Source: an uncultured Oscillospiraceae bacterium (GTDB lineage: Bacteria; Bacillota; Clostridia; Oscillospirales; Oscillospiraceae). Taken from it: a DNA stretch of 64,000 bases. Under the pieces are notes generated by a model. That model searched no databases and was not told the DNA's origin. It was given only the letters and a program-made list of their open reading frames with translations. The DNA lies in NCBI GenBank assembly GCA_947628185.1, contig CANQYW010000007.1, positions 1 to 64,000 on the forward strand, written 5' to 3'. A program made the translations under genes and the position numbers. Positions 1 through 64,000 of the stretch are shown piece by piece (position 1 is the first letter of the stretch; every line of letters begins with the position of its first letter).

Positions 1-356
1 GTGTTGTACTCGTCGAAGGTCTCAACGGAGGTGTGGCGGAGCGGGGTGGCGAAGGTGGCCTTCACGACGGCCTCCTTGAGGAGCGCCTCCAGCTCGCCCA
101 TGAGGGGGAAGTTGACGCCGCACTTTACCCAGAACTGGAGGACGCCGGTGTCCTGGCAGCTGGGGCGGTTGAGGGCCACGGCCTGCTCCTGGTTCTTGAA
201 CATGGTGTCGTATATGGTCTTAGCCAGGGGGCTGGTCTCCTTCTCGCGCAGCTCGGAGAGCTTCGCGATCACGTCGTCCGGCAGCTTAATCCCGATGTAG
301 CCCACGAACTTGGCCATCTTATCGGTCATAAGCTGTACACTTTCTGCTTTAGTCAT
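1..356 (-). CDS. ttdA: L(+)-tartrate dehydratase / class I fumarase alpha subunit, partial
   Basis: This is the N-terminal 118 residues of a class I (iron-sulfur) hydro-lyase alpha subunit; the rest lies beyond position 1. The segment LNRPSCQDTG with the cluster cysteine, MPDDV-like LPDDVIAKL, FPLMGEL and APLRH-like TPLRHTSVETFDE follow E. coli TtdA closely, so tartrate dehydratase is preferred over fumarase. Such enzymes dehydrate L-tartrate to oxaloacetate in the cytoplasm with a [4Fe-4S] cluster and need a beta subunit, expected just downstream. The ATG at 356 is preceded by GGAGG at good spacing. The gene follows the SLC13-like permease by about 45 nt and is probably cotranscribed with it from the promoter near 1753-1781. 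Substrate choice (tartrate or another hydroxy-diacid) is inferred. Confidence 0.85.
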   Translation of the reverse strand, partial: MTKAESVQLMTDKMAKFVGYIGIKLPDDVIAKLSELREKETSPLAKTIYDTMFKNQEQAVALNRPSCQDTGVLQFWVKCGVNFPLMGELEALLKEAVVKATFATPLRHTSVETFDEYN

Positions 357-401
357 TGTTTGACCTCCTTATATTGATGAGATTTGTGGTTGAAGCCTAA
401 A

Positions 402-1664
402 TCACGCGGGGAAGAAGGGGTAGAGTATCGGCAGGAGCACCATGCAGATAACGAAGGACACGGCGATGAGCGGCAGGCCGGACTTCACGTAGTCGTTGAA
501 CTTGTAGCCGCCGAGGCCCACCACCATGGTGTTGGCCGGCATACCGATGGGTGTGGCGTAGGCGCAGGAGCAGGAGATGACGGTGGCGATTATCATGCTG
601 CGGGGGTCGGCGCCCAGGCTCTGGGCCAGGGACACGGCGATGGGCACCATGAGGGCCGTGGTGGCGGTGTTGGACATGAAGTTCGTGAGGACGCAGCCCA
701 CGAGGAAGATGACGAGGAGAAGAATGAGGGGGTTGGGGTTCTCGCCCAGGGCTCCCACGATGGTATCCGCTATCATGGAGCCGGCGCCGGTGACCTCCAG
801 GGCTTTGGCGAGAGCCAGGGAGCCGCCGAAGAGGAGCACCACCTTGAGGTCGATGGACTTGAGGGCCGTCTTCTCATCAATGACGCCCAGCGCCACGAGG
901 ACGATAGCGCCGATGCAGGCGGAGACCTGGAGGGCGATGCCTATCTGCTCCTCGAGGATCATGGCGAGGATGACGAGGATCAGCACCACGAGGGAGGTTA
1001 TCTGTTTCCACTGGGGGACGCCGCTGTAGTCCTTCTGCTTGTCGGCCTCGCCCTCGCCCTTGGTGTCGGGGAGGAACTTGTAGCCTATGACGGCGAAGTA
1101 GATGATGCCGAGGACCAACATGGGGCCGCCCACGGATATGTACTCGAAGAAGTTTGTCTTTATCCCTAAGTTGTTCATGGCCTCTATGCCCATGAGGTTG
1201 CCGGGGGCGCCGATGATGGAGAGGTTGCCGCCCAGTGCCGCCGCGAAGACCAGGGGCATAAGGAGCTTGCCGCGGGAGTAGCCGGACTCGTCGGCTATGC
1301 CGCAGACTACGGGGATGAGCACCGCGGCCGTGCCGGTGTTGGAGAGGAACCCGCTCATGACGCCCACAATGACCATGATGGCGACGATGAGGATGCGCTC
1401 GGACTTTGCGAACTTCGTGACGATGCCGCCTATCTTGTTGGCCATGCCCGTCTCAAAGAGCGCCTGCCCCACGACGAACATCCCAACGCAGAGGATGACG
1501 TTGCTGTTGACGTACCCGGCAAAGGTGTCGGAACTGCCCAGTACGCCGGTGACGTTCAACCCAATGGCCACGATGGTAGCCGTCAGCCCCAGAGGGATCT
1601 TCTCTAAGATGAACATCACGATCGCGAATGCCAGGAAGATAAGGGTTATTGTGCTTGGACTCAT
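402..1664 (-). CDS. SLC13/DASS-like dicarboxylate permease
   Basis: This is a 420-residue, very hydrophobic protein with roughly eleven predicted membrane spans. The motifs SNTATTALMVPIA near the C-terminus and SNTGTAAVLIPV in the N-terminal half are the paired SNT motifs of the ion transporter superfamily (DASS/SLC13, ArsB, CitM), which bind sodium and carboxylate. A second ATG 6 nt upstream (1670) is possible, but the GGAGG box sits 7 nt from the ATG at 1664. It is upstream of a ttdA-type gene on the same strand, which suggests uptake or antiport of tartrate, succinate or a related diacid. The substrate is inferred from context only. Confidence 0.85.
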   Translation of the reverse strand: MSPSTITLIFLAFAIVMFILEKIPLGLTATIVAIGLNVTGVLGSSDTFAGYVNSNVILCVGMFVVGQALFETGMANKIGGIVTKFAKSERILIVAIMVIVGVMSGFLSNTGTAAVLIPVVCGIADESGYSRGKLLMPLVFAAALGGNLSIIGAPGNLMGIEAMNNLGIKTNFFEYISVGGPMLVLGIIYFAVIGYKFLPDTKGEGEADKQKDYSGVPQWKQITSLVVLILVILAMILEEQIGIALQVSACIGAIVLVALGVIDEKTALKSIDLKVVLLFGGSLALAKALEVTGAGSMIADTIVGALGENPNPLILLLVIFLVGCVLTNFMSNTATTALMVPIAVSLAQSLGADPRSMIIATVISCSCAYATPIGMPANTMVVGLGGYKFNDYVKSGLPLIAVSFVICMVLLPILYPFFPA

Positions 1665-1752
1665 GCTCATGCCTCCGTTTCAATTTTTTGATTCCCGTTT
1701 TCGTGGCTGCATTATATTTGATATTTAATAATGTATCCACTTCTTGATTATT

Positions 1753-1781
1753 AGTATAAGACCCGTTCACAGAAAAGTCAA
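1753..1781 (-). promoter_or_regulatory. Sigma-A type promoter of the permease-ttdA operon
   Basis: On the minus strand TTGACT (1781-1776) and TATACT (1758-1753) are separated by exactly 17 nt. It reads toward the permease start at 1664. Just downstream (1738-1731) lies GGATACAT, which resembles the palindrome over the promoter of the neighbouring GntR pair and may be a regulator site. Confidence 0.8.
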
Positions 1782-1809
1782 GACCTTTTTTCACATTTAT
1801 ACGAGCGCA

Positions 1810-1856
1810 CAAAAAACGGCCCCGGATTTTGTGTAACTTTCACAAAACCCGGGGCG
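1810..1856 (-). terminator. Rho-independent terminator after the GntR pair
   Basis: Read on the minus strand, a GC-rich stem with arms GCCCCGG and CCGGGGC, extended by TTTTGTG/CACAAAA, is followed by TTTTTT. It lies directly after the stop codon of the distal GntR gene and separates it from the permease promoter. Confidence 0.8.
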
Positions 1857-1869
1857 CGACGGTGTTAAA

Positions 1870-2517
1870 TTAAACTGCCAAGTGCGTCAGGACGTTGGCG
1901 AGGCTCCGCATTATGTGGGCCTCCATGAGCTCCCCCGCCCGGGACTCGTCCCGGGCCTCCAGGGCCTCCATTATGAGTTTGTGCTCCGCCATGGAGACAC
2001 GGGCGTAGGACTCCTTCGTGTCCTTGTGGCCCATGGAGAGGCCGTTCCAGAGGCCGGAGAGTATCTCCTTTATCTTCTCGTTCCCGCAGGCATTCCAGAT
2101 CTCCATGTGGAACGCCTGGTTGTAGTTTGAGTACTGGAGGACGTTCTGATTTTTGAGGGCTATGTCCGCCTGGTTGTAGGCGTTTTTGATGAGGGTGAGG
2201 TCCGCCCCCTCCCGGCAGACGGCCTTGGCGGCCTCCCGCTCCAGGATGGCGCGGGTGACATAGTGGTCCCGGATGCGCTTCTCCGTTATCCCCAGCACCA
2301 CGGCCCCCTTGTTGAGCCGGAGCTCAATTAGGCCGTCCCGGGAGAGTATCTGGAACGCCTCCCGGACGGGCGTTATGGAGACGCCCAGGGACGCCGCCGT
2401 CTCCTTTAGCGTCAGCTCCTCCCCCGGCTCTATGGCGTGGGTGATTATGGCCTCCCGCAGGGCCGCCGCCACCCGCTCCCTGGCGGGGAGAAGTTTTATC
2501 GGTGTCATGATGTTCAT
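1870..2517 (-). CDS. GntR-family (FCD/FadR-type) transcriptional regulator
   Basis: This 215-residue protein has an N-terminal winged helix (residues about 10-75; helix-turn-helix LKETAASLGVSITPVREAF, recognition helix TPVREAF) and an all-helical FCD ligand domain (about 85-205) with the metal-ligand pattern expected of FadR-like sensors (for example FHMEIWNACGN, MAEHKLIMEAL). It overlaps the upstream GntR gene by 4 nt (ATGA), so the two are translationally coupled. GGAG lies 8 nt before the chosen ATG. FCD regulators usually bind organic acids, which fits the adjacent permease and dehydratase. Ligand unknown. Confidence 0.9.
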   Translation of the reverse strand: MNIMTPIKLLPARERVAAALREAIITHAIEPGEELTLKETAASLGVSITPVREAFQILSRDGLIELRLNKGAVVLGITEKRIRDHYVTRAILEREAAKAVCREGADLTLIKNAYNQADIALKNQNVLQYSNYNQAFHMEIWNACGNEKIKEILSGLWNGLSMGHKDTKESYARVSMAEHKLIMEALEARDESRAGELMEAHIMRSLANVLTHLAV

Positions 2518-3149
2518 GTGTTCAGCTCCTTTACGGCGTCCTGGGCCAGGACCGTGTAGTACTCATATACCGCCCGTTTCAGGTCTATCCCGTCCCGGGC
2601 CCGGACTGCCCTCCAAATCTTTTCGTCGAGGGCTATCACCTTGTGCCAGTCCGGCACTATGTTCTCCATCACCCCGGCGAAGAGCACCCGGTGCTGTATG
2701 CCGTGGAGCTGACGGAGCGTGTGGTTATCCAGCGCCTCGGATAGGCTCAGGTGGAAGTCCCTGTCGGCGCGGCGCAGCATGGACCACTCCTGGCTCTCAT
2801 ATGCCTCCGCGCACCGGGCGTAGACCGCCCCCACGCCGGAGGAGTTGCCGTGGGAGAGCATCTGTATGCCTATCTCCCCCTCTATTGCCGCCAGCACCTG
2901 GAAGTTCTGCCAGAGGCGGGCAGTCGTTATGCCCACCACCCGGACGTGCCTATTGGGCAGCCGCTCCAATAGCCCCTCCGCCTCCAACTGCAAGAACGCC
3001 TCCCGCACTGGTATGCGGGACACCTGAAGTCTCGCCGCCACGGCCTCCTGCGCCAGCTCCGAGCCGTTCTCGATCTCCCCGGAGAATATCTCCCGCCGCA
3101 GTATCTCGGTTATGTGGTTCTTCATTGGCAGCAGCGCCACAGGCTCCAT
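2514..3149 (-). CDS. GntR-family (FCD-type) transcriptional regulator
   Basis: This 211-residue regulator is a second FadR-like protein. The winged helix contains EAVAARLQVSRIPVREAFLQ and the C-terminal half is a helical FCD domain (DRDFHLSLSEALDNHTL carries the usual D/H positions). The open frame runs much further upstream, but that part is only antisense to the metallo-hydrolase; GGAGGTGGGG 5 nt before the ATG at 3149 fixes the start. A consensus promoter with a palindrome over its -10 box lies about 35 nt upstream, suggesting autoregulation. The two GntR proteins differ clearly in sequence, so this is not a recent duplication; they might form heterodimers or respond to different acids. 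Confidence 0.9.
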   Translation of the reverse strand: MEPVALLPMKNHITEILRREIFSGEIENGSELAQEAVAARLQVSRIPVREAFLQLEAEGLLERLPNRHVRVVGITTARLWQNFQVLAAIEGEIGIQMLSHGNSSGVGAVYARCAEAYESQEWSMLRRADRDFHLSLSEALDNHTLRQLHGIQHRVLFAGVMENIVPDWHKVIALDEKIWRAVRARDGIDLKRAVYEYYTVLAQDAVKELNT

Positions 3150-3180
3150 GTCCCCCACCTCCATCGCGTGTCTTCGCGTG

Positions 3181-3211
3181 ATATTGTATCCAATATTACG
3201 GCAAATGTCAA
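3181..3211 (-). promoter_or_regulatory. Promoter of the GntR pair with overlapping palindromic operator
   Basis: On the minus strand TTGACA (3211-3206), a 17-nt spacer and TACAAT (3188-3183) form a near-consensus promoter. The perfect palindrome ATATTG-N4-CAATAT at 3181-3196 overlaps the -10 box and is a likely GntR operator, since FCD-type regulators bind short AT-rich palindromes. Confidence 0.8.
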
Positions 3212-3284
3212 GTAAAATCTCAGACGACTGATTTAGGTTGTAATTTCCGGCGGCGGGATGTATAATTACCTGCGAGGTGAGACT

Positions 3285-4082
3285 ATGAAAGAGATAACGA
3301 TGCTGGGCACCGGCAACGCGGCGGTGCGGAAGTGTTTCAACACCTGTTTTGCCATCCGGGAGGGCGGAGAGTTCTTCCTGGTGGACGCCGGCGGCGGCAA
3401 CGGGATAATGCGCCAGCTTGCGGCGGCGGGGCTGGACTTTACGGGGCTCCGGGGGATGTTCGTGACCCACGCCCACACCGACCACATCCTGGGGGCCGTG
3501 TGGGTGGTGCGGATGATGCAGGACGTGGTGAAAAAGCCCGGCCACCCGGGACTCGACATCTGGTGCCACGACGAGGTGGCCGAGGCCCTTCGGTACATGT
3601 GCGACCACCTCCTGGCGAACGGCTCCTTCGGCTGGGCTGGCGGGAAGATACGCATCCGGGAGGTTCTGGACGGGGAGTCCTTTGACTCCTTCGGCATACA
3701 CTTCACGGTCTTTGACATCCTCTCCACGAAGAAGAAACAGTTCGGATTCCGGGCGGAGCTGGACGGCAAGGTCCTGGTGTGCCTGGGGGACGAGCCCTAC
3801 AACCCCAACTGCGACAGGTACGTCCACGGCGCGGACCTGCTCATGAGCGAGTCCTTCTGCCTCCACGCCGACGAGGCCCGGTTCCACGCCCACGAGAAAC
3901 ACCACAGCACCGCAAAGGAGGCGGCGGCCCTGGCCACCACCCTCGGCGCGAAGAAACTCCTCATCTACCACACCGAGGAGACAGACCTCCCCCACCGGCG
4001 GGAGCGCTACACCGCCGAGGCCGCGCAGGAGTTTCGCGGCCCCATCCTGGTGCCGGACGATCTGGAGACCATCAGCATATAA
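3285..4082 (+). CDS. Metallo-beta-lactamase-fold hydrolase (RNase Z/AtsA-like)
   Basis: This 265-residue protein begins with MLGTGNA, typical of the RNase Z/PhnP/arylsulfatase branch of the MBL fold, and carries the zinc motif THAHTDH (HxHxDH) near residue 66, a later DE/D ligand region around LGDEPYNPNCD, and a C-terminal IYHTEE histidine. These residues bind two metal ions that activate water for hydrolysis. An in-frame ATG 27 nt upstream exists, but GAGGTGA sits 4-5 nt before the ATG at 3285. It is divergent from the GntR pair and followed closely by a flavin-reductase-like gene. Substrate unknown; at 265 residues it is shorter than typical tRNase Z. Confidence 0.85.
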   Translation: MKEITMLGTGNAAVRKCFNTCFAIREGGEFFLVDAGGGNGIMRQLAAAGLDFTGLRGMFVTHAHTDHILGAVWVVRMMQDVVKKPGHPGLDIWCHDEVAEALRYMCDHLLANGSFGWAGGKIRIREVLDGESFDSFGIHFTVFDILSTKKKQFGFRAELDGKVLVCLGDEPYNPNCDRYVHGADLLMSESFCLHADEARFHAHEKHHSTAKEAAALATTLGAKKLLIYHTEETDLPHRRERYTAEAAQEFRGPILVPDDLETISI

Positions 4083-4115
4083 TATTTTTAATTTTTGATC
4101 AAAGGAGACGCAAAA

Positions 4116-4688
4116 ATGAAAAAAGATTTCGGAGTGAGACCCTACCTGTTCCCCATGCCCACCTACATGATAGGCACATACAACGAGGACGACACCGTTG
4201 ACCTCATGATGATGGCCTGGGGCGGCATCTGTGCCGAGGACATGGTGGCGCTCAATTTGGAGGCGGACCACAAGACCGTGGCGAACCTCCGGGCCCGGGG
4301 CGCCTTCACGCTGGCCGTCCCCGGGGCGGACACCCTGGAGGCCTCGGACTACCTGGGCATAGTCTCGGCGAACAAGGTCCCCGACAAGTTCGAGCGCACG
4401 GGGCTCCACGCCGCGAAGAGCACCCGAGTGGACGCGCCGGTTATTGATGAGTACCCCCTGACGCTGGAGTGCACCGTGGAGCGGATAGAGGAGGAGCCCT
4501 ATGGCCTGAGGATATTGGGCAGGATAGTGAACGTTCTGGCGGATGAGTCCGTCCTTGACGAGGCCGGCAGGATAGACAGCGGCAAACTGGGCGCCTTCCT
4601 CTTTGACCAGATGCGCAACGGCTACTACGCCGTGGGGGAGAAGATCGGCGCCGCCTGGAAGAGCGGCGCGGGACTCATAGAGAAGTAA
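4116..4688 (+). CDS. Flavin reductase-like FMN-binding split-barrel protein
   Basis: This 190-residue protein matches the flavin-reductase-like/FMN-binding split barrel family: N-terminal KPYLFPMPTYMIGT-like segment (VRPYLFPMPTYMIGTYN), ARGAFTLAVPG, then DYLGIVSANKVPDKFERTGL, all characteristic of this family in anaerobes. Members bind FMN and either reduce flavin with NAD(P)H or act as flavin chaperones. AAAGGAG 7-8 nt before the ATG at 4116 fixes the start. It lies 33 nt after the MBL hydrolase gene, probably in the same transcript, and is followed by a strong terminator. Physiological partner unknown. Confidence 0.85.
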   Translation: MKKDFGVRPYLFPMPTYMIGTYNEDDTVDLMMMAWGGICAEDMVALNLEADHKTVANLRARGAFTLAVPGADTLEASDYLGIVSANKVPDKFERTGLHAAKSTRVDAPVIDEYPLTLECTVERIEEEPYGLRILGRIVNVLADESVLDEAGRIDSGKLGAFLFDQMRNGYYAVGEKIGAAWKSGAGLIEK

Positions 4689-4700
4689 AATAGTGATCCT

Positions 4701-4753
4701 AAAAAAGACCGTTGGCTTTTCACCGTGAACCGGTGCACCAACGGTCTTTTTTT
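4701..4753. terminator. Bidirectional rho-independent terminator
   Basis: AAAAAAGACCGTTGG and CCAACGGTCTTTTTTT form a long perfect stem with A and T tracts on both sides. It serves the converging flavin-reductase gene (plus) and the 74-residue membrane protein gene (minus). Confidence 0.9.
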
Positions 4754-4761
4754 GTGGGGAA

Positions 4762-4986
4762 TTAGTTGTCCTTCCTAAAATACTCTATACACATAATAAC
4801 TACGCCCAAGGCCATAACGGCAAGGGATACGACAAAGGGAACGATTGACCCCAACTGCGAGGCGGACGACCAAAAACGGCTGCCGCTCCACTCCGAGACC
4901 AGATTAAACTGAACATACGCCCCAATGGCAATCGCCCACATCGAACCTACTACCGCCAATGCTCCCCCTATGACCGCTCTTTTCAT
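4762..4986 (-). CDS. Small two-span membrane protein, unknown function
   Basis: This 74-residue protein has two hydrophobic segments (about residues 5-26 and 44-66) with a short polar loop rich in Ser and Trp and a charged C-terminus (EYFRKDN). GGAGGAATGGAAT precedes the ATG. It resembles no family that I recognise. It follows the amidohydrolase gene by about 53 nt on the same strand... transcription order places the amidohydrolase upstream, so it may be the last gene of the citrate-cluster transcript or a separate unit. Confidence 0.55.
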   Translation of the reverse strand: MKRAVIGGALAVVGSMWAIAIGAYVQFNLVSEWSGSRFWSSASQLGSIVPFVVSLAVMALGVVIMCIEYFRKDN

Positions 4987-5039
4987 ATTCCATTCCTCCC
5001 TTGTATATACCGTTCATCGAACGGTCTGTCCATATTCTC

Positions 5040-6185
5040 TCAGTGTACCCTTCTGCCATCGATCACGACTGCCCGGACGGTGTGGAAGACCTCGAAGGGG
5101 CTGCCCTCTGTCACGACGACATCCGCGTCCTTGCCCACCTCCAAGGAGCCCACCCGGTCCCCGACGCCGGAGTGCATGGCGGCGTTTATTGTTATGGCCC
5201 TCAGCGCCTCGAAGGGGTCCATGCCGGCCTTCACGGCCATACCGGCGCAGAGCGGCAGATACTGCTGGGGTATGACGGAGTTATCAGTTATTATGGAGAC
5301 CCGGCACCCGGCCCTGGAGAGGACGCCCGGCGTCTCCCAGCTCTTATTCTGGAGCTCGAACTTGGAGGCGTGGGTGAGCGTGGGCCCCACCGCCACCGGC
5401 ACGTTGGCCGCCGCCAGCTCCTCCGTTATGAGGTGCCCCTCCGTCACGTGCTCCAGGGTGATATCCACATCAAATTCCCTCGCTATGCGCAGGGCCGTGA
5501 AGATGTCGTTCGCCTGGTGGACGTGGGCCTTTAAGGGGATGCGGCGCTCCAAGACGGGTATCAGGGCCTCCGATTTCATGTCGAACCGTGGCATTTTTGT
5601 TATGTCGCCCCCGGCGGCGTCCTTCCTGGCCTTGTAGTCCCGGGCCTCAAAGAGCGCCCGGCGCAGAATGGCGGCGGTGGTCATGCGGGAGGAGTCGCAC
5701 TTCTCCCGGTAGCAGTTCTTGGGGTTCTCGCCGAAGGCGCACTTCATGGCGACCTCCGCCCGCACCACCATATCGTCCACCCGCCGGCCGGCGGTCTTGA
5801 TGGCGGCGAAGGTGCCCCCCAGGACGTTGGCGCTGCCGGGCCCGGTGCAGACGGTGGTGACGCCCGCCTCCCTCGCCGTCCTGAGGCTGGGGTCCAGGGG
5901 GTTTATGCCGTCTATGGCCCGCAGATGCGGACAGCAGATGTCGTTGAGCTCGTTGTAGTCGCTGCCCTCGTAGCCTATGCCGGAGCCGTCAAGGCCGATG
6001 TGGGTGTGGGCGTCAACAAACCCGGGCCACACCTGGAGCCCCGAGGCGTCCAGGACCTCACACTCCGAGGGCGCCTCGAGCCCCGGGCCGATGGCGGCGA
6101 TCTTCCCGCCGTCTGTCAGTATGTCCGCCCTATACGCCTCCCGGTGGAGGGCGTCATGCACTAAACCGTTTTTTATGACTAACAT
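5040..6185 (-). CDS. Amidohydrolase-superfamily metal-dependent hydrolase
   Basis: This 381-residue cytoplasmic enzyme has the imidazolonepropionase/dihydroorotase-like architecture: an N-terminal beta sandwich, the HxH metal motif in [10 protein letters not shown] (about residue 60), later histidines in [10 protein letters not shown] and LEHVTEGH, and a C-terminal [16 protein letters not shown] segment that returns to the sandwich. Such enzymes hydrolyse amide or related bonds with one or two metal ions. GGGGAG lies 8 nt before the ATG at 6185; a GTG 9 nt further upstream has no good site. The gene follows the second chromate-transporter-type gene by 26 nt, so it is likely the end of the citrate cluster. 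Its substrate, and why it sits here, are unclear. Confidence 0.85.
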
Positions 6186-6211
6186 GTGTTCCACTCCCCT
6201 TTACTTCTTAG

Positions 6212-6745
6212 CTATCGGCAAAAGATCATGCCCAGCACCGCGGCCACGCATATGACCTTCGGGACGCTCCACTTCCAGCGGAAGATGAGGTACACCCCCA
6301 GGGCCGCGATGAGGACGCCCACTATCTCAACAGAGCCGGAGACTATGTAATTTGTGCGGCACAGGTCGATTATCACCGCCCAGATGAGGCCCACACACAC
6401 AGGCCGCACCGCCTGCATAACGTCCCCCAGGACCCGGCTCTTTTTAAACTTCTCAAAGAACACCGCCGCCGCGGCGCAGACGGTGAGCGTGGGGGAGAGC
6501 ATCCCCAGGTTCGCCGCGAGGGCCCCCAGCACACCCGCCACTCGTATGCCCGCGAAGGTGGCGCAGTTGAGTCCCAGGGGGCCGGGGGTCATCTCCGCGA
6601 TGGCCACGATGTCCGAGACCTCGGTGGCGGTCATCCAGCCGTGGCCTATCATCTCGCTGTTTATTAGTGGTATCATGGAGAGGCCGCCGAAACTCGTGAA
6701 ACCTATCTGCATAAAGCTCCAGAAGAGCTGTAGGACCGTGATCAC
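6212..6745 (-). CDS. Chromate transporter-type protein, second half of a split pair
   Basis: This 177-residue membrane protein has the CHR-domain signature: QIGFTSFGGLSMIP near the N-terminus and EMTPGPLGLNCATFAG in the first third, then four or five spans. It starts with GTG at 6745, overlapping the stop of the upstream CHR gene (GTGA), so the two single-domain proteins are coupled and likely form the heterodimer known for short-chain ChrA pairs. Some CHR proteins export chromate; here a native anion is more likely and unknown. The position inside a citrate fermentation cluster is odd. Confidence 0.85.
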   Translation of the reverse strand: MITVLQLFWSFMQIGFTSFGGLSMIPLINSEMIGHGWMTATEVSDIVAIAEMTPGPLGLNCATFAGIRVAGVLGALAANLGMLSPTLTVCAAAAVFFEKFKKSRVLGDVMQAVRPVCVGLIWAVIIDLCRTNYIVSGSVEIVGVLIAALGVYLIFRWKWSVPKVICVAAVLGMIFCR

Positions 6746-7314
6746 TCCTGCTCCTCCCCCTTCTTCCTCTCGGTGAGGTGATAAATTACCCCCACCGCCA
6801 CGCCCATGAGCACCACAAGCACGCTGCTTACGTCGAAAATGAGCGACAGGACACATGCCGCCGCCAAGAGCGCCAGGTACATGGGGAACTTGAGCTTTGT
6901 CCCCGTCTTCTGGAGTTTCCAGACGGCGGAGAGTATAATAGGCGCCACCACCGCCCGGACGCCCACAAGGGCCCTCGCCACGTATACGTTGTCCCGGAAC
7001 GCCTTATAGAAGAGCGTCACGATGCTCAGTATCACCAGCGGCGGCGTTATGATGCCGAACACCGAGAGCACCCCGCCCAACACCCCGCAGGTGTGGTATC
7101 CAAAGAGATAGGCGGCGTTGCCTATCATCGTCCCCGGCAGGCTCCGGCCCACGCTCACTATGTCCATGAGCTCCTCGGAGGTTATCTTCTTCTCCCGCTC
7201 CACGAAGTCCGCCTGCATCTGCGCCACTATGCTCCAGCCCCCGCCGAAGGTGAACCAGCCTATCTTGAAAAAGTAGAGATACAGCCCCAACGCGGAGCGC
7301 AACTTATCCCTCAA
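6742..7314 (-). CDS. Chromate transporter-type protein, first half of a split pair
   Basis: This 190-residue CHR-domain protein has FKIGWFTFGGGWSIVAQM at the N-terminus and VGRSLPGTMIGNAAYLFG, the two conserved CHR motifs, then several membrane spans. It is a single-domain form that pairs with the overlapping downstream gene. The start is taken as TTG at 7314, with AGGGGA about 10 nt upstream; another TTG 12 nt inside is possible. It begins 15 nt after the citXG stop codon, so it belongs to the same operon. Confidence 0.8.
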   Translation of the reverse strand: MRDKLRSALGLYLYFFKIGWFTFGGGWSIVAQMQADFVEREKKITSEELMDIVSVGRSLPGTMIGNAAYLFGYHTCGVLGGVLSVFGIITPPLVILSIVTLFYKAFRDNVYVARALVGVRAVVAPIILSAVWKLQKTGTKLKFPMYLALLAAACVLSLIFDVSSVLVVLMGVAVGVIYHLTERKKGEEQE

Positions 7315-7329
7315 TTTTGATACTTCCCC

Positions 7330-8715
7330 TCAATTTTCGTTCTCCTCTATAATATCCCATACGTCCCCCGAGCCGCAGAAGTGGAGGAAATATGTGACAG
7401 CTAAAAGATCCGCGCATCCCCCCGGCGATAGCCCCCGGGCGATGAACTCCCTGTCCAGCGCCGAAAGCGCCTCCACGTCCGGCAGAGGCCCCGGCACTCT
7501 CGCCGCCTCCTCGGCGGCCCAGCGCTGACCCTGTATGCCGCCCCGGGAGAGGAGGTTCGTGTCCTCCACCGATGCTATCATCCGAATGAGCGCGGCGCAG
7601 CCGGCCCGCTCCAATGTGCCCCCGGCGGAGAGCGCCTCTTTGAGCGCCGGGAGGCCCACCTCCCGGACGGAGGGGAGTCCCGCCGCAAGCTCGCCCCGTA
7701 TGCCCCGCTGTCCGCCGGTGAGAAATAGCCTGTGGCCGTGGGTCGAGGGCGGCGCGGCGCTCATGGCCGCAAAGTCCGCCTCAACGGCCTTTTTTGACAT
7801 GGCGGCGCACTCACGAAGGACGGCCCCCTCACCGGCCCAGGGGTGCTCCGGCCTCCAGAGCCTCCCGGCGGCGGCGCAGACAATCCCCAGGGTGAATATG
7901 GCCCCCTTGTGGGTGTTGACGCCCCCGGTGGCCCGGAACATCTCCCGCTCCGCGGCTATCCCCTCCCGGCGCAGGAGGGCGAAGGTCTCGTCCGGCGCCG
8001 CGCCGTGAGTCTCGCGGCCCAGCTCCGCCGCTCTGCGGAAATATGGCAGGAGGGCGGCGGCGCTGTCCACGAATGTGAAGACATCCATGTCCCGGTGGCT
8101 CCCGTTGTTGGCCCTGTCCACGAGCCCCGGTTTCGGGGTGGCGCAGACCTCGTAAATTAGCGCCCGGGCAGCCTGGGCGGCCATGCGCTCGGCGTCCCGG
8201 GGGCCGAAGTGGCCCTCCAATATCGCCGCCGTCGCGGCCTGGAGCTCCGGCACCGAGTGGGCCCGGCGGGAGGCGCACCCCCTCCCCGGCTCCCCGCAGA
8301 CGAGGCAGGGCCTGGGCCCCCTCCCCGTCTCCTCCCGGTCGAGTTTTTCACCATTTGGGGATATGACGTCGATGTCAAATAGCCTCCCCAGAGGGTCCCG
8401 GTCCTCGATCTCGAGGCAAAGTTCCTTGATGGCCCCGGCCTCGCCCTCCACCGCAATTAGCGCCTCGCAGCCGGTGACGGCCTCCACCTTCTCAAGGCGT
8501 GCCGTCCCCACGCGCCCCGCGGCCAGGGCGTCGGTTACGCGGTGAAGACCCTCGTGAAAGGCCCTTCGTATCACGGGGCTATTTTTTATGGGCCCCGCTA
8601 TGTTCATGGTGAAGGAGATGAGCGGCAGGCGGAACTCCTCCGTCAGCTCCCGCTGGCGCGCCGCCCGGGCCTCCCGGGCGGTGAGCACCTCCAAAAGGGT
8701 GACTTCCCGGTCCAT
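7330..8715 (-). CDS. citXG: CitX-CitG fusion: citrate lyase prosthetic-group synthesis and transfer
   Basis: This 461-residue protein fuses two maturation enzymes. Residues about 1-165 match CitX, which transfers phosphoribosyl-dephospho-CoA to the acyl carrier subunit (LPLISFTMNIAGP, EAVTGCEALIA, PCLVCGEPGR). Residues about 175-450 match CitG, triphosphoribosyl-dephospho-CoA synthase, with the family motif TPKPGLVDRANNGSHRDMD and GVNTHKGAIFTLG. The same fusion is known in several Firmicutes. GAGGGGGCGG precedes the ATG. It follows citC by 11 nt. Without these activities citrate lyase stays in the inactive apo form. Confidence 0.95.
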   Translation of the reverse strand: MDREVTLLEVLTAREARAARQRELTEEFRLPLISFTMNIAGPIKNSPVIRRAFHEGLHRVTDALAAGRVGTARLEKVEAVTGCEALIAVEGEAGAIKELCLEIEDRDPLGRLFDIDVISPNGEKLDREETGRGPRPCLVCGEPGRGCASRRAHSVPELQAATAAILEGHFGPRDAERMAAQAARALIYEVCATPKPGLVDRANNGSHRDMDVFTFVDSAAALLPYFRRAAELGRETHGAAPDETFALLRREGIAAEREMFRATGGVNTHKGAIFTLGIVCAAAGRLWRPEHPWAGEGAVLRECAAMSKKAVEADFAAMSAAPPSTHGHRLFLTGGQRGIRGELAAGLPSVREVGLPALKEALSAGGTLERAGCAALIRMIASVEDTNLLSRGGIQGQRWAAEEAARVPGPLPDVEALSALDREFIARGLSPGGCADLLAVTYFLHFCGSGDVWDIIEENEN

Positions 8716-8726
8716 GCGCCGCCCCC

Positions 8727-9767
8727 TCAGTAGTGGACCACTTCACCGGCCCGCCGGATGGCCTCCAGCACCGGGGCGGCCTCGGGGGAGGCGAGGTACT
8801 CCCAGGTGGTGGCGGGGACGAGCTCCCGCGCCTCCTCCATGCGTCCATCGTGGATGAGCCTCCGGACGGTGCTGGCGCTGACAGCCGCCCCGCCCGTCTC
8901 GAGCCGCGGGACTATGACGCAGGAGAGGCCGAGTTTCGGCAGTTCCTGGGCCATCACCCTATTATATAGCCCCGTCACCTGGCTCGTGGGCTCCTCCCCC
9001 ACGTACCTGGCGGAGAGGCCCAGCGCCGGCGCTATGGAGCCGAAGAGCGCCAGATCCAGCCTCGCGTGCCCCTCAATTACGGCGGCCTCGTCCCGCAAAA
9101 AGTAGCTGGGGAAGGTGGCGGCGCTTATGATGTATGGCCCGCTCTTGTGGCAGATGACGTTTTCAAGGTCCGCCACGCCCCGGGTGACGAGTTTCCAGCG
9201 GACGTCAAAGGGCACCAGGCTCTCGTCCTCGCTGAGGACAAATAGGTGCACCGTGTCGTTCTCCCTGGCCGCCCGCTCCACCAGGTACCTGTGGCCCAGG
9301 GTGAAGGGGTTGGCGTTCATGACTATGGCCGCGCTGCGGCCGGGACGCCGGGACTTCGCGAGCCCGTCGCAGTAATTTTTAAAGCTCCTGGGGCGGTTCT
9401 CAAGGAACGAGAGTGTGTCCTCCACCCGGGCGATCTCATAAAAGCCCAGGTCCTTGAAGAACTTTACGCTCTTCGCCTTCGTGTAGACAAAGAGGTGGAA
9501 GAGCCCCCGCTCCGCCTCCCTGGCGGTGAGGTGGGAGACCACCTCGTTTAAGAGCCCCTCGCCCTGCCGCGCGCTGTCCACCGCGAAACACCGGAGGGTG
9601 TTCCGAAATGTGCTGCCGGTGGCCACGAGGCGCCGGTCGTCGTCAAATATCCCGCAGGTGTAGTCAAGGTTCCCGTCCCGGCGGATGCCCTCCCGCTCAA
9701 GGAGCGCGTCCACCTGTGCCCAGGCCCGCTTATCCCAGGAATTTATGGTCTCCAACGTGTCGCTCAT
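8727..9767 (-). CDS. citC: [Citrate (pro-3S)-lyase] ligase (acetate:SH-citrate lyase ligase)
   Basis: CitC acetylates the prosthetic-group thiol of citrate lyase using ATP and acetate, switching the enzyme on. The 346-residue protein has an N-terminal GNAT-like part (VDSARQGEGLLNEVVSHL, about residues 60-90) and a C-terminal nucleotidyltransferase part with NANPFTLGHRYLVE (the HxGH-like motif, about 150-165) and SASTVRRLI near the end. GGAGGCGGCG precedes the ATG. It lies upstream of citXG in the order citC-citXG, and 145 nt after the transporter gene with a stem-loop between. Confidence 0.95.
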   Translation of the reverse strand: MSDTLETINSWDKRAWAQVDALLEREGIRRDGNLDYTCGIFDDDRRLVATGSTFRNTLRCFAVDSARQGEGLLNEVVSHLTAREAERGLFHLFVYTKAKSVKFFKDLGFYEIARVEDTLSFLENRPRSFKNYCDGLAKSRRPGRSAAIVMNANPFTLGHRYLVERAARENDTVHLFVLSEDESLVPFDVRWKLVTRGVADLENVICHKSGPYIISAATFPSYFLRDEAAVIEGHARLDLALFGSIAPALGLSARYVGEEPTSQVTGLYNRVMAQELPKLGLSCVIVPRLETGGAAVSASTVRRLIHDGRMEEARELVPATTWEYLASPEAAPVLEAIRRAGEVVHY

Positions 9768-9859
9768 ATCGCCGCCTCCATTCTATGCGGTATTATAACA
9801 TACCCCGCCCCCCAGCGCCATAGTGTAAGCACGAAAAAGGGAAAAAGGGCACGTTTTTG

Positions 9860-9884
9860 CCCCCGGCGTCCTGAGACGCCGGGG
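9860..9884 (-). other. GC-rich stem-loop between transporter and citC
   Basis: A perfect 10-bp stem (CCCCGGCGTC/GACGCCGGGG) with a 4-nt loop lies between the CitMHS gene and citC. On the minus strand the T-rich stretch begins only about 11 nt beyond the stem, so it may be a partial terminator or an RNA-processing/stability element that sets different levels for transporter and maturation genes. Confidence 0.5.
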
Positions 9885-9912
9885 ACGAAAAGTTTGAATT
9901 TTGCCGGAAATT

Positions 9913-11310
9913 TTAGAAAACCATTATACCCATTATGATAGCGAAGATCATGCAGAGTATGGAGAATCCCCAGACGTACATAAAGCTGGCCTTGATGTGG
10001 TCCTTGATGTCCACATCCGCGAGGCCGACGCCGAGGAGGGTGGCGGGGACCATGGGGCTGATGAAGGTGGCGCAGTTGCGGCAGACGACCATAGCCACGG
10101 CGATGGGCAGGGGGTCAACACCGAATCCCTGGCCGATGCCGATCATAACGGGCAGCATACCGAAGAAGTAACTGTCGGTATCGAAGGCCAGAGCCAGAGG
10201 CACGGACAGGATGCCGATGACGATGGGCAGGTGGCGGCCAAGGAACTCGGGCAGGATCTGCCTTATGATGTCCGCCAGGCACCTGACGACGCTGGGCTTG
10301 GCAAGCTCGCCCATGTACTTGACGTTTGCCACAACGAGCTCGCCGGCGTCATTGGTCATATAGCTGGTGGTGAGGATGCCCATGAGGACGGCGGCGCCCA
10401 TGAGTGTGGAGCACATCATGAGGGCGGGGCCGGCATGGAGGTTGATGAGTTTCTTGTGCATGTTGGCGGTGAAACCGTAGTTCACGAAGAGCGCGATGGC
10501 GACGCCCAGCATGAAGGGCAGGTAGCTGGGGAACACGTCCCAGATGAGCATGGCGATGACGGCCACGGTGAGCAGGAGGTTGAAGAAGAAGAGCTTGGGA
10601 CGGGCAAACTCGTTCACCTGGGTGCTGGTGGTCTCGGTCTCGCTGGTGTCAGCGAGGGTGCCCTTGAGCCCGGCGCCCCGTTTCTGCTCCTGAATGCCCG
10701 CCAGGACCGCGTGGCCGAGGCAGAGGACTATGCCGAAGATCTGGATGGGGAGTATCGTCTGCCAGAGGGAACCGGCCTCGATGCCAAGGACCGTGGCGGC
10801 ACGCATGGTGGGGCCGGCCCAGGGCATGAGGTTCAAAACGCCCATGGCGAGGACCGCAATCCTCAGGAGCGTTGTGGGACGCATGTTCATGCGCTTGTAG
10901 ACGGGCAGCATGGCGGGGACGATGATGCAGAAGGTGGAGGCTCCGCCGCCGTCCAGGTGGCCCACAAGGGCGATGACGGCAGTCACCAGGGTGACGCCGA
11001 TGACGCTCTTGCCCACGAGTTTCATGAGCTTGCCAATTATGACGTCGAACATGCCGGCGTCAGTCATGATGCCGAAGTACAGGACTGAGAAGACGAAGAG
11101 CGCGGCGGTGGGGCCGGTGCTCTTAAAGCCCGCCTCCACCATCTCGGCCAGCTGCTCAAAGTTGTAGTAGCCGCCGATGACGAGGATGATGCCGAGGATC
11201 GCGGGGAAGACGATGAATGCTATGCTGGGGAGGGTCCGGCTCTGGAACAGTACAACGACTATCGCCACTATACACGCAAGTCCCAGAAGTCCAACTACGG
11301 TCGTGTTCAT
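9913..11310 (-). CDS. CitMHS-family citrate (metal-citrate) transporter
   Basis: This 465-residue membrane protein with about eleven spans matches the CitMHS family, secondary transporters that take up citrate complexed with Mg2+ or Ca2+ in symport with protons. Diagnostic stretches are HLDGGGASTFCIIVPA, NLMPWAGPTMRAATVLG and ALAFDTDSYFFGMLPV. A cytoplasmic loop around residues 225-255 is rich in Thr/Glu. AAAGGGG precedes the ATG. It lies between citF and citC, which makes citrate its likely substrate. The use of a metal-citrate carrier rather than a CitS-type sodium symporter is notable. Confidence 0.92.
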   Translation of the reverse strand: MNTTVVGLLGLACIVAIVVVLFQSRTLPSIAFIVFPAILGIILVIGGYYNFEQLAEMVEAGFKSTGPTAALFVFSVLYFGIMTDAGMFDVIIGKLMKLVGKSVIGVTLVTAVIALVGHLDGGGASTFCIIVPAMLPVYKRMNMRPTTLLRIAVLAMGVLNLMPWAGPTMRAATVLGIEAGSLWQTILPIQIFGIVLCLGHAVLAGIQEQKRGAGLKGTLADTSETETTSTQVNEFARPKLFFFNLLLTVAVIAMLIWDVFPSYLPFMLGVAIALFVNYGFTANMHKKLINLHAGPALMMCSTLMGAAVLMGILTTSYMTNDAGELVVANVKYMGELAKPSVVRCLADIIRQILPEFLGRHLPIVIGILSVPLALAFDTDSYFFGMLPVMIGIGQGFGVDPLPIAVAMVVCRNCATFISPMVPATLLGVGLADVDIKDHIKASFMYVWGFSILCMIFAIIMGIMVF

Positions 11311-11363
11311 TTGCTCTTTTTACCCCTTTCGCTTTTTAAAAATTTTCTTCCGCTTTTATCTCA

Positions 11364-11387
11364 CTAAATTTACGTTAATAAATTTAG
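11364..11387. repeat. AT-rich perfect inverted repeat downstream of citF
   Basis: CTAAATTTA and TAAATTTAG form a perfect 9-bp inverted repeat with a 6-nt loop in the 111-nt, very AT-rich spacer between citF and the transporter gene. It could be a weak hairpin or an operator; no clear promoter accompanies it. Confidence 0.6.
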
Positions 11388-11421
11388 CAAAATACTGTTT
11401 ATTTTTTATATTTTTATTATT

Positions 11422-12987
11422 TTATTCTTCTGTGCCGGTGTAGGGCTTTATCTTGCGCACCACGTCGAGGATGGTGCCGTCGCGGGCCTCGAGGACGGCC
11501 ACGACTTTGTCCTCCCACTCCAGGTCGTCGGGGCGGCCCACCAGGGAGTAGGCCTTCTCCTTCAGGCTCTCGATGGTGACGTGGGGGATCCCGGCCTTGT
11601 CAAGGCACTCGATGAGGTCGGGGCGCAGGGGGTTCACGGCGATGCCGTAGTCCGTAACAAGCACGTCCACGCAGTCGCCGGGGGTGGTGACGGTGACGAC
11701 GTGCTCGCAGACCGTGGCCATCCTGCCGCGGGTGAGGGGCGTCACGATTATGCAGACCTTGCTGCCGGCGGCGGTGTCCGGGTGGCCGCCGGGCGCGCCG
11801 CGCAGGACGCCGTCGGAGCCGGTGAGGACGTTTACGTTAAAGCCGGTGTCTATCTCAAGGGCCGCCAGGACCACGAAATCGAGCTTATTGACGAAAGCGC
11901 CCTTGTTGGCGGGGTTCGCGTACTGGCTGGCGCTCATCTCGTAGTGGCCGGGGGTCTGGTTTATGGAGTTCACGGCGTCGAGGTCGAAGTCCTGGACGTC
12001 TATGACCTTCCCGACCTTGCCCTTCTTCAGGAGCTCCACCATGGGCCCGCAGATGCCGCCGATGGCCCAGCCCATCTTTATGCCCCGCTCGTCCATGTAC
12101 TTCTCAAGGAACAGGTTCGCCGCGAGGGACGGCCCGCCCACGCCCGTCTGGAAGGAGAATCCGTCCTTGAACCAGGGGGTGGCGGCTATGACCTTCGCCA
12201 CGTTCTCCGCCATCATGAGGTCCCTGGGGTTCTGGCTTATGCGGGCGGCGGCGGAGGCTATCTTCTTCGGGTTGCCTATGGAGTCCACTACCACGACGGC
12301 GTCCACGTCTATTGCCTCGACAGACGCGGGCATGTTGGGGAAGTCCACGAGGCAGTCAGTCACGACGACCACGTGGTCGGCGTACTTTGCGTCGGTCATG
12401 GCGTAACCCATGCTGCCGCAGTTCGACTTGCCGCCTATGCCCCGGCAGTTGCCCACGCAGTCGCTGGTGGGGGCCGCGATGAAGGCGATGTCGATATGTA
12501 CCTCGCCGCCCTCGATGGCCCTGGGGCGGCCGCCGTGGCTGCGGATTATGGCGGGGGTCTTCAGCTTTCCGGCGGAGACCACCTCGCCCATGCGGCCGCG
12601 GATGCCGGAGGTCTGGATACCCACGACCTTGCCCTGCTCTATGTAGTCCGCTATGGGGTCATGGGCGTTTCCGAGGCTGGAGGCCGCGATGGTCAGGTCC
12701 TCCAGGCCCATCTCCTCGATGGCCACGGCCATGACCTGGTTCACCACGTAGTCGCCGTCCCGGAGGTGATGGTGGAAACTGAATGTCATGCCGCTCTTGG
12801 CGCCGCACTGCTCAAGGGCAGCGCGGATGCTCTCCACCACTTTGCTCTCCTGGGGCGCCTCACAGCGCCTGGTGCGGGGGGAGGCCTTTGTTATGTACTT
12901 GCCATCCATGTAGTTCTTGCCCTGATAGACCTCTCTCCCCCCGGTGAGAAGGTACTCAGGGATATCTCTTCCAACAGCGTTTTTCAT
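11422..12987 (-). CDS. citF: Citrate lyase alpha subunit (citrate CoA-transferase)
   Basis: CitF exchanges the acetyl group on the carrier protein for citrate, the first half-reaction of citrate cleavage to acetate and oxaloacetate. The 521-residue length is normal. Recognisable stretches are MKNAVGRDIPEYLLTGG, SFHHHLRDGDYVVNQV, GGRPRAIEGGEVHIDIAF and PGGHPDTAAGSKVCIIV. The ATG overlaps the citE stop by one base, so translation is coupled. It is the third gene of citD-citE-citF on the minus strand. An AT-rich spacer follows before the transporter gene. Confidence 0.97.
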   Translation of the reverse strand: MKNAVGRDIPEYLLTGGREVYQGKNYMDGKYITKASPRTRRCEAPQESKVVESIRAALEQCGAKSGMTFSFHHHLRDGDYVVNQVMAVAIEEMGLEDLTIAASSLGNAHDPIADYIEQGKVVGIQTSGIRGRMGEVVSAGKLKTPAIIRSHGGRPRAIEGGEVHIDIAFIAAPTSDCVGNCRGIGGKSNCGSMGYAMTDAKYADHVVVVTDCLVDFPNMPASVEAIDVDAVVVVDSIGNPKKIASAAARISQNPRDLMMAENVAKVIAATPWFKDGFSFQTGVGGPSLAANLFLEKYMDERGIKMGWAIGGICGPMVELLKKGKVGKVIDVQDFDLDAVNSINQTPGHYEMSASQYANPANKGAFVNKLDFVVLAALEIDTGFNVNVLTGSDGVLRGAPGGHPDTAAGSKVCIIVTPLTRGRMATVCEHVVTVTTPGDCVDVLVTDYGIAVNPLRPDLIECLDKAGIPHVTIESLKEKAYSLVGRPDDLEWEDKVVAVLEARDGTILDVVRKIKPYTGTEE

Positions 12988-13901
12988 TACACCAAATCCC
13001 CCTCATAGAGTCCGCAGGCCCTGGCCAGCTTTAGTGTGCGCTCCGCACCCGGAATAAAGGCTATGTCGATCATCTTGCCGTCCACCGTGAAGACGCCGAC
13101 GCCGGAGGCGGACTGCTCCCTGTAGGCACGGATTATCTTCTCGGCCTGGGCGATCTCCTTCTGGGTGGGGGCGAAAACCTGGTGTACGAACCGGATCTGC
13201 TTGGGGTTGATGAGGCTCTTGCCGTCAAAGCCCATGGCTTTATTCTGAAGGACCTCGGCCTCGAAACCCTCCTGGTCGTCGAGGTTGGTGAAGACCGTAT
13301 CAAAGCACTGGACACCGGCGGCGCGGGCGGCCAGAATGACCTGTCCGCGGGCGGCCAGCATGTCCACGCCGTCCCTCTGGGGGCTGGTCTGGAGGCACTT
13401 CCTGAGGTCGCCGCCGGAGATGGCCACGCCCAGCATACGCTCTGAGGCGCAGCAGATCTCGTAGGCGTTTAAGATGCCCTTGGGGCTCTCGAGAGCCGCC
13501 ATGAGCAGCGTGCGGCCCCGCTCCACGTCAAACTCCTCCTCGGCGGCCTCCACGGCTGCCTCCACGGTCTTGACGTCCTGGGCGCTCTCGCATTTCGCTA
13601 TGCGGATGCCGTCGGCGCCGCCGGCCACGCACACCCTGATGTCCTCCCGCCAGTGGGGGGTGTCCAGGCCGTTTATGCGGACTATGACCTCGGTGCTGCC
13701 GTAATCCACGGTCTTGAGGGCGTGGTAGAGGCTAAAGCGCGCCGCGTCCTTCTGGTTCTCAGCGACGGCGTCCTCAAGATCCAGCATGATGGAGTCGCAG
13801 CCGTATATGTAGGCATCTTTTATGAGGCCCGGTTTCTGGGCGTTCATGAACATCATGGTCCGTCTCAGACGGAACCGCTCAGGTCTCGGACGAGGGATCA
13901 T
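12987..13901 (-). CDS. citE: Citrate lyase beta subunit (citryl-ACP lyase)
   Basis: CitE cleaves citryl-carrier protein to oxaloacetate and acetyl-carrier protein in a Mg-dependent TIM barrel. The 304-residue protein contains LRRTMMFMNAQKPGLIKDA, the metal-site region DSIMLDLEDAVAENQK, VIVRINGLDTPHWREDI, ALLESP-like MAALESPKGI and KSLINPKQIRFVHQVF, all typical. It overlaps citD by 4 nt (ATGA) and citF by 1 nt, as in known cit operons. Confidence 0.97.
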   Translation of the reverse strand: MIPRPRPERFRLRRTMMFMNAQKPGLIKDAYIYGCDSIMLDLEDAVAENQKDAARFSLYHALKTVDYGSTEVIVRINGLDTPHWREDIRVCVAGGADGIRIAKCESAQDVKTVEAAVEAAEEEFDVERGRTLLMAALESPKGILNAYEICCASERMLGVAISGGDLRKCLQTSPQRDGVDMLAARGQVILAARAAGVQCFDTVFTNLDDQEGFEAEVLQNKAMGFDGKSLINPKQIRFVHQVFAPTQKEIAQAEKIIRAYREQSASGVGVFTVDGKMIDIAFIPGAERTLKLARACGLYEGDLV

Positions 13902-14200
13902 CGCACAGCACCTCCCCAGGGTATATTTTCCGCAGATTTGCCGCAGCTCCTAAAGACCGCGCACTCGACTCTCGCCTTGAGGGTGCAGTCAAGGGCCCCC
14001 TTGTCCACCACCGTCACCCGGGCGTCCTTGACCTCCAGGCGCTCCAGCGTCTCCAGCACGGTGGCCTTTATCTGCCGGCCGTACTGGTTCATGACGCTGC
14101 TACTTAGCTCGAGCTCGATGCCGCCCTCTCCGGGCTCCACAGTGACCTGGGCGTCGCTGGACTCCAGCGTCCCGGCCATTGCGGATCTTAAAATTTCCAT
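13898..14200 (-). CDS. citD: Citrate lyase gamma subunit (acyl carrier protein)
   Basis: CitD is the acyl carrier of citrate lyase; the phosphoribosyl-dephospho-CoA group is attached to Ser14. The 100-residue product has this serine in MAGTLESSDA (Ser14) and the family segment DKGALDCTLKARVECA. GGAGAAACAC precedes the ATG. It is the first gene of the cluster, divergent from the lysR gene, with a 221-nt AT-rich spacer that holds the likely operator. Confidence 0.95.
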   Translation of the reverse strand: MEILRSAMAGTLESSDAQVTVEPGEGGIELELSSSVMNQYGRQIKATVLETLERLEVKDARVTVVDKGALDCTLKARVECAVFRSCGKSAENIPWGGAVR

Positions 14201-14278
14201 GTGTTTCTCCTCCTTCTTGTATTTTGTTCTGCTTGGAAAATTTCGCCCTTATACACAACTATCGTTCGTAGTTTACCA

Positions 14279-14303
14279 TGTATTTTTGTGTAAAGCAAAT
14301 ACA
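14279..14303. promoter_or_regulatory. Candidate LysR-type operator (T-N11-A inverted repeat)
   Basis: TGTATTT at 14279-14285 and AAATACA at 14297-14303 form a perfect 7-bp inverted repeat separated by exactly 11 nt, the classic T-N11-A layout of LysR-family sites. It lies between the divergent citD and lysR genes, about 80 nt upstream of citD. Confidence 0.7.
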
Positions 14304-14344
14304 ATTTATAATATGACTTTCATAGTATTAATAATATAGTGTGA

Positions 14345-14373
14345 TTGACATTCTCATTCCGAGAACTTATAAT
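14345..14373 (+). promoter_or_regulatory. Consensus promoter of the lysR gene
   Basis: TTGACA at 14345-14350, a 17-nt spacer and TATAAT at 14368-14373 match the sigma-A consensus perfectly. The lysR start codon lies 49 nt beyond the -10 box, leaving a leader of about 40 nt. Confidence 0.88.
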
Positions 14374-14421
14374 ATTTTTAAACTCTCAACACCGTCGGGA
14401 CGGTGGAAGGGCGGTATACAT

Positions 14422-15312
14422 ATGAATCTAAAGCAGGCCCTATATGTCAAGACCATAGCCGAGGAGGGCGGCGTCACCGCCGCCGCGAAAAAGCTCTATG
14501 TGAGTCAGCCCTCGCTCAGTCAGATGCTCCGGCTCATCGAGGAGGAGGTGGGCGTGCCGCTCTTTGAGCGGGGCACCTTCCGGCCCACCTACGCCGGTGA
14601 GCGGTACCTGCACGCCGCCTCCGTCATACTCAGCGCCAACGAGATCTTGGAGCACGAGCTCCAGGAGATACGCCAGGAGGAGAGCGGCCGCCTGCGGCTG
14701 GGCATAAGCCGGCAGAGGGCCCCGAGACTTCTCCCGGTGGTGCTGCCGGAATTTAGCCGCATACATCCCCACGTGGCCCTGGAGCTCCGGGAGGAGGGCA
14801 GCGCCACCCTGGAGCAGATGCTCCGGGACGGGGAGGTGGACCTGGCCCTTGCCTCCACGAACCCCGTGGTGCCCGGCATAGACTATAGGCTCATCCAGCG
14901 GGAGACCATCGGCATACTGGCGGGGGCCGAGAGCGCCCTCGTTCGGGACCTCCCCCGGGGCTCCTCCATCCGCCTTGAGGAGGTGCGCCAGGGGCCCTTC
15001 ATATCCCTAAAACAGGGGCACAACATCCGGGTCATACAGGATCTACTCTTCCGGGAGCACAACCTGCGGCCCACCATCTACCTGGAGACCGACAGCATGG
15101 AGACCGCCATCCGGGTGACGCTCACCAGCTCCTGTTACATGCTCTGCACCGACAGCCTCTCCGGGTCCCTCGGGAACTTCTACCCCCTGGACGGGCACGA
15201 CAACCTGCGCCATTTCTACGCCTGCGTCCGCCAGGGCCAGCCGATACCAAAATATATGCACACCTTCCTCGACCTCCTGGAGCGGGCCCTCTCCCCCGCC
15301 CCCCAGCTCTGA
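14422..15312 (+). CDS. LysR-family regulator, probable activator of the citrate cluster
   Basis: This 296-residue protein has an N-terminal winged helix (MNLKQALYVKTIAEEGGVTAAA-type start, helix-turn-helix around KKLYVSQPSLSQMLRLIEEE, residues about 18-42) and a periplasmic-binding-like effector domain (about 90-290; RLRLGISRQRAPRLLP). GGAAGGGCGG precedes the ATG at 14422; upstream in-frame codons are not used. It is divergent from citD, and the shared spacer holds a T-N11-A repeat, so citrate or a related acid is the likely co-inducer. This is inferred from layout, not from the effector domain sequence. Confidence 0.9.
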   Translation: MNLKQALYVKTIAEEGGVTAAAKKLYVSQPSLSQMLRLIEEEVGVPLFERGTFRPTYAGERYLHAASVILSANEILEHELQEIRQEESGRLRLGISRQRAPRLLPVVLPEFSRIHPHVALELREEGSATLEQMLRDGEVDLALASTNPVVPGIDYRLIQRETIGILAGAESALVRDLPRGSSIRLEEVRQGPFISLKQGHNIRVIQDLLFREHNLRPTIYLETDSMETAIRVTLTSSCYMLCTDSLSGSLGNFYPLDGHDNLRHFYACVRQGQPIPKYMHTFLDLLERALSPAPQL

Positions 15313-15334
15313 GCGCTTTTTGTTAGATCCCCCC

Positions 15335-15366
15335 AATAGGCGTCCCCCCTACCGGGACGCCTATTT
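15335..15366 (+). terminator. Rho-independent terminator after lysR
   Basis: AATAGGCGTCCC and GGGACGCCTATT form a perfect 12-bp stem with a 7-nt loop, ending in TTTT, between lysR and the TIR-NACHT operon. Confidence 0.85.
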
Positions 15367-15478
15367 TCGCTAAACGCGGCTATCCACGGCCTGCGAAAAA
15401 CCGGCGTCCGCGCCGTTAAAAGTTTATAAAGGTCATCATTACGGCTTTCCCATTGTATATATAAGGAGGTCTATAAAC

Positions 15479-18400
15479 ATGCAAGATGAACAAAACGCCC
15501 TTGTCTGCCCGGTTTGCGGCTCGGGGGACGTGATGGAGGTCCGCGGCATGGGCGTCTGTTTCGCCTGCCGCGCCAAGTTCGAGCTGCCGAAGACGGATGA
15601 GGAGCCCTTCCAGCCTCTCAGCCTCTTCCTGAGCTACGGCCACCCGGAGGCGGAGATCTGCCGCCGGATAGTGGCGGCCCTCCGGGAGCGGGGCCACAAG
15701 GTCTGGATGGATGAGGACAAGATCCACACCGGCGACGACTGGCGGCGGCGCATCATGCAGGGCGTCTCCGAGAGCCAGGGCGTGGTGTCCTGCCTCTCCC
15801 GGCACTCCGTCCGGGACCCCGGGGTGTGCCTCGATGAGCTCTCCATAGCCATCGGCGTCAGCGGCGGCAACATAAAGACCGTCCTCTTGGAGCCGGAGCG
15901 CCTCGTGGAACCCCCACCCTCCCTCTGCCACCTCCAGTGGCTCGACATGAGCGAATGGAAACAAAAACTCAGCGAGGGCGAGGCCGCTTTTGAGCCCTGG
16001 TTCAAGGACAAGATGGAGCAACTCATCAAGGTAATTGAGAGCCCCGACAGCCAGGAGTTCGCGGGACAGATAGCGGAGCTCAAGAAGAAACTATACGTCA
16101 ACTACAGCACCGGGAAACAGCGTGATCTATTAAGCCGCCTCTTCGTCGGGCGGGGCTGGCTCACCCAGGAGGTGGAGGACTGGTTAAACGACCCCAACGG
16201 CAACCGCCTCTGCGTCCTCTATGGCGACCCCGGCGTGGGCAAGAGCGCCTTTGCCGCCCACTACATACACTACAACCCCCGCGTGGCCGCCGGGCTATTC
16301 TGCGAGTTCAGTCACCCCCACTACAACGAGCCTCGGACTCTCCTCATGACCCTCGCCTACCTCCTGGCCTGCCGGATACCGGATTATAGGTCAGCGCTCA
16401 TAGCCTCCCTCGAGCATGAAAAGAGGCTCGGCAGCATGGAGCCCTCGGAACTATTCGATCTACTGTTCACCGGCCCCATGGGGCGTTTAATGGTGGACGG
16501 CAGCCGTGAGACGCTCTGCGTCGTCATCGACGGCCTCGACGAGTGTTCCTCCGGGGAATCCAACACCGTGGCCCAGGTGCTGGGGCAGTTCGCCCCGCGC
16601 CTGCCGAAGTGGTTAAGGATACTTGTAACCGCCCGGGAAGTGGCCTCCGTACAGGAGCCCCTGGGCGGGGCACACCACTTAGAGCTCCACGGCGCCGAGG
16701 CGCGGAACCTCTCGGACGTGGAGGAGTACTTCAAGGCCATACTTGGCGAGCGTTTCGGCTCTGACCCCGAGTGGAACGAGGCGCTTTCGGCGCTCCGGGA
16801 GCGCAGCGGCGGCATATTCCTCTACGCCCAGCTGGTGGCGGAGGGAATTTTGAGCGGGAAACTCACCCTCCGGGACACCTCCTCCTTCCCCTCCGGGATG
16901 TCCGACGCATTTCATAGATGGTTCACATGGTTCTTCCCGGATGTGGAGGAGTATAAGCGGGAATGGCGTCCGGCATTTGACCTGCTCCTTGCTTCATCGG
17001 AGCCTCTTCCGAAAGACGAACTCCGGGAAGTTCTCCACTGGAGCGACGGGAAACGGAAAGATTTCCTCCGGCGCGTGAAAGTCCTCCTCCGGGAGGGGAA
17101 AAACGACTGGGGCAAGGAGACGGTGGAATTAACACACCTCTATCTTCGTCAATGGCTCTCCTCCAGCGGCATGTACTCCGCCAGCGCCGTGGACGGCGCG
17201 GAGGCCATGGAGCGGGAGTATATGGTGAAACTCCGCACAGCGCCCAAGGATCTCTCTGAGTACGGGGCTCTCTACCTCGCGGCTAAGCCCGGCATAGACA
17301 GCCGTCTCACGGAGGACGAGCGGCACAATCTCGTCTGGCGGTGCATAGACGCCGGTGACTACTGCACGGCCTGGCTAAAATACGCCTCCGGCGAACGGGC
17401 CCTGCGTCTCGCCCTCACAAGGGCGGAGGCCGGGGCCAAAGGGAGCAGCGTCTCCCGCACGCTGCGTGACTACGGCGTCAGCTGCAACAGGCTCGCCGCG
17501 GTCTTGGACGAGAACGGCGACGTGGCGGGGGCCCTCAAGCTCTACGAACAGGGTCTTCAGATGGCCCAGAGGGTTGTGGAAAACGGCGACAGGCCCGGCG
17601 CGCTCAAGGACCTCACCATCAGCTACAACAACGTGGCCAGCATACGCCGCGCCCAGGGGGATCTCCGTGGGGCGCTGGAGCTATACGAGAAGTCCCTCGC
17701 CATCCGGGAGAAACTTTACGAGGAGCGCCGCACTCCCACCACCCTGCGGGACCTCTCCATAAGCTGTAACATGGTGGCCACAGTCCGGGAGGACCTATGG
17801 GATCTCGACGGGGCGCTGGAGCTCTACGAGCGGGCCCTCGCCATCCGGGAGGAGCTGGCGCGGGAGGACAGTTCCACCTCCGCCCGCCGGGACCTCTCCA
17901 TAAGCTACAGCAAGGTGGCGGCACTTCTCCAGAAATTAGGCAACTACACGAGGGCCAAGGAGCTCTTTGAGAAGGACTTGGAGCTCGCTGAGGGGCTGGT
18001 GCGGGAGCTGGGCACCCCCGACGCCAGGCGATCCCTCAGTATATGCTACAACAAGCTGGCGAAACTCTACAAGGCTCTGGGGGACCTTCCGGGGGCGCTG
18101 GAGTACTACAAGATGGACTACAAGCTCTCCGAGGAGCTGGCCCAGGAGGGCGGCACGCCCACGGCCCTCAGAGACCTCAACGTAAGCTGCAACGCCATGG
18201 GCGACACCCTGAAGGCCATGGGCGATTTGGACGGCGCGCTGGAGCAGTACATGCGGGCCCTGGCGCTGGCCGAGAGAGTTGTGAAGATGCGCGACGTCCC
18301 CGACGCCCGCCGGGACCTCTCCGTCAGCTACAACAAGATAGCGGGGCTGCTGGAGGCCAAGGGGGATCTGGACGGGGCCCTCAAGTACTGCGAGATGGAT

Positions 18401-19468
18401 CTGGCCATAAGCGAGGAGCTGGCCCGCATGGACAACTCCCCTGAGTGCCGCCGGGACCTCTCCATAAGCTACAGCAAGATATCCACGGTGCTCCTGTCGA
18501 AGGGCGATCTCCAGCGGGCGATGGAGTACCGGCAGAAGGACATCGCCATCGCGGAACAGCTTGTCCGGGACAACGAGTCCATCGGCACCCTGGGGGATCT
18601 CTCCGTCAGTTACGACAAGGCCGCCAAGATCTGCCTCTCCCTCAAGGACTACGAGAGGGCCCGGTACTACTATGGCCGCAGCATAGAGCTCTCTGAGCGG
18701 GTGGTCAAGCGGAGCGATTCCACCTCCAGCCGCCGGGACCTGGCCATCACCTACTATCTCTTGGCGGACGTCCTCAAGGAGCAGGGGGACAACGCCGGGG
18801 CGCTGGAGCTCTACGAGAAGGGCAACGCCGTGATAGAGCACCTGGCGGGCGAGGACTCCCCCCTCAAGCTCGATAGGACCCTGGCCATGGGCCACGACGA
18901 GGCCGGGGAGCTGGCCGCGTCCCTGGGGCGCGACGACGCCGCCATGGCCCACTACGACAGGCAGATCGAGCTCCGGGAGCTCATCGTAAAGAAGGATGAC
19001 ACCCCCCAGACCCAGCGTGGGCTCTTCGTGAGCTATTTCACCTGCGCCTCCTCCCACGAGACGAACGGTGACCTTGCGGGGGCATACAAGCTCTTTGAGC
19101 GGGCCTCGGTCCTGGCGATGGAGACGTTCAAGAGACAGCACGGCACCCCGGAGAGCCGCCGGGACGTGTGCGTGTGCGTCAATAGGCTCGGCTCCGTGGC
19201 CCAGAGCATGGGGGACAACGAGCGGGCCATCCAGCTCTTTGAGCGGAGCCTCAAGCTGACGGAGGAGCTTTACCGCAAGCGCGGCAGCGCCGGGGACCTT
19301 GACGATCTGGGTTTCGTCCTCTATAAGCTGGTGGGCGTCCCGGGCCTCGGCACTGAGAAACGCCGCCGCATGGCGGAGTACGGGCTCATCGTGGCGAAGA
19401 AACTCAACAAGGATGACCCCAAAGAGCGCTACGAGATAATGTGCTCCTTCTTTAAGTCCAAGCTGTGA
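15479..19468 (+). CDS. TIR-NACHT-TPR protein 1 (NLR-like STAND ATPase)
   Basis: This 1329-residue protein has, in order: a zinc ribbon (Cys10, Cys13, Cys27, Cys30; CPVC and CFAC); a TIR domain (about 47-150; SLFLSYG, VWMDEDKIHTGDDW, and Glu120 in CLDELSIAI aligned with the NADase glutamate of SARM1-type TIRs); a NACHT-type ATPase with Walker A GDPGVGKS (249-256), Walker B VVIDGLDEC (348-356) and sensor-like ILVTAREV; a helical region; 13 TPR-like repeats of 47 residues (about 662-1273); and a C-terminal cap. AAGGAGG precedes the ATG. No membrane span is seen, so it should be cytoplasmic. Bacterial TIR-STAND proteins sense a cue through repeats, oligomerise through the ATPase and let TIR domains act on NAD+ or as scaffolds; an immune role here is inference. 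It begins a three-gene operon. Confidence 0.9.
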   Translation: MQDEQNALVCPVCGSGDVMEVRGMGVCFACRAKFELPKTDEEPFQPLSLFLSYGHPEAEICRRIVAALRERGHKVWMDEDKIHTGDDWRRRIMQGVSESQGVVSCLSRHSVRDPGVCLDELSIAIGVSGGNIKTVLLEPERLVEPPPSLCHLQWLDMSEWKQKLSEGEAAFEPWFKDKMEQLIKVIESPDSQEFAGQIAELKKKLYVNYSTGKQRDLLSRLFVGRGWLTQEVEDWLNDPNGNRLCVLYGDPGVGKSAFAAHYIHYNPRVAAGLFCEFSHPHYNEPRTLLMTLAYLLACRIPDYRSALIASLEHEKRLGSMEPSELFDLLFTGPMGRLMVDGSRETLCVVIDGLDECSSGESNTVAQVLGQFAPRLPKWLRILVTAREVASVQEPLGGAHHLELHGAEARNLSDVEEYFKAILGERFGSDPEWNEALSALRERSGGIFLYAQLVAEGILSGKLTLRDTSSFPSGMSDAFHRWFTWFFPDVEEYKREWRPAFDLLLASSEPLPKDELREVLHWSDGKRKDFLRRVKVLLREGKNDWGKETVELTHLYLRQWLSSSGMYSASAVDGAEAMEREYMVKLRTAPKDLSEYGALYLAAKPGIDSRLTEDERHNLVWRCIDAGDYCTAWLKYASGERALRLALTRAEAGAKGSSVSRTLRDYGVSCNRLAAVLDENGDVAGALKLYEQGLQMAQRVVENGDRPGALKDLTISYNNVASIRRAQGDLRGALELYEKSLAIREKLYEERRTPTTLRDLSISCNMVATVREDLWDLDGALELYERALAIREELAREDSSTSARRDLSISYSKVAALLQKLGNYTRAKELFEKDLELAEGLVRELGTPDARRSLSICYNKLAKLYKALGDLPGALEYYKMDYKLSEELAQEGGTPTALRDLNVSCNAMGDTLKAMGDLDGALEQYMRALALAERVVKMRDVPDARRDLSVSYNKIAGLLEAKGDLDGALKYCEMDLAISEELARMDNSPECRRDLSISYSKISTVLLSKGDLQRAMEYRQKDIAIAEQLVRDNESIGTLGDLSVSYDKAAKICLSLKDYERARYYYGRSIELSERVVKRSDSTSSRRDLAITYYLLADVLKEQGDNAGALELYEKGNAVIEHLAGEDSPLKLDRTLAMGHDEAGELAASLGRDDAAMAHYDRQIELRELIVKKDDTPQTQRGLFVSYFTCASSHETNGDLAGAYKLFERASVLAMETFKRQHGTPESRRDVCVCVNRLGSVAQSMGDNERAIQLFERSLKLTEELYRKRGSAGDLDDLGFVLYKLVGVPGLGTEKRRRMAEYGLIVAKKLNKDDPKERYEIMCSFFKSKL
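17462..19297 (+). repeat. Tandem 141-bp coding repeats (13 TPR-like units of 47 residues)
   Basis: Thirteen consecutive 47-residue units follow the pattern RRDLSxSYNKxA...GDLxGALELYE...EELxxxxxTPxA; unit 12 has one extra residue. Canonical TPRs are 34 residues and kinesin-light-chain types 42, so the period is unusual. Units are diverged from one another and no two adjacent ones look recently duplicated. Confidence 0.85.
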
Positions 19469-19506
19469 CGCGCCCCTCCCCCATCTCTCCACAAGGAGGT
19501 CACGCT

Positions 19507-21123
19507 ATGACGGATAATAACACTTTAAACCCCCAGGCCATAGAGAACATGGCCATACGCATGAGCCGCGAGGCCGACGCCCTGCGGGACCAGGGGGATC
19601 TTGCAGGGGCCTCGGAGCTATACGACAAGGCCCTCGCTATGGCGGAGGAGGCAGTGCGGGCTGGGGGCGGTGAGAGTTCCCGAAGGGTACTCAGGGTATC
19701 CTGCATCAGCGCCGGCGGCATCCGGGTGGGACTCGGGGACTTTGCGGGAGCGATAGCGCTCTACGGGCGGGGCCTCGAGACTGCCCTCCTCTCCCTCCGC
19801 CTCGGCGACGCCGGGGCCCGGAGGGGCGTCTCCATATGCCACAGCGCCATAGCCGGGGCCCTCCGGGCCCAGGGGGACCTTCCGGGGGCGCTGGAGCACT
19901 ACTCGGCGGCTATCGACAATTCCTGGGAGCTCCTAAAGGAGACCGGCGGGGACCAGGACCGCCGGGACTACAGCGTCTACTGCGCCCTGGCGGCGGGGGT
20001 CCTGGAGGATAAGGGGGACCTCAATGGGGCGGCGGAGCTATATAGGATAGTTCTAAAGATCCGGCGGGAGCTCATGGAGCGCCGGGACACCCCGGAGGCC
20101 CGGTGGGACCTGAGTCTCGCCTACGAGCACCTGGCGGGGGTCTTAGAGGCACAGGGGGAACTTAATGAGGCACTTGATCTCTTTGAGAAGTCCATGGCCA
20201 TATGGGAGTTGACGCTCAAGGACGATAACTGTCCCCCCGCCCGCAGGAGGTACGCCATAAGCTGCGGGAACGTGGCGGAGATACTAAAGCTCAAGGGCAA
20301 CCTCCAGGAGGCACTGGAACTATACCTGAAGAGTATGCACATGTCCGAGGAGCTGGCCCGGGAGCTTGGCACCCCGGACGCCCGGCGGGAACTCTCCATA
20401 AGCCGCGACAACGCGGCGGAGGTGATGGAGGAGCTGGGCGACACCGAGGGGGCTCTCAAGCTCTACGAGCTCGTCCTGGCGGAGGCGGAGCGTCAGGCAA
20501 GGGAGCTGGGCACTCCGAGAGCCCGGCGGGACCTCAGTATCTCCTACGGGAACGCGGCGGGCGTCTATGAGGCCCGGGGAGAGCTCAAGACCGCCCTCGG
20601 ACTCTATGAGCAGAGCCTCGCCGTGGCGGAGGAGCTATCCCGGGAGGACAAGTCGCCGGGTATGCGCCGGGACCTCAGCGTAGCTTATTGCAACGCCGCC
20701 GGACTGCGCCTCACCCTGGGGGATCTTCCGGGGGCGCTGGAGCTATATGAGAAGGATCTCGCCCTGGCGGAGGAGCTGGTCCGGGAGCTGGGCACCCCGG
20801 AGGCACGGCGGGACCTGGGCATAAGCTGTGACGGCATAGCCGAACTCTACGCGGAGATGGGGGACATGCCCCGGGCCCAGGAGTTCTTCGAGCGGGCACT
20901 GGAGGTCCGGGAGGGCCTTCTCCGGGAGGGCGGGGTCCTCCGGGACCTGGACGCCGCCATCTCCACCCTATACGGTATGGCGCTCCTGCCGACACTCCCG
21001 GAGGCACGGCGGGCTGAGCTCGCCAAAAGGGGCCTCGAGCTCCAAAGCGCCCTTGAGCGCTACGGGCCGCCGGGGAGGTATGAGGACATGGCGTCATACT
21101 TCCGCAAATGTTTGGGCTCGTGA
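19507..21123 (+). CDS. TPR-only protein between the two TIR-NACHT genes
   Basis: This 538-residue protein is built of about ten 47-residue TPR-like units of the same type as those in its neighbours, from about residue 18 to 475, followed by the same kind of C-terminal cap (LPEARRAELAKRGLEL... YEDMASYF), which matches the caps of both large proteins. It has no TIR, no ATPase and no zinc ribbon. AAGGAGGTCACGCT precedes the ATG at 19507; the frame is open further upstream into the previous gene's end, but without a site. It lies 38 nt after the first and 12 nt before the second TIR-NACHT gene, so all three are one transcript. It may be a regulator, adaptor or decoy that contacts the sensors through the cap or the repeats; function not shown. 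Confidence 0.85.
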   Translation: MTDNNTLNPQAIENMAIRMSREADALRDQGDLAGASELYDKALAMAEEAVRAGGGESSRRVLRVSCISAGGIRVGLGDFAGAIALYGRGLETALLSLRLGDAGARRGVSICHSAIAGALRAQGDLPGALEHYSAAIDNSWELLKETGGDQDRRDYSVYCALAAGVLEDKGDLNGAAELYRIVLKIRRELMERRDTPEARWDLSLAYEHLAGVLEAQGELNEALDLFEKSMAIWELTLKDDNCPPARRRYAISCGNVAEILKLKGNLQEALELYLKSMHMSEELARELGTPDARRELSISRDNAAEVMEELGDTEGALKLYELVLAEAERQARELGTPRARRDLSISYGNAAGVYEARGELKTALGLYEQSLAVAEELSREDKSPGMRRDLSVAYCNAAGLRLTLGDLPGALELYEKDLALAEELVRELGTPEARRDLGISCDGIAELYAEMGDMPRAQEFFERALEVREGLLREGGVLRDLDAAISTLYGMALLPTLPEARRAELAKRGLELQSALERYGPPGRYEDMASYFRKCLGS

Positions 21124-21135
21124 GGAGGGAAATCC

Positions 21136-24100
21136 ATGGCGGATGGGATAGAGAACAAGATTATTTGCCCGGTCTGCGGCTCCGAGGACGTGACGCGGGC
21201 GGGAAATATCGGGATCTGTTTCTCCTGCAGGGCGAAATTTGAACTTTTAGAGGCGGAGGAGAAACCATTCAAACCCCTTCGCCTTTTCTTGAGCTACGGC
21301 CACCCGGAGGCGGAGATCTGCCGCCGTATCGTGGCCGCCCTCCGGGGGCGGGGCCACAAGGTCTGGATGGACGAGGACAAGATCCACACCGGCGACGACT
21401 GGCGGCGGCGCATCATGCAAGGGGTCTCCGAGAGCCAGGGGGTCGTCTCCTGCCTCTCCCGGCACTCCGTCCGGGACCCCGGCGTCTGCCTCGATGAGCT
21501 CTCCATAGCCATCGGCGTCAGCGGCGGCAATATCAAAACGGTCCTCCTGGAACCCGAGCGTCTTGTTGAGCCGCCACCCTCCCTCTGTCACCTCCAGTGG
21601 CTCGACATGAGCGAATGGAAACAGAAACTCAGCGAGGGCGAGGCGGTCTTTGAGCCCTGGTTCAAGGGGAAGATGGAGGAGCTCATCCGCGTCATTGAGA
21701 GTCCCGACAGCCAGGAGTTCGCGGGACAAATTGCGGAGCTCAAGAAAAAGCTCTACGTCAACTACAGCACCGGCAAGCAGCGGGATCTATTAAGCCGCCT
21801 GTTCGTCGGTCGCGGTTGGCTCACCCAGGAGGTGGAGGACTGGTTAAACGACCCCAACGGTAACCGCCTCTGCGTCCTATATGGCGACCCCGGCGTGGGC
21901 AAGAGCGCCTTCGCCGCGCACTACATACACTATAACCCCCGCGTCGCGGCGGGATTATTCTGTGAGTTCAGTCACCCCCATTATAACGAGTCCCGGACGC
22001 TCCTCATGACCCTCGCCTACCTTCTTGCCTGCCGGATACCGGATTATAGGTCAGCGCTTATCGCCTCCCTCGAGCATGAAAAGAGGCTCGGCAGCATGGA
22101 GCCCTCGGAGCTCTTTGATTTACTCTTCACTGGACCCATGGGACGGCTCATGGTGGACGGCAGCCGTGAGACGCTTTGCGTGGTGATAGATGGTCTTGAT
22201 GAGTGCTCATCGGGCGAGTCCAACACCGTGGCCCAGGTGCTGGGGCAGTTCGCCCCGCGCCTGCCGAAATGGCTGAGAATACTTGTGACGGCCCGTGAGG
22301 TGGCGTCGGTACAGGAACCCCTGGGCGGGGCACACCACCTGGAACTCCACGGCGCCGAGGCGCGGAACCTCTCGGACGTGGAGGAGTACTTCAAGGCTAT
22401 TCTTGGCGAGCGTTTCGGCTCCGACCCCGAGTGGGGTGACGCACTCACCGCGTTAAGAGAGCGCAGCGGCGGCATATTCCTCTACGCCCAGCTGGTGGCG
22501 GAGGGAATTTTGAGCGGGAAATTAACCCTCCGGGACACCTCCTCCTTCCCCTCGGGGATGTCCGACGCATTTCACCGTTGGTTCACCTGGTTCTTCCCGG
22601 ACGTGGAGGAGTATAAGCGGGAGTGGCGTCCGGCATTCGACCTGCTCCTCGCCTCCTCAGAACCCCTGCCCAAAGATGAACTGCGTAACGTTCTCCACTG
22701 GAGCGACGGAAAACGGAAAGATTTCCTTAGGCGCGTGAAAGTTCTCCTCCGGGAGGGCAAAAACGATTGGGGCAAGGAGACGGTGGAATTAACACACCTC
22801 TATCTGCGCCAGTGGCTCTCCTCCAGCGGCATGTACTCCGCCAGCGCCGTGGACGGCGCGGAGGCCATGGAGCGGGAATACCTCGCAACACTCAGGGCCG
22901 ACCCGGACAAGCTCTCGGAATACGGGGCACTCTATCTCGCGTCAGTGCCGGACATCGACCAGCGTCTCACAGACGACGAGCGGCACGACCTCGTCTGGCG
23001 GTGCCTGTTGGCCGGGGACTACTGCGCCACATGGGGGAAGTATGCCTCCGCCGAGAGGGCTCTGCGTCTGGCCGTTGCCAGGTCAGAGGTGGGCGTCAGG
23101 GACAGGGACGCCGCCCGCGTCCGCCGGGCGCCGCGTTTCCTCTTTCGGACAAAGTCAGCCGAGGACAAAAGAGTTTCCCGCGCCCTGCGGTACTACGGCA
23201 TCAGCTGCAATAAACTCGCCACCGTGTTGGAGGCTATTGGAGATCTCGACGGCGCGCTGGAGCTCTACGAGCGGGGCCTCACCGCAGCTCAGAGGGTGGC
23301 GGAAGGCAGCGACGGGCCCGGCGCCCTCAAGACCCTTGCCAACAGTTACGCCAACGTGGCCGAAATACACCGCGCCCGGGGGGATCTCGACGGGGCGCAG
23401 GAACTATATGGGAAGGCCCTGGCCGTCTGCGAGGATCTGTCCCGGGAGTTTGACTCCCCGGAAATGCTGAGCGGCGTCAGCGCGTGCTGCGTCAACGTGG
23501 CGTTGATACTGGAGACCCGGGGCGACTTCGACGGGGCGCTGAAACTATATAGGCGGGCCCTGGCCATCGACGAGGAGTCTATTAAGGCGGACCGCTCCCC
23601 GGGGATCCGCAAAGAACTCGGCATAAGCTGCAACAGTGTGGCGCGGATACTGGAGACCCGTGGGGACCTGGCGGGGGCGATGAAACTCTACAAGCGGGCC
23701 CTCGCGCTCTTTGAGGAGCTCGCCCAGGAGGAGCGCACCCCGGAGATTTGCAGAGAGCTCGGCGTCAGCTGCAACAATGTGGCGGGGATCCTGGAGACCC
23801 AGGGGGATCTTGCGGGGGCGATGGAGCTCTATAAGCGTGCCCTCCACATCCGCCGGAAACTTGCCCAGGAGCTCGGCACCCCAGCCGCCCGGCGGGAGTT
23901 ATCCATAAATTACAGCAAGATCGCCTCGGTGCTCATGGTCGAGGGCGATCTCCAGCGGGCGATGGAGCTCTATCGGCGGGCCCTCGACATCCAGGAGGAT
24001 ATCTCCAAGGGCAACAGCTCCCCCTCCGCCCGCCGGGACATCATAATAAGCTGCGGCAGAGTGGCGAGGATCCTTGAGGTCCAGGGGGACCTTGATGGGG

Positions 24101-25485
24101 CGCTGAAACTATATGAGCGGTGCCTCAAGCTCTCAGAGGAGTTGGCAGAGAAGTTTGACACCCCTGATATACTGCGGGACCTGGGTGTGAGCTGCGATGA
24201 TGTGGCGAGGATACTGAGGACCCGGGGCGACCTCGAGGGGGCGCTAAAGCTATATAGGCGTGCTCTTGCGATCTCCGAGGATCTTGCCCGGAAGTTCGAC
24301 ACCCCGGATATGGTGAGAAGTCTCTGCGTGAGCTGTATGAATGTGGCAAGGGTGCTGGAGGACCAGGGGGACCTTGCGGGGGCGCTTGAACTCTACAGGC
24401 GGGACCTCAAGCTCTCCGAGGGATTGGCAAAGAGGTTCGGCACCCCGGATATGAGGCGGGATCTGGGCGTCAGCTGCGCGAACGTGGCAAGGGTGCTGGA
24501 GGATCAGGGGGATCTCGCGGGGGCGCTAAAACTGCATAAGCGGTCCCTGGCGCTCTTTGATGAGCTGGCCAGGAAATCAGGCACACCGGAGGCGCTGCGG
24601 GACCTCTCGGTAGCCTGCGACAGCGTGGCAGTTCTACTGGAGGCCCAGGGCGAACTCGATTGGGCCCTCAAGCTCTTCAGGCGCTCCCTTGAGTTCTCGG
24701 AGGAGCTGGTAAAGAGGTTCGGCACCCCGGAGATGAGGCGGGACCTCAGTGTGAGCTGTGAAAACGTGGCGGGGATACTGGAGGTCAAGGGGGACCTTGC
24801 GGGGGCGCTGAAATTATACGAGCGGGCCCTGGCCATCCGCGAAAAGCTGGCCGGGGAGAGCGGTACGCCGAAGGCGTTACAGGACCTCTCGGCGTGCTAC
24901 AACAACGTGGCTGGTGTGCTAAAGGCCCGCCGGGACCTCAATGGGGCGCTGGAACTATATAAGAAGGCCCTCACCATCCGCCGGGAACTGGCCCGGCAGT
25001 CCGCCACCCCGGACGTGATGACAGATATCCTCGTGAGCTGCAATAATATTGCCTGGATCCTTGAGGCCCAGGGGGATACATCTGGGGCGCTGAAACTATA
25101 TAGAGAGGCCCTCGCGATCTCCGAGGATCTGGCCCGGAGGTACGGCACGCCGAATATGATGCGGGATCTGGGCATAACCTGCGTCCACACGGCGAGGGTA
25201 CTGAGCTCCCAGGGTGACACAGCGGGGGCCACGGAGCTCTATGAACGGGCCCTTGCCATAGCACAGGATCTTCTGCAACAGCGAGGGAGTTTCCAGGACC
25301 TGGACTTCTTCGCCCTCGCCTCTTACCGGCTCATAGAGATGCCGGGCCTCGACCCCCGGCGGCGGTGTGAGCTCTCCTCCCAGGGGCTTGAGGCGGCTAA
25401 AAAGCTCCACGCCGCGCGGCCACAGAAACTATATGAGGACATGGTGACGCTCTTTAGCTCCTACGCGGAGCCGGGCGCCGAATAA
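21136..25485 (+). CDS. TIR-NACHT-TPR protein 2 (NLR-like STAND ATPase)
   Basis: This 1449-residue paralogue has the same order as protein 1, shifted by one residue: zinc ribbon (Cys11, 14, 28, 31), TIR with Glu121, Walker A at 250-257, Walker B ending about 357, helical region, then 15 units of 47 residues from codon 684 and a cap. From the TIR start to about residue 580 I count only about eleven amino-acid differences from protein 1, although many codons differ silently; the zinc ribbons (about half identical) and the repeats are far more diverged. A short Arg-rich insertion (about residues 655-680) precedes the repeats. GAGGAGGG lies 6 nt before the ATG. It ends the operon; a stem-loop follows at 25495. 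Confidence 0.9.
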   Translation: MADGIENKIICPVCGSEDVTRAGNIGICFSCRAKFELLEAEEKPFKPLRLFLSYGHPEAEICRRIVAALRGRGHKVWMDEDKIHTGDDWRRRIMQGVSESQGVVSCLSRHSVRDPGVCLDELSIAIGVSGGNIKTVLLEPERLVEPPPSLCHLQWLDMSEWKQKLSEGEAVFEPWFKGKMEELIRVIESPDSQEFAGQIAELKKKLYVNYSTGKQRDLLSRLFVGRGWLTQEVEDWLNDPNGNRLCVLYGDPGVGKSAFAAHYIHYNPRVAAGLFCEFSHPHYNESRTLLMTLAYLLACRIPDYRSALIASLEHEKRLGSMEPSELFDLLFTGPMGRLMVDGSRETLCVVIDGLDECSSGESNTVAQVLGQFAPRLPKWLRILVTAREVASVQEPLGGAHHLELHGAEARNLSDVEEYFKAILGERFGSDPEWGDALTALRERSGGIFLYAQLVAEGILSGKLTLRDTSSFPSGMSDAFHRWFTWFFPDVEEYKREWRPAFDLLLASSEPLPKDELRNVLHWSDGKRKDFLRRVKVLLREGKNDWGKETVELTHLYLRQWLSSSGMYSASAVDGAEAMEREYLATLRADPDKLSEYGALYLASVPDIDQRLTDDERHDLVWRCLLAGDYCATWGKYASAERALRLAVARSEVGVRDRDAARVRRAPRFLFRTKSAEDKRVSRALRYYGISCNKLATVLEAIGDLDGALELYERGLTAAQRVAEGSDGPGALKTLANSYANVAEIHRARGDLDGAQELYGKALAVCEDLSREFDSPEMLSGVSACCVNVALILETRGDFDGALKLYRRALAIDEESIKADRSPGIRKELGISCNSVARILETRGDLAGAMKLYKRALALFEELAQEERTPEICRELGVSCNNVAGILETQGDLAGAMELYKRALHIRRKLAQELGTPAARRELSINYSKIASVLMVEGDLQRAMELYRRALDIQEDISKGNSSPSARRDIIISCGRVARILEVQGDLDGALKLYERCLKLSEELAEKFDTPDILRDLGVSCDDVARILRTRGDLEGALKLYRRALAISEDLARKFDTPDMVRSLCVSCMNVARVLEDQGDLAGALELYRRDLKLSEGLAKRFGTPDMRRDLGVSCANVARVLEDQGDLAGALKLHKRSLALFDELARKSGTPEALRDLSVACDSVAVLLEAQGELDWALKLFRRSLEFSEELVKRFGTPEMRRDLSVSCENVAGILEVKGDLAGALKLYERALAIREKLAGESGTPKALQDLSACYNNVAGVLKARRDLNGALELYKKALTIRRELARQSATPDVMTDILVSCNNIAWILEAQGDTSGALKLYREALAISEDLARRYGTPNMMRDLGITCVHTARVLSSQGDTAGATELYERALAIAQDLLQQRGSFQDLDFFALASYRLIEMPGLDPRRRCELSSQGLEAAKKLHAARPQKLYEDMVTLFSSYAEPGAE
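23185..25290 (+). repeat. Tandem 141-bp coding repeats (15 TPR-like units of 47 residues)
   Basis: Fifteen 47-residue units run in register; the last is slightly shorter and leads into the cap. Units 8 to 12 resemble each other more closely than those of protein 1 (shared phrases such as VARVLEDQGDLAGAL), which hints at more recent internal duplication. Confidence 0.85.
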
Positions 25486-25494
25486 ACCAAAAAA

Positions 25495-25525
25495 GTACCG
25501 GGGCGGCAAATCACCGTCCCGGTAC
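25495..25525 (-). terminator. Rho-independent terminator between converging genes
   Basis: GTACCGGGGCGG and CCGTCCCGGTAC form a 12-bp stem with one G-T pair. On the minus strand it is followed by TTTTTT, so it serves the alpha-galactosidase gene; on the plus strand the tail is weaker but it also lies just after the TIR-NACHT operon. Confidence 0.8.
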
Positions 25526-25531
25526 GTCTAT

Positions 25532-27724
25532 CTATTTCTCCGTCTCTACACGTTCAAGGACAGTGAGTTTGCTAACGAAGTCGCCGGTGAAGGGGCCCAG
25601 GAGTAGGCCGCCGCGCATCCAGCCAAAGCCGGAGCGCACCTCGCCCGTGGCGGTGTCCCGGTAGAGGGCGGGGCCCTCCAGGCCCTGGAGACGCAGCCGG
25701 AGGGAGCGGCAGTTGGTGCGGGAGAGCACCTGCACAAAGACCACCACCGCCAGGGACTTATCCTTCGTCACGGACATGAGGGCGTCATAGACGCCGTTCC
25801 CGGCCCAGGAGGCCAGGCGGTAGTAGTCGCCCTCCCGGAAGACGGGGCCGTACTTCTTGTATTCCTCAAGCTGTACGGGTATGAGGGCCCGCTCGGCGGG
25901 GGTGAGTTTCGTGATGTCCAGCTCGTAGCCGAAAGCGCCGGTGAGGGACACCCGTCCCCGGGTCTCAAAGGGCGTCACACGGCCGTTTATGTGGCTGGGG
26001 CAGGCGGCCACGTGGGCGCCCATGGAGGAGAGGGGGAAGATGAGCGCCGCCCCCTCCTGTATCCTCAGCCGGTCCGCCGCCTCGGTGTTGTCGGAGGTCC
26101 AGATCTGGGGGCTGTAGTAGAGCATACCGGCGTCGAACCGGGCGCCCCCGGAGCTGCAATTCTCCAAGAGCACATCCGGGAAGTCCGTCACCAGGCGCTC
26201 CTGCAGCTCGTACACACCCAACATGTACCTGTGGGCTGTCTCGCCCTGGCGCTCCGGCGGCAGGGACGGGGTGTAGACGTCGGTGAGGGGCCGGTTCATG
26301 TCCCACTTAACGTACTTTATGGGCGCGGAGCGCAATAGCGCCGAGATCTGGCTATACACACACTCCCGCACCTCCCGCCGTGTTAGGTCCAGCACGAGCT
26401 GATTTCTCGCGAGGGCCGGCTCCCTCCCCGGTATGGTCATGGCGTAGTCCGGGTGGGCGCGGTAGAGGTCGGAGTCCTTAGAAACCATCTCCGGCTCCAC
26501 CCATATGCCCAGCGCCACCCCCATGGCCCCCAGCTCCTCGCCCAGCCTCCTGAGGCCCCCGGGGAGTTTCCCGGTGTTCTCCCGCCAGTCGCCGAGGCTC
26601 GAGTTGTCGTCATCTCGGGCCCCGAACCAGCCGTCGTCCACCACCAGGAGCTCTATTCCGCACTCCGCCGCCGCCCGGCCAAGGTCGAGGAGTTTTTCGG
26701 TGTTGAAGTCAAAGTAGAATGACTCCCAGCTATTCACAAGCGACGGTCTGTGTTTCCCCTGGCCCCGGATGAGGTGGCGCCGCATAAAGTCGTGGAAGAC
26801 GCGGCTCATCCCGCCGAGGCCCTCCTCCGAGCAGACCAGCACCGCCTCCGGCGTCTGGAAACTCTCACCGGGCTCCAGACGCCACCCGAACCCCTGGGGG
26901 TGTATGCCCAGCACCACCCGGACCCGCTCAAATTGGTCGAGCTCCGCTTGGGTGAGGAAGTTCCCGGAGTACACAAGCGTCCCGCCGTACACGAGCCCCC
27001 GCTCCTGGGTGGCGGTGTGCTGGGCCAAAATTATACTGGGGCTAAACTGGTGTGAGGATATCCCCCGGAGGGAGTGGGCCCCCTGGGGGCCGTGACTCAA
27101 TCTACGGCGGTCTATCGTCCGCTCCCTGGCCCAGGAGCCGGGGAGGGTCAGGACGTCGAAGTCCTCGTTATCCAGCTCCAGCGAGGCCGAGAGGGCGGCT
27201 GTCAGCGTCACCGGGCCGCCGCCGGCGTTCTCTATCCGAGCGCTGCGGCATATGGCGTCCGTGTCCCGGAAGACGGTGTAACTGAGCGTCACCCGCAGTT
27301 TCAAAACCGGGTCTTGGAGCGTGAGCTCCAGGGTGTCGCACTCCCCCGCCCCGCCGTAGGCGGCGGGGAGTCCCGGGAGGGGCGGCTTGCCGGGGCGTAT
27401 GACGTGACCCTCATACCTAAGGGCGCAGCTCTCGGCGCCCTGGGCGTCCCGCACCCTGAGACAGGGCTCCCGGAAGTCCCCGCCCCCGAAAGCCGGGTAC
27501 TCGAAGGGGAAGACGTCGTCAAATGACGCCCTCTCCCTGGGGCTCTCCCAGGGTCCCAGGGGCCGCTCGCCGGTGCGCATGAGGTACCCCATGTTGTTGT
27601 CCGGGACACTGGGGCCGTAGTAGACGTGGCCCAAGCTGCCGTCCTCCGCAAGGCCCATGAGGTATGTGGTGCCCGGCGTCTCGAGGCGGAATATACCCTC
27701 CCGCCGGTGAAATTCTATGGGCAT
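25532..27724 (-). CDS. GH36 alpha-galactosidase
   Basis: This 730-residue enzyme removes terminal alpha-1,6-galactose from raffinose-type sugars or galactomannan with retention. It has an N-terminal beta-sandwich (about 1-320), a TIM barrel (about 325-640) and a C-terminal beta domain. The nucleophile is Asp475 in YVKWDMNR and the acid/base is Asp545 in IWTSDNTEA; VVDDGWFGARDDD and ENCSSGGARFDAG are also diagnostic. There is no signal peptide, so it acts in the cytoplasm and needs an importer not seen nearby. AAGGAGG precedes the ATG. Length is normal for the bacterial tetrameric type. Confidence 0.95.
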   Translation of the reverse strand: MPIEFHRREGIFRLETPGTTYLMGLAEDGSLGHVYYGPSVPDNNMGYLMRTGERPLGPWESPRERASFDDVFPFEYPAFGGGDFREPCLRVRDAQGAESCALRYEGHVIRPGKPPLPGLPAAYGGAGECDTLELTLQDPVLKLRVTLSYTVFRDTDAICRSARIENAGGGPVTLTAALSASLELDNEDFDVLTLPGSWARERTIDRRRLSHGPQGAHSLRGISSHQFSPSIILAQHTATQERGLVYGGTLVYSGNFLTQAELDQFERVRVVLGIHPQGFGWRLEPGESFQTPEAVLVCSEEGLGGMSRVFHDFMRRHLIRGQGKHRPSLVNSWESFYFDFNTEKLLDLGRAAAECGIELLVVDDGWFGARDDDNSSLGDWRENTGKLPGGLRRLGEELGAMGVALGIWVEPEMVSKDSDLYRAHPDYAMTIPGREPALARNQLVLDLTRREVRECVYSQISALLRSAPIKYVKWDMNRPLTDVYTPSLPPERQGETAHRYMLGVYELQERLVTDFPDVLLENCSSGGARFDAGMLYYSPQIWTSDNTEAADRLRIQEGAALIFPLSSMGAHVAACPSHINGRVTPFETRGRVSLTGAFGYELDITKLTPAERALIPVQLEEYKKYGPVFREGDYYRLASWAGNGVYDALMSVTKDKSLAVVVFVQVLSRTNCRSLRLRLQGLEGPALYRDTATGEVRSGFGWMRGGLLLGPFTGDFVSKLTVLERVETEK

Positions 27725-27802
27725 AGGCTCCTCCTTATATTTCTTCGTTCAGAGTTCGGGGACGCCCCCTTTATGAGGGGACGCCCCCGGGTTTTTATTA
27801 GC

Positions 27803-28603
27803 TCACGGCCTCAGGCCCATGCCGCCCTCAAGGGTCAGGGTCTCGCCGGAGAGGTACTTAAAGTCGCTCATGGCGAGCTGCACGCACACGCGCCCTATCT
27901 CCCGCTCCGGGTCCCCGTAGTGGCCCATGGGGGGCATGTGGACGTTGGCCTTGAAGGCCTCCGGGTAGGCGTCCCGGAAGTTCTCAAGCTGGGCCGTCCA
28001 GGCGAGAGGACAGATGACGTTCACGTTTATCCCGTCCTTCCCCCACTCCGTGGCCGCCACGCGGGAGAGGCCCCTTATGCCCTCCTTGGCGGCGGCGTAG
28101 GCGCACTGGCCGTAATTTCCAAATAGCCCCGCGCCGGAGGCGAAGTTTATGACGGACCCCCGGGTCTCCTTGAGATATGGATAGCACACCTTCATATAAT
28201 AGAAAGCGCTGTAGAGGCCCGAGTAGATGGCCAGGTCAAACTGCTCCGTGGTGTGCTCCTCCAGCGGCACCCCGGAGGCGCTGGCCTGGGCGTTGTTCAC
28301 CAGCACGTCTATGCGGCCAAACTCGGCGATAGTCTCCTCCACCACCCTCCGGACAGTGGCCTCGTTGTCGGCGCCGGCGTTTATGTCCGCCTGCACCGGC
28401 AGCACCTTTATGCCGTAGAGGCGCTCCAGCTCCTCCTTGGCGTCAGTCAGTTTCTTCACGTTGCGGCCCGTCACCACGATGTTCGCCCCCTCCTTGGCGA
28501 AGGCGATGGCGATGCCGTAGCCGATGGAGCCGGCGGAGCCGTCCTTCAGCGCGGCCCTCCCGCCGCCGGTGATGATCACGGTCTTTCCGGTCAGTTCTCC
28601 CAT
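27803..28603 (-). CDS. Short-chain dehydrogenase/reductase
   Basis: This 266-residue Rossmann-fold oxidoreductase has VIITGGGRAALKDGSAGSIG at the N-terminus (glycine-rich NAD(P) loop, with an insertion relative to the usual TGxxxGIG), VLVNNAQAS for the NAG motif, and the YAAAK active-site Tyr/Lys preceded by the serine of FASGAG. VVTGRN after the second strand suggests NADP use. GAGGTAGAGCAC precedes the ATG. It stands between the carbonic anhydrase and the alpha-galactosidase on the same strand, with a hairpin element upstream. Substrate unknown. Confidence 0.9.
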   Translation of the reverse strand: MGELTGKTVIITGGGRAALKDGSAGSIGYGIAIAFAKEGANIVVTGRNVKKLTDAKEELERLYGIKVLPVQADINAGADNEATVRRVVEETIAEFGRIDVLVNNAQASASGVPLEEHTTEQFDLAIYSGLYSAFYYMKVCYPYLKETRGSVINFASGAGLFGNYGQCAYAAAKEGIRGLSRVAATEWGKDGINVNVICPLAWTAQLENFRDAYPEAFKANVHMPPMGHYGDPEREIGRVCVQLAMSDFKYLSGETLTLEGGMGLRP

Positions 28604-28649
28604 GTGCTCTACCTCCTCAAAAATTTTTGATTAAAAGGGTGAAAAATTA

Positions 28650-28690
28650 GCCATGTTTTGCGGCTGCCGCGCAGCGGCGAGCAAAACGGC
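28650..28690 (-). repeat. Dispersed hairpin element, single copy
   Basis: A 41-bp imperfect palindrome with outer arms GCCGTTTTGC and GCAAAACATGGC and a GC-rich inner stem starts 3 nt after the carbonic anhydrase stop codon. The same element occurs three times in tandem at 40137-40298, in the same orientation relative to its upstream gene. It may act as a terminator or a REP-like mobile repeat. Confidence 0.8.
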
Positions 28691-28692
28691 TA

Positions 28693-29253
28693 TTAAATAA
28701 ACTCGACTTTCCCGGTGTCAATGTGGTATAGCGCGCCCACAAACTCGGGGCCATTCTCCCCGCAGCCCAGGCTCCGGCGCAGGACCTCCACAGCGCGCTG
28801 AACGTTCAGGACGCTGGCCCGGGTGGGGTCCGTCTCACAGCCGATGGCGCGGCCTATCTCGTCAGTTATGCACTTAACAAACCCGTGGCCGCCGTTGTGG
28901 ATGGCGGCGTCCACCGCCCCGCAGTTCGTGTGCCCCAGCACCAGGACGAGGGGACACCCCAGGTGGGACACCGCGTACTCCGTACTGCCCAGCTCGTGGT
29001 CCCCGATGACGTTCCCGGCGGAACGTATGACGAAGATGTCCCCTATCCCGGCGGAGAATATGGCCTCCGGTATGACCCGGGAGTCGGAACAGGTGATGAC
29101 CACCGCGTAGGGGGTCTGCCCCTCCCGGCACGTCCTCGCCCTCACCTCCGAGGAGACATCCCCCAGGGGCCTCCCGGCGCCGATGAACTCTCTGTTGCCC
29201 GCCCGCAGCAGCTCCAGAGCCTCTGCCGCGGACACGGTCTTTTTGCCGCACAT
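28693..29253 (-). CDS. Beta-class carbonic anhydrase
   Basis: This 186-residue enzyme interconverts CO2 and bicarbonate. Zinc ligands are visible as Cys and Asp in TCSDSRV and His/Cys in LGHTNCGAV; SAGNVIG and ELGSTEYAV are typical of the family. The open frame extends upstream, but AAGGAGGT lies 7 nt before the ATG at 29253. It is divergent from the sensor kinase gene, and a hairpin element follows its stop. It may supply bicarbonate for carboxylation in an anaerobe that ferments organic acids. Confidence 0.95.
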   Translation of the reverse strand: MCGKKTVSAAEALELLRAGNREFIGAGRPLGDVSSEVRARTCREGQTPYAVVITCSDSRVIPEAIFSAGIGDIFVIRSAGNVIGDHELGSTEYAVSHLGCPLVLVLGHTNCGAVDAAIHNGGHGFVKCITDEIGRAIGCETDPTRASVLNVQRAVEVLRRSLGCGENGPEFVGALYHIDTGKVEFI

Positions 29254-29332
29254 GCCCATTACCTCCTTGTGATTTTCATTTTCCGGCGGATGGATTTTTT
29301 GTAAGTCGCCCCCCAGTTTGAGCGAAAAGCGA

Positions 29333-29361
29333 TTTACTTTCTCAATGAACCATGATACAAT
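29333..29361 (+). promoter_or_regulatory. Promoter of the sensor kinase gene
   Basis: TTTACT at 29333-29338, a 17-nt spacer and TACAAT at 29356-29361 lie about 85 nt upstream of the GTG start of the hybrid kinase. Confidence 0.7.
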
Positions 29362-29445
29362 GTTTCTGCAAAAAAAGCAAGCTCGAAACGTCCCGCAGCC
29401 ATTTTTCACTGGGAAAAAAGCGGCGGGCGGAGAGGGGGAAGATAC

Positions 29446-32001
29446 GTGAAACACAAGGCTACCCGGGGCCTCGTCATAAGTCTCATATGCATCTCCGCGC
29501 TATGCGTGGCGGTGTTCTCCTTTATTACAGTGCGGATGAACAGGCGCAGCGCCGACGCCATCGGCGGGATAGGCTCCGTGTACATGGCCGGTATGAGCGA
29601 ACAGGCCGCCGCCCACTTCGGCACGGCCATCGAGCTGCGGCTCTCCCAAGTTGGGGCGCTGGTGGACTCCTGCCCGCCGGACAGGGTGAAGAACAGCACC
29701 TCCATGCAGGTGACGCTCAGCTACAACGCCCGTGCCCGGGGGTTCGACCACTTGGCCCTCTACGGCGCCGACGGCGCCTTTGAGATGCTGTACGGCAGTC
29801 AGATAGAGGTGGAGGACTCCGGCGAGTTCCTGCGCTCCCTCATGGACGGCGAGGAGAAGATGGCCCTGGGCCGGGACGGCGGCGGCGAGGTGACGCTCCT
29901 TATGGGCATCCCCGCGGCTTACCCCATGTCCGACGGCGGCGAGAGCGCGGCGCTCGTGGCGGCGCTGCCCATAAGCTATATCAGCGACACATTGTCCCTC
30001 GACTCCGACAACGCCATGATATACTATTTCATCATCGACATGGATGGTAACTTCATCCTCCGGGACAGCGACATAACAGACGACTCCTACTTTCAGCGCG
30101 TCCGGGACCGCTATGACGACGTGGGCGGCATATCCGGCGAACAGTACCTAAAGGAGCTGCGGGAGGCCATGGACGCCGGCCTTGACTACACCGCCGAGTT
30201 CACGCTGGAGGGTGACCGGCGGCACCTATACAGCACCCAGCTCCCCTACTCCGAGTGGTACCTCATGCTCTTCATGCCCTACGGACAGCTCGATAGGCTG
30301 GTGACGAGCCTCAGTCAGTCCTGGGAGCGCTCATCGGTCATAAGCTGCGTCGTCATACTCCTGGGGCTCCTCACGGTGTTCATCTGGTACATCCTGCTCA
30401 CCCGCAAGCAGATGCGGGAGCTGGACGAGGCCCGCCGCGCCGCCGAACACGCAAACCGCGCCAAGAGCGAGTTCCTATCCAACATGAGTCACGACATCCG
30501 AACGCCCATGAACGGCATCGTGGGCATGACGGCCATAGCCAGCGCGAATCTCGGCAACACGCAGCAGGTGCAAAACTGCCTTAAAAAGATAGCCCTCTCC
30601 AGCCGCCACCTCCTGGGGCTCATAAACGACATACTCGACATGTCGAAAATCGAGAGCGGCAAGCTCACCCTCCACATGGAGCAGATGTCCCTCCAGGAGA
30701 CGATGCAGGGGATAGTCAACATCGTCCAGCCCCAGGTGAACGCCAAAAACCAGCGTTTCGACGTGTACGTCTATGACATCCCCACCGAGCACGTCTACTG
30801 CGACAGCATCCGCTTAAACCAGGTACTTCTCAATCTCCTGGGCAACGCCATAAAGTTCACGCCGGAGGGCGGGAACATCTGCGCCGTGCTCTACGAGGAG
30901 GCCTCGCCACTGGGGCAGGGCCACGTCCGGGTACACCTGCGGGTGAAGGACAACGGCATCGGCATGTCGGCGGAGTTCAAGGAGCACATCTTCGAGACCT
31001 TCTCCCGGGAGGACAGCAGCCGCGTCCAGAAGACCGAGGGCGCGGGGCTGGGCATGTCCATCACAAAGTACATCATCGACGCGATGCAGGGCTCCATCGA
31101 GGTGGAGAGCGAGCCGGGCGTGGGCACGGAGTTCCACGTCACGCTGGACCTTGAGAAGGCATTGACCGAGGAGGCCGACATGACCTTGGACGTCGGCGAC
31201 ATACTTCTGGTGGACGACGACGAGATGCTCTGCGAGAGCGCCTCCGGCACTCTGCGCTCCATCGGCTGCCGGGCGGACTGGGAGCTGGGCGGCGAGGCCG
31301 CCGTCAAAAGGGCCCAGCTCCACCGCCAGGAGACAGGCCGGGACTACGACGTGATCCTCGTGGACCTGCGCCTTGACGGCATAGACGGCATAGAGACCGC
31401 CCGCCGACTGCGGGAGCTCCTGGGGGAGGGGCCCGTCATACTCATCATCACCGCCGCCGACTGGGAGGAGGTGGAGGAGTCCGCCCGGGCCGCCGGTGTG
31501 AACGGCATAATACCAAAACCCCTCTTCCGCTCCACCCTCTACTACAACCTGAGGCAGTACTGCGGTGAGACGGAGGAGGAGGCGTCCTCCGAGAGCTCCG
31601 CCGCCTCGGAGCTTGCGGGGCACAGGATACTCTTAGCGGAGGACAACGAGCTTAACTGGGAGATAGCGGAGGAGCTTCTCTCCACCCTGGGTCTGGAGAT
31701 CGACAGGGCTGAAAACGGCGCCGTGTGCGTAGACATGCTAAAGTCGAGCCCCCCGGGCTACTACAGCGCCATTCTCATGGACATCCGTATGCCCGTCATG
31801 AACGGCTACGAGGCCACGAGGGCCATCCGCGCCCTGGAGCGCCCGGACGCCAAGACCATACCCATCATAGCCATGAGCGCGGACGCCTTCTCGGACGACG
31901 TACAGCGCTGTCTTGAGTGCGGCATGAACGGCCACACCGCAAAGCCCATCGACATGGCGGAGGTCACCGCCCTCCTAAAGAGCCATCTTAAATTAAGCTG
32001 A
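29446..32001 (+). CDS. Hybrid sensor histidine kinase with two receiver domains
   Basis: This 851-residue membrane protein has a first span at about residues 8-29, an extracytoplasmic sensor region of about 265 residues that looks like a double Cache domain, and a second span at about 298-320. Then come HisKA with His349 in [12 protein letters not shown], an HATPase domain ([28 protein letters not shown]), receiver 1 (phospho-acceptor Asp640 in ILVDLRLDG) and receiver 2 (Asp779 in [13 protein letters not shown]). It starts with GTG behind AGAGGGGGAAG. The C-terminus has no output domain, so the signal must pass to another protein. A solute-binding lipoprotein gene follows by 19 nt, and the two probably form one sensory unit. 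Confidence 0.93.
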
Positions 32002-32020
32002 GACCTGGAGGTGTTCCAAA

Positions 32021-33325
32021 ATGAAAAAGCTCTTGGCGCTCTCACTTGCGCTCATATTGACACTCACCGCCTGCGGCGAGCCCGCCGCCCCCGGGGACAC
32101 ATTGGAGCCCGGCGGCCCGGACGCCCAAGAGCCGGAGATAACTGAACTCACCCTCTGGACGTACCCCGTGGGGGGCTGGGCCAACAGCAGCACTGTCTCC
32201 TCCGTGGTCTCCTCCTTCAACCGGGAGCACCCGGAGATACGGTTATCTGTACGCATCCTGACCTACGAGACCGGGGACAGCGACATAGAGGAGGCCATAG
32301 CCCAAGGCGCGGCGCCGGACCTCGTATTCGAGGGGCCGGAGCGGCTGACGGCCAACTGGGGGGCCAGGGGCCTCATGGTGGACCTCAGCGACATCTGGGA
32401 GAACGGCGTCTCCGGCGAGATATACGATGCAATAGCCTCCGCCTGCCGCAGCGGCGACGGCGCCCGGTACATCTACCCCGTCTGCATGACAACCCACTGC
32501 ATGGCGGTGAACCGGGACCTCATGGAGGCCGCCGGGGCCTGGCAGTACGTGGACGAGGAGCGCCACACCTGGACCACGGAGGGGTTTATAGAGGCCGTCA
32601 AGGCCCTGCGGGAGTACGGCGTGGAGCGCGTGGGCGAGGTCTTCTGCGGCGGCCAGGGGGGCGACCAGGGCACGAGGGCGTTAGTCACAAACCTCTATAG
32701 CGGCTCCTTCACCGACCCGGAGCACACCCGATACACCTTCAATAGCCCCGAGAACATAGAGGCCCTGGAGCTCCTTCGGAGCCTTGACGGCATAGTCTTC
32801 GACCCGAAGGCCACGGGCACGGAGAATATAGAGCGTTTCAGCTCCGGTGAGCTGGCCATGAGTTTCTGCTGGAACGTGGGCTGTGAGGTCACCCAGACCA
32901 TAAATGACCCGGACCGGGACTTTGACATCTTCCCCCTGGCCTTCCCCACGGACAATGGGGATTTCAACCTCCAGGGGGGCATATGGGGGTTCGGTATATT
33001 CGATAACGGCGACGAGGCCCGCATAGAGGCCGCCAAGACCTTCATCAGGTTCCTGACGGAGGACACCACCCGCTACTCCCAGACCGTCCTCTCCACCACC
33101 TTCTTCCCGGTTCGGGACGTCCCCAACATCTACGAGAACGACGACCTCATGAGCGAGTACATAATCCTCCGGCAGTACCTGGGCGACTACTACCAGGTGA
33201 CGCCGGGCTGGGCGAATGCCCGCACCGCCTGGTGGACGATGCTCCAGGAGATAGGCGCCGGAGGCGATATCCCGGAGGCCGCCGCGGCCTTCGAGTCCGC
33301 CGCCAACGCCGCCGCCGTGGGATGA
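32021..33325 (+). CDS. ABC-type extracellular solute-binding lipoprotein
   Basis: This 434-residue protein has a lipoprotein signal peptide with lipobox LTAC (Cys18) and then a family-1-like sugar-binding fold (ELTLWTYPVGGWAN, GAAPDLVFEGPE, GGIWGFGIFDNGDE, AAKTFIRFLTED). Such proteins bind sugars, polyols or peptides outside the membrane and deliver them to a permease, but no permease or ATPase gene is adjacent. Its position right after a Cache-type hybrid kinase suggests that it presents a ligand to the kinase. GGAGGTGTTCCAAA precedes the ATG. Confidence 0.92.
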   Translation: MKKLLALSLALILTLTACGEPAAPGDTLEPGGPDAQEPEITELTLWTYPVGGWANSSTVSSVVSSFNREHPEIRLSVRILTYETGDSDIEEAIAQGAAPDLVFEGPERLTANWGARGLMVDLSDIWENGVSGEIYDAIASACRSGDGARYIYPVCMTTHCMAVNRDLMEAAGAWQYVDEERHTWTTEGFIEAVKALREYGVERVGEVFCGGQGGDQGTRALVTNLYSGSFTDPEHTRYTFNSPENIEALELLRSLDGIVFDPKATGTENIERFSSGELAMSFCWNVGCEVTQTINDPDRDFDIFPLAFPTDNGDFNLQGGIWGFGIFDNGDEARIEAAKTFIRFLTEDTTRYSQTVLSTTFFPVRDVPNIYENDDLMSEYIILRQYLGDYYQVTPGWANARTAWWTMLQEIGAGGDIPEAAAAFESAANAAAVG

Positions 33326-33334
33326 ATCTAAACA

Positions 33335-33385
33335 AAAATAATGGGCTGGGAGGGAACCGCGTGGCTCCTCTCTCAGCCCAATAAT
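33335..33385. terminator. Bidirectional terminator between converging genes
   Basis: TGGGCTG (33342-33348) and CAGCCCA (33374-33380), extended inward by GGAGGG/CCTCTC, form a stem with T-rich stretches on both sides. It separates the solute-binding protein gene from rny. Confidence 0.75.
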
Positions 33386-33400
33386 TGTGCCTTTTTTTAA

Positions 33401-34948
33401 TTACTTGGCGTACTCAACGGCCTTGGTCTCCCGGAACACGTTCACCTTTATCTGGCCGGGATACTCAAGCTCCGCCTCGATCTTGCGGGCGATGTCGCGG
33501 GCAAGGATCACCATCTCGTCCTCGTTGACCTCCTCCGGGCGCACCATGATGCGTATCTCGCGGCCGGCCTGGATGGCGTAACATGTCTCAACGCCCTTGA
33601 AGGACTTGGTGAGCTCCTCAAGTTTCTCAAGGCGCTTGATGTAACTCTCGATGTTCTCGCGCCTGGCGCCGGGCCTCGCGGCGGAGATGGTGTCCGCCGC
33701 CTGGACGAGGCACGCGATTATGGTCCTGGGCTCCACGTCCCCGTGGTGCGCCTCTATGGCGTGGATGACGTCCGGCGACTCCCTGTACCTGCGGGCAAGC
33801 TCCACGCCCAGCTGGACGTGGGAGCCCTCCATCTCGTGGTCCACGGACTTGCCGAGATCGTGGAGGAGTCCGGCGCGTTTCGCCATGGCCACGTCCACGC
33901 CCAGTTCCGAGGCCAGGAGCCCCGCTATGTGGGCCACCTCCTTGGAGTGGTTCAGCACGTTCTGGCCGTAGCTGGTGCGGTACTTCTGGCGGCCCAGGAG
34001 TTTCACCAGCTCCGGGTGCAGCCCGCGGACGCCCGTCTCAAAGACGGCCCTCTCGCCCTCGGCCTTGATGGTGGCGTCCACCTCGTTGCGGGCCTTCTCC
34101 ACCATCTCCTCGATACGGGCGGGGTGGATGCGGCCGTCGAGGATGAGTTTCTCCAGGGCGAGCCTCGCGATCTCACGGCGGACGGGGTCAAAGCAGGAGA
34201 CGGTTATGGCCTCCGGCGTGTCGTCGATGATGAGGTCAACGCCCGTCAGGTTCTCGATACTGCGGATGTTGCGGCCCTCGCGCCCGATTATGCGGCCCTT
34301 CATCTCGTCATTGGGCAGGGGTACCACTGAGACGGTGGCCTCGGCCACATGGTCCGCCGCGCAGCGCTGGATGGCGAGGGATATGACCTCCTTGGCCATG
34401 GTGTCCGCCTCGTCCTTGAGGCGCGCCTCTATCTCCTTCATCTTCACTGCGGCCTCGTGGGTGCAGTCGGCCTCGATGTTCTTTATGAGGTAGGTCTTCG
34501 CCTCCTCCACGGTGTAGCCGGAGATCTTCTCCAGCATCTCCATCTGGCTCTTCTTTATGAGAGCCACTTCCTCCCGGGCGGCCTCCAGGTCCTGGAGTTT
34601 CTTGGCGGCCTGCTCGTTCTTGCGCTCCAGGGACTCGGTCTTCCTGTCCAGGTTCTCCTCCTTCTGCTGAAGGCGGCGCTCCTGCTTGGAGAGCTCGGCC
34701 CGGCGCTCCTTTACCTCCCGCTCGTACTCCGTGCGGTTTGCGTGTATCTCCTCTTTTGCCTCCACAAGGGCCTCGCGTTTTTTACTCTCGGCGCTCTTGT
34801 ATGCCTCGTTTATAATCTGTTTTGCCTTCTCCTCGGCGTCTAAGATCTGGTTCTCGTCATCTCGCTGACGGCGCTTGAACCCTGCAAAGAACCCCGCGGC
34901 CGCGCCGGCGGCCAAGGCGATGATCGCTGTGATAACATAGGGCAGCAT
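33401..34948 (-). CDS. rny: Ribonuclease Y
   Basis: RNase Y is the membrane-bound endoribonuclease that starts mRNA decay in Firmicutes. The 515-residue protein has an N-terminal span (about 3-24), a long charged coiled coil (about 28-190), a KH RNA-binding domain ([15 protein letters not shown], about 225-290) and an HD domain with [12 protein letters not shown] (about 365) and [11 protein letters not shown]. Length is normal. It stands alone between a terminator and a 235-nt AT-rich spacer with no other gene seen. Confidence 0.97.
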
Positions 34949-35183
34949 TCGAGTGAAAACACCTCACTTTCTGATAAGATCTTATTTGCATCGGTTAGAG
35001 TACACAATAATATTTTACGAAATATCCCCAATGCACCCCCCCATTGGTGAGCGCCCGGCTGACGCCTACTTTAAAAAGGTGCAAAATTCCGAAAATACCA
35101 CCCTCTATTTTAACGCCCCGACCGCAAAGTGTCAAGAAGTTTATTTGGCATTTTGACAAATATCCGTCTCCCCGGGGGACGCC

Positions 35184-35762
35184 TCACTCGGCGCCGCCGC
35201 AGAGTGAAAGTATCTCCGGGGCGTCGAGGTTCACCGCCTCTATCCTGAGTTCGCCGCCCTCGCATATCAGCACGCTGACGCCGGCGTTTTTGAGGCGTGT
35301 CTTCCCGCTGCCCACCTGTCCCCGGCTCAAGCGCCGCAGGAGGGCGTTTATGGCGCCGCCGTGGCTCACGGCGGCGAAGTCCCCGGCGCGGCCGGCGGCA
35401 AAGTTTAAGATGGCCCGCTCCATCCGCTCCGCCACGTCGTCCAAGGGCTCCAAGTCGCTGCCGTAGCGCTCCGGGTCAAAGATATCCACCTTCATGCCGG
35501 AGACGGACCCGAAGTCCCGCTCCGTGAGGTCGGGCTCTGTGAATATGGGCGCGGAGGCGGCCTGGGCTATGAGTTTCGCGGTCTCCACGGCCCGTGAGAG
35601 GGGGCTCGTCAGCACAGCCGTCACATTCACGCGGCTAAAGACCCCCGCGCACATTCTCGCCTGCTCCAGGCCCTCCGACGAGAGGGGTATGTCCTCCCGG
35701 CCCTGGATGCGGCTCTCCCGGTTCCAGGGCGTCTCGCCGTGGCGTATGAGATATATTTTCAT
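35184..35762 (-). CDS. Histidine phosphatase family protein
   Basis: This 192-residue protein belongs to the phosphoglycerate-mutase-like branch: the catalytic RHGE motif in LIRHGETPWNRE at the N-terminus, TSPLSRAVETA, and the second catalytic histidine in VSHGGAINALL. Members include phosphoglycerate mutases, CobC-type phosphatases and broad phosphatases; the sequence does not decide between them. It starts 14 nt after the TetR gene's stop, so the two are probably cotranscribed. Confidence 0.88.
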   Translation of the reverse strand: MKIYLIRHGETPWNRESRIQGREDIPLSSEGLEQARMCAGVFSRVNVTAVLTSPLSRAVETAKLIAQAASAPIFTEPDLTERDFGSVSGMKVDIFDPERYGSDLEPLDDVAERMERAILNFAAGRAGDFAAVSHGGAINALLRRLSRGQVGSGKTRLKNAGVSVLICEGGELRIEAVNLDAPEILSLCGGAE

Positions 35763-35778
35763 GACTCTTCCTCAGTTA

Positions 35779-36396
35779 TTAGTTGATGCCCGGGAGCGTC
35801 CGCTCCACAGGGGGCTTTATGTTCGCAAGGTCCACCACTCCCCCCACGCCGAAGTTGCAGAGGTCCGTCATGAGGGCCGCCAGCTCCTCCGGGGCCATGC
35901 CCCTGTCGGACTTGAGCCACCGCCGCAGGGCGTTCACCACCCCGAGGGACAAAAAGGCGTAGGCGTACTCCAAATATTCCCGGCTCACCTGGGGGCTCAC
36001 GGAGCTCCACTGAACTATGCACATGTCGTGGGCCACACTTATGACCCGGTCGAGGAAGTCCCGGTCCCCGTTGGGGCCGAAGAGGGCGGAGGCTATCTCC
36101 CGCCTGTCCCAGAGGGCCCGAAGGGCCTCCGTGAATATCCTCTTCACGTCGCTGGCCTCGTGGAAGGAGGCCACCTCCGCCAAAAGCTCGATGTAGAAGT
36201 CGTTCTCGATCTCCCCCAGGAGCTGTTCGGGGCTGGAGTAGTGGGCGTAAAACGTGCCCCGGTTCACCCCGGCGGCGGCGCATATGTCCTTCACGGTTAT
36301 CCGGTCCACGGGCCACTCCAGCATGAGCCCCAAGAGGGCCGTCCTCAGGGCGGTCTTTGTGTATTGCACGCGCCGGTTGTCTTTTATGTTGGCCAT
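35779..36396 (-). CDS. TetR-family transcriptional regulator
   Basis: This 205-residue protein has an N-terminal TetR helix-turn-helix (ITVKDICAAAGVNRGTFYAHY, about residues 33-53) and a helical ligand/dimer domain with no family resemblance that I can name. The frame is open upstream, but GGGAGTG precedes the ATG at 36396 and a TTGATT-N17-TATAAT promoter lies just upstream. It probably controls itself and the phosphatase gene that follows it. Confidence 0.9.
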   Translation of the reverse strand: MANIKDNRRVQYTKTALRTALLGLMLEWPVDRITVKDICAAAGVNRGTFYAHYSSPEQLLGEIENDFYIELLAEVASFHEASDVKRIFTEALRALWDRREIASALFGPNGDRDFLDRVISVAHDMCIVQWSSVSPQVSREYLEYAYAFLSLGVVNALRRWLKSDRGMAPEELAALMTDLCNFGVGGVVDLANIKPPVERTLPGIN

Positions 36397-36426
36397 TAAA
36401 ACATCACTCCCGAAGGTAACTGCCCA

Positions 36427-36455
36427 ATTATAATACACGGTGTTCAAAAAATCAA
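36427..36455 (-). promoter_or_regulatory. Promoter of the tetR-phosphatase unit
   Basis: On the minus strand TTGATT (36455-36450), a 17-nt spacer and TATAAT (36432-36427). The spacer contains ACACCGTGT, a near-palindrome that could be part of a TetR operator. Confidence 0.8.
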
Positions 36456-36486
36456 TATTTGTGTTGCCGGCGTTTCGGACAAAACT

Positions 36487-36514
36487 AATGGGGGCGGCCG
36501 GCGCCGCCCCCATT
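36487..36514 (-). terminator. Rho-independent terminator after hpf
   Basis: AATGGGGGCGGC and GCCGCCCCCATT form a perfect 12-bp stem with a 4-nt loop, 14 nt past the hpf stop codon; the minus-strand tail is AGTTTTG. Confidence 0.8.
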
Positions 36515-36527
36515 GGGAGTCATTATA

Positions 36528-37067
36528 TTAGTCGCTCTCTATTAATCCGTAACCGCCGCTCTTGCGCTTGTAGACCACCGCGAAACGGTCCTCGTCCTCC
36601 TGGTTCTTGAACACGAAGAACTCGTGGTCCAAGAGGTTCATCTGGAGTATGGCCTCCTCCGTGGTCATGGGCTTTATGGAGAACCGCTTTGTGCGGATGA
36701 CGTCAAACTCCTGCTCCGCGTCCTCCTCCTCGGAGGCCACAGCGGGCTCCCTTATCTCCCTCTCAAACGCGCCGTCACGGAGTTTCTTGGCAAGGCGGGT
36801 CTTATTCTTGCGTATCTGCCGCTCGATGGTGGCGGCAGCGGAATCAATTGAGGCGTACATATCCCCCGTCATCTCGCTGACCCGGTAGATCATGCCGTTG
36901 CTGCGCAAAGTCGCCTCCACAATGAAACGCCCGCGCTCCGTGGAGAACGTCACGGAGGCGTCGGCCTCGCTCTTGAAGAACCTGTCCAGTTTCCCCAGCT
37001 TGCGCTCGGCGTACTTGCGGACATCCTCGGAGGCCTGTAGTTTCTTCTCGGTAAAAGTAAACTTCAT
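36528..37067 (-). CDS. hpf: Ribosome hibernation promoting factor, long form
   Basis: HPF binds the 30S decoding site and pairs ribosomes into inactive 100S dimers in stationary phase. The 179-residue protein has the N-terminal beta-alpha-beta-beta-beta-alpha domain (MKFTFTEKKLQASEDVRKYAERK start, residues about 1-100), a linker, and the C-terminal dimerisation domain (about 125-179; FSIKPMTTEEAILQM, HEFFVFKN, VYKRKSGGYGLIE) that defines the long form of Gram-positive bacteria. AAAGGAG lies 8 nt before the ATG at 37067. A strong extended -10 promoter lies about 50 nt upstream. Confidence 0.95.
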   Translation of the reverse strand: MKFTFTEKKLQASEDVRKYAERKLGKLDRFFKSEADASVTFSTERGRFIVEATLRSNGMIYRVSEMTGDMYASIDSAAATIERQIRKNKTRLAKKLRDGAFEREIREPAVASEEEDAEQEFDVIRTKRFSIKPMTTEEAILQMNLLDHEFFVFKNQEDEDRFAVVYKRKSGGYGLIESD

Positions 37068-37114
37068 CGCTGTCACTCCTTTCTGTTTCCGGGGGCCGGT
37101 CCCCCACTACTGGC

Positions 37115-37124
37115 ATTATACCAC
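37115..37124 (-). promoter_or_regulatory. Extended -10 promoter of hpf
   Basis: On the minus strand TGTGGTATAAT contains an extended -10 (TGG-TATAAT) without a good -35 box, followed by a leader of about 45 nt. Confidence 0.6.
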
Positions 37125-37181
37125 ACCTTTGAGATAAAATGAACAAAAATTTCTGAAACGGCGTAAATTTTTTGTGAGGTT

Positions 37182-38024
37182 TCAGAGGACCACTGTGGCG
37201 TGGCGGGTGACGTGGCAGCCGATGTTGACGACGCACGCCGTCCCCGCTATGTGGGCGGCGTAGCTCTCAATATTCACCGCGAGGGCCGTATTCCTGCCGC
37301 CGAACCCCTGGGGCCCGATGCCGAGGGCGTTTATCTTCTTAAGGGTCCTCTCCTCCATGGCGGCGTAGAACTCATCTTCGTTCCGCTCATCCAGGGGCCT
37401 TGTGAGGGCCCGCTTTGCCAGGAGCGCCGCCATCTCCACGGTGCCCCCGATGCCCACGCCCACCACCACCGGCGGACAGGGGTCCGCGCCGGCGGTCTTC
37501 ACGACGCCCGCTATGTAGTCCTCGAACTCCTCCACCTTGGCGCTGGGGAGGAACATCTTGAGGGCGCTCTTATTTTCACTGCCGAAACCCTTGGGGGCCA
37601 CGGTGAGGGTGAGGGCGTCCCCGGGGACGAGGCGGACGTGTATGACGGGCGGTGTGTTGTCGCCGGTGTTCACCCGGCGGAAGGGATCCGCCACCACGGA
37701 CTTCCTTAAATACCCATTGGTGTACCCCCGGCTCACGCCGCGTTTTACGCTCTCGTTAAAGTCCCCGCCCACGATGTGGACCTCCTGGCCAATGTCCGCG
37801 AACACCACCGCCATGCCGGTGTCCTGGCATATGGGGAGGCCGTCCGCCGCGGCTATCTTGTAGTTCTCTATGATATCCCCCAGGGCCGCCCTGCCGGCCT
37901 CCGAGGGCTCGGACTCCAGCGCCCGCCGGAGCGCCCCCGCCACGTCGGGCGTCAGGACCGTGGCGGCCTTTATGCAGAGCGCCTCCACCGCGCTCTCTAT
38001 CTCCCCGCATGTTATCTCCCTCAT
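37182..38024 (-). CDS. Class I fumarate hydratase / hydro-lyase alpha subunit
   Basis: This 280-residue protein is an iron-sulfur hydro-lyase alpha subunit: cluster cysteines in LPICQDTGM (about residue 65), in GADPCPP and in VNIGCHVTRH near the C-terminus, plus FGSENKSALKM and VGVGIGGTVEMA. Two-subunit fumarases of this class convert fumarate and malate in anaerobes. The beta subunit normally sits directly downstream; here a promoter and hpf follow, so it must be elsewhere. It differs clearly from the TtdA-type start at the window edge. It is divergent from nfo. Fumarase is favoured over tartrate dehydratase, but not proved. Confidence 0.88.
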   Translation of the reverse strand: MREITCGEIESAVEALCIKAATVLTPDVAGALRRALESEPSEAGRAALGDIIENYKIAAADGLPICQDTGMAVVFADIGQEVHIVGGDFNESVKRGVSRGYTNGYLRKSVVADPFRRVNTGDNTPPVIHVRLVPGDALTLTVAPKGFGSENKSALKMFLPSAKVEEFEDYIAGVVKTAGADPCPPVVVGVGIGGTVEMAALLAKRALTRPLDERNEDEFYAAMEERTLKKINALGIGPQGFGGRNTALAVNIESYAAHIAGTACVVNIGCHVTRHATVVL

Positions 38025-38056
38025 GTGTGCCTCCCGGTTTTTTATTAGTTAAGAAT

Positions 38057-38089
38057 ATTATACCATAATTGAGGCGGGTGTGGTATAAT
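38057..38089. promoter_or_regulatory. Divergent extended -10 promoters between fumarase alpha and nfo
   Basis: TGGTATAAT occurs on both strands in opposite directions: minus strand at 38065-38057, plus strand at 38081-38089. Each -10 falls where the other would have its -35 box, so polymerase can probably occupy only one at a time. Confidence 0.65.
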
Positions 38090-38129
38090 ATCCGCATAGA
38101 ATTTCACGCCGTTAAGGAGATACAAGGTT

Positions 38130-38963
38130 ATGTTAAATATTGGCTGTCACCTGTCGGTGACGAGGGGCTACTGCGCCATGGCGGAGGATGCCCTCTACAC
38201 CGGCTCCAGCTGTTTTCAGTTCTTCACCCGCAACCCCCGGGGCGGGGCCGCGAAACCAATTGGCGGGGAGGACATAGCAAAATTCCTGGAGCTCGCAAAG
38301 GCGCGGGGCCTCAACTCCTTCCTGGCCCACGCCCCATACACCATAAACCCCTGCGCCGCGAAACCCCAGGTGCTGGAGTTCGCGAGGACCACCATGGCGG
38401 ACGACTTAGATAGGATGGAGCACCTGCCGGGGAACCTATATAACTTCCACCCCGGAAGTCACGTGGGCCAGGGGCTGGAGCGGGGCATAGAGCTCATAGC
38501 CGAGACGCTGAACCTGGTCCTAAAGCCGGACCAGACCACCACGGTCCTCCTTGAGACCATGGCCGGGAAGGGCACGGAGGTGGGGTCACATTTTGAGGAG
38601 CTGCGGGAGATAATAGATAGGACGGAGCTCAGTGAGAAACTCGGCGTCTGCCTTGACACCTGTCACATCTTTGACGCGGGCTACGACATCGCGGGGGACC
38701 TCGACGGCGTGCTCACGGAGTTTGACCGGGTCATTGGCCTCGGGCGGCTGCGGGCCATACATCTAAACGACAGTAAGAACCCCTTCACCAGCCACAAGGA
38801 CCGCCACGAGGTGATAGGCGGCGGGAGCCTGGGGCTTGAGACCTTCAAGAGGGTGATAAACCACCCGGCGCTCAGGGCCCTCCCCTTCTACCTGGAGACG
38901 CCCAACGACCTTGCGGGGTACAAGGCGGAGATAGAGCTCCTGCGGGGGCTCTATGATGAGTAA
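38130..38963 (+). CDS. nfo: Deoxyribonuclease IV (endonuclease IV)
   Basis: Endonuclease IV cuts DNA 5' of abasic sites in base excision repair, using a three-zinc TIM barrel. The 277-residue protein shows the family's metal-ligand stretches: [10 protein letters not shown] at the start, [71 protein letters not shown] and LETPND. AAGGAG lies about 10 nt before the ATG. Length is normal. Confidence 0.97.
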
Positions 38964-38969
38964 AATGTC

Positions 38970-38998
38970 TTGCATAGCTGGGGGAGAAGTGTTAAAAT
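38970..38998 (+). promoter_or_regulatory. Promoter of pta
   Basis: TTGCAT at 38970-38975, a 17-nt spacer and TAAAAT at 38993-38998, about 65 nt before the pta start codon. Confidence 0.75.
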
Positions 38999-39062
38999 AT
39001 ATGTAATTTGGCAAATATCGCCCCTGACAACTAATACACATTTTTGATGGGAGGAATTTACT

Positions 39063-40082
39063 ATGGAAATGATAGAGAACCTGAAGGCGAAGCTCGTGGG
39101 CGCGGGACGCCGCATAGTCTTCACCGAGGGGCACGACGCCCGCATCCTGGAGGCCACTGACCGCCTCAAAAAAGAGGGCCTGCTGACCGTAATACTCATC
39201 GGCGACCCCGCCGTCGTCCGGGCCAAGGCCGCCGAGGGCGGCTATGACATCGAGGGCTGTGAGATCCTCGACCCCGCCACCTACGAGGGGATGGACGAGA
39301 TGGTCGCCAAGATGGTGGAACTCCGCCGGGGCAAGATGACCGCCGAGGAGTGCCGTGCGGCCCTGGCCAAGGGCAACTACTTCGGCACCATGCTCGTGAA
39401 GATGGGCGTGGCCGACTGCCTCCTGGGCGGCGCCACATACTCCACTGCCGACACCGTTCGCCCCGCTCTCCAGCTCATCAAGACGAAACCCGGCGCGCAC
39501 CTGGTCTCCTCCGCCTTCATCCTCACCCGTGAGACCGGCGACGAGGCCCTTCGCAACATCTGCATGGGCGACTGCGCCATCAACTTGAGCTACGAGGACA
39601 GCCTCGACAAAGAGGGGAACGTCACCGTCTCCGGCGCTCAGAAACTGGCCGAGGTGGCCGTTGAGACCGCCAAGACCGCAAAACTCTTCGGCATCGACCC
39701 GAAGGTCGCTCTCCTCTCCTTCTCCACCAAGGGCTCCGGCAAGGGCGGCACCGTGGCGCTCTCCGCCGAGGCCACGAAGATCGCCAAAGAGCTTGCGCCG
39801 GACCTCGCCATCGACGGCGAGATGCAGTTCGACGCCGCCGTCAGCCCCACCGTGGGACAGCTCAAGTTCCCCGGCTCCCCAGTTGCCGGCTACGCCAACA
39901 CCTTCATATTCCCCCTCATCGAGGCCGGAAACATCGGCTACAAGATAGCCCAGCGCCTGGGCGGCTACGACGCCTACGGCCCCATCCTCCAGGGCCTCAA
40001 CGCCCCCATCAACGACCTCTCCCGGGGCTGCAACGCCGACGAGGTCTACACCATGGCAATAATCACCGCGGCTCTCGGCTGA
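39063..40082 (+). CDS. pta: Phosphate acetyltransferase
   Basis: Pta interconverts acetyl-CoA and acetyl phosphate, the step before ATP formation by acetate kinase. The 339-residue protein is the short form without a regulatory N-terminus. Recognisable parts are IVFTEGHDARILEA, NYFGTMLVKMGVADCLLGG, LLSFSTKGSGKGG and the C-terminal NTFIFPLIEAGNIGYKIAQRL with NDLSRGCNADEVY. GGGAGGAATTTACT precedes the ATG, and codon choice is strongly GC-biased, consistent with high expression. No acetate kinase gene is adjacent. A terminator and a hairpin array follow. Confidence 0.96.
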   Translation: MEMIENLKAKLVGAGRRIVFTEGHDARILEATDRLKKEGLLTVILIGDPAVVRAKAAEGGYDIEGCEILDPATYEGMDEMVAKMVELRRGKMTAEECRAALAKGNYFGTMLVKMGVADCLLGGATYSTADTVRPALQLIKTKPGAHLVSSAFILTRETGDEALRNICMGDCAINLSYEDSLDKEGNVTVSGAQKLAEVAVETAKTAKLFGIDPKVALLSFSTKGSGKGGTVALSAEATKIAKELAPDLAIDGEMQFDAAVSPTVGQLKFPGSPVAGYANTFIFPLIEAGNIGYKIAQRLGGYDAYGPILQGLNAPINDLSRGCNADEVYTMAIITAALG

Positions 40083-40100
40083 GCCCGAGTTTCACGCCGT

Positions 40101-40135
40101 AAAACGCGGGGCGCCCAAAAGGCGTCCCGCTTTTA
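40101..40135 (+). terminator. Rho-independent terminator after pta
   Basis: GCGGGGCGCC and GGCGTCCCGC (one G-T pair) form a 10-bp stem flanked by AAAA and TTTTA, 18 nt past the stop codon. Confidence 0.85.
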
Positions 40136-40136
40136 T

Positions 40137-40298
40137 CGCCGTTTTGCTCGCCGCTGCGCGGCAGCCGCAAAACATGGCTATTATTTATTTCGCCGTTTTG
40201 CTCGCCGCCGCGCGGCAGCCGCAAAACATGGCTATTATTTATTTCGCCGTTTTGCTCGCCGCCGCGCGGCAGCCGCAAAACATGGCTATTATTTATTT
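40137..40298 (+). repeat. Three tandem 54-bp hairpin repeats
   Basis: Units at 40137-40190, 40191-40244 and 40245-40298 are almost identical; the first has CGCCGCTGCG where the others have CGCCGCCGCG. Each contains a 41-bp imperfect palindrome (outer arms GCCGTTTTGC and GCAAAACATGGC) and an AT-rich tail. The palindrome recurs at 28650-28690. There are no unique spacers, so it is not a CRISPR array. Confidence 0.92.
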
Positions 40299-40335
40299 CC
40301 TCTATCTCAGCTGTCTCGATTAAGGTGGTCTATAT

Positions 40336-41688
40336 ATGTCCGGTTCCTACGATCTCACAAAGGGGGGCGTTTTAAAGACGCTCATGGGTTTCGCGCTGCC
40401 GTTTCTGGCGGCGAACCTGCTCCAGTCCCTCTACGGCGCGGCGGATCTCTTCGTCATAGGCAAGTGGGGCGCGGCGGAGAGCGTGGCGGCGGTCTCCACC
40501 GGCACACAGGTGACGCAGATAGTGACGTCCCTCATGACGGGCCTGACCCTGGGGAGCACAATACTCATAGGCCGCTCCACCGGGGAGGGCAACATGAGAA
40601 AGGTCCGGGAGGTCATCGGCACCTCCCTCACCCTCTTTGGCGCCTTCGCACTCCTCATAACGGCGCTGATGCTGGGCTTTGAGAGGCCGCTCTTAAAAGT
40701 CCTCAGCACCCCGGAGGAGTCCTTCGGGAAGACCATGGAGTACGTGGCAATATGCGCCGCCGGGAACATATTTGTCTGCGGCTACAACGCCATAAGCGCG
40801 GTGCTCCGGGGCTGCGGGGACTCATTGAGGCCCATGTACTTTGTGGGCGTCTCCTGCGTTCTCAACGTGGCCCTCGACTTTCTCTTCGTGGCGGCCCTGG
40901 GGCTCGACGTGGCCGGGGCAGCCCTCGCCACCATAATCTCCCAGGGCGTCAGCATGGTGCTGGCGGTCATATATCTGCGTAAAAGCGGGTTCCTCTTTGA
41001 CTTCCGTCTCTCAAGTTTCCGTCTCCGGCCCCGTCTCGCGGCGGAGCTTGCGCGCATCGGCGTGCCCATATCCCTACAGGAGCTCATGGTGAGGATATCC
41101 TTTTTGTACCTCATGGTGGTGATGAACAGGTGCAGTCTCTACGCCGCGGGGGTCATTGGCGTCAGCAGCAAGTACGACGTCTTCGCCATGCTGACGGGCA
41201 CGTCAATGGCCAGCGCACTCTCCGCCCTCACCGCCCAGAACATCGGCGCGGGGAAACCGGAGCGGGCCCGCAGGTCCCTCTGGTACGCCCTGGGGCTGGC
41301 TATGGGCGTCTCGGCGCTATTCTGGCTCTGGGCCCAGATATCCCCCCAGTCCATGATACGCCTATTCGTGAAGGACCCGGGCATAATCGCCGCCGGCGCG
41401 CCCTTCTTCCGGTCAAATAGTTACGACTATTTCCTCGTGAGCATCGTGTTCATATTAAATGGCTACCTAAACGGCCGGGAGAAGACGCTCTTCACCATGG
41501 TCTCCTGCTCCGGCGGGGCGCTGCTATTGAGGATACCCATGGTCTGGTACTTCGGGCGCCACTTCGCCGAGGACACCGGGAAACTTGGCATGATAGCCCC
41601 CATAGTCTCCGGCATAATGGCGGTATATACACTTCTTTATGTTTTGTCCGAGGGACGGGGACGAAAAAAGCGAACAAATCAAGCCTAA
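40336..41688 (+). CDS. MATE-family multidrug/metabolite exporter
   Basis: This 450-residue membrane protein with about twelve spans belongs to the MATE family, which exports cationic compounds in exchange for H+ or Na+. Typical parts are LPFLAANLLQSLYGAADLFV at the N-terminus, TGLTLGSTILIGRSTGEGN in the first bundle, and SALTAQNIGAGKPERARRSL in the second half. AAGGTGG precedes the ATG. It stands alone between the hairpin array and a terminator. Substrate unknown. Confidence 0.93.
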   Translation: MSGSYDLTKGGVLKTLMGFALPFLAANLLQSLYGAADLFVIGKWGAAESVAAVSTGTQVTQIVTSLMTGLTLGSTILIGRSTGEGNMRKVREVIGTSLTLFGAFALLITALMLGFERPLLKVLSTPEESFGKTMEYVAICAAGNIFVCGYNAISAVLRGCGDSLRPMYFVGVSCVLNVALDFLFVAALGLDVAGAALATIISQGVSMVLAVIYLRKSGFLFDFRLSSFRLRPRLAAELARIGVPISLQELMVRISFLYLMVVMNRCSLYAAGVIGVSSKYDVFAMLTGTSMASALSALTAQNIGAGKPERARRSLWYALGLAMGVSALFWLWAQISPQSMIRLFVKDPGIIAAGAPFFRSNSYDYFLVSIVFILNGYLNGREKTLFTMVSCSGGALLLRIPMVWYFGRHFAEDTGKLGMIAPIVSGIMAVYTLLYVLSEGRGRKKRTNQA

Positions 41689-41690
41689 AC

Positions 41691-41720
41691 TTTCGGCCCG
41701 CGGGGATCCGCGGGCCGAAA
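41691..41720. terminator. Stem-loop terminator between converging MATE and larE genes
   Basis: TTTCGGCCCGCGG and CCGCGGGCCGAAA form a perfect 13-bp stem with a 4-nt loop. T-rich stretches are modest on both sides. Confidence 0.7.
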
Positions 41721-41723
41721 AGC

Positions 41724-42545
41724 TTACTTTTTACTCTCATCCGGGACTACATTCATGCTCCCCATTTTGTATCCGGCGAGGTCCAGCGACACGTAGCGAA
41801 AACCGAGGGACTTTAGGCTCTCCGTCACCTCACGGGCGAGGGCCGGGGCGGCGAGCTCGGGTATTCTCCCCGGCTCCACCTCTATTCGGGCGAGATCCTT
41901 TCCGTGGATCCGCACGCGGACCTCCCGGAAACCAAGATCCATCAGTTTCTCCTCCGCCGACTCCACCATGCGGAGTTTCGCCTCATCTATCTCCTCACCG
42001 CAGGCGAACCTGGAGGCGAGGCAGGCGTAGGCCGGCTTGTCCCAGGTGGCGAGACCCAGCTCCCGGCTGAGAGCGCGTATCTCCGCCTTTTTAAGTCCCG
42101 CCTCCCGGAGGGGGCTGCGGATGCCCAGCTCCTCAATTGCCCGGAGGCCCGGGCGGTAGTCGCTCAAGTCGTCCACGTTGGAGCCCTCCGCCACGAACTT
42201 CGCGCCGTTTTGGTGGGCGGTCTCGACTATCCGGGCGAAGAGCGCCCGCTTGCAGATGTAGCACCTATCCGGCGGGTTACGGCGGAACTCCTGAAGGCTC
42301 AGCTCCTCCCCCTCCAGGACTATCTGCCGTATACCCTCCCGGGCGCAAAACTCCCGGCTCTCCTCAAGCTCCCTCCTGGGGTGGATGGGCGAGGCGGCGG
42401 TGACGGCGAAGGCCGCGTCCCCCAGGACGTCGTGGGCCGCCTTTAGGAGGAAGGTGGAGTCCACGCCGGAGGAGTAGGCCACAGCCACGCTCCCCATACC
42501 GGCCAAAATCTCCCGGAGGACATCGAATTTACTTTTCTCACTCAT
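41724..42545 (-). CDS. larE: LarE, ATP-dependent sacrificial sulfur transferase
   Basis: LarE converts the two carboxylates of the nickel-pincer precursor to thiocarboxylates, usually giving up sulfur from its own cysteine. The 273-residue protein has the PP-loop AYSSGVDSTFL near the N-terminus, DRCYICKRALF, GSNVDDLSDYRPG and the sulfur-donor region PAYACLASR. A further cysteine lies 6 residues later (ASRFACGEE), so a cluster-dependent LarE variant is possible. The start ATG lies inside the end of larC (8-nt overlap), showing coupling. Order is larB-larC-larE; no larA is in the window. Confidence 0.93.
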   Translation of the reverse strand: MSEKSKFDVLREILAGMGSVAVAYSSGVDSTFLLKAAHDVLGDAAFAVTAASPIHPRRELEESREFCAREGIRQIVLEGEELSLQEFRRNPPDRCYICKRALFARIVETAHQNGAKFVAEGSNVDDLSDYRPGLRAIEELGIRSPLREAGLKKAEIRALSRELGLATWDKPAYACLASRFACGEEIDEAKLRMVESAEEKLMDLGFREVRVRIHGKDLARIEVEPGRIPELAAPALAREVTESLKSLGFRYVSLDLAGYKMGSMNVVPDESKK

Positions 42546-43848
42546 GGCCGCCGTCCTCAAGGGCCTCCCGCACCTCCCGGAGGCTCATCCCCCGCTCCCG
42601 GGCCACGCGGGCCACGTCCTCGTACTCGTACTTCTCCCGGGTGACGCCCCAGCCCCGGGAGGTCTTGCGCCGGAGCTCGCCCAGGGGCGTCTCCACCGTC
42701 TCCACCTCACGGTCGAGGACGTAGCGCTCAAACTTCTGCTCCCGGACGCCTATCGTGGCGGTGTGGCGGAATAATGCCGTGAGCACCGGCTCCCGGTCCC
42801 CGGCCCGGCAGAGTGCCCGCAGCAGGACGCCTGGGCGGGACTTCTTCATCACCACCGGCACGGCGTACACCTCCGCCGCCCCGGCCTCAAATAGCCGCTC
42901 CATGGCGAAACCTATCTCCTCGGCGGTCATATCGTCCACGTTGCAGGAAAGCTCTATCATCTCGTCCCGGCCATCCCCGGTCTCCCCAAGGGCGACCCGG
43001 AGGCAGTTGGCCGTCTCGAAGTCCTTCCGGCCCATGCCGTAGCCCAGGGCCAGGGTGCGCATCTGGGGCTGGGGCCCGAAACGCCCCGCGAAGTGCCGCA
43101 GGAGCGCGGCGCCCGTGGGGGTGCAGAGCTCGGACTTTATCTCCCCGGCGTATGTGGGGATGCCCATAAGTATGCTTGCCGTTGCCGGGGCGGGGACGGG
43201 CAGTACCCCGTGGGCGCAGCGGACATGGCCGCTCCCCACGCACACAGGCGAGGCCACTATCTCATCGGGCGCGAGCTCGTGTATGGCGAGGCACACCGCC
43301 GTTATGTCCGCCACGGCGTCCATGGCCCCCACCTCGTGGAAGTGGACCTCCGTCACCGGTACGCCGTGGGCCCGGCTCTCCGCCTCGGCGATTAGCTTGT
43401 AGACCTCCAGCACGTCCCGCCGCACGTTCTCCGGGATGTCAAGGCCGGAGACTATGGCCTCTATCTCCCCCATGCCGCTGTGATGGTGATGATGGTGGTG
43501 ATCATGGCCGTGCTCGTGGTCATGATGGTCATGCTCATGCTCATGGTAATGCTCGTGTTCGTGTATGTGCTCATGTACGTGCTCGCCGTGGGCGGGCCGC
43601 ACCCGGACTTTGTGCGCCCCTGTCGGCGCGGGGGGCTCGGTCTCCTCCTCACCGGAGACGGTCACTTTTACGTGCGTGCCGGTGATGCCGCACTTAACGG
43701 CGGTCTCCCTCGTTATCTCCACCCCGGGGAGCCCCAGGGAGTTCAGCCGCTTGAGAAATGCCTCCGGGTCCGGCAGGAGCTCCAGGAGGGCGGCGGTGAG
43801 CATATCCCCGGCGGCGCCCATGGAGCAGTCAAGATAAAGCGTCCTCAT
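42538..43848 (-). CDS. larC: LarC, nickel insertion protein for the nickel-pincer cofactor
   Basis: LarC (CTP-dependent cyclometallase) inserts nickel into the thiolated pyridinium mononucleotide. The 436-residue protein has YLDCSMGAAGDMLTAAL at the N-terminus, a striking His/Glu/Asp-rich stretch at about residues 88-124 that should bind nickel, EVHFHEVGAMDAVADI, SELCTPTGAALL, and MIELSCNVDDMT in the C-terminal part. It is one uninterrupted frame, unlike lactobacilli, where a programmed frameshift joins LarC1 and LarC2. It overlaps larB by 4 nt and larE by 8 nt. Confidence 0.95.
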   Translation of the reverse strand: MRTLYLDCSMGAAGDMLTAALLELLPDPEAFLKRLNSLGLPGVEITRETAVKCGITGTHVKVTVSGEEETEPPAPTGAHKVRVRPAHGEHVHEHIHEHEHYHEHEHDHHDHEHGHDHHHHHHHSGMGEIEAIVSGLDIPENVRRDVLEVYKLIAEAESRAHGVPVTEVHFHEVGAMDAVADITAVCLAIHELAPDEIVASPVCVGSGHVRCAHGVLPVPAPATASILMGIPTYAGEIKSELCTPTGAALLRHFAGRFGPQPQMRTLALGYGMGRKDFETANCLRVALGETGDGRDEMIELSCNVDDMTAEEIGFAMERLFEAGAAEVYAVPVVMKKSRPGVLLRALCRAGDREPVLTALFRHTATIGVREQKFERYVLDREVETVETPLGELRRKTSRGWGVTREKYEYEDVARVARERGMSLREVREALEDGGHE

Positions 43849-44615
43849 TCTTTTACCTCCATGTGATTTATCATGCTGGCGAGGTACCCCGCCCCAAAAC
43901 CGTTATCAATATTTACCACCGAGACGCCGCTGGCGCAGGAGTTGAGCATGGATAAGAGCGCCGAGAGTCCCCCGAAGGACGCCCCGTAGCCCACGCTCGT
44001 GGGGACGGCTATCACCGGGCAGTCCGCGAGGCCCCCGATGACGCTGGCGAGGGCCCCCTCCATGCCGGCGATGGCTATTATTACGGAGGCGCTCATGATC
44101 TCCCGCGTGTGGGCAAGGAGCCTGTGGAGCCCCGCGACGCCCACGTCATAGAGGCGTGTGACCCGGTTCCCGAGGGCGGCGGCGGTGTAGGCCGCCTCCT
44201 CCGCCACTGGGATGTCGCTGGTGCCGCCGGTGGCTATAACAATATCGCCTATCCCGTCCGGCTCCGGCGGCTCCCCGATGAGCCCCACCCGGCCACGGGC
44301 GTTGTAGTCAAGGGGCAGGCGGGCGGAGACGACAGCGGCCGCCTCCGGCGAGAGGCGCGTTATGAGCACCCGGCCATCCCCGTCGCCCCGCAGGGCCTCG
44401 GCGATGCCCAGTATCTCCTCCGGCGTCTTCCCCGCGCCGTATATGACCTCCGCCGCCCCCTGGCGGATGCGCCGGTGGAAGTCCACCTTGGCGTAACCCA
44501 GCTCCCGGAAGGGCTCGGTCTTCAGCCGCAAAAGGGCCTCGTCCACCGTTATGGACCCATCCCGCAGGGCCGTGAGGACGTCCCTCACCTCGTTTTTCAA
44601 AGGCTCCACCTCCAC
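43845..44615 (-). CDS. larB: LarB, nickel-pincer cofactor carboxylase
   Basis: LarB carboxylates and hydrolyses nicotinic acid adenine dinucleotide, the first step to the nickel-pincer nucleotide. The 256-residue protein has the LarB N-terminus (GYAKVDFHRRIRQGAAEVIYGAGKT region) and an AIR-carboxylase-like C-terminal domain (ATGGTSDIPVAEEAAYTA, AGMEGALASVIGGL, PTSVGYGASFGGLSALL). The start is taken as GTG at 44615. It overlaps larC by 4 nt (ATGA). It is the first gene of the lar unit, read after a terminator for the upstream membrane genes. Confidence 0.93.
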   Translation of the reverse strand: MEVEPLKNEVRDVLTALRDGSITVDEALLRLKTEPFRELGYAKVDFHRRIRQGAAEVIYGAGKTPEEILGIAEALRGDGDGRVLITRLSPEAAAVVSARLPLDYNARGRVGLIGEPPEPDGIGDIVIATGGTSDIPVAEEAAYTAAALGNRVTRLYDVGVAGLHRLLAHTREIMSASVIIAIAGMEGALASVIGGLADCPVIAVPTSVGYGASFGGLSALLSMLNSCASGVSVVNIDNGFGAGYLASMINHMEVKE

Positions 44616-44630
44616 AAAAAATCTGTCGTC

Positions 44631-44660
44631 AAAAATCCGGCGGCCCGTGATGGGCCGCCG
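44631..44660 (-). terminator. Rho-independent terminator before larB
   Basis: CGGCGGCCC and GGGCCGCCG form a perfect 9-bp stem with a 5-nt loop; the minus strand continues ATTTTTG. It ends the transcript of the two small membrane protein genes. Confidence 0.8.
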
Positions 44661-44666
44661 AGGCTT

Positions 44667-44978
44667 TTATTTCCTCAACAGTGTAGATTTTACCACACCT
44701 TTGGGGTCCTTGACAAGGAGTATCACCGTCCAGATGACGAGCCCCAGGGCCACGACGGAGAGCCCGAGATAGAGATCCCCAAGCATATCCGCCGGAGCCG
44801 GGGTGAAATACTCCGCCCCCAGCTCCATATACTCAAATATGGCGTCCACCAGCCACATGAGGGAGGCGCCCCAGTACATAAAACACAGGGGGCCCAGGAG
44901 CATGTCGTTCCGGGGGTAATTTTTGTACCAGGCCGCTGTTGCCGCCACAGCGGCGAAGACGGTAACGAGGAGTGTCAT
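44667..44978 (-). CDS. Small membrane protein of unknown function
   Basis: This 103-residue protein has three predicted spans (about 2-18, 28-48 and 70-92) and ends in a basic tail (KDPKGVVKSTLLRK). A tyrosine/aspartate-rich loop lies between (YPRNDM, EYMELGAEYF). It follows a second small membrane protein gene by 10 nt on the same strand and ends at a terminator, so the two likely work together. I recognise no family. Confidence 0.75.
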   Translation of the reverse strand: MTLLVTVFAAVAATAAWYKNYPRNDMLLGPLCFMYWGASLMWLVDAIFEYMELGAEYFTPAPADMLGDLYLGLSVVALGLVIWTVILLVKDPKGVVKSTLLRK

Positions 44979-44988
44979 TTACCGGCCT

Positions 44989-45387
44989 TCAGTTCCTGGC
45001 GGAGAGCTCGGTGGCGGATTTCCTCTCGGCGGCGGAGGCCACTGCCAGCATGCCCAGCCACGCCGCCGTCACGATCCCGGCCATGGAGGTGCCGACGGTT
45101 GCCATCTCGTGGAGCATGGCCGCCGTTGTCTCAGGCGAGGCGGCGTTCGTGAGGAACGGGAACCAGGGGACTATCTCACCGTGCCAGAGGTGCTCGAAGG
45201 CCAGAAGGCCGGAGCCGCCCCAGAGGAGATTATTGAGCCAGGTGAGCTTTCTGGAGAAGGGGATCTTGCCGCTCTCCTCTACCCTCGTGTCGCCGAGAGC
45301 GAGAGCCTTCTGCTCCTTGCGGCGGAGCACATGGGTGGCGGCTGTCGTGGCGACGGCCTCAACCGCGGGAACTATGAAACATGCCAT
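44989..45387 (-). CDS. Small membrane protein of unknown function, partner of the next gene
   Basis: This 132-residue protein starts at the ATG at 45387 behind AAGGAGGAAG. It has a hydrophobic N-terminal segment (ACFIVPAVEAVATTAAT), a basic linker (LRRKEQKAL), then segments LNNLLWGGSGLLAFEHLWHGE and GTSMAGIVTAAWLGMLAVAS that look membrane-embedded, with His residues in between (FEHLWHGEIVPW, MLHEM). A consensus promoter lies upstream at 45562-45590. I recognise no family; the paired layout with the 103-residue protein suggests a two-component membrane complex. Confidence 0.75.
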   Translation of the reverse strand: MACFIVPAVEAVATTAATHVLRRKEQKALALGDTRVEESGKIPFSRKLTWLNNLLWGGSGLLAFEHLWHGEIVPWFPFLTNAASPETTAAMLHEMATVGTSMAGIVTAAWLGMLAVASAAERKSATELSARN

Positions 45388-45561
45388 TTTTTCTTCCTCC
45401 TTAAAAATAATAAAAAAAGAAAGACGCATGGGGACACTCCCGCCCCCGCGCGCCTTCCTGGCACACGAACTTCAAAATGTGTAGACTTGTTAATAGATCA
45501 AATCTCCCGGCTCACCGCGGTTCTCCGCGGCCCGCGGACTTCATATCCGCTGTACGAATGT

Positions 45562-45590
45562 ATTTTACACTATTCCATTCCCATTGTCAA
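45562..45590 (-). promoter_or_regulatory. Promoter of the small membrane protein pair
   Basis: On the minus strand TTGACA (45590-45585), a 17-nt spacer and TAAAAT (45567-45562). Confidence 0.82.
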
Positions 45591-45675
45591 GTCCCGTTAA
45601 ATGGACCAATATATGTGTGGTTAAAATACTTGAAAGGCGGCTGCGGCGCGGCGGGATTATCGTCAATAATATCAG

Positions 45676-45704
45676 TTGAAAATCCGGCGTCGAGCCGTTA
45701 TTAT
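45676..45704 (+). promoter_or_regulatory. Promoter of the ParB/BMP-phosphoesterase unit
   Basis: TTGAAA at 45676-45681, a 17-nt spacer and TATTAT at 45699-45704, about 70 nt before the chosen start codon. Confidence 0.72.
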
Positions 45705-45774
45705 GTCAATGTATTCTATCCACAGGTGTTTATAAATCATGGACAGCCGCAGCGCGGCAGATCGGAGTATCATT

Positions 45775-47718
45775 ATGATCACCCTGGCTAAAGACGAGTA
45801 CCAAAAGGCCCAGAAGGCCGGCCTCAAGGAGGTCCGGGAGCTGACGCTGAAGGGCCGCCCCACCTCCCCGGAGGTCCTGGACGAGGTGTGTCCTGACGTG
45901 GACAAATTGGCTGTACAGGACGTGGGGTCCGTGGAAATACCCGCGGGGCTCATCGTGGGCGTGAAGTCCGCGGGGCGCGTCCCGGCGTTCTCCCCCAGTT
46001 TCAAACCGCTCCTCGACGAGGGGACGGAGTTCGCCGCCAAGTGGATATCCCTCTGCGACAGCCACCTGGGGGAGGCGGGCATCCGGGACCCCATACTCTG
46101 CTATGAGTATCTGGGCAAGTTCTACGTCCAAGAGGGCAACAAGCGGGTGAGCGTCCTTAAATATTTTGACGCCGCCAGTATACCCGGCGTTGTAAAACGT
46201 GTCCTGCCGGAGGAGGGAGACGACCCGCGTCTCAAGGCGTACTCTGAGTTCCTGGAGTTCTACCGGGGCTCCAAGCTCTACGACATACAGTTCCGCCGCC
46301 CCGGGGACTACGCGAAACTCGCGGCGTATCTCGGCAAAGAGATGGGCGAGCCCTGGAGCGAGGACGAGCGCCGGGCATTCACCGGGCGCTACTCATACTT
46401 CCTCCAGGCATTCACGGCCCTCGGCGGCGAGGCGCGGGGGCTCCTCCCGGAGGAGGCGCTCCTTCTCTGGCTGCATGTCTACTCCTACAAGGAATTTCTT
46501 GAGAGCGTCACCGGGGACTTTAAGAAGACGCTGGGTTCCCTCTGGAGCGACGTTGTGGCCACCACCCAGAAGGAGAGCGTGAGCCTGAAGGAACTCCCGG
46601 AGAAGGAGAATCCCAGCATAATAACACGCATGACAGCCCCCGCCGCCCTGCGGGTGGCGTTCATCCACCAGAAGGACACTGAGACCAGCCTCTGGACCAC
46701 CGGCCACGAGAAGGGCCGGGACTACGTGGAGAAGGCCCTCTGGGATAAGCTCATAGTCCGCAGTTACTTCCACGCGGACTCACCCCGGGAGACGGAGGAA
46801 CTTCTTGAGCAGGCCGTGGCCGACGGCGCGAAGGTGGTCTTCACCACCGCCCCTCCCCTCCTGCGGGCCACGCTGAAGGCGGCTGTCAAATATCCCAAGG
46901 TCAAATTCTTCAACTGCTCCGCCGACGTGCCCTTCTCCAGCGTCCGGGGCTACTACTGCCGTGCCTACGAGGCCAAGTTCATAATGGGCGCCATCGCCGG
47001 GGCCATGTCCGAGAATAACAAGATAGGCTACATAGCGGACTACCCCATCCTCGGCGTCCCCGCCTCCATAAACGCCTTCGCTCTCGGTGCGCAGATGACG
47101 AACCCCAAGGCCCAGATAGTCCTCCACTGGTCCTGCACCCCCGGCAACCCACTGGAGCCCTTCGCCCAGGAGGGCATAAGGGTCATCTCCAACCGGGACG
47201 CCCCGGCCCCGGGACAGGAGTACCTAAAGTACGGAGACTTCGGCACCTACTACATAGAGGACGACGGCACCCTCACGCCCCTCGGCGCCCCCTGCTGGCT
47301 CTGGGGCCACTTCTACGAGCGGGTCCTGCGGTCCATGCTCAGCGGCGCCTGGCAGCAGAACCGCGATACCGAGGAGGGCATAAACTACTGGCTGGGGATG
47401 GACAGCGGCGTCATAGACGTGAAACTCTCCCCCAACGTGCCGGAGGGCGTGAAGTCCCTCACCGAGAATCTTAGAAAGAACATAAAGTCCGGCGCGGTGT
47501 CACCATTCACCAGGATCGTCCGCTCCCAGGACGGCGCTCTGCGCTGTGACGGCCGCGAGCTCACGAACAAGGAACTACTCTACATGGACTGGCTCTGCGA
47601 GAACGTGACGGGTCGCATACCGGAGTTCGACCAGCTACTGCCCATCTCCCGGGCGCTCGTCCGGGAACTGGGTCTCCACCGGGAGTCCATACCCCCGGAG
47701 AAGGAGGCGCAGCCGTGA
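45775..47718 (+). CDS. Cytoplasmic ParB-like/BMP substrate-binding fusion protein
   Basis: This 647-residue protein combines a ParB/sulfiredoxin-like N-terminal part (around YEYLGKFYVQEGNKRVSVLKYF, which fits the G-x-x-R/E-G-N-K-R pattern) with a helical middle and a C-terminal BMP-type periplasmic-binding fold (from about residue 290: LRVAFIHQKDTE, GHEKGRDYVEKAL, AYEAKFIMGAIAGAMS, NKIGYIADYPILGVPASINAF). BMP proteins normally are lipoproteins that bind nucleosides for ABC import, but this one has no signal peptide or lipobox. GGAG lies 7 nt before the ATG at 45775; an ATG at 45739 is an alternative. The stop overlaps the phosphoesterase start (GTGA). A cytoplasmic nucleoside or nucleotide sensor is a reasonable guess, not shown. 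Confidence 0.82.
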   Translation: MITLAKDEYQKAQKAGLKEVRELTLKGRPTSPEVLDEVCPDVDKLAVQDVGSVEIPAGLIVGVKSAGRVPAFSPSFKPLLDEGTEFAAKWISLCDSHLGEAGIRDPILCYEYLGKFYVQEGNKRVSVLKYFDAASIPGVVKRVLPEEGDDPRLKAYSEFLEFYRGSKLYDIQFRRPGDYAKLAAYLGKEMGEPWSEDERRAFTGRYSYFLQAFTALGGEARGLLPEEALLLWLHVYSYKEFLESVTGDFKKTLGSLWSDVVATTQKESVSLKELPEKENPSIITRMTAPAALRVAFIHQKDTETSLWTTGHEKGRDYVEKALWDKLIVRSYFHADSPRETEELLEQAVADGAKVVFTTAPPLLRATLKAAVKYPKVKFFNCSADVPFSSVRGYYCRAYEAKFIMGAIAGAMSENNKIGYIADYPILGVPASINAFALGAQMTNPKAQIVLHWSCTPGNPLEPFAQEGIRVISNRDAPAPGQEYLKYGDFGTYYIEDDGTLTPLGAPCWLWGHFYERVLRSMLSGAWQQNRDTEEGINYWLGMDSGVIDVKLSPNVPEGVKSLTENLRKNIKSGAVSPFTRIVRSQDGALRCDGRELTNKELLYMDWLCENVTGRIPEFDQLLPISRALVRELGLHRESIPPEKEAQP

Positions 47719-48407
47719 GGATCCTGGCCCTCTCGGACGAGGAGTGTCCCGCGCTCTGGGATAACTACATCCCGGGGAGGCTGGCGGGGTACGACCTCAT
47801 CATATCCTGCGGGGACCTAAAGCCCCACTACCTATCATTCCTCGTCACCATGGCGGGGGTGCCGCTCCTGTACGTCCACGGCAACCACGACGGCCGCTAC
47901 ACCCACGAGCCCCCGGAGGGCTGTGAGTGCATTGACGACGCTCTTGTGACCTTCAACGGTCTGAGGATTCTGGGCCTCGGGGGGTGCCTCCGTTATAACC
48001 CCGGCCCATTCCAGTACACGCAAAAGGAGATGGAGCGGCGGGCGGCGCGGCTCCACCACTCCATCCGCCGGGCAGGGGGCGTGGATATAGTCGTGGCCCA
48101 CGCCCCTCCCCGGGGCCTCGGGGACCAGGAGGACCCGGCCCACCAGGGCTTTGAGGCGCTGCGGGACATCTTGACTGAGTTCCACCCCGCCTTCCTCCTC
48201 CACGGCCACGTCCATCTGCGCTACGACTTCTCCCTCCCCCGGGAGAGGGAGTTCCAGGGGACGAGGATAATAAACGTCTCGGAGCGCTTTACCCTCGACC
48301 TCCCGGATGTGCCCTCCCCCGACAGGACCTCGGCCCGGGTGAAGTACCTCCGCCGGCCCCCCAGGGGCCAGGAGGACGGGGACAAGGACTCCATACTCGT
48401 GAAATGA
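47715..48407 (+). CDS. Metallophosphoesterase coupled to the ParB/BMP gene
   Basis: This 230-residue calcineurin-like protein has SCGDLKPHY, YVHGNHDGRY, VVAHAPPRG and LHGHVHLRYDF, the second to last metal motifs of the fold. The first motif, normally DxH, reads LSDEEC here, so one metal-ligand histidine is replaced. It starts with GTG overlapping the previous stop (GTGA). The partner is a cytoplasmic BMP-fold protein, so a nucleotide or cyclic-nucleotide substrate is possible but unproved. Confidence 0.88.
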   Translation: MRILALSDEECPALWDNYIPGRLAGYDLIISCGDLKPHYLSFLVTMAGVPLLYVHGNHDGRYTHEPPEGCECIDDALVTFNGLRILGLGGCLRYNPGPFQYTQKEMERRAARLHHSIRRAGGVDIVVAHAPPRGLGDQEDPAHQGFEALRDILTEFHPAFLLHGHVHLRYDFSLPREREFQGTRIINVSERFTLDLPDVPSPDRTSARVKYLRRPPRGQEDGDKDSILVK

Positions 48408-48451
48408 GCGCCCCTGCGGATAGTGTTGGCGTTGGCGGAGAATACGAATTT

Positions 48452-48485
48452 AAAAAAGCGCAGCCCCCGGAGAGGGAGCTGCGCT
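48452..48485 (-). terminator. Rho-independent terminator of the small lipid-anchored/membrane gene
   Basis: AGCGCAGC and GCTGCGCT with inner CCC/GGG pairing form a stem; the minus strand continues TTTTTTAAA. It lies between converging genes. Confidence 0.82.
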
Positions 48486-48504
48486 ACGATATTTTGTACT
48501 GCTG

Positions 48505-48996
48505 TCAGGCCGCGATGGCCTCAAATAGGTTGGTGAAGTAGTTATTTCCTAAAGTGAAGTAACAAAATCCATCTCTCATAATGACACATTCGCCGTTCGG
48601 TCTGACCCACTCGCTTAGCTTGCCCTTCTCCTCCAGAGCGGCAAGAGTTTCGCCGTCCCGGGGTGTGAGCACGGAAATTTTGCAGAGCGTTTCGCCGTCT
48701 GAAGTATACTCCAGAGCATACAATTCCTTCATTTTGGAGCGGGAGAGCCCGAGATTTTTCGGACTTGTGATACCTATCGCCTCAACGACCCCCAATGAAT
48801 CGGACGGATCTTCGATGGAGGCAACTAAATTCCCATCATGATAGACATTCAGCATGTCCGCCTCGTTCACCTTGTGGTAGTCAAAGGAGTGCGTTATGGA
48901 GTGCGTCAATAGGCGCAGCCCCACATAGGAAACGAATACGAGAATTACGAGAGTGACAACCGTTAAAATCTTATGCCGAGCGAAGAACTTTTTCAT
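48505..48996 (-). CDS. Single-span membrane protein, unknown function
   Basis: This 163-residue protein has one N-terminal span (about residues 9-30, after MKKFFARHK) and a soluble outer part without Cys-rich or catalytic motifs that I recognise. GGGGGG lies 7 nt before the ATG at 48996. Base composition is less GC-rich than the neighbours, which may indicate recent acquisition or weak expression. It has its own terminator and a long AT-rich upstream spacer. Confidence 0.65.
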   Translation of the reverse strand: MKKFFARHKILTVVTLVILVFVSYVGLRLLTHSITHSFDYHKVNEADMLNVYHDGNLVASIEDPSDSLGVVEAIGITSPKNLGLSRSKMKELYALEYTSDGETLCKISVLTPRDGETLAALEEKGKLSEWVRPNGECVIMRDGFCYFTLGNNYFTNLFEAIAA

Positions 48997-49366
48997 ACAT
49001 ATGCCCCCCTTCATTAGGCAAAAACGCACATTACTCACAAAATAATTGTATCATATCTTGATGAAATTTCAATGAAATAAGGATGTCTATTTGTAAACTT
49101 TTTGTGAACACAGCGTGGTAAAAAACTCAGGCTATAGAAAAACAGCAACTCCAGATTGTAGACAAACCACAATATAATATTTATTCGGTGGCATACGTCG
49201 AAAAATACATTTTGTCACGCAAGTGTGCCATAGGGGTCCCCGCGCGATTGAAAATCGGGTGGGGGGAGGAGGAGCGAGGTCAGAGAGTGGGGAATGAGGC
49301 GGAGGCCCTTGGCCTGACTCATTTCGAGCTATTTCGACTTTAAGCGACGACGAAGGAGGAAATTGG
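48997..49366. other. Non-coding spacer upstream of the GH31 gene
   Basis: This 370-nt spacer between divergent genes is AT-rich up to about 49215, with several TATAAT-like strings (for example near 49172-49180) but no convincing -35/-10 pair, and then GC-rich. GAAGGAGGAAATTGG just before 49367 is the ribosome binding site of the GH31 gene. No RNA gene was recognised. Confidence 0.5.
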
Positions 49367-51367
49367 ATGTCAGTCAAAAAATATAAATTTGGAAGTCCCA
49401 TTGAGACCGAGGCGGTGGTGGAGGATATACCCCTCACCCCCGGCGCGCCCGGCGTGGGGACGGTGGAGCTGGGTGAGCACTTCCGCATGGAGATACCCCT
49501 CCCACCGGGGACGGCTGTCTACGGCCTGGGGGAGGCCCTGGGCGGGATAGACAAGCGGGGCGGGTTTTACGTGAGCTACAACGTGGACGAGGACTACCAC
49601 CGGGACGGTGCGGACCGCCTCTACGGCTCCCACAACTTCCTCCTCCTGGGTTTCCCCGCCCCCGTGGGGCTGTTTTTCGACTCCCCCGGGCGGGTGGAGT
49701 TTGACGTCGGTTTCACCCGGGAGGACACTCTCGCCGTCACGGCCCTCTACCCGGATCTATATCTATACGTCCTTGAGGGAGAGAGCCTCCTCGACGTCAC
49801 CCGGGAGTTCCGGCGCATAATTGGCCGCAGTTGGATACCCCCAAAGTGGGCCATGGGTTTCGGCCAGAGCCGCTTTGGGTACGTGACCCGGGAGGACTTT
49901 CTGGAGGTGGCCCGGGGGTACCGGGAGAGCGGTATACCCCTCGACTCCATCTATATGGACATAGACTACATGGAGGGCTACAGGGACTTCACCGTGGACG
50001 GGGAGAGGATCCCGGACTTCCCCGGGTTCGTCTCTGAGATGCGGGAGCTCGGCATACACCTCGTGCCCATAATCGACGCCGCCGTCAAGCGGGACGAGGG
50101 GTATTCTCTCTGCGACGAGGGACTTCGGGGCGGGTACTTCTGCACCGGCGAGGACGGCGAACCCTTCGAGACCGCCTCCTGGCCCGGCGTCACGTACCTC
50201 CCGGACTTTTTAAACCCCGAGGTCCGGCGGTGGTTCGGGGACAAGTATAAGTATCTCATTGAGAGCGGCGTCAGCGGGTTCTGGAACGACATGAACGAGC
50301 CCGCCGTCTTCTACACCCGGGAGGGCATGGAGGGCCTGCGGCGCGTGATGGAGAAGTTCCTCGGGGGCGGCGGCGACGGGATGGAGATATTCTCCCTCTT
50401 TGAGGCTCTGGGGGGCCTCGGCGGCGCTGCCAGCTATCCCCTATTCTACCACAACATGGGTGGCCGGCGCGTGAACCACGACCGGGTCCACAACCTATAC
50501 GGCTTTAACATGCTCCGGGCGGCCTCGGAGAGCTTTGAGCGTCTCGCGCCGGGGCGGCGGCTCCTCATCTTCTCCCGCTCCTCCTACATAGGCGCCCACC
50601 GGTACGGCGGCATATGGACGGGGGACAACAACTCCCGCTGGGAGGACCTTGAACTCAACATCCGCATGATGCCCTCCCTCAACATGTGCGGGTTCCTATT
50701 CTCCGGCGCGGACATCGGGGGATTCAGGGAGAACGCCAGCCGGGAACTCCTGCTCCGCTGGCTCGCCTTCGGGGTCTTCACGCCCCTCATGCGGGACCAC
50801 ACCGCCTCCGGCACCCGCCGCCAGGAGTGCTACGCCTTCGGGGACACCTCGGACTTCGCCCACGTCATCGGCGTGCGCTACGCGCTGCTGCCCTACCTAT
50901 ATAGTGAGCTCGTGAAGGCGGCCCTCTCGGGGGATATGTACTTCCGCCCCCTGGCCTTCGACTACCCCAGCGACCCCCTCGCCCGGGAGCGGGAGGACCA
51001 GCTCATGCTGGGGGAGGGACTTATGGTGACGCCCGTCCACCGGCCAAACGTCACCGGCCGGAACGTGTACCTCCCTGAGGACATGCTCTTTATTAAATTT
51101 ACGCCCTCCGGCCTCTATCGGGAGACCATGGGCCGGGGCTGGCACTACATAGATGTGCTGCCAAACGAGGTGCCGTTGTTCCTCAGGCAAAACTGCCTCC
51201 TGCCCATAGCTAAACCCGCCCAGAGCGTGGCGGAGATAGACGAGAACGACCTTCAAATCGTCGCCTGGCTCACCCGCCCCGCGGACTACACCATGTACCG
51301 CGACGACGGCGAGACCCGGGACATAATGAGGCCAGAACATTTTATCACGCTCCACTCAGAGCCCTAA
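49367..51367 (+). CDS. GH31 alpha-glycosidase (alpha-glucosidase/alpha-xylosidase type)
   Basis: This 666-residue enzyme releases alpha-linked glucose or xylose with retention. It has an N-terminal beta-sandwich with VYGLGEALGGIDKRG, a TIM barrel from about residue 155, the nucleophile Asp308 in GFWNDMNEP and the acid/base Asp420 in GIWTGDNNSRW, then a C-terminal beta domain. There is no signal peptide. AAGGAGGAAATTGG precedes the ATG. No transport or regulatory gene is adjacent, so substrate choice cannot be narrowed. Confidence 0.94.
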   Translation: MSVKKYKFGSPIETEAVVEDIPLTPGAPGVGTVELGEHFRMEIPLPPGTAVYGLGEALGGIDKRGGFYVSYNVDEDYHRDGADRLYGSHNFLLLGFPAPVGLFFDSPGRVEFDVGFTREDTLAVTALYPDLYLYVLEGESLLDVTREFRRIIGRSWIPPKWAMGFGQSRFGYVTREDFLEVARGYRESGIPLDSIYMDIDYMEGYRDFTVDGERIPDFPGFVSEMRELGIHLVPIIDAAVKRDEGYSLCDEGLRGGYFCTGEDGEPFETASWPGVTYLPDFLNPEVRRWFGDKYKYLIESGVSGFWNDMNEPAVFYTREGMEGLRRVMEKFLGGGGDGMEIFSLFEALGGLGGAASYPLFYHNMGGRRVNHDRVHNLYGFNMLRAASESFERLAPGRRLLIFSRSSYIGAHRYGGIWTGDNNSRWEDLELNIRMMPSLNMCGFLFSGADIGGFRENASRELLLRWLAFGVFTPLMRDHTASGTRRQECYAFGDTSDFAHVIGVRYALLPYLYSELVKAALSGDMYFRPLAFDYPSDPLAREREDQLMLGEGLMVTPVHRPNVTGRNVYLPEDMLFIKFTPSGLYRETMGRGWHYIDVLPNEVPLFLRQNCLLPIAKPAQSVAEIDENDLQIVAWLTRPADYTMYRDDGETRDIMRPEHFITLHSEP

Positions 51368-51375
51368 AAAAGCGC

Positions 51376-51404
51376 CCGCCCCCGGCTGAAAATGGCCGGG
51401 GGCG
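51376..51404. repeat. Left copy of a 29-bp inverted repeat flanking fic; terminator after GH31
   Basis: CCGCCCCCGGC-TGAAAATG-GCCGGGGGCG is itself a hairpin, followed by AGCTTTTTT, so it terminates the GH31 gene. Its reverse complement recurs with one mismatch at 52667-52695, on the other side of fic. Confidence 0.9.
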
Positions 51405-51432
51405 AGCTTTTTTCACAGCACCGTTTTGCTTT

Positions 51433-51543
51433 TTCTGCATACTTCTCATTCATATCTGCATATACTATGGCCGGATTATATGCAGCAAAGTCGTCCATCC
51501 TCTTGACTTTCTGCATATAAACTGATATGATAATGTGCAGAAA
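51433..51543. promoter_or_regulatory. Operator cluster upstream of fic (CTGCATAT repeats)
   Basis: The motif TCTGCATA appears at 51434-51441, 51455-51462 and 51509-51516, and inverted (TATATGCAG) at 51477-51485; a weaker inverted copy (GTGCAGAA) is at 51535-51542. The copy at 51509 lies inside the promoter spacer and the last one spans the start region, so binding would block transcription. Confidence 0.75.
51503..51531 (+). promoter_or_regulatory. Promoter of fic
   Basis: TTGACT at 51503-51508, a 17-nt spacer and TATGAT at 51526-51531, with the start codon 26 nt further on. Confidence 0.85.
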
Positions 51544-51556
51544 CGGAGGACGAGGT

Positions 51557-52603
51557 ATGAGAAAGTTTGATTACTCTTTTTTGAATAACGGGCTATTACC
51601 GGCAGGTCTTGTAAATTTGACGGCGAATATTTCGGCGCTCAAAACCATGGCGGGCGTCCGAAAAGAGGAATACGCACAGATTTTTACGGAACTGGAGGCG
51701 GTCGCCAAGGTGCAATCCATCAAAAGCTCCAACGCCATTGAGGGGATCGTCACCAGCGACGAGCGTATCGCCGCCATTGTCAATCAGAACAGCGCACCCC
51801 TAAACCACAACGAGGCAGAGATCGCCGGATATAGGGACGCGCTGAATGAGATCCACCTGGGCTTTGACCATATCGACTTTACGCAGCGGGATATTCTCCG
51901 CCTGCATGAGATGATGATGTCCGTTGCCGGTTATGAATACGGCGGGCAGTACAAGACAGATGACAATGTGATTTTAGAAGTGGACGCAGACGGTAATCGT
52001 CGTGTGCGGTTTCGCCCGACATCCGCAGCAGAAACCCCGAAAGCGATGGAACAGTTGGAACTGGCCTATCTCGCAGCGCGGGACGACGCGAATATCAATC
52101 AGCTTCTGCTGATCCCCTGCGTGATCCTGGATTTTCTCTGCATCCACCCGTTCCGTGATGGCAACGGCAGAATGTCCCGGCTGCTGTCCCTGCTGCTCCT
52201 TTATAGAAACGGGTATGACGCCGGAAAATATGTGTCCTTTGAGGAACAGATCAACAACTATAAAGCCTATTACTATGAGGCCCTGCGGCAGTCCTCCGCC
52301 GGGTGGGACACGAATGAAAACAGCTATTTCCCATTTATAGAAAATTTCCTCTCCACACTCTATATGTGTTATAAGGAGTTGGATAAACGGTTTGCCGTGG
52401 TCAACGGAAAGAAAATCACGAAGAAAGCCCGTGTAGAAGCCACGGTACTGAATAGCCTGACGCCTCTTTCCAAGGCGGAGATTTGCAGAATCCTCCCTGA
52501 TGTCAGCCCGACTACCGTGGAGGCCGTGCTGGGCGCAATGGTCAAGAGCGGAGCCATCAAACGGATCGGCGCCTTGCGGGCGGCCCGATATATTAAAGCA
52601 TAA
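51557..52603 (+). CDS. Fic-family protein (probable AMP-transferase) with C-terminal winged helix
   Basis: This 348-residue protein has the Fic active-site motif HPFRDGNGRMSR (about residues 198-209; His accepts the proton, Arg binds phosphate) and an N-terminal inhibitory helix with SSNAIEG, which fits the S/T-x-x-x-E-G/N motif of self-inhibited class II Fic proteins. The C-terminal 60 residues form a winged-helix-like domain (LTPLSKAEICRIL, SPTTVEAVLGAMV). Fic proteins transfer AMP or another nucleotide part to Ser/Thr/Tyr of a target. GGAGGACGAGG precedes the ATG. Its DNA is clearly less GC-rich than its neighbours, and it is bracketed by inverted hairpins, so it was probably acquired horizontally. 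No antitoxin gene is adjacent. Confidence 0.93.
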   Translation: MRKFDYSFLNNGLLPAGLVNLTANISALKTMAGVRKEEYAQIFTELEAVAKVQSIKSSNAIEGIVTSDERIAAIVNQNSAPLNHNEAEIAGYRDALNEIHLGFDHIDFTQRDILRLHEMMMSVAGYEYGGQYKTDDNVILEVDADGNRRVRFRPTSAAETPKAMEQLELAYLAARDDANINQLLLIPCVILDFLCIHPFRDGNGRMSRLLSLLLLYRNGYDAGKYVSFEEQINNYKAYYYEALRQSSAGWDTNENSYFPFIENFLSTLYMCYKELDKRFAVVNGKKITKKARVEATVLNSLTPLSKAEICRILPDVSPTTVEAVLGAMVKSGAIKRIGALRAARYIKA

Positions 52604-52666
52604 ACCGGCAGCCGGCAGCACCTATTCGCGCCTTCAAAATAAATCGTGGTTTGTCCACGGGCTGAC

Positions 52667-52695
52667 CGCCCCCGGCCATTTTCAGCCGAGGGCGG
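52667..52695. repeat. Right copy of the 29-bp inverted repeat flanking fic; terminator after fic
   Basis: The reverse complement of the left copy with one mismatch (CCGAGGG instead of CCGGGGG). It is followed by ATATTTTTG and can end the fic transcript; mreB converges from the other side. Confidence 0.9.
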
Positions 52696-52710
52696 ATATT
52701 TTTGTGCCCA

Positions 52711-53736
52711 TTATCGAAGTTGACGCCTCCGGGAGAGGTTCAAGGGGCCCTCCTGCATCTCGCCTATTACCTCCAGGGACTTGCTTATCCCGTAGGCCAC
52801 GCACATGTCCGCGTCGTCGGCTATGCGGGTCTGGATGCTTGTACTGCTCTCAATTAGCCGCTCGAAACCCCAGACCAGGGCCCCGCCGCCGGTGACAACG
52901 ATGCCGTTCTCGGAGATATCCGCCACCAGCTCCGGCGGGGTATTCTCCAGGACCCGGTGTATCGTCTCCAATATCCGCTCGGAGACCTCGTCGAATGCCT
53001 CTATCATCTCCGGGGAACTTATGGAGACCATGCGGGGGAGGCCCGTCATGAGGCAGCGGCCCTTCACCTCCAGGCTCATCTCCTCGGGTTTCGGGAAGAC
53101 GCAGCCGATGCTCTTTTTGAGGTCCTCCGCCGTTGTCTTGCCGATGAGCAGGTTGTGTTTCTTGCGGATATACTTGACTATCGCCTCGTCAAAGGCGTCC
53201 CCGGCGGTCTTGATGGACTCCGACTGCACCACCCCCGAGAGGGAGAGGACAGCCACGTCCGTGGTGCCGGCGCCCACGTCCACCACCATGTGGCCCTCCG
53301 GCTTTGAGATGTCCACCCCCGCGCCCAGGGCCGCCGCCACCGGGGCCTCCACGAGGTACACCTTCCTCGCCCCGGCGCGGATGCCCGCGTCTATGACGGC
53401 CCTCTCCTCCACCTCCGTTATACCCGAGGGCACGGAGATCACCACCCGGGGTTTTAGTAGGTTGAAGGATATGACCTTCCGCAGGAGCTCCCGTATCATC
53501 CGCTCCGTCATGTCAAAGTCCGATATTACGCCGCCGGTCAGGGGGTGGATCGCCACTATGTTCCCCGGCGTGCGGCCCAGCATCCTCTGGGCGGCGGCGC
53601 CGACTTTGAGGAGCCTGCCGGTATTTTTGTCCATCGCCACCACCGAGGGCTCCCGGGTCACCACGCCCTTCCCCCGCACGGACACCGCCACCGTGGCGGT
53701 GCCCAGGTCTATGCCTATGTCCCTGCCGAATATCAT
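52711..53736 (-). CDS. mreB: Rod shape-determining protein MreB/Mbl
   Basis: MreB is the bacterial actin that directs side-wall peptidoglycan synthesis at the inner membrane face. The 341-residue protein has the actin-fold nucleotide motifs DIGIDLGTATVAV (phosphate 1), MVVDVGAGTTDVAVLS (phosphate 2) and GIVVTGGGALVWG (adenosine), and VISVPSGITEVEERAV and LVEAPVAAALG typical of MreB. AAGGAGGCTTACT precedes the ATG. mreC and mreD do not adjoin it, so it could be the Mbl or MreBH paralogue. Confidence 0.93.
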   Translation of the reverse strand: MIFGRDIGIDLGTATVAVSVRGKGVVTREPSVVAMDKNTGRLLKVGAAAQRMLGRTPGNIVAIHPLTGGVISDFDMTERMIRELLRKVISFNLLKPRVVISVPSGITEVEERAVIDAGIRAGARKVYLVEAPVAAALGAGVDISKPEGHMVVDVGAGTTDVAVLSLSGVVQSESIKTAGDAFDEAIVKYIRKKHNLLIGKTTAEDLKKSIGCVFPKPEEMSLEVKGRCLMTGLPRMVSISSPEMIEAFDEVSERILETIHRVLENTPPELVADISENGIVVTGGGALVWGFERLIESSTSIQTRIADDADMCVAYGISKSLEVIGEMQEGPLNLSRRRQLR

Positions 53737-53791
53737 AGTAAGCCTCCTTGACCGTATATCGTAAAACTATTATAGTCACATTTTTAAGATT

Positions 53792-54430
53792 CTAACGCCT
53801 CTCCGGCGCCGCCGCGAGGGTCGCGGCGCAGACGCTCCCGGCCCCCGCCGTCAATAGCACCCGGGCGCACTCGGAGAGCGTGGCCCCGGTGGTGAGGATG
53901 TCGTCTATTAATAGTACCTTCGCCCCCCGGAACCGAGCCGTGTCCACCGCCGTGTACGCGCCGCTCACGTTTGCCCTCCTCCGGGCCGCCCCCGAGATGG
54001 AGGAGTTCGGCTTTGTGTCCCGGGTCTTTCGCAGCAGGCGCTCTATGGGCAAATCAAGCTTTTCCGCCGTGAGCCGGGCTATGAGCTCCGACTGGTCAAA
54101 TCCCCGCTCCCGGAGTCTCCTTGCGCTTATGGGGGCCCAAGTCACGACGTCGAAGTCTCTCCCCAGCTCCTCCTCCACGCACCGGGCCAGGAAGGGGGCG
54201 AAACCCTCGGCGTATGCCCGGCGGCCCCGGAATTTATACCGCAGTATGGCCGCCCGGACGGGGCCGTCATAGACGAAGGGCGAGGCCGCCGAATCTATAA
54301 ACTCGTGTCTCCTCCGAACGAGCCCCCGGGCCGGGAGGCTCTGGGCGCACCGGGGACAGACGCTCCCAGCGCTCAGAAATTCCCGGCAGAATATGCACCT
54401 GGGCGGGAAGAGAAGTTCCGCGAGGCCCAT
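53792..54430 (-). CDS. ComF-family phosphoribosyltransferase-like protein
   Basis: This 212-residue protein has an N-terminal four-cysteine zinc finger (CIFC and CPRC, about residues 12-29) and a type I PRTase domain with VLLIDDILTTGATL, the PRPP-binding loop, and RLRERGFDQSELIA, as in ComFC/GntX. In Bacillus and Haemophilus relatives act in DNA uptake. GAGGTGGAATGAT precedes the ATG, which lies next to the recD2 stop. The frame is open upstream into recD2, but without a start site. Cotranscription with recD2 suggests a DNA-processing unit. Confidence 0.9.
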   Translation of the reverse strand: MGLAELLFPPRCIFCREFLSAGSVCPRCAQSLPARGLVRRRHEFIDSAASPFVYDGPVRAAILRYKFRGRRAYAEGFAPFLARCVEEELGRDFDVVTWAPISARRLRERGFDQSELIARLTAEKLDLPIERLLRKTRDTKPNSSISGAARRRANVSGAYTAVDTARFRGAKVLLIDDILTTGATLSECARVLLTAGAGSVCAATLAAAPERR

Positions 54431-54431
54431 A

Positions 54432-56690
54432 TCATTCCACCTCGCCGGCGAGCCGCGCCCGGAGGCCGGAGTATCGCCGCTGGCGGCGGTCGCTGGCCAC
54501 CATGGCGGCAAATACGGCGCTCTCCCCCGCCGCCACCAAGAGCTCCCGGGCCCGGGTAACGGCTGTGTAGAGGACGCCCCTCGTCACGAGCCCCGGCGGG
54601 CACTTTGGCAGGGCCAGCACCACCGCCCTATACTCGCTGCCCTGGGCCTTGTGGACCGTCACGGCGTAGGAGAGCTCCAGGTCCATCATCTGGTCGAAGG
54701 GGTAGGGCACAAGCCTATCCTCAAACCGCACGAGGGCGTACTGGCCCCGCTCGTCGATGTCCTCTATGTACCCCACGTCGCCGTTAAATATGCCGGCGCC
54801 CTGCTCCGAGCCCTCGTCCAGCTCCTGGATGTCGGATATCTCCGGTATGGGCTCACCCTCCGGCACCCGGTACCAGAGGAGGTCGTAATTATTGCGGGTC
54901 TGCATCACCCTGTCGTGGACCCTGAAGGAGGTGTCCCCCACCGTCTTCTCCCGGAGGCCGGGCCGGGGCGGATTCAACTTCGCCTGGAGGGCGGCGTTCA
55001 GTTCCCCCGTCCCCGCGGCGCCGCGCCTCGTGGGGCAGAGGACCTGGATGTCCCGGGCGGGTATGCCCATATTCTGGGGGAGACGCCGCTCAACGAGCTC
55101 CGAGACCGTATCAAGTATACGCTGGGGGTCCGCGCGCTGGAGGAAGAAGAAGTCCCCGCCGGAGTTCCTGAGGGGCGGCACCTGCCCCTCGTTTATCATG
55201 TGGGCGCTGCGCACGATGGCGCTGCCTTGGGACTGCCTGAAGATGTCCCGGAGGGACACCACCGGGCAGACGCCGGACCTTATTATGTCCCCGAATACGT
55301 TCCCCGGCCCCACGGAGGGGAGTTGGTCCGCGTCACCGACGAGCACCAGCCGCGCTCCAATGGGCAGGGCGTCGAGCAGCGCCGCCGTGAGGCGGATGTC
55401 CATCATGGAGGACTCATCGAGGACGAGGGCCCCGCACTTTAATGGGTCGCTGGCGCAGCGCTCAAACTCGCTGCCCCCGGCCTCCGGGGCCCCCGCCCCC
55501 AATAGCCTGTGGACCGTCTGGGCCTCCCGGCCCGTGAGCTCCGTCAGGCGTTTCGCCGCCCGCCCGGTGGGGGCCGCGAGGAACGTCTTGAGCCCCAGGC
55601 CGTCAAATACCTCAAGTATGCCCCGGACGGTGGTGGTCTTGCCGGTGCCGGGGCCGCCGGTGAGGACGAGGAGCTGACACTTCGCCGCGAGCTCCACCGC
55701 CTCCCGCTGTTTCTCCGCGAACTTTATGCCGCAGCGCCTCTCCGCCGCCACCACCAGCCCCCCAAGGTCCGGGGGGTCGGAGCGGCCCGCGATCGCCATA
55801 GCCCGAAGACGCGCCGCCACCTGGCTCTCCGCCTCCTGGAGGTCCGGCTGGTAACACGCCTCCACCCCCGCCACGCGCTCCGATATGATGAGCCCCAAGT
55901 TTGTGAGCTCCCCTATCTCCTTCGCCACCGCCTCCGGCGGCACGTCAATTAGCTGGGCCGTGGCCTGGGTGAGCTTGTCCCTCGGCAAAAAGACGTGGCC
56001 GTTCCCCTCGTTGTGGCGCATCTCAAAGGTGAGGGCCGCCGCTATACGCTCCGGGCACTCCGGGGCGAACCCCAACCGTTTCGCGAAGGCGTCCGCCTCA
56101 AAGAAGTTTGACCCCAGGCTGGCGTCCGCTAAGATATAGGGGTTGCGCGTGAGCTCCGTCTCCGCCGCCTCGCCGTAGAGCCGGTAGAGGCGCGCCGCCG
56201 CCAGGGGCCGCACGCCCCCCTCCACCAAAAACTCCATGAGCCGCCGGAGGCCCGTCTCCCGGCGGAAACACTCGCTTATCTCCCGGGCCTTCTTCTCGGT
56301 GATGCCCTTCACTTTGGCGAGTTTCTCCGGCTCATTCTCGATGACCTCCAGGGCGTTCCCGCCGAACCTATCCACGATGAGCCTTGCGAGTTTTGCCCTT
56401 ATCCCCTTCACCGCGCCGGAGGCCAGGTACTCATATATGGCCTCCGGGCCCTCCGGCAGATAGCGCTCCGCGTACTCCGCCTTGAACTGCTCCCCGTAGG
56501 ACTGGTGGGATGTCCACGCCCCGTAGAGCCGCAGCCCCTCCCCGGCGCTGACGCCGGGGAGAGTCCCCACCGCCGTGACTGTCTCCCCGGCGGACCTGAG
56601 CCTCAGGACGGTGTAGCCGTTCTCAGGATTTTGGAATATGACGGTCTGCACCGTGCCCTCCAGGGCTGTCAGTTCAAGCTCCTGCATCAT
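54432..56690 (-). CDS. recD2: RecD2 family SF1B DNA helicase
   Basis: RecD2 is a 5'-3' DNA helicase that works without RecB and RecC. The 752-residue protein has an N-terminal OB-like part (about 8-90), a helix-hairpin-helix region (FGGNALEVIENEPEKLAKVKGI-type, about 110-150), then helicase motif I LTGGPGTGKTTT, motif Ia, motif II VLDESSMMD, motif III VLVGDADQLPSVGPG, and motif VI VHKAQGSEYRAVVL near the C-terminus. Its start overlaps the upstream small gene by 4 nt. It lies between uvrB and comF-like genes. Confidence 0.95.
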   Translation of the reverse strand: MMQELELTALEGTVQTVIFQNPENGYTVLRLRSAGETVTAVGTLPGVSAGEGLRLYGAWTSHQSYGEQFKAEYAERYLPEGPEAIYEYLASGAVKGIRAKLARLIVDRFGGNALEVIENEPEKLAKVKGITEKKAREISECFRRETGLRRLMEFLVEGGVRPLAAARLYRLYGEAAETELTRNPYILADASLGSNFFEADAFAKRLGFAPECPERIAAALTFEMRHNEGNGHVFLPRDKLTQATAQLIDVPPEAVAKEIGELTNLGLIISERVAGVEACYQPDLQEAESQVAARLRAMAIAGRSDPPDLGGLVVAAERRCGIKFAEKQREAVELAAKCQLLVLTGGPGTGKTTTVRGILEVFDGLGLKTFLAAPTGRAAKRLTELTGREAQTVHRLLGAGAPEAGGSEFERCASDPLKCGALVLDESSMMDIRLTAALLDALPIGARLVLVGDADQLPSVGPGNVFGDIIRSGVCPVVSLRDIFRQSQGSAIVRSAHMINEGQVPPLRNSGGDFFFLQRADPQRILDTVSELVERRLPQNMGIPARDIQVLCPTRRGAAGTGELNAALQAKLNPPRPGLREKTVGDTSFRVHDRVMQTRNNYDLLWYRVPEGEPIPEISDIQELDEGSEQGAGIFNGDVGYIEDIDERGQYALVRFEDRLVPYPFDQMMDLELSYAVTVHKAQGSEYRAVVLALPKCPPGLVTRGVLYTAVTRARELLVAAGESAVFAAMVASDRRQRRYSGLRARLAGEVE

Positions 56691-57019
56691 ACGCTCCCAA
56701 TGTCAAAATTTTCTCGTCCAACTATCTTGGCGCCTGTCTTGAGCGCCAGCACCTCGGCCCTGCGCTGGGCCTCCCGGTCCATGCCGCAGTCGGCGATGAC
56801 GATCTCCACCTGGGCCCTGCCGCACTCCCGCAGCCACTCAACGCCCCGCAGCGCGGACTCAAGTCCCTCGGCGCTGCCGCTGGCGCGAATGACCGCCAAT
56901 GTCTCGGCCCCGCTAAAGCGCCGGATGGGCGTGAAGACCATCCCCCGCACCGCCGCCACAAGGACGGCGACGGCGAGGCACAGCGCCGCGCCCGCAAGTA
57001 TCCTCCAAAAAAGCTCCAT
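56687..57019 (-). CDS. Small protein with one membrane span, unknown function
   Basis: This 110-residue protein has an N-terminal span (about residues 5-27) and a soluble part that could fold as a small alpha/beta domain (VEIVIADCGMDREAQRRAEVLALKTGAKIVG pattern). The stop overlaps the recD2 start. I recognise no family. It lies between uvrB and recD2 and is probably cotranscribed with recD2. Confidence 0.75.
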   Translation of the reverse strand: MELFWRILAGAALCLAVAVLVAAVRGMVFTPIRRFSGAETLAVIRASGSAEGLESALRGVEWLRECGRAQVEIVIADCGMDREAQRRAEVLALKTGAKIVGRENFDIGSV

Positions 57020-57062
57020 ATCGCACCCCCTACTAAATGGTATGCGGGGGCGGGGGAGAACG

Positions 57063-59039
57063 TCACTTCTGCCCCCGGAGCTCCACTATCCTATCCCGAA
57101 GCACCGCCGCGTACTCAAACTCCAGCATCTGGGAGGCCTTCTTCATCTCCCGCTCGAGTTTCGCGATGGCCTCCTCCCGCTCACGCTTCGTCATCTTCAC
57201 GTCCCCGTCCTTGCCGCCGCCCCGGCGGCGCTTGGGCTCCGCCTCCGTGAGGTCGAGAACAGAGTGGATGTCCTTAATTATGGTCTTGGGGACTATGCCG
57301 TTGGCCTTGTTGTAGGCGTCCTGTTTCCGGCGGCGGCGCTCGGTCTCGTCCATGGCCGCCCGCATGGAGGGGGTTATGGTGTCGGCGTAGAGTATGACGA
57401 GGCCCCCGGCGTTCCTGGCGGCCCGGCCTATGGTCTGGATGAGGCTCGTCTCGGACCGGAGGAACCCCTCCTTGTCGGCGTCGAGGATGGCCACCAAGGA
57501 CACCTCGGGCAGATCAAGGCCCTCCCGCAGTAGATTTATGCCCACCAGCACGTCAAACTCCCCGAGCCGCAGATCCCTTATTATCTCCATCCGCTCCATG
57601 GTGTCCACGTCGTGGTGCATGTAGCGCACCTTTATGCCGGACTTTGTGAGGTAGACGGTGAGGTCCTCCGCCATACGTTTTGTGAGGGTGGTGACGAGTG
57701 TCCGCTCCTGCCGCCCGGCCCGGAGGTTTATTTCCGCGATGAGGTCGTCTATCTGCCCCTCCACGGGCCGGACTTCCACTTTTGGGTCCAATAGCCCCGT
57801 GGGCCTTATAATTTGCTCGGCTATCTGGCCCGCCCGCTCCCGCTCGTAGGGGCCGGGGGTGGCGGAGACGTATATAGCCTGGTTTATGCGCGCGTCGAAC
57901 TCCTCAAACTTGAGGGGCCGGTTATCGTAGGCGGAGGGGAGGCGGAAACCGTACTCAATAAGGGCCTCTTTTCTCGCCCTATCCCCCCGGTACATGGCCC
58001 GGACCTGGGGGAGTGTCACGTGGCTCTCGTCCACAAATAGTAGAAAGTCCTTGGGGAAGTAGTCAAGGAGCGTCATGGGGGCGGAGCCCGGAGCCCTACC
58101 GGAGATTATTCTCGAGTAGTTCTCTATCCCCGAGCAGTAGCCCAGCTCCTCCAGCATCTCCACGTCGTACATGGTGCGCTGGGCGATCCTCTGGGCCTCG
58201 ATGAGCTTGTCGTGGGCCTTGAACCAGGCCACCCGCTCGTCCATCTCCTCCAATATCTCCTTTATGGCCCGGGTCATTTTATCCCTCGGCGTCACATAGT
58301 GGGTGGCGGGCCAGATGGGGATATTGTTTATCCGCCGCACCACCGCGCCGGTGACGGCGCTTATCTCGCTTATACGCTCTATCTCGTCCCCGAAGAACTC
58401 TATCCTGAGGGCCGTGTCCTTCCAGTAGGCGGGCCAGACCTCCACCGTGTCACCACGGACGCGAAAGACGTTGCGCTCAAAGGCCGTGTCGTTGCGCTCG
58501 TAGCGGATGTCAACGAGGCGCTTTAATAGCTCGTGGAGGTCTATCTCCATCCCAACTCTAAGTGAGACCATCATGGCCTCAAAGTCCTCGGGCTCCCCGA
58601 GGCCGTATATGCAGGAGACGGAGGAGACGACGATGACGTCCCGCCGCTCCAATAGCGACGCCGTGGCGGAGAGGCGGAGCCTATCTATCTCGTCGTTCAC
58701 CGCGGAGTCCTTCTCAATATATGTGTCCGTGTGGGCAATATACGCCTCCGGCTGGTAGTAGTCGTAGTAGGAGACGAAGTACTCCACCGCGTTCTCCGGG
58801 AAGAACTCCCGGAACTCCGCGCAGAGTTGTGCCGCCAGGGTCTTGTTGTGGGCCAGCACAAGCGTGGGGCGGTTCACCCGCTCTATGACGTTCGCCATGG
58901 TGAACGTCTTGCCGGAGCCCGTGGCCCCCAAGAGTACCTGCTCCCCTATGCCCAGCTCCAGGCCCCGGACAAGCGTGTCAATGGCCTCCGGCTGGTCCCC
59001 CATGGGCTCGTAGGGCGCGCGGAGTTTAAATCTGTCCAT
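57063..59039 (-). CDS. uvrB: Excinuclease ABC subunit B
   Basis: UvrB verifies DNA damage and, with UvrA and UvrC, drives nucleotide excision repair. The 658-residue protein has Walker [13 protein letters not shown] (about 36-47), the beta-hairpin region [21 protein letters not shown], the helicase motif [30 protein letters not shown] and a C-terminal UVR domain ([29 protein letters not shown]). Length and domain order are normal. It directly follows radC on the same strand. Confidence 0.98.
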
Positions 59040-59939
59040 CTACTTCGTCTCCCCTTTCCCGCTCTCGCCGCTGTGGACGCTAAAGTCGTACCAGTAGCCG
59101 TAGTCCCCGTTCTCCGCGTCCTCCGTGTTCTCCCGGTCCTCAGGGCTCTCGGGCTCACCACGGGTCCCGTGCTTTTTCACGATCTCCATGAGTTGGGCCG
59201 CCATCTCCCGCTCCTCCCCCGCCACGGCCTCCCGCAGCGCCCTGATGCGCTCCAGGTTGCTCTTTTTGAAGAAACCGTTGTCGGAGAAGGACACGTAGTC
59301 GTTGTCCGCCACCACGATGTGGTCCACGAGCCGCACCCCGCAGGAGCTCAGGGCGTCCATGACGAGGACCGTGGCCTTCATGTCCGGGATGGAGGGCAGC
59401 GCCACGCCGCTGGTGTGGTTGTGGGCCATTATGACCCCGCTGGCCTTGTGTGAGACGGCGTACTCCGCCGTCTCGTTTATGTTGAGCACCACGGAGTCGA
59501 GACCCCCCTTGCCCACCCGGCGGCAGTCAGTCACCCGGCCCCGGTTGTCAAGGAGCAGGATGTAGACCACCTCCGTGTCGACCCCTACGAACTTGGGCAG
59601 CACGAAACGGCCCACGTCGTGGGGGTTGCGGATGAGTGGGTGGAGCCCCAGGGCGCTCAGGACATATTTTCTAAAGACCTTGGGCAGAAATTTGAGATAC
59701 TCCGCCGTCTTCTGCCCCACGCCCTCCACCTCTAAAAGGTCCTCAATGGGCGCCTCCAGCACCCCCGCCAGCGACCCGAACCGCGCCGTCAGCGCCCGGG
59801 CCGTGGGCGTCACGTCCCGGCGGGGTATGACGTTGAAGAGTATGAGCTCCAACACCCGGTAGTCCGGGTAGTCGTCAAAGTTCTCCCGCTTGCGGCCCTC
59901 CGCCTTCGACCGCTCCCTGTGCCCATCGTGCTCCGCCAT
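59040..59939 (-). CDS. radC: RadC/JAB-domain protein
   Basis: This 299-residue protein has an N-terminal helix-hairpin-helix region (LLEVEGVGQKTAEYLKF, about 65-85) and a JAB/MPN domain with the zinc motif MAHNHTSGVALPSIPD (HxH...S..D). It was named for a supposed repair role that was later disputed; the JAB fold suggests a metalloprotease-like or nuclease function. The acidic C-terminal tail (about residues 255-299) is longer than usual. GGGGAGG lies 7 nt before the ATG at 59939. Confidence 0.92.
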   Translation of the reverse strand: MAEHDGHRERSKAEGRKRENFDDYPDYRVLELILFNVIPRRDVTPTARALTARFGSLAGVLEAPIEDLLEVEGVGQKTAEYLKFLPKVFRKYVLSALGLHPLIRNPHDVGRFVLPKFVGVDTEVVYILLLDNRGRVTDCRRVGKGGLDSVVLNINETAEYAVSHKASGVIMAHNHTSGVALPSIPDMKATVLVMDALSSCGVRLVDHIVVADNDYVSFSDNGFFKKSNLERIRALREAVAGEEREMAAQLMEIVKKHGTRGEPESPEDRENTEDAENGDYGYWYDFSVHSGESGKGETK

Positions 59940-60339
59940 CGCCGCGCCTCCCCTCATTTTGGTGATTACAATTCGTATTATTTTGCGTAAATCCTGCAAA
60001 TTTGACCCCTGAAAATGGGCCGCAAAAAGGTATCACACTACCTTTAGTTTTAAATTTTCGTCTTTTCGCCAAAGCGGCGGACTTTCCGGCGGCCCTCATG
60101 GTGCGCCTTTGAGCGCCATAAGTTGACGTAATTTTTCCAAACCGCAACCATTTACCCGGAGTTATCCACACTTTCCACCGAGTTTTCCACAGCCTCAGCC
60201 CAGAAAAGCCCGGAAAAACCGGGGTTTTTCCACAGGGCCCCCGGAGAGGGCCGGGGGTGAACAGATTGTTATCAGATTTACATAACGCCAGGTTTTAAAT
60301 TTTTCCCGCCGGCGCGATTCATTCTCGCGCCGCTGTCCT
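59940..60339. other. Non-coding spacer with DnaA-box-like cluster
   Basis: No gene was seen in this 400-nt spacer between tsaD and radC, both on the minus strand. It holds one perfect DnaA box (TTATCCACA, 60162-60170), two close matches (TTTTCCACA at 60183-60191 and 60226-60234), a GGAAAAACC/GGTTTTTCC hairpin (60212-60231), an inverted repeat GTTAT-N9-ATAAC (60268-60286) and a GGCGCGA/TCGCGCC stem (60311-60331) after tsaD. Confidence 0.7.
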
Positions 60340-61356
60340 TCAGAAGGTGAGATCGTCTATCTCCATGGTGGCGTAGGCGTTGAGGTCGCTCCCGGCCCTC
60401 GCCCCCGCTAAAAACTCATAGTACCCCTGGCAGCCTATCATGGCGGCGTTGTCCCCGCAGAGCCGGAGGGGGGGCACGAAGAGCCGCGCGCCGGACCTCG
60501 CGCAGGCGGCGGCGAAGTCCCCCCGGACCCGCTCGTTGGCGGCGACGCCCCCGGCCACGACAACGGTATCATACCCCAGATCCCGCAGCGCGTCCATGGT
60601 CCGGGGGACAAGCGTCTCGCTGACGGTGCGCTGGAAGGAGGCGGCGAGACCCGCGCGGTCCAGCTCCTCACCCTTCTGCTGGGCGTTGTGGACTATGTTG
60701 ACAACCGCCGTCTTGAGGCCGGAGAAGGACATATCGTAGGGGCGCCCAGCTATCCGAGCGTGGGGGAGGTCGAAGGCCCGGTCGTCCCCGCCCCGGGCCA
60801 GCATCTGGAGGGGCAGGCCCCCGGGGTACGGGAGCCCCAGGACCCGGGCGGCCTTATCGAAACACTCCCCGGCGGCGTCGTCATGGGTGGCGCCGATGAT
60901 GCTCATGTCCGTGTAGCCCCGGACGTCCACTATACACGTGTTACCGCCGGAGATGGCGAGGCACACGAAGGGGGGCTCAAGCTCCGGGAAGGCTATGTAG
61001 TTTGCGGCTATGTGGCCCCGGACGTGGTGGACGGGTATGAGCGGCACGCCGAGGGCCAGCGCCGCGCCCTTGGCGAAGTTTACGCCAACTAAGAGCGCCC
61101 CGATGAGCCCCGGCGCGGCGGTGACGGCCACGGCGTCGAGATCCCGCTTTTGAAGTCCCGCCTCGCTGACGGCCCTGTCCGCCAAGCGCGATATCACCTT
61201 AATGTGGTTCCGGGAGGCGATCTCCGGCACCACGCCGCCGTAAATGGCGTGCATGTCCGCCTGGGAGAGCACCTCGTTTGAGAGCACCTCCCGGCCGTCC
61301 CGCACCACGGCGGCGGCGGTCTCGTCGCAGGAGGACTCAATAGCCAGTATGTTCAT
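60340..61356 (-). CDS. tsaD: tRNA N6-adenosine threonylcarbamoyltransferase
   Basis: TsaD transfers threonylcarbamoyl to A37 of ANN-decoding tRNAs, in a complex with TsaB and TsaE. The 338-residue ASKHA protein begins NILAIESSCDETAAAVV and has the metal-binding HHVRGHIAAN, CLAISGGNT, and VVAGGVAANERVRG; these are typical in order and spacing. The start directly abuts the rimI stop. tsaB and tsaE are not in the window. Confidence 0.97.
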   Translation of the reverse strand: MNILAIESSCDETAAAVVRDGREVLSNEVLSQADMHAIYGGVVPEIASRNHIKVISRLADRAVSEAGLQKRDLDAVAVTAAPGLIGALLVGVNFAKGAALALGVPLIPVHHVRGHIAANYIAFPELEPPFVCLAISGGNTCIVDVRGYTDMSIIGATHDDAAGECFDKAARVLGLPYPGGLPLQMLARGGDDRAFDLPHARIAGRPYDMSFSGLKTAVVNIVHNAQQKGEELDRAGLAASFQRTVSETLVPRTMDALRDLGYDTVVVAGGVAANERVRGDFAAACARSGARLFVPPLRLCGDNAAMIGCQGYYEFLAGARAGSDLNAYATMEIDDLTF

Positions 61357-61791
61357 TTACACCTCCGCCTCCATGAGAACGGCGTCCTCACGGGGGTCAT
61401 CGTAGTAGTTTTTTCTCTCGCCGCAGACGGTGAACCCGGCGGCCTTATATAGGGCTCTCGCGGCGGCGTTGCTCCGCCGGACCTCCAGGTACACCCGCCG
61501 GACGCCCCGCCCGGCGGCCCAACGAAGGGCCCGGCGCAGGAGACTCAGACCTATCCCACGGCGGCGGGCGCTCTCCCGCACGGCTATGCTGTATAGTTCG
61601 CCCTCGTCGCCGAGGGTGCGCAGTATCGCGACGCCTATTATATCTGTCCCCTCCCTCGCGGCGAGAACGCCGGAGTCCGAAAGTTCCAGCTCGTAGAGTA
61701 TGCCCTCCTCGCTCCAGGGGTGGGCGAAACACTCCCGCTCCAGCGCCATTATCATCTGGAGGTCCCGGGGCGCGGCAAATGTTATCTCCAT
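61357..61791 (-). CDS. rimI: RimI-type ribosomal protein N-acetyltransferase
   Basis: This 144-residue GNAT protein matches RimI, which acetylates the N-terminal alanine of ribosomal protein S18. It has FAHPWSEEGILYEL, ELYSIAVRESARRRGIG with the acetyl-CoA loop, and AARALYKAAGF near the end. The ATG at 61791 overlaps the polA stop by one base; the frame is open further but only antisense or overlapping DNA lies there. It precedes tsaD, a common pairing. Confidence 0.93.
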   Translation of the reverse strand: MEITFAAPRDLQMIMALERECFAHPWSEEGILYELELSDSGVLAAREGTDIIGVAILRTLGDEGELYSIAVRESARRRGIGLSLLRRALRWAAGRGVRRVYLEVRRSNAAARALYKAAGFTVCGERKNYYDDPREDAVLMEAEV

Positions 61792-64000
61792 CACTTCGCC
61801 TCGTGCCAGTTGCGGCCTATGTGGGCCTCCACCGTCAGCGGCACGGAGAGGGCGGCGGCCCCCTCCATCTCCCGGATGAGGATGTCCCGCACCGCCTCCG
61901 CCTCCGCCTCGGGGCACTCAACTATTAGCTCGTCGTGGACCTGTAGTAGGAGCCGCGCCTGGAGGCCCGAGGCCTCAAGGGCCCGTGAGACGTTTATCAT
62001 GGCGATCTTCATTATGTCCGCCGCCGTGCCCTGGATGGGCATGTTCCTCGCCACCCGCTCCCCGAAGGAGCGGACGTTGAAGTTGGAGGACGCGAGCTCC
62101 GGCATGGGCCTCCGGCGGCCGTACATGGTGACGGCGACGCCCGTCTCCTTAGCCCTCGCCACGGACTCCTCCATGAATTTCGCCACACCTGAGTAGGTGG
62201 TCATGTAGGTATTTATATACTCCCTGGCCTCCGCCACGGAGACGCCTATGTCCTCCGAGAGGGAGAAGGCGGATATGCCGTAGACTATCCCGAAGTTCAC
62301 GGCCTTGGCATGGCTGCGCTCCCGGGCCGTCACCTCCTCCGGGGCCTTTCCCAGCACCTGGGAGGCGGTCATGCGGTGGATGTCCTCATTCGCCAGGAAC
62401 GCCGCCCGCATGTGTTCATCCCCTGACATGTGGGCGAGGACCCGGAGCTCTATCTGGCTGTAGTCCGCGTCCACGAGGACCCAGCCCTCCGGCGCCACGA
62501 ACATCTTCCTTATCTCGCCCCCCAGCTCCCGGCGTATGGGGATATTCTGTAGATTGGGCTCCGTGGAGCTGAGCCGCCCCGTGGCGGTGGCGGTCATCTG
62601 GAAACTCGTGTGGATGCGCCCGTCCGGGGATATGACCTTCCCCAGGCCCTCGGCGTAGGTGGATTTTAACTTCGCGAGCTCCCGGAACTCCAGCACCTTC
62701 CCCACGATGGGGTGCTTGGGGCGCAGCCGCTCCAGCACGTCCGCGTTCGTGGAGTAGCCCCGCTGGTTCTTCTTCTGGGTGGGGAGAAGGAGCTTATCAA
62801 ATAGCACATGCCCCAGCTGCTTGGGGGAGTTTATGTTGAAGGTCTCCCCGGCGAGGTCGAAAATCTCGGCGGAGAGGGTGTCGATCTGGGCGGAGAGCAC
62901 CGCGCCGAACTCCCGGAGCGCCCGCTCGTCCACTAAAAACCCCGCGAGCTCCATCCGCGCCAGCACCGGGCACAGGGGGATCTCCACCTCATAGAGGAGC
63001 TTTTGGAGTCCCGCCGCTTGGAGTTTCGGCTCCAGGGTTTCTCTCAGGGCCGCGACGGCCGCGGCCTCGCTCAAGAGCCGCGCCGTCTCCCGCTCTCCGG
63101 GCTCCAATAGTGAGAACTGCCCGCTCTCATCGGCGCCGTCCGAGACCCTAAAGCCGCAATACCTCTCCGTGAGATCCCCCAGCTCGTAGGAGGAGCCGGT
63201 GGGACTCAGTAGATACGCCGCGAGGGCGGAGTCGAACTCCCAGCCCCCGAGGCCGAGGCCCATCTCCCCGAGACGCCGGAGGGTGTCCTTCACCTCGTGG
63301 CCCTGTTTGCGGACGTTACTATCGCACAGCGCCTCCAGCGCCCGGCGCCAGATGGGCGAGCTCTCGTCCGCCGTGAACCCGAGGCCGTCCCCGCCGCCGG
63401 TGTCCACGTCCACGGCGAAACGGCTCATGTCCCGGGAGAAACGAACGGAGTTGACGCCCTTTAAAATGGCCTCCCGGAACCTCCGAAATTCCTCCTCCCC
63501 CGCAAGCTCCGAGAGCTCCACCGTGACGCACTCGCCTGTAAACTCCGCCGCGGGCTCCGCGGGGGCCGCCGGGGGCGTCAGGGCGTAGGACTCAATTAGC
63601 TTTCTAAACTCAAGGCGGGAGAAGATGGCGTAGAGCTTATCGTTGTCCGGCGGGCGCACAGCGTTGGCCGCCGGGTCAAAGTCAAGTGGGGCCGTGCGGC
63701 GGATGGTGGCCAGATCCTTTGACATGGCGGCGCTCTCCCGCCCCTCCTCAAGTTTCTTTATGAGTCCCGGTTTTGCCGGGACGCCCGGGGACTGGAGAAT
63801 GTCCGGCATGTGGGCGTAAAGCTCTTCCACCGTGCCGTAGAGCCGCACGAGGGCCAGGGCCGTCTTCTCCCCCACGCCCCGGACGCCGGGGATATTGTCG
63901 GAGGCGTCGCCCATCAGCGCCTTCAGGTCCACCATACGCTCCGGCTCAAAGCCGTACTCCTCCCGAAAGACCTCCGGCGTCACGGGCCTCGTCGCGGTCT
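61791..64000 (-). CDS. polA: DNA polymerase I, partial (N-terminus beyond the window)
   Basis: PolA fills gaps in repair and removes RNA primers. The visible 735 residues start inside the 5'-3' exonuclease (LKALMGDASDNIPGVRGVG) and run through the polymerase: motif A DADYSQIELRVL, motif B RSHAKAVNFGIVYG, motif C LQVHDELIVE. In the 3'-5' exonuclease region the usual DxE metal motif is not evident, so proofreading is probably absent, as in Bacillus-type enzymes. The gene overlaps rimI by one base at its 3' end. Confidence 0.96.
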   Translation of the reverse strand, partial: TATRPVTPEVFREEYGFEPERMVDLKALMGDASDNIPGVRGVGEKTALALVRLYGTVEELYAHMPDILQSPGVPAKPGLIKKLEEGRESAAMSKDLATIRRTAPLDFDPAANAVRPPDNDKLYAIFSRLEFRKLIESYALTPPAAPAEPAAEFTGECVTVELSELAGEEEFRRFREAILKGVNSVRFSRDMSRFAVDVDTGGGDGLGFTADESSPIWRRALEALCDSNVRKQGHEVKDTLRRLGEMGLGLGGWEFDSALAAYLLSPTGSSYELGDLTERYCGFRVSDGADESGQFSLLEPGERETARLLSEAAAVAALRETLEPKLQAAGLQKLLYEVEIPLCPVLARMELAGFLVDERALREFGAVLSAQIDTLSAEIFDLAGETFNINSPKQLGHVLFDKLLLPTQKKNQRGYSTNADVLERLRPKHPIVGKVLEFRELAKLKSTYAEGLGKVISPDGRIHTSFQMTATATGRLSSTEPNLQNIPIRRELGGEIRKMFVAPEGWVLVDADYSQIELRVLAHMSGDEHMRAAFLANEDIHRMTASQVLGKAPEEVTARERSHAKAVNFGIVYGISAFSLSEDIGVSVAEAREYINTYMTTYSGVAKFMEESVARAKETGVAVTMYGRRRPMPELASSNFNVRSFGERVARNMPIQGTAADIMKIAMINVSRALEASGLQARLLLQVHDELIVECPEAEAEAVRDILIREMEGAAALSVPLTVEAHIGRNWHEAK

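What the first reader, a model, noticed from the sequence alone, without database searches (positions are those of the whole stretch)
15479..25485. Three-gene TIR-NACHT-TPR operon that may be a two-receptor bacterial immune system
The sequence shows two giant proteins with zinc ribbon, TIR, NACHT ATPase and long TPR-like arrays, with a repeat-only protein between them, in one tight transcript bounded by hairpins. Bacterial TIR-STAND proteins of known defence systems are usually one receptor per locus. Two near-identical signalling cores with different sensors plus a sensor-only partner suggests a composite receptor, or an effector pair with a regulator. TIR Glu120/121 and both Walker motifs are intact, so NAD+ cleavage upon oligomerisation is plausible. 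No phage or mobility genes adjoin it.
Basis: partly seen in the sequence, partly recalled or inferred. Interest (0 to 1): 0.82.

Follow-up and report, generated by a model that had tools for sequence, protein, structure and literature searches.

The report
Twin bacterial immune receptors, shared core
A bacterium carries two giant immune-receptor-like genes whose signalling halves have stayed almost identical as proteins while their sensing halves diverged, with a third, sensor-only gene between them; it looks like a bacterial counterpart of paired plant immune receptors, but no experiment has tested it.

Summary
The trio is real: A (15479-19468), M (probable start 19507, to 21123), B (21136-25485). 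A and B are CxxC/CxxC-TIR-NACHT(NPHP3-like)-TPR proteins with 13 and 15 TPR units of about 47 residues; M is a headless relative with 10 units and the same C-terminal cap. The new result is evolutionary: over residues 46-578 A and B agree at 522 of 533 residues although silent sites have diverged (dS 0.53); dN/dS is 0.029, against 0.17-0.32 in three pairs of relatives (Fisher P 4e-8 to 1e-23). Flanks are more diverged at silent sites too. The predicted core resembles plant TIR-NLRs, MalT, Apaf-1 and Avs3; TIR Glu and Walker residues are invariant in 15 sequences. Best reading: an NLR-like, probably anti-phage NADase operon whose two receptors share one signalling assembly but sense different things. 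Receptor pairs do recur in at least 3 of 17 homologous loci. New variant of a known kind. Defence, NAD+ cleavage and co-assembly are inferred, not shown.

The parts
15479..19468 (+). Gene A, 1329 aa: CxxC segment, TIR, NACHT, 13 TPR units, cap
15463..15470 (+). Shine-Dalgarno AAGGAGGT of A
15506..15568 (+). C10xxC13...C27xxC30 segment of A, zinc-ribbon-like; no Pfam match
15614..16048 (+). TIR domain of A (residues 46-190), Glu120
16091..16918 (+). NACHT/STAND NTPase of A (about residues 205-480), Lys255, D351/D354/E355
15614..17212 (+). A copy of the constrained core (residues 46-578)
17444..19279 (+). TPR array of A, 13 units
19280..19465 (+). C-terminal cap of A
19493..19500 (+). Shine-Dalgarno AAGGAGGT of M
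19507..21123 (+). Gene M, 538 aa from ATG 19507: headless TPR array with cap
19522..20928 (+). TPR array of M, 10 units
20929..21120 (+). C-terminal cap of M
21123..21128 (+). Shine-Dalgarno AGGAGG of B, overlapping the stop of M
21136..25485 (+). Gene B, 1449 aa: CxxC segment, TIR, NACHT, 15 TPR units, cap
21274..22872 (+). B copy of the constrained core (residues 47-579), Glu121
23167..25281 (+). TPR array of B, 15 units
25282..25482 (+). C-terminal cap of B
15335..15365 (+). Hairpin before A, after the LysR gene
25495..25525 (.). Hairpin after B, between B and the convergent melibiase gene

Best explanation
A scattered, lineage-specific NLR-like operon that arose by duplication of one CxxC-TIR-NACHT-TPR receptor gene, with M a relative that has only the TPR array and cap. 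Proposed working, all inferred: the TPR superhelices bind phage- or cell-derived triggers; binding lets the NACHT (STAND) NTPase oligomerise, which brings TIR domains together and starts NAD+ cleavage, stopping the infected cell. A and B carry different sensors on the same signalling core because both enter one assembly (hetero-oligomer or mutual activation), which keeps the cores from drifting apart; M is an extra sensor/adaptor, or holds the receptors off. Shown here: architecture, gene order, intact motifs, predicted fold, near-identical core protein over diverged silent sites, sensor divergence. Not shown: defence, NADase activity, oligomerisation, co-assembly, role of M.
Confidence: 0.45

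Rival explanations
1. Two independent NLR-like receptors that merely share an origin. The core is identical because it is under very strong selection in this lineage for each receptor on its own and was at times copied from one gene to the other by gene conversion; A and B form separate homo-oligomers with separate triggers.
For: Silent differences in the core are unevenly spread (P 0.013) and fewer than in the flanks (P 0.0009 by sites, 0.009 by codons), as patchy conversion would leave. Nearest relatives work, if they work, as single receptors. 6 of 14 searched homologue genomes have two or more unlinked or linked copies.
Against: Conversion alone does not lower the replacement/silent ratio, which is six- to eleven-fold below that of the compared relatives. 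Four other within-genome pairs share only 31-50% of the core, so copies in one genome are not generally held alike.
Confidence: 0.32
2. A and B are the killing receptors and M is their keeper: an antitoxin-like headless array that occupies the TPR arms or caps until a phage product removes it.
For: M lacks TIR and NACHT, has the same array and cap as A and B and is translated between them from its own strong ribosome-binding site.
Against: Relatives with single receptors have no M, so a keeper is not needed by the family; no data on interaction.
Confidence: 0.12
3. A MalT-like metabolic or stress regulator rather than a defence receptor, tied to the citrate or melibiose genes beside it.
For: MalT is among the best fold matches; neighbours are citrate-lyase and melibiase genes.
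Against: No DNA-binding domain in A, M or B, a TIR head of NADase type, and different neighbours in relatives.
Confidence: 0.08
4. Artefact: a mis-joined contig holding orthologues of two strains, or decaying genes.
For: The genome is an 83%-complete assembly of 40 contigs.
Against: All three frames are open over 10 kb, GC and GC3 match the neighbours, the arrays differ in unit number and order, and gene spacing with ribosome-binding sites is natural.
Confidence: 0.03

Closest known systems
Bacterial NACHT (bNACHT) and Avs/AVAST STAND anti-phage receptors (PMC12169576 and PMC12931631: passages read)
   Same: N-terminal effector, central STAND NTPase, C-terminal sensor; Avs3 is a top structural match of the NTPase; Avs5 also has an NADase head, and some have TPR-like sensors
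   Different: TIR head with an added CxxC segment, NPHP3-like NACHT, 47-residue TPR units; two receptors and a headless array in one operon; no PADLOC STAND-system model matched full length
Plant TIR-NLRs: RPP1, and the hetero-oligomeric pair CHS3-CSA1 (PMC11298796: abstract and outline)
   Same: TIR-STAND-repeat order; RPP1 is Foldseek's first hit; two linked receptors
   Different: NB-ARC and LRR in plants (recalled); CHS3-CSA1 type genes are head-to-head, here head-to-tail with M between; no assembly shown here
TIR-NACHT-TPR relatives found here (L019, L020, L021, L022, L085, G521, L033 and others)
   Same: Same head and STAND core, often with the CxxC segment
   Different: 28-62% identity; one copy in the genomes of L019-L022 and L085; L020 ends in an added RyR domain; L033 has two adjacent TIR-NACHT genes, but these share 42% of the core
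TIR-Sel1-TPR proteins of the same order (L093; L095 partly seen)
   Same: The same kind of repeated TPR unit as M, 34-39% identical
   Different: Other head: TIR plus Sel1 repeats; no NACHT family matched
Swarozyc/DUF4062 TIR-like NADases (PMC13174449, preprint: abstract and first part of Results)
   Same: NADase head activated by a trigger; a DUF4062 protein lies beside the TIR-NACHT gene of L024
   Different: A and B have a TIR_2-type TIR, not DUF4062

Membership tests
STAND/NACHT NLR-related receptors | Central NACHT/STAND NTPase with Walker A and B | tested here: met
   NPHP3_N E 4.4e-24, NACHT model just under cut-off; Lys255 and D351/D354/E355 invariant in 15; Avs3, NLR and Apaf-1 folds among matches
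STAND/NACHT NLR-related receptors | N-terminal effector and C-terminal repeat sensor | tested here: met
   TIR and TPR matches; 13 and 15 units
STAND/NACHT NLR-related receptors | Protection against phage | not testable with these tools
   needs experiment
TIR NADases | TIR fold with the catalytic Glu | tested here: met
   SARM1 and AbTir TIR folds; E120 invariant in 15; its equivalence to the catalytic Glu is by motif, recalled
TIR NADases | NAD+ cleavage | not testable with these tools
   needs assay
Named PADLOC defence systems (2023 models) | Full-length match to a system protein | tested here: not met
   only TIR or TPR parts matched, e.g. SAVED_TIR over 83 residues
Paired (hetero-oligomeric) NLRs | Two linked receptors with different sensors | tested here: met
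Paired (hetero-oligomeric) NLRs | Pair kept as a unit in related genomes | tested here: not met
   core found in 0 of 33 congeners and 0 of 393 other sampled order genomes
Paired (hetero-oligomeric) NLRs | Physical co-assembly | not testable with these tools
   only indirect: low replacement/silent ratio of the shared core
MalT-type STAND regulators | DNA-binding domain | tested here: not met
   no DNA-binding Pfam family at E 0.01 among those listed for A, M and B (for B the best 25 of 27)
Prophage or mobile-element cargo | Phage, integrase or transposase genes alongside | tested here: not met
   the 20 flanking genes scanned are metabolic, regulatory, housekeeping or unmatched; core not found in phage records or viral contigs

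The most novel reading that the evidence does not exclude
A bacterial paired-receptor system: two TIR-NACHT receptors with different TPR sensors and a headless sensor protein form one mixed, resistosome-like NADase, and selection to stay compatible for co-assembly freezes the shared core as protein while silent sites drift. 'Many sensors, one signalling core' would then be a bacterial strategy that can be read from sequence alone.
Probability: 0.3. Interest if true: 0.78.

Novelty: new variant of a known kind. Interest (0 to 1): 0.55.

Why it matters
Plant and animal NLRs often work in pairs or networks; whether bacterial NLR-like proteins do so is, as far as I know, open. This locus gives a concrete test case and a sequence signature (protein-frozen core over drifting silent sites, free sensors) that can be sought in other duplicated bacterial receptors. 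If A and B co-assemble, it would show how a bacterium widens what it senses without a new killing module.

Tried and rejected
Recent duplication: rejected, silent sites of the core differ at 38%. Gene conversion as the whole cause: rejected, it would not lower the replacement/silent ratio. Recent import by base composition: not seen, GC and GC3 of the trio are like the neighbours'. Proof of insertion by an empty site: not reached; CitF of the neighbouring cluster was itself found, at E <= 1e-100, only in the window's own genome among 34 of the genus, and the best melibiase relative (G022, 70%) lies on a 7.8-kb contig without a core hit, whose neighbours I did not identify. Phage origin: no match in phage records, no relative confirmed in viral contigs; PHROGs gave only short matches in the TIR and TPR parts. 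Plasmids: one distant hit (22% identity, Acaryochloris) where short hypothetical genes are annotated. Rfam: nothing at gathering scores. tRNA/tmRNA: none. Naming the host: not possible directly; RNase Y of the window is nearest (74%) to that of the L020 genome, titled Oscillospiraceae, against 40-64% in the 15 other genomes with a match (22 searched), so the host is probably in or near that family. PADLOC on ten chosen genes near relatives: 3 with partial matches (TIR/ThsB-like, PDC-S33, a HEAT-repeat model), 7 with none. Absence of a family is not used as evidence.

Limits of the searches: the genome searches rest on a loose first look and on samples; the contig scan used two peptide patterns, that (patterns from A alone) confirmed nothing. 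Core identity within genomes was compared for four pairs besides the window's (G521, G822, G828, G830); the pairs of G823, G826 and G827 were left out because my script read only the plus strand of those loci. Neighbours of the 17 loci were screened by home-made TIR and NACHT profiles built from A2 (which holds many of the same sequences) and by Pfam for chosen genes only, so '3 of 17' is a minimum.
Full report
What is there. Three genes in one direction lie at 15479-19468 (A, 1329 aa), 19507-21123 (M, 538 aa from its best start) and 21136-25485 (B, 1449 aa). Each has a strong ribosome-binding site; that of B overlaps the stop of M. Hairpins lie on both sides; the T run of the second is on the minus-strand side, towards the convergent melibiase gene. 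Pfam finds TIR_2, the NPHP3_N type of NACHT NTPase and many TPR families in A and B, and repeat families only in M. Before the TIR stands a CxxC...CxxC segment that recurs in relatives, without a Pfam match. Cut into units, A has 13, M 10 and B 15, all 47 residues apart except one step of 48 in A and one of 46 in M (tandem repeats of 141 bp in the DNA). A, M and B end in the same cap of about 60 residues, visible by eye in L020 too. M is thus a relative of the sensor arms without a head.

The core. Between residues 46 and 578 A and B share 522 of 533 residues, while the DNA is 86.6% identical over 1924 aligned bases. By the Nei-Gojobori count dS is 0.53 and dN 0.016, ratio 0.029. The same region in three pairs of relatives gives 0.166 (L019/L020), 0.281 (L085/L020) and 0.316 (L085/L019); their replacement:silent counts differ from A/B with Fisher P of 3.8e-8, 2.4e-22 and 9.5e-24. 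These pairs come from three genes and are not independent. Fourfold and nondegenerate sites alone give 0.030 against 0.200, 0.281 and 0.347. So A and B differ far less in protein than the compared relatives do at like silent divergence. Outside the core silent divergence is higher (residues 8-45: 0.69; 580-749: 0.52; core: 0.38; core against both flanks P 0.0009). Among codons for shared residues 73% are identical in the core and 61% in these flanks (P 0.009), with 48% expected at saturation. Silent differences within the core are unevenly spread (P 0.013). I read this as old, patchy exchange between the copies plus a strong demand that the two cores stay the same protein. Four other within-genome pairs that I compared share 31-50% of the core.

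The sensors. The first two TPR units of A and B still correspond (62% identical each); after that nearest neighbours are mixed. A like step is seen between L019 and L020: identity in 60-residue windows is 0.75-0.98 up to residue 660 and 0.28-0.47 after it. Across the 38 units of A, M and B the six most variable helix positions are 19, 15, 16, 28, 23 and 22. With a shift of ten, which is my own alignment of the motifs, five of them are TPR positions 5, 6, 9, 12 and 13; PMC1261162 (passages) names 2, 5, 9, 12, 13, 33 and 34 as most variable, on the concave face, and 2, 5, 6, 9, 12 and 13 as ligand contacts. The test of positions 2, 5, 9, 12 and 13 gives, over both helices, P 0.006 pooled, 0.004 for B, 0.07 for A and 0.13 for M; within helix A alone 0.03, 0.01, 0.17 and 0.23. 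Position 2 (unit 12) is not variable here, and the paper advises some 200-400 sequences, so this is weak support for ligand binding by the arrays. M is predicted with high confidence (pLDDT 92.1) as a plain superhelix like LGN and OGT repeats. Arrays of this kind also sit on another head, TIR plus Sel1 repeats, in the same order.

Distribution. The core was found in 0 of 33 other genomes of the genus and 0 of 393 other sampled genomes of the order; 1 of 397 other sampled genomes of the phylum has it, with two copies 14.5 kb apart. A scan of genome contigs with two peptide patterns found 33 loci, of which 17 carry a gene with both TIR and NACHT: four Clostridia of animal guts or rumen at 44-62% identity, the others at 28-33% and from many phyla (Planctomycetota, Verrucomicrobia, Proteobacteria, Bacteroidales, Armatimonadetes and more; one is Frisingicoccus). 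The genomes of L019-L022 hold one copy each, and 6 of the 14 searched hold two or more. One of 79 other genomes near that of L020 has a copy, L085. No locus shows the A-M-B order. In at least 3 of the 17 loci a second receptor-like gene follows in the same direction (L033 TIR-NACHT; L021 TIR-NB-ARC-TPR; L024 DUF4062-WD40 protein with a weak NACHT-profile match), several other loci being cut short by contig ends. The G521 island also has a TIR gene, a TrkA-RyR gene and a RelA-RyR gene. In the window the neighbours are citrate-lyase genes and a LysR regulator on one side and a melibiase on the other.

Interpretation. From general knowledge of STAND receptors and TIR enzymes the likely chain is: TPR arm binds a trigger, NACHT oligomerises, TIRs meet and cleave NAD+. 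No step of this is shown here. What the sequence adds is that the two signalling cores are held as one protein species while the arms are free. Joint assembly is the simplest cause, and it is how the plant pair CHS3-CSA1 works (PMC11298796, abstract and outline). The main rival is unusually strong selection on the core in this lineage for each receptor by itself; orthologues from sister strains would decide.

Known or new. The kind is known: bacterial NACHT and Avs receptors protect against phage (PMC12169576 and PMC12931631, passages); conflict systems with STAND, TIR and TPR parts are described in PMC7159879 (passages); a DUF4062 NADase system is in the preprint PMC13174449 (abstract and first part of Results); PMC13236601 (passages) concerns a CARD-NLR-like system. 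My nine text searches, of which I saw the top listings, showed no paper on a bacterial receptor pair with a shared core and a headless sensor; the library lacks most subscription journals. I file it as a new variant of a known kind.

Noticed in passing
L004 433-1893 and L006 1441-2910 (own genome, contig C26): Two neighbouring TIR genes: one fuses a TIR (with a ThsB_TIR match) to a protein-kinase domain, the other has its TIR at the C-terminus. Possibly a second TIR system of this genome.
   Followed up: partly
own genome, contigs C1, C3, C4, C13, C26: Seven TIR_2 places besides A and B in a 1.8-Mb assembly, two of them in one 585-residue protein on C4.
   Followed up: partly
L020 9857-13297: This relative of A (best segment 59% identical) carries a RyR domain after the TPR array (E 9.8e-28), perhaps a small-ligand sensor added to the same receptor.
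   Followed up: no
L021 9875-15356: A TIR-NACHT-TPR gene followed 10 bp later by a TIR-NB-ARC-TPR gene: two receptor classes in one apparent operon.
   Followed up: partly
L093 1141-3591, L095 2-2116, L098 1378-3096: Arrays of very alike 47-residue TPR units, in L093 on a TIR-Sel1 head and in L095 after Sel1 repeats, in genomes of the same order: portable sensor arrays.
   Followed up: partly
window 7330-14200: Citrate-lyase cluster with a CitX-CitG fusion; its CitF was found at E <= 1e-100 in none of 33 other genus genomes.
   Followed up: partly
window 51527-52603: Fic/DOC family gene after a GH31 glycosidase gene.
   Followed up: no
L018 2814-5408: RelA/SpoT domain fused to a C-terminal RyR domain near a TIR-NACHT gene.
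   Followed up: no
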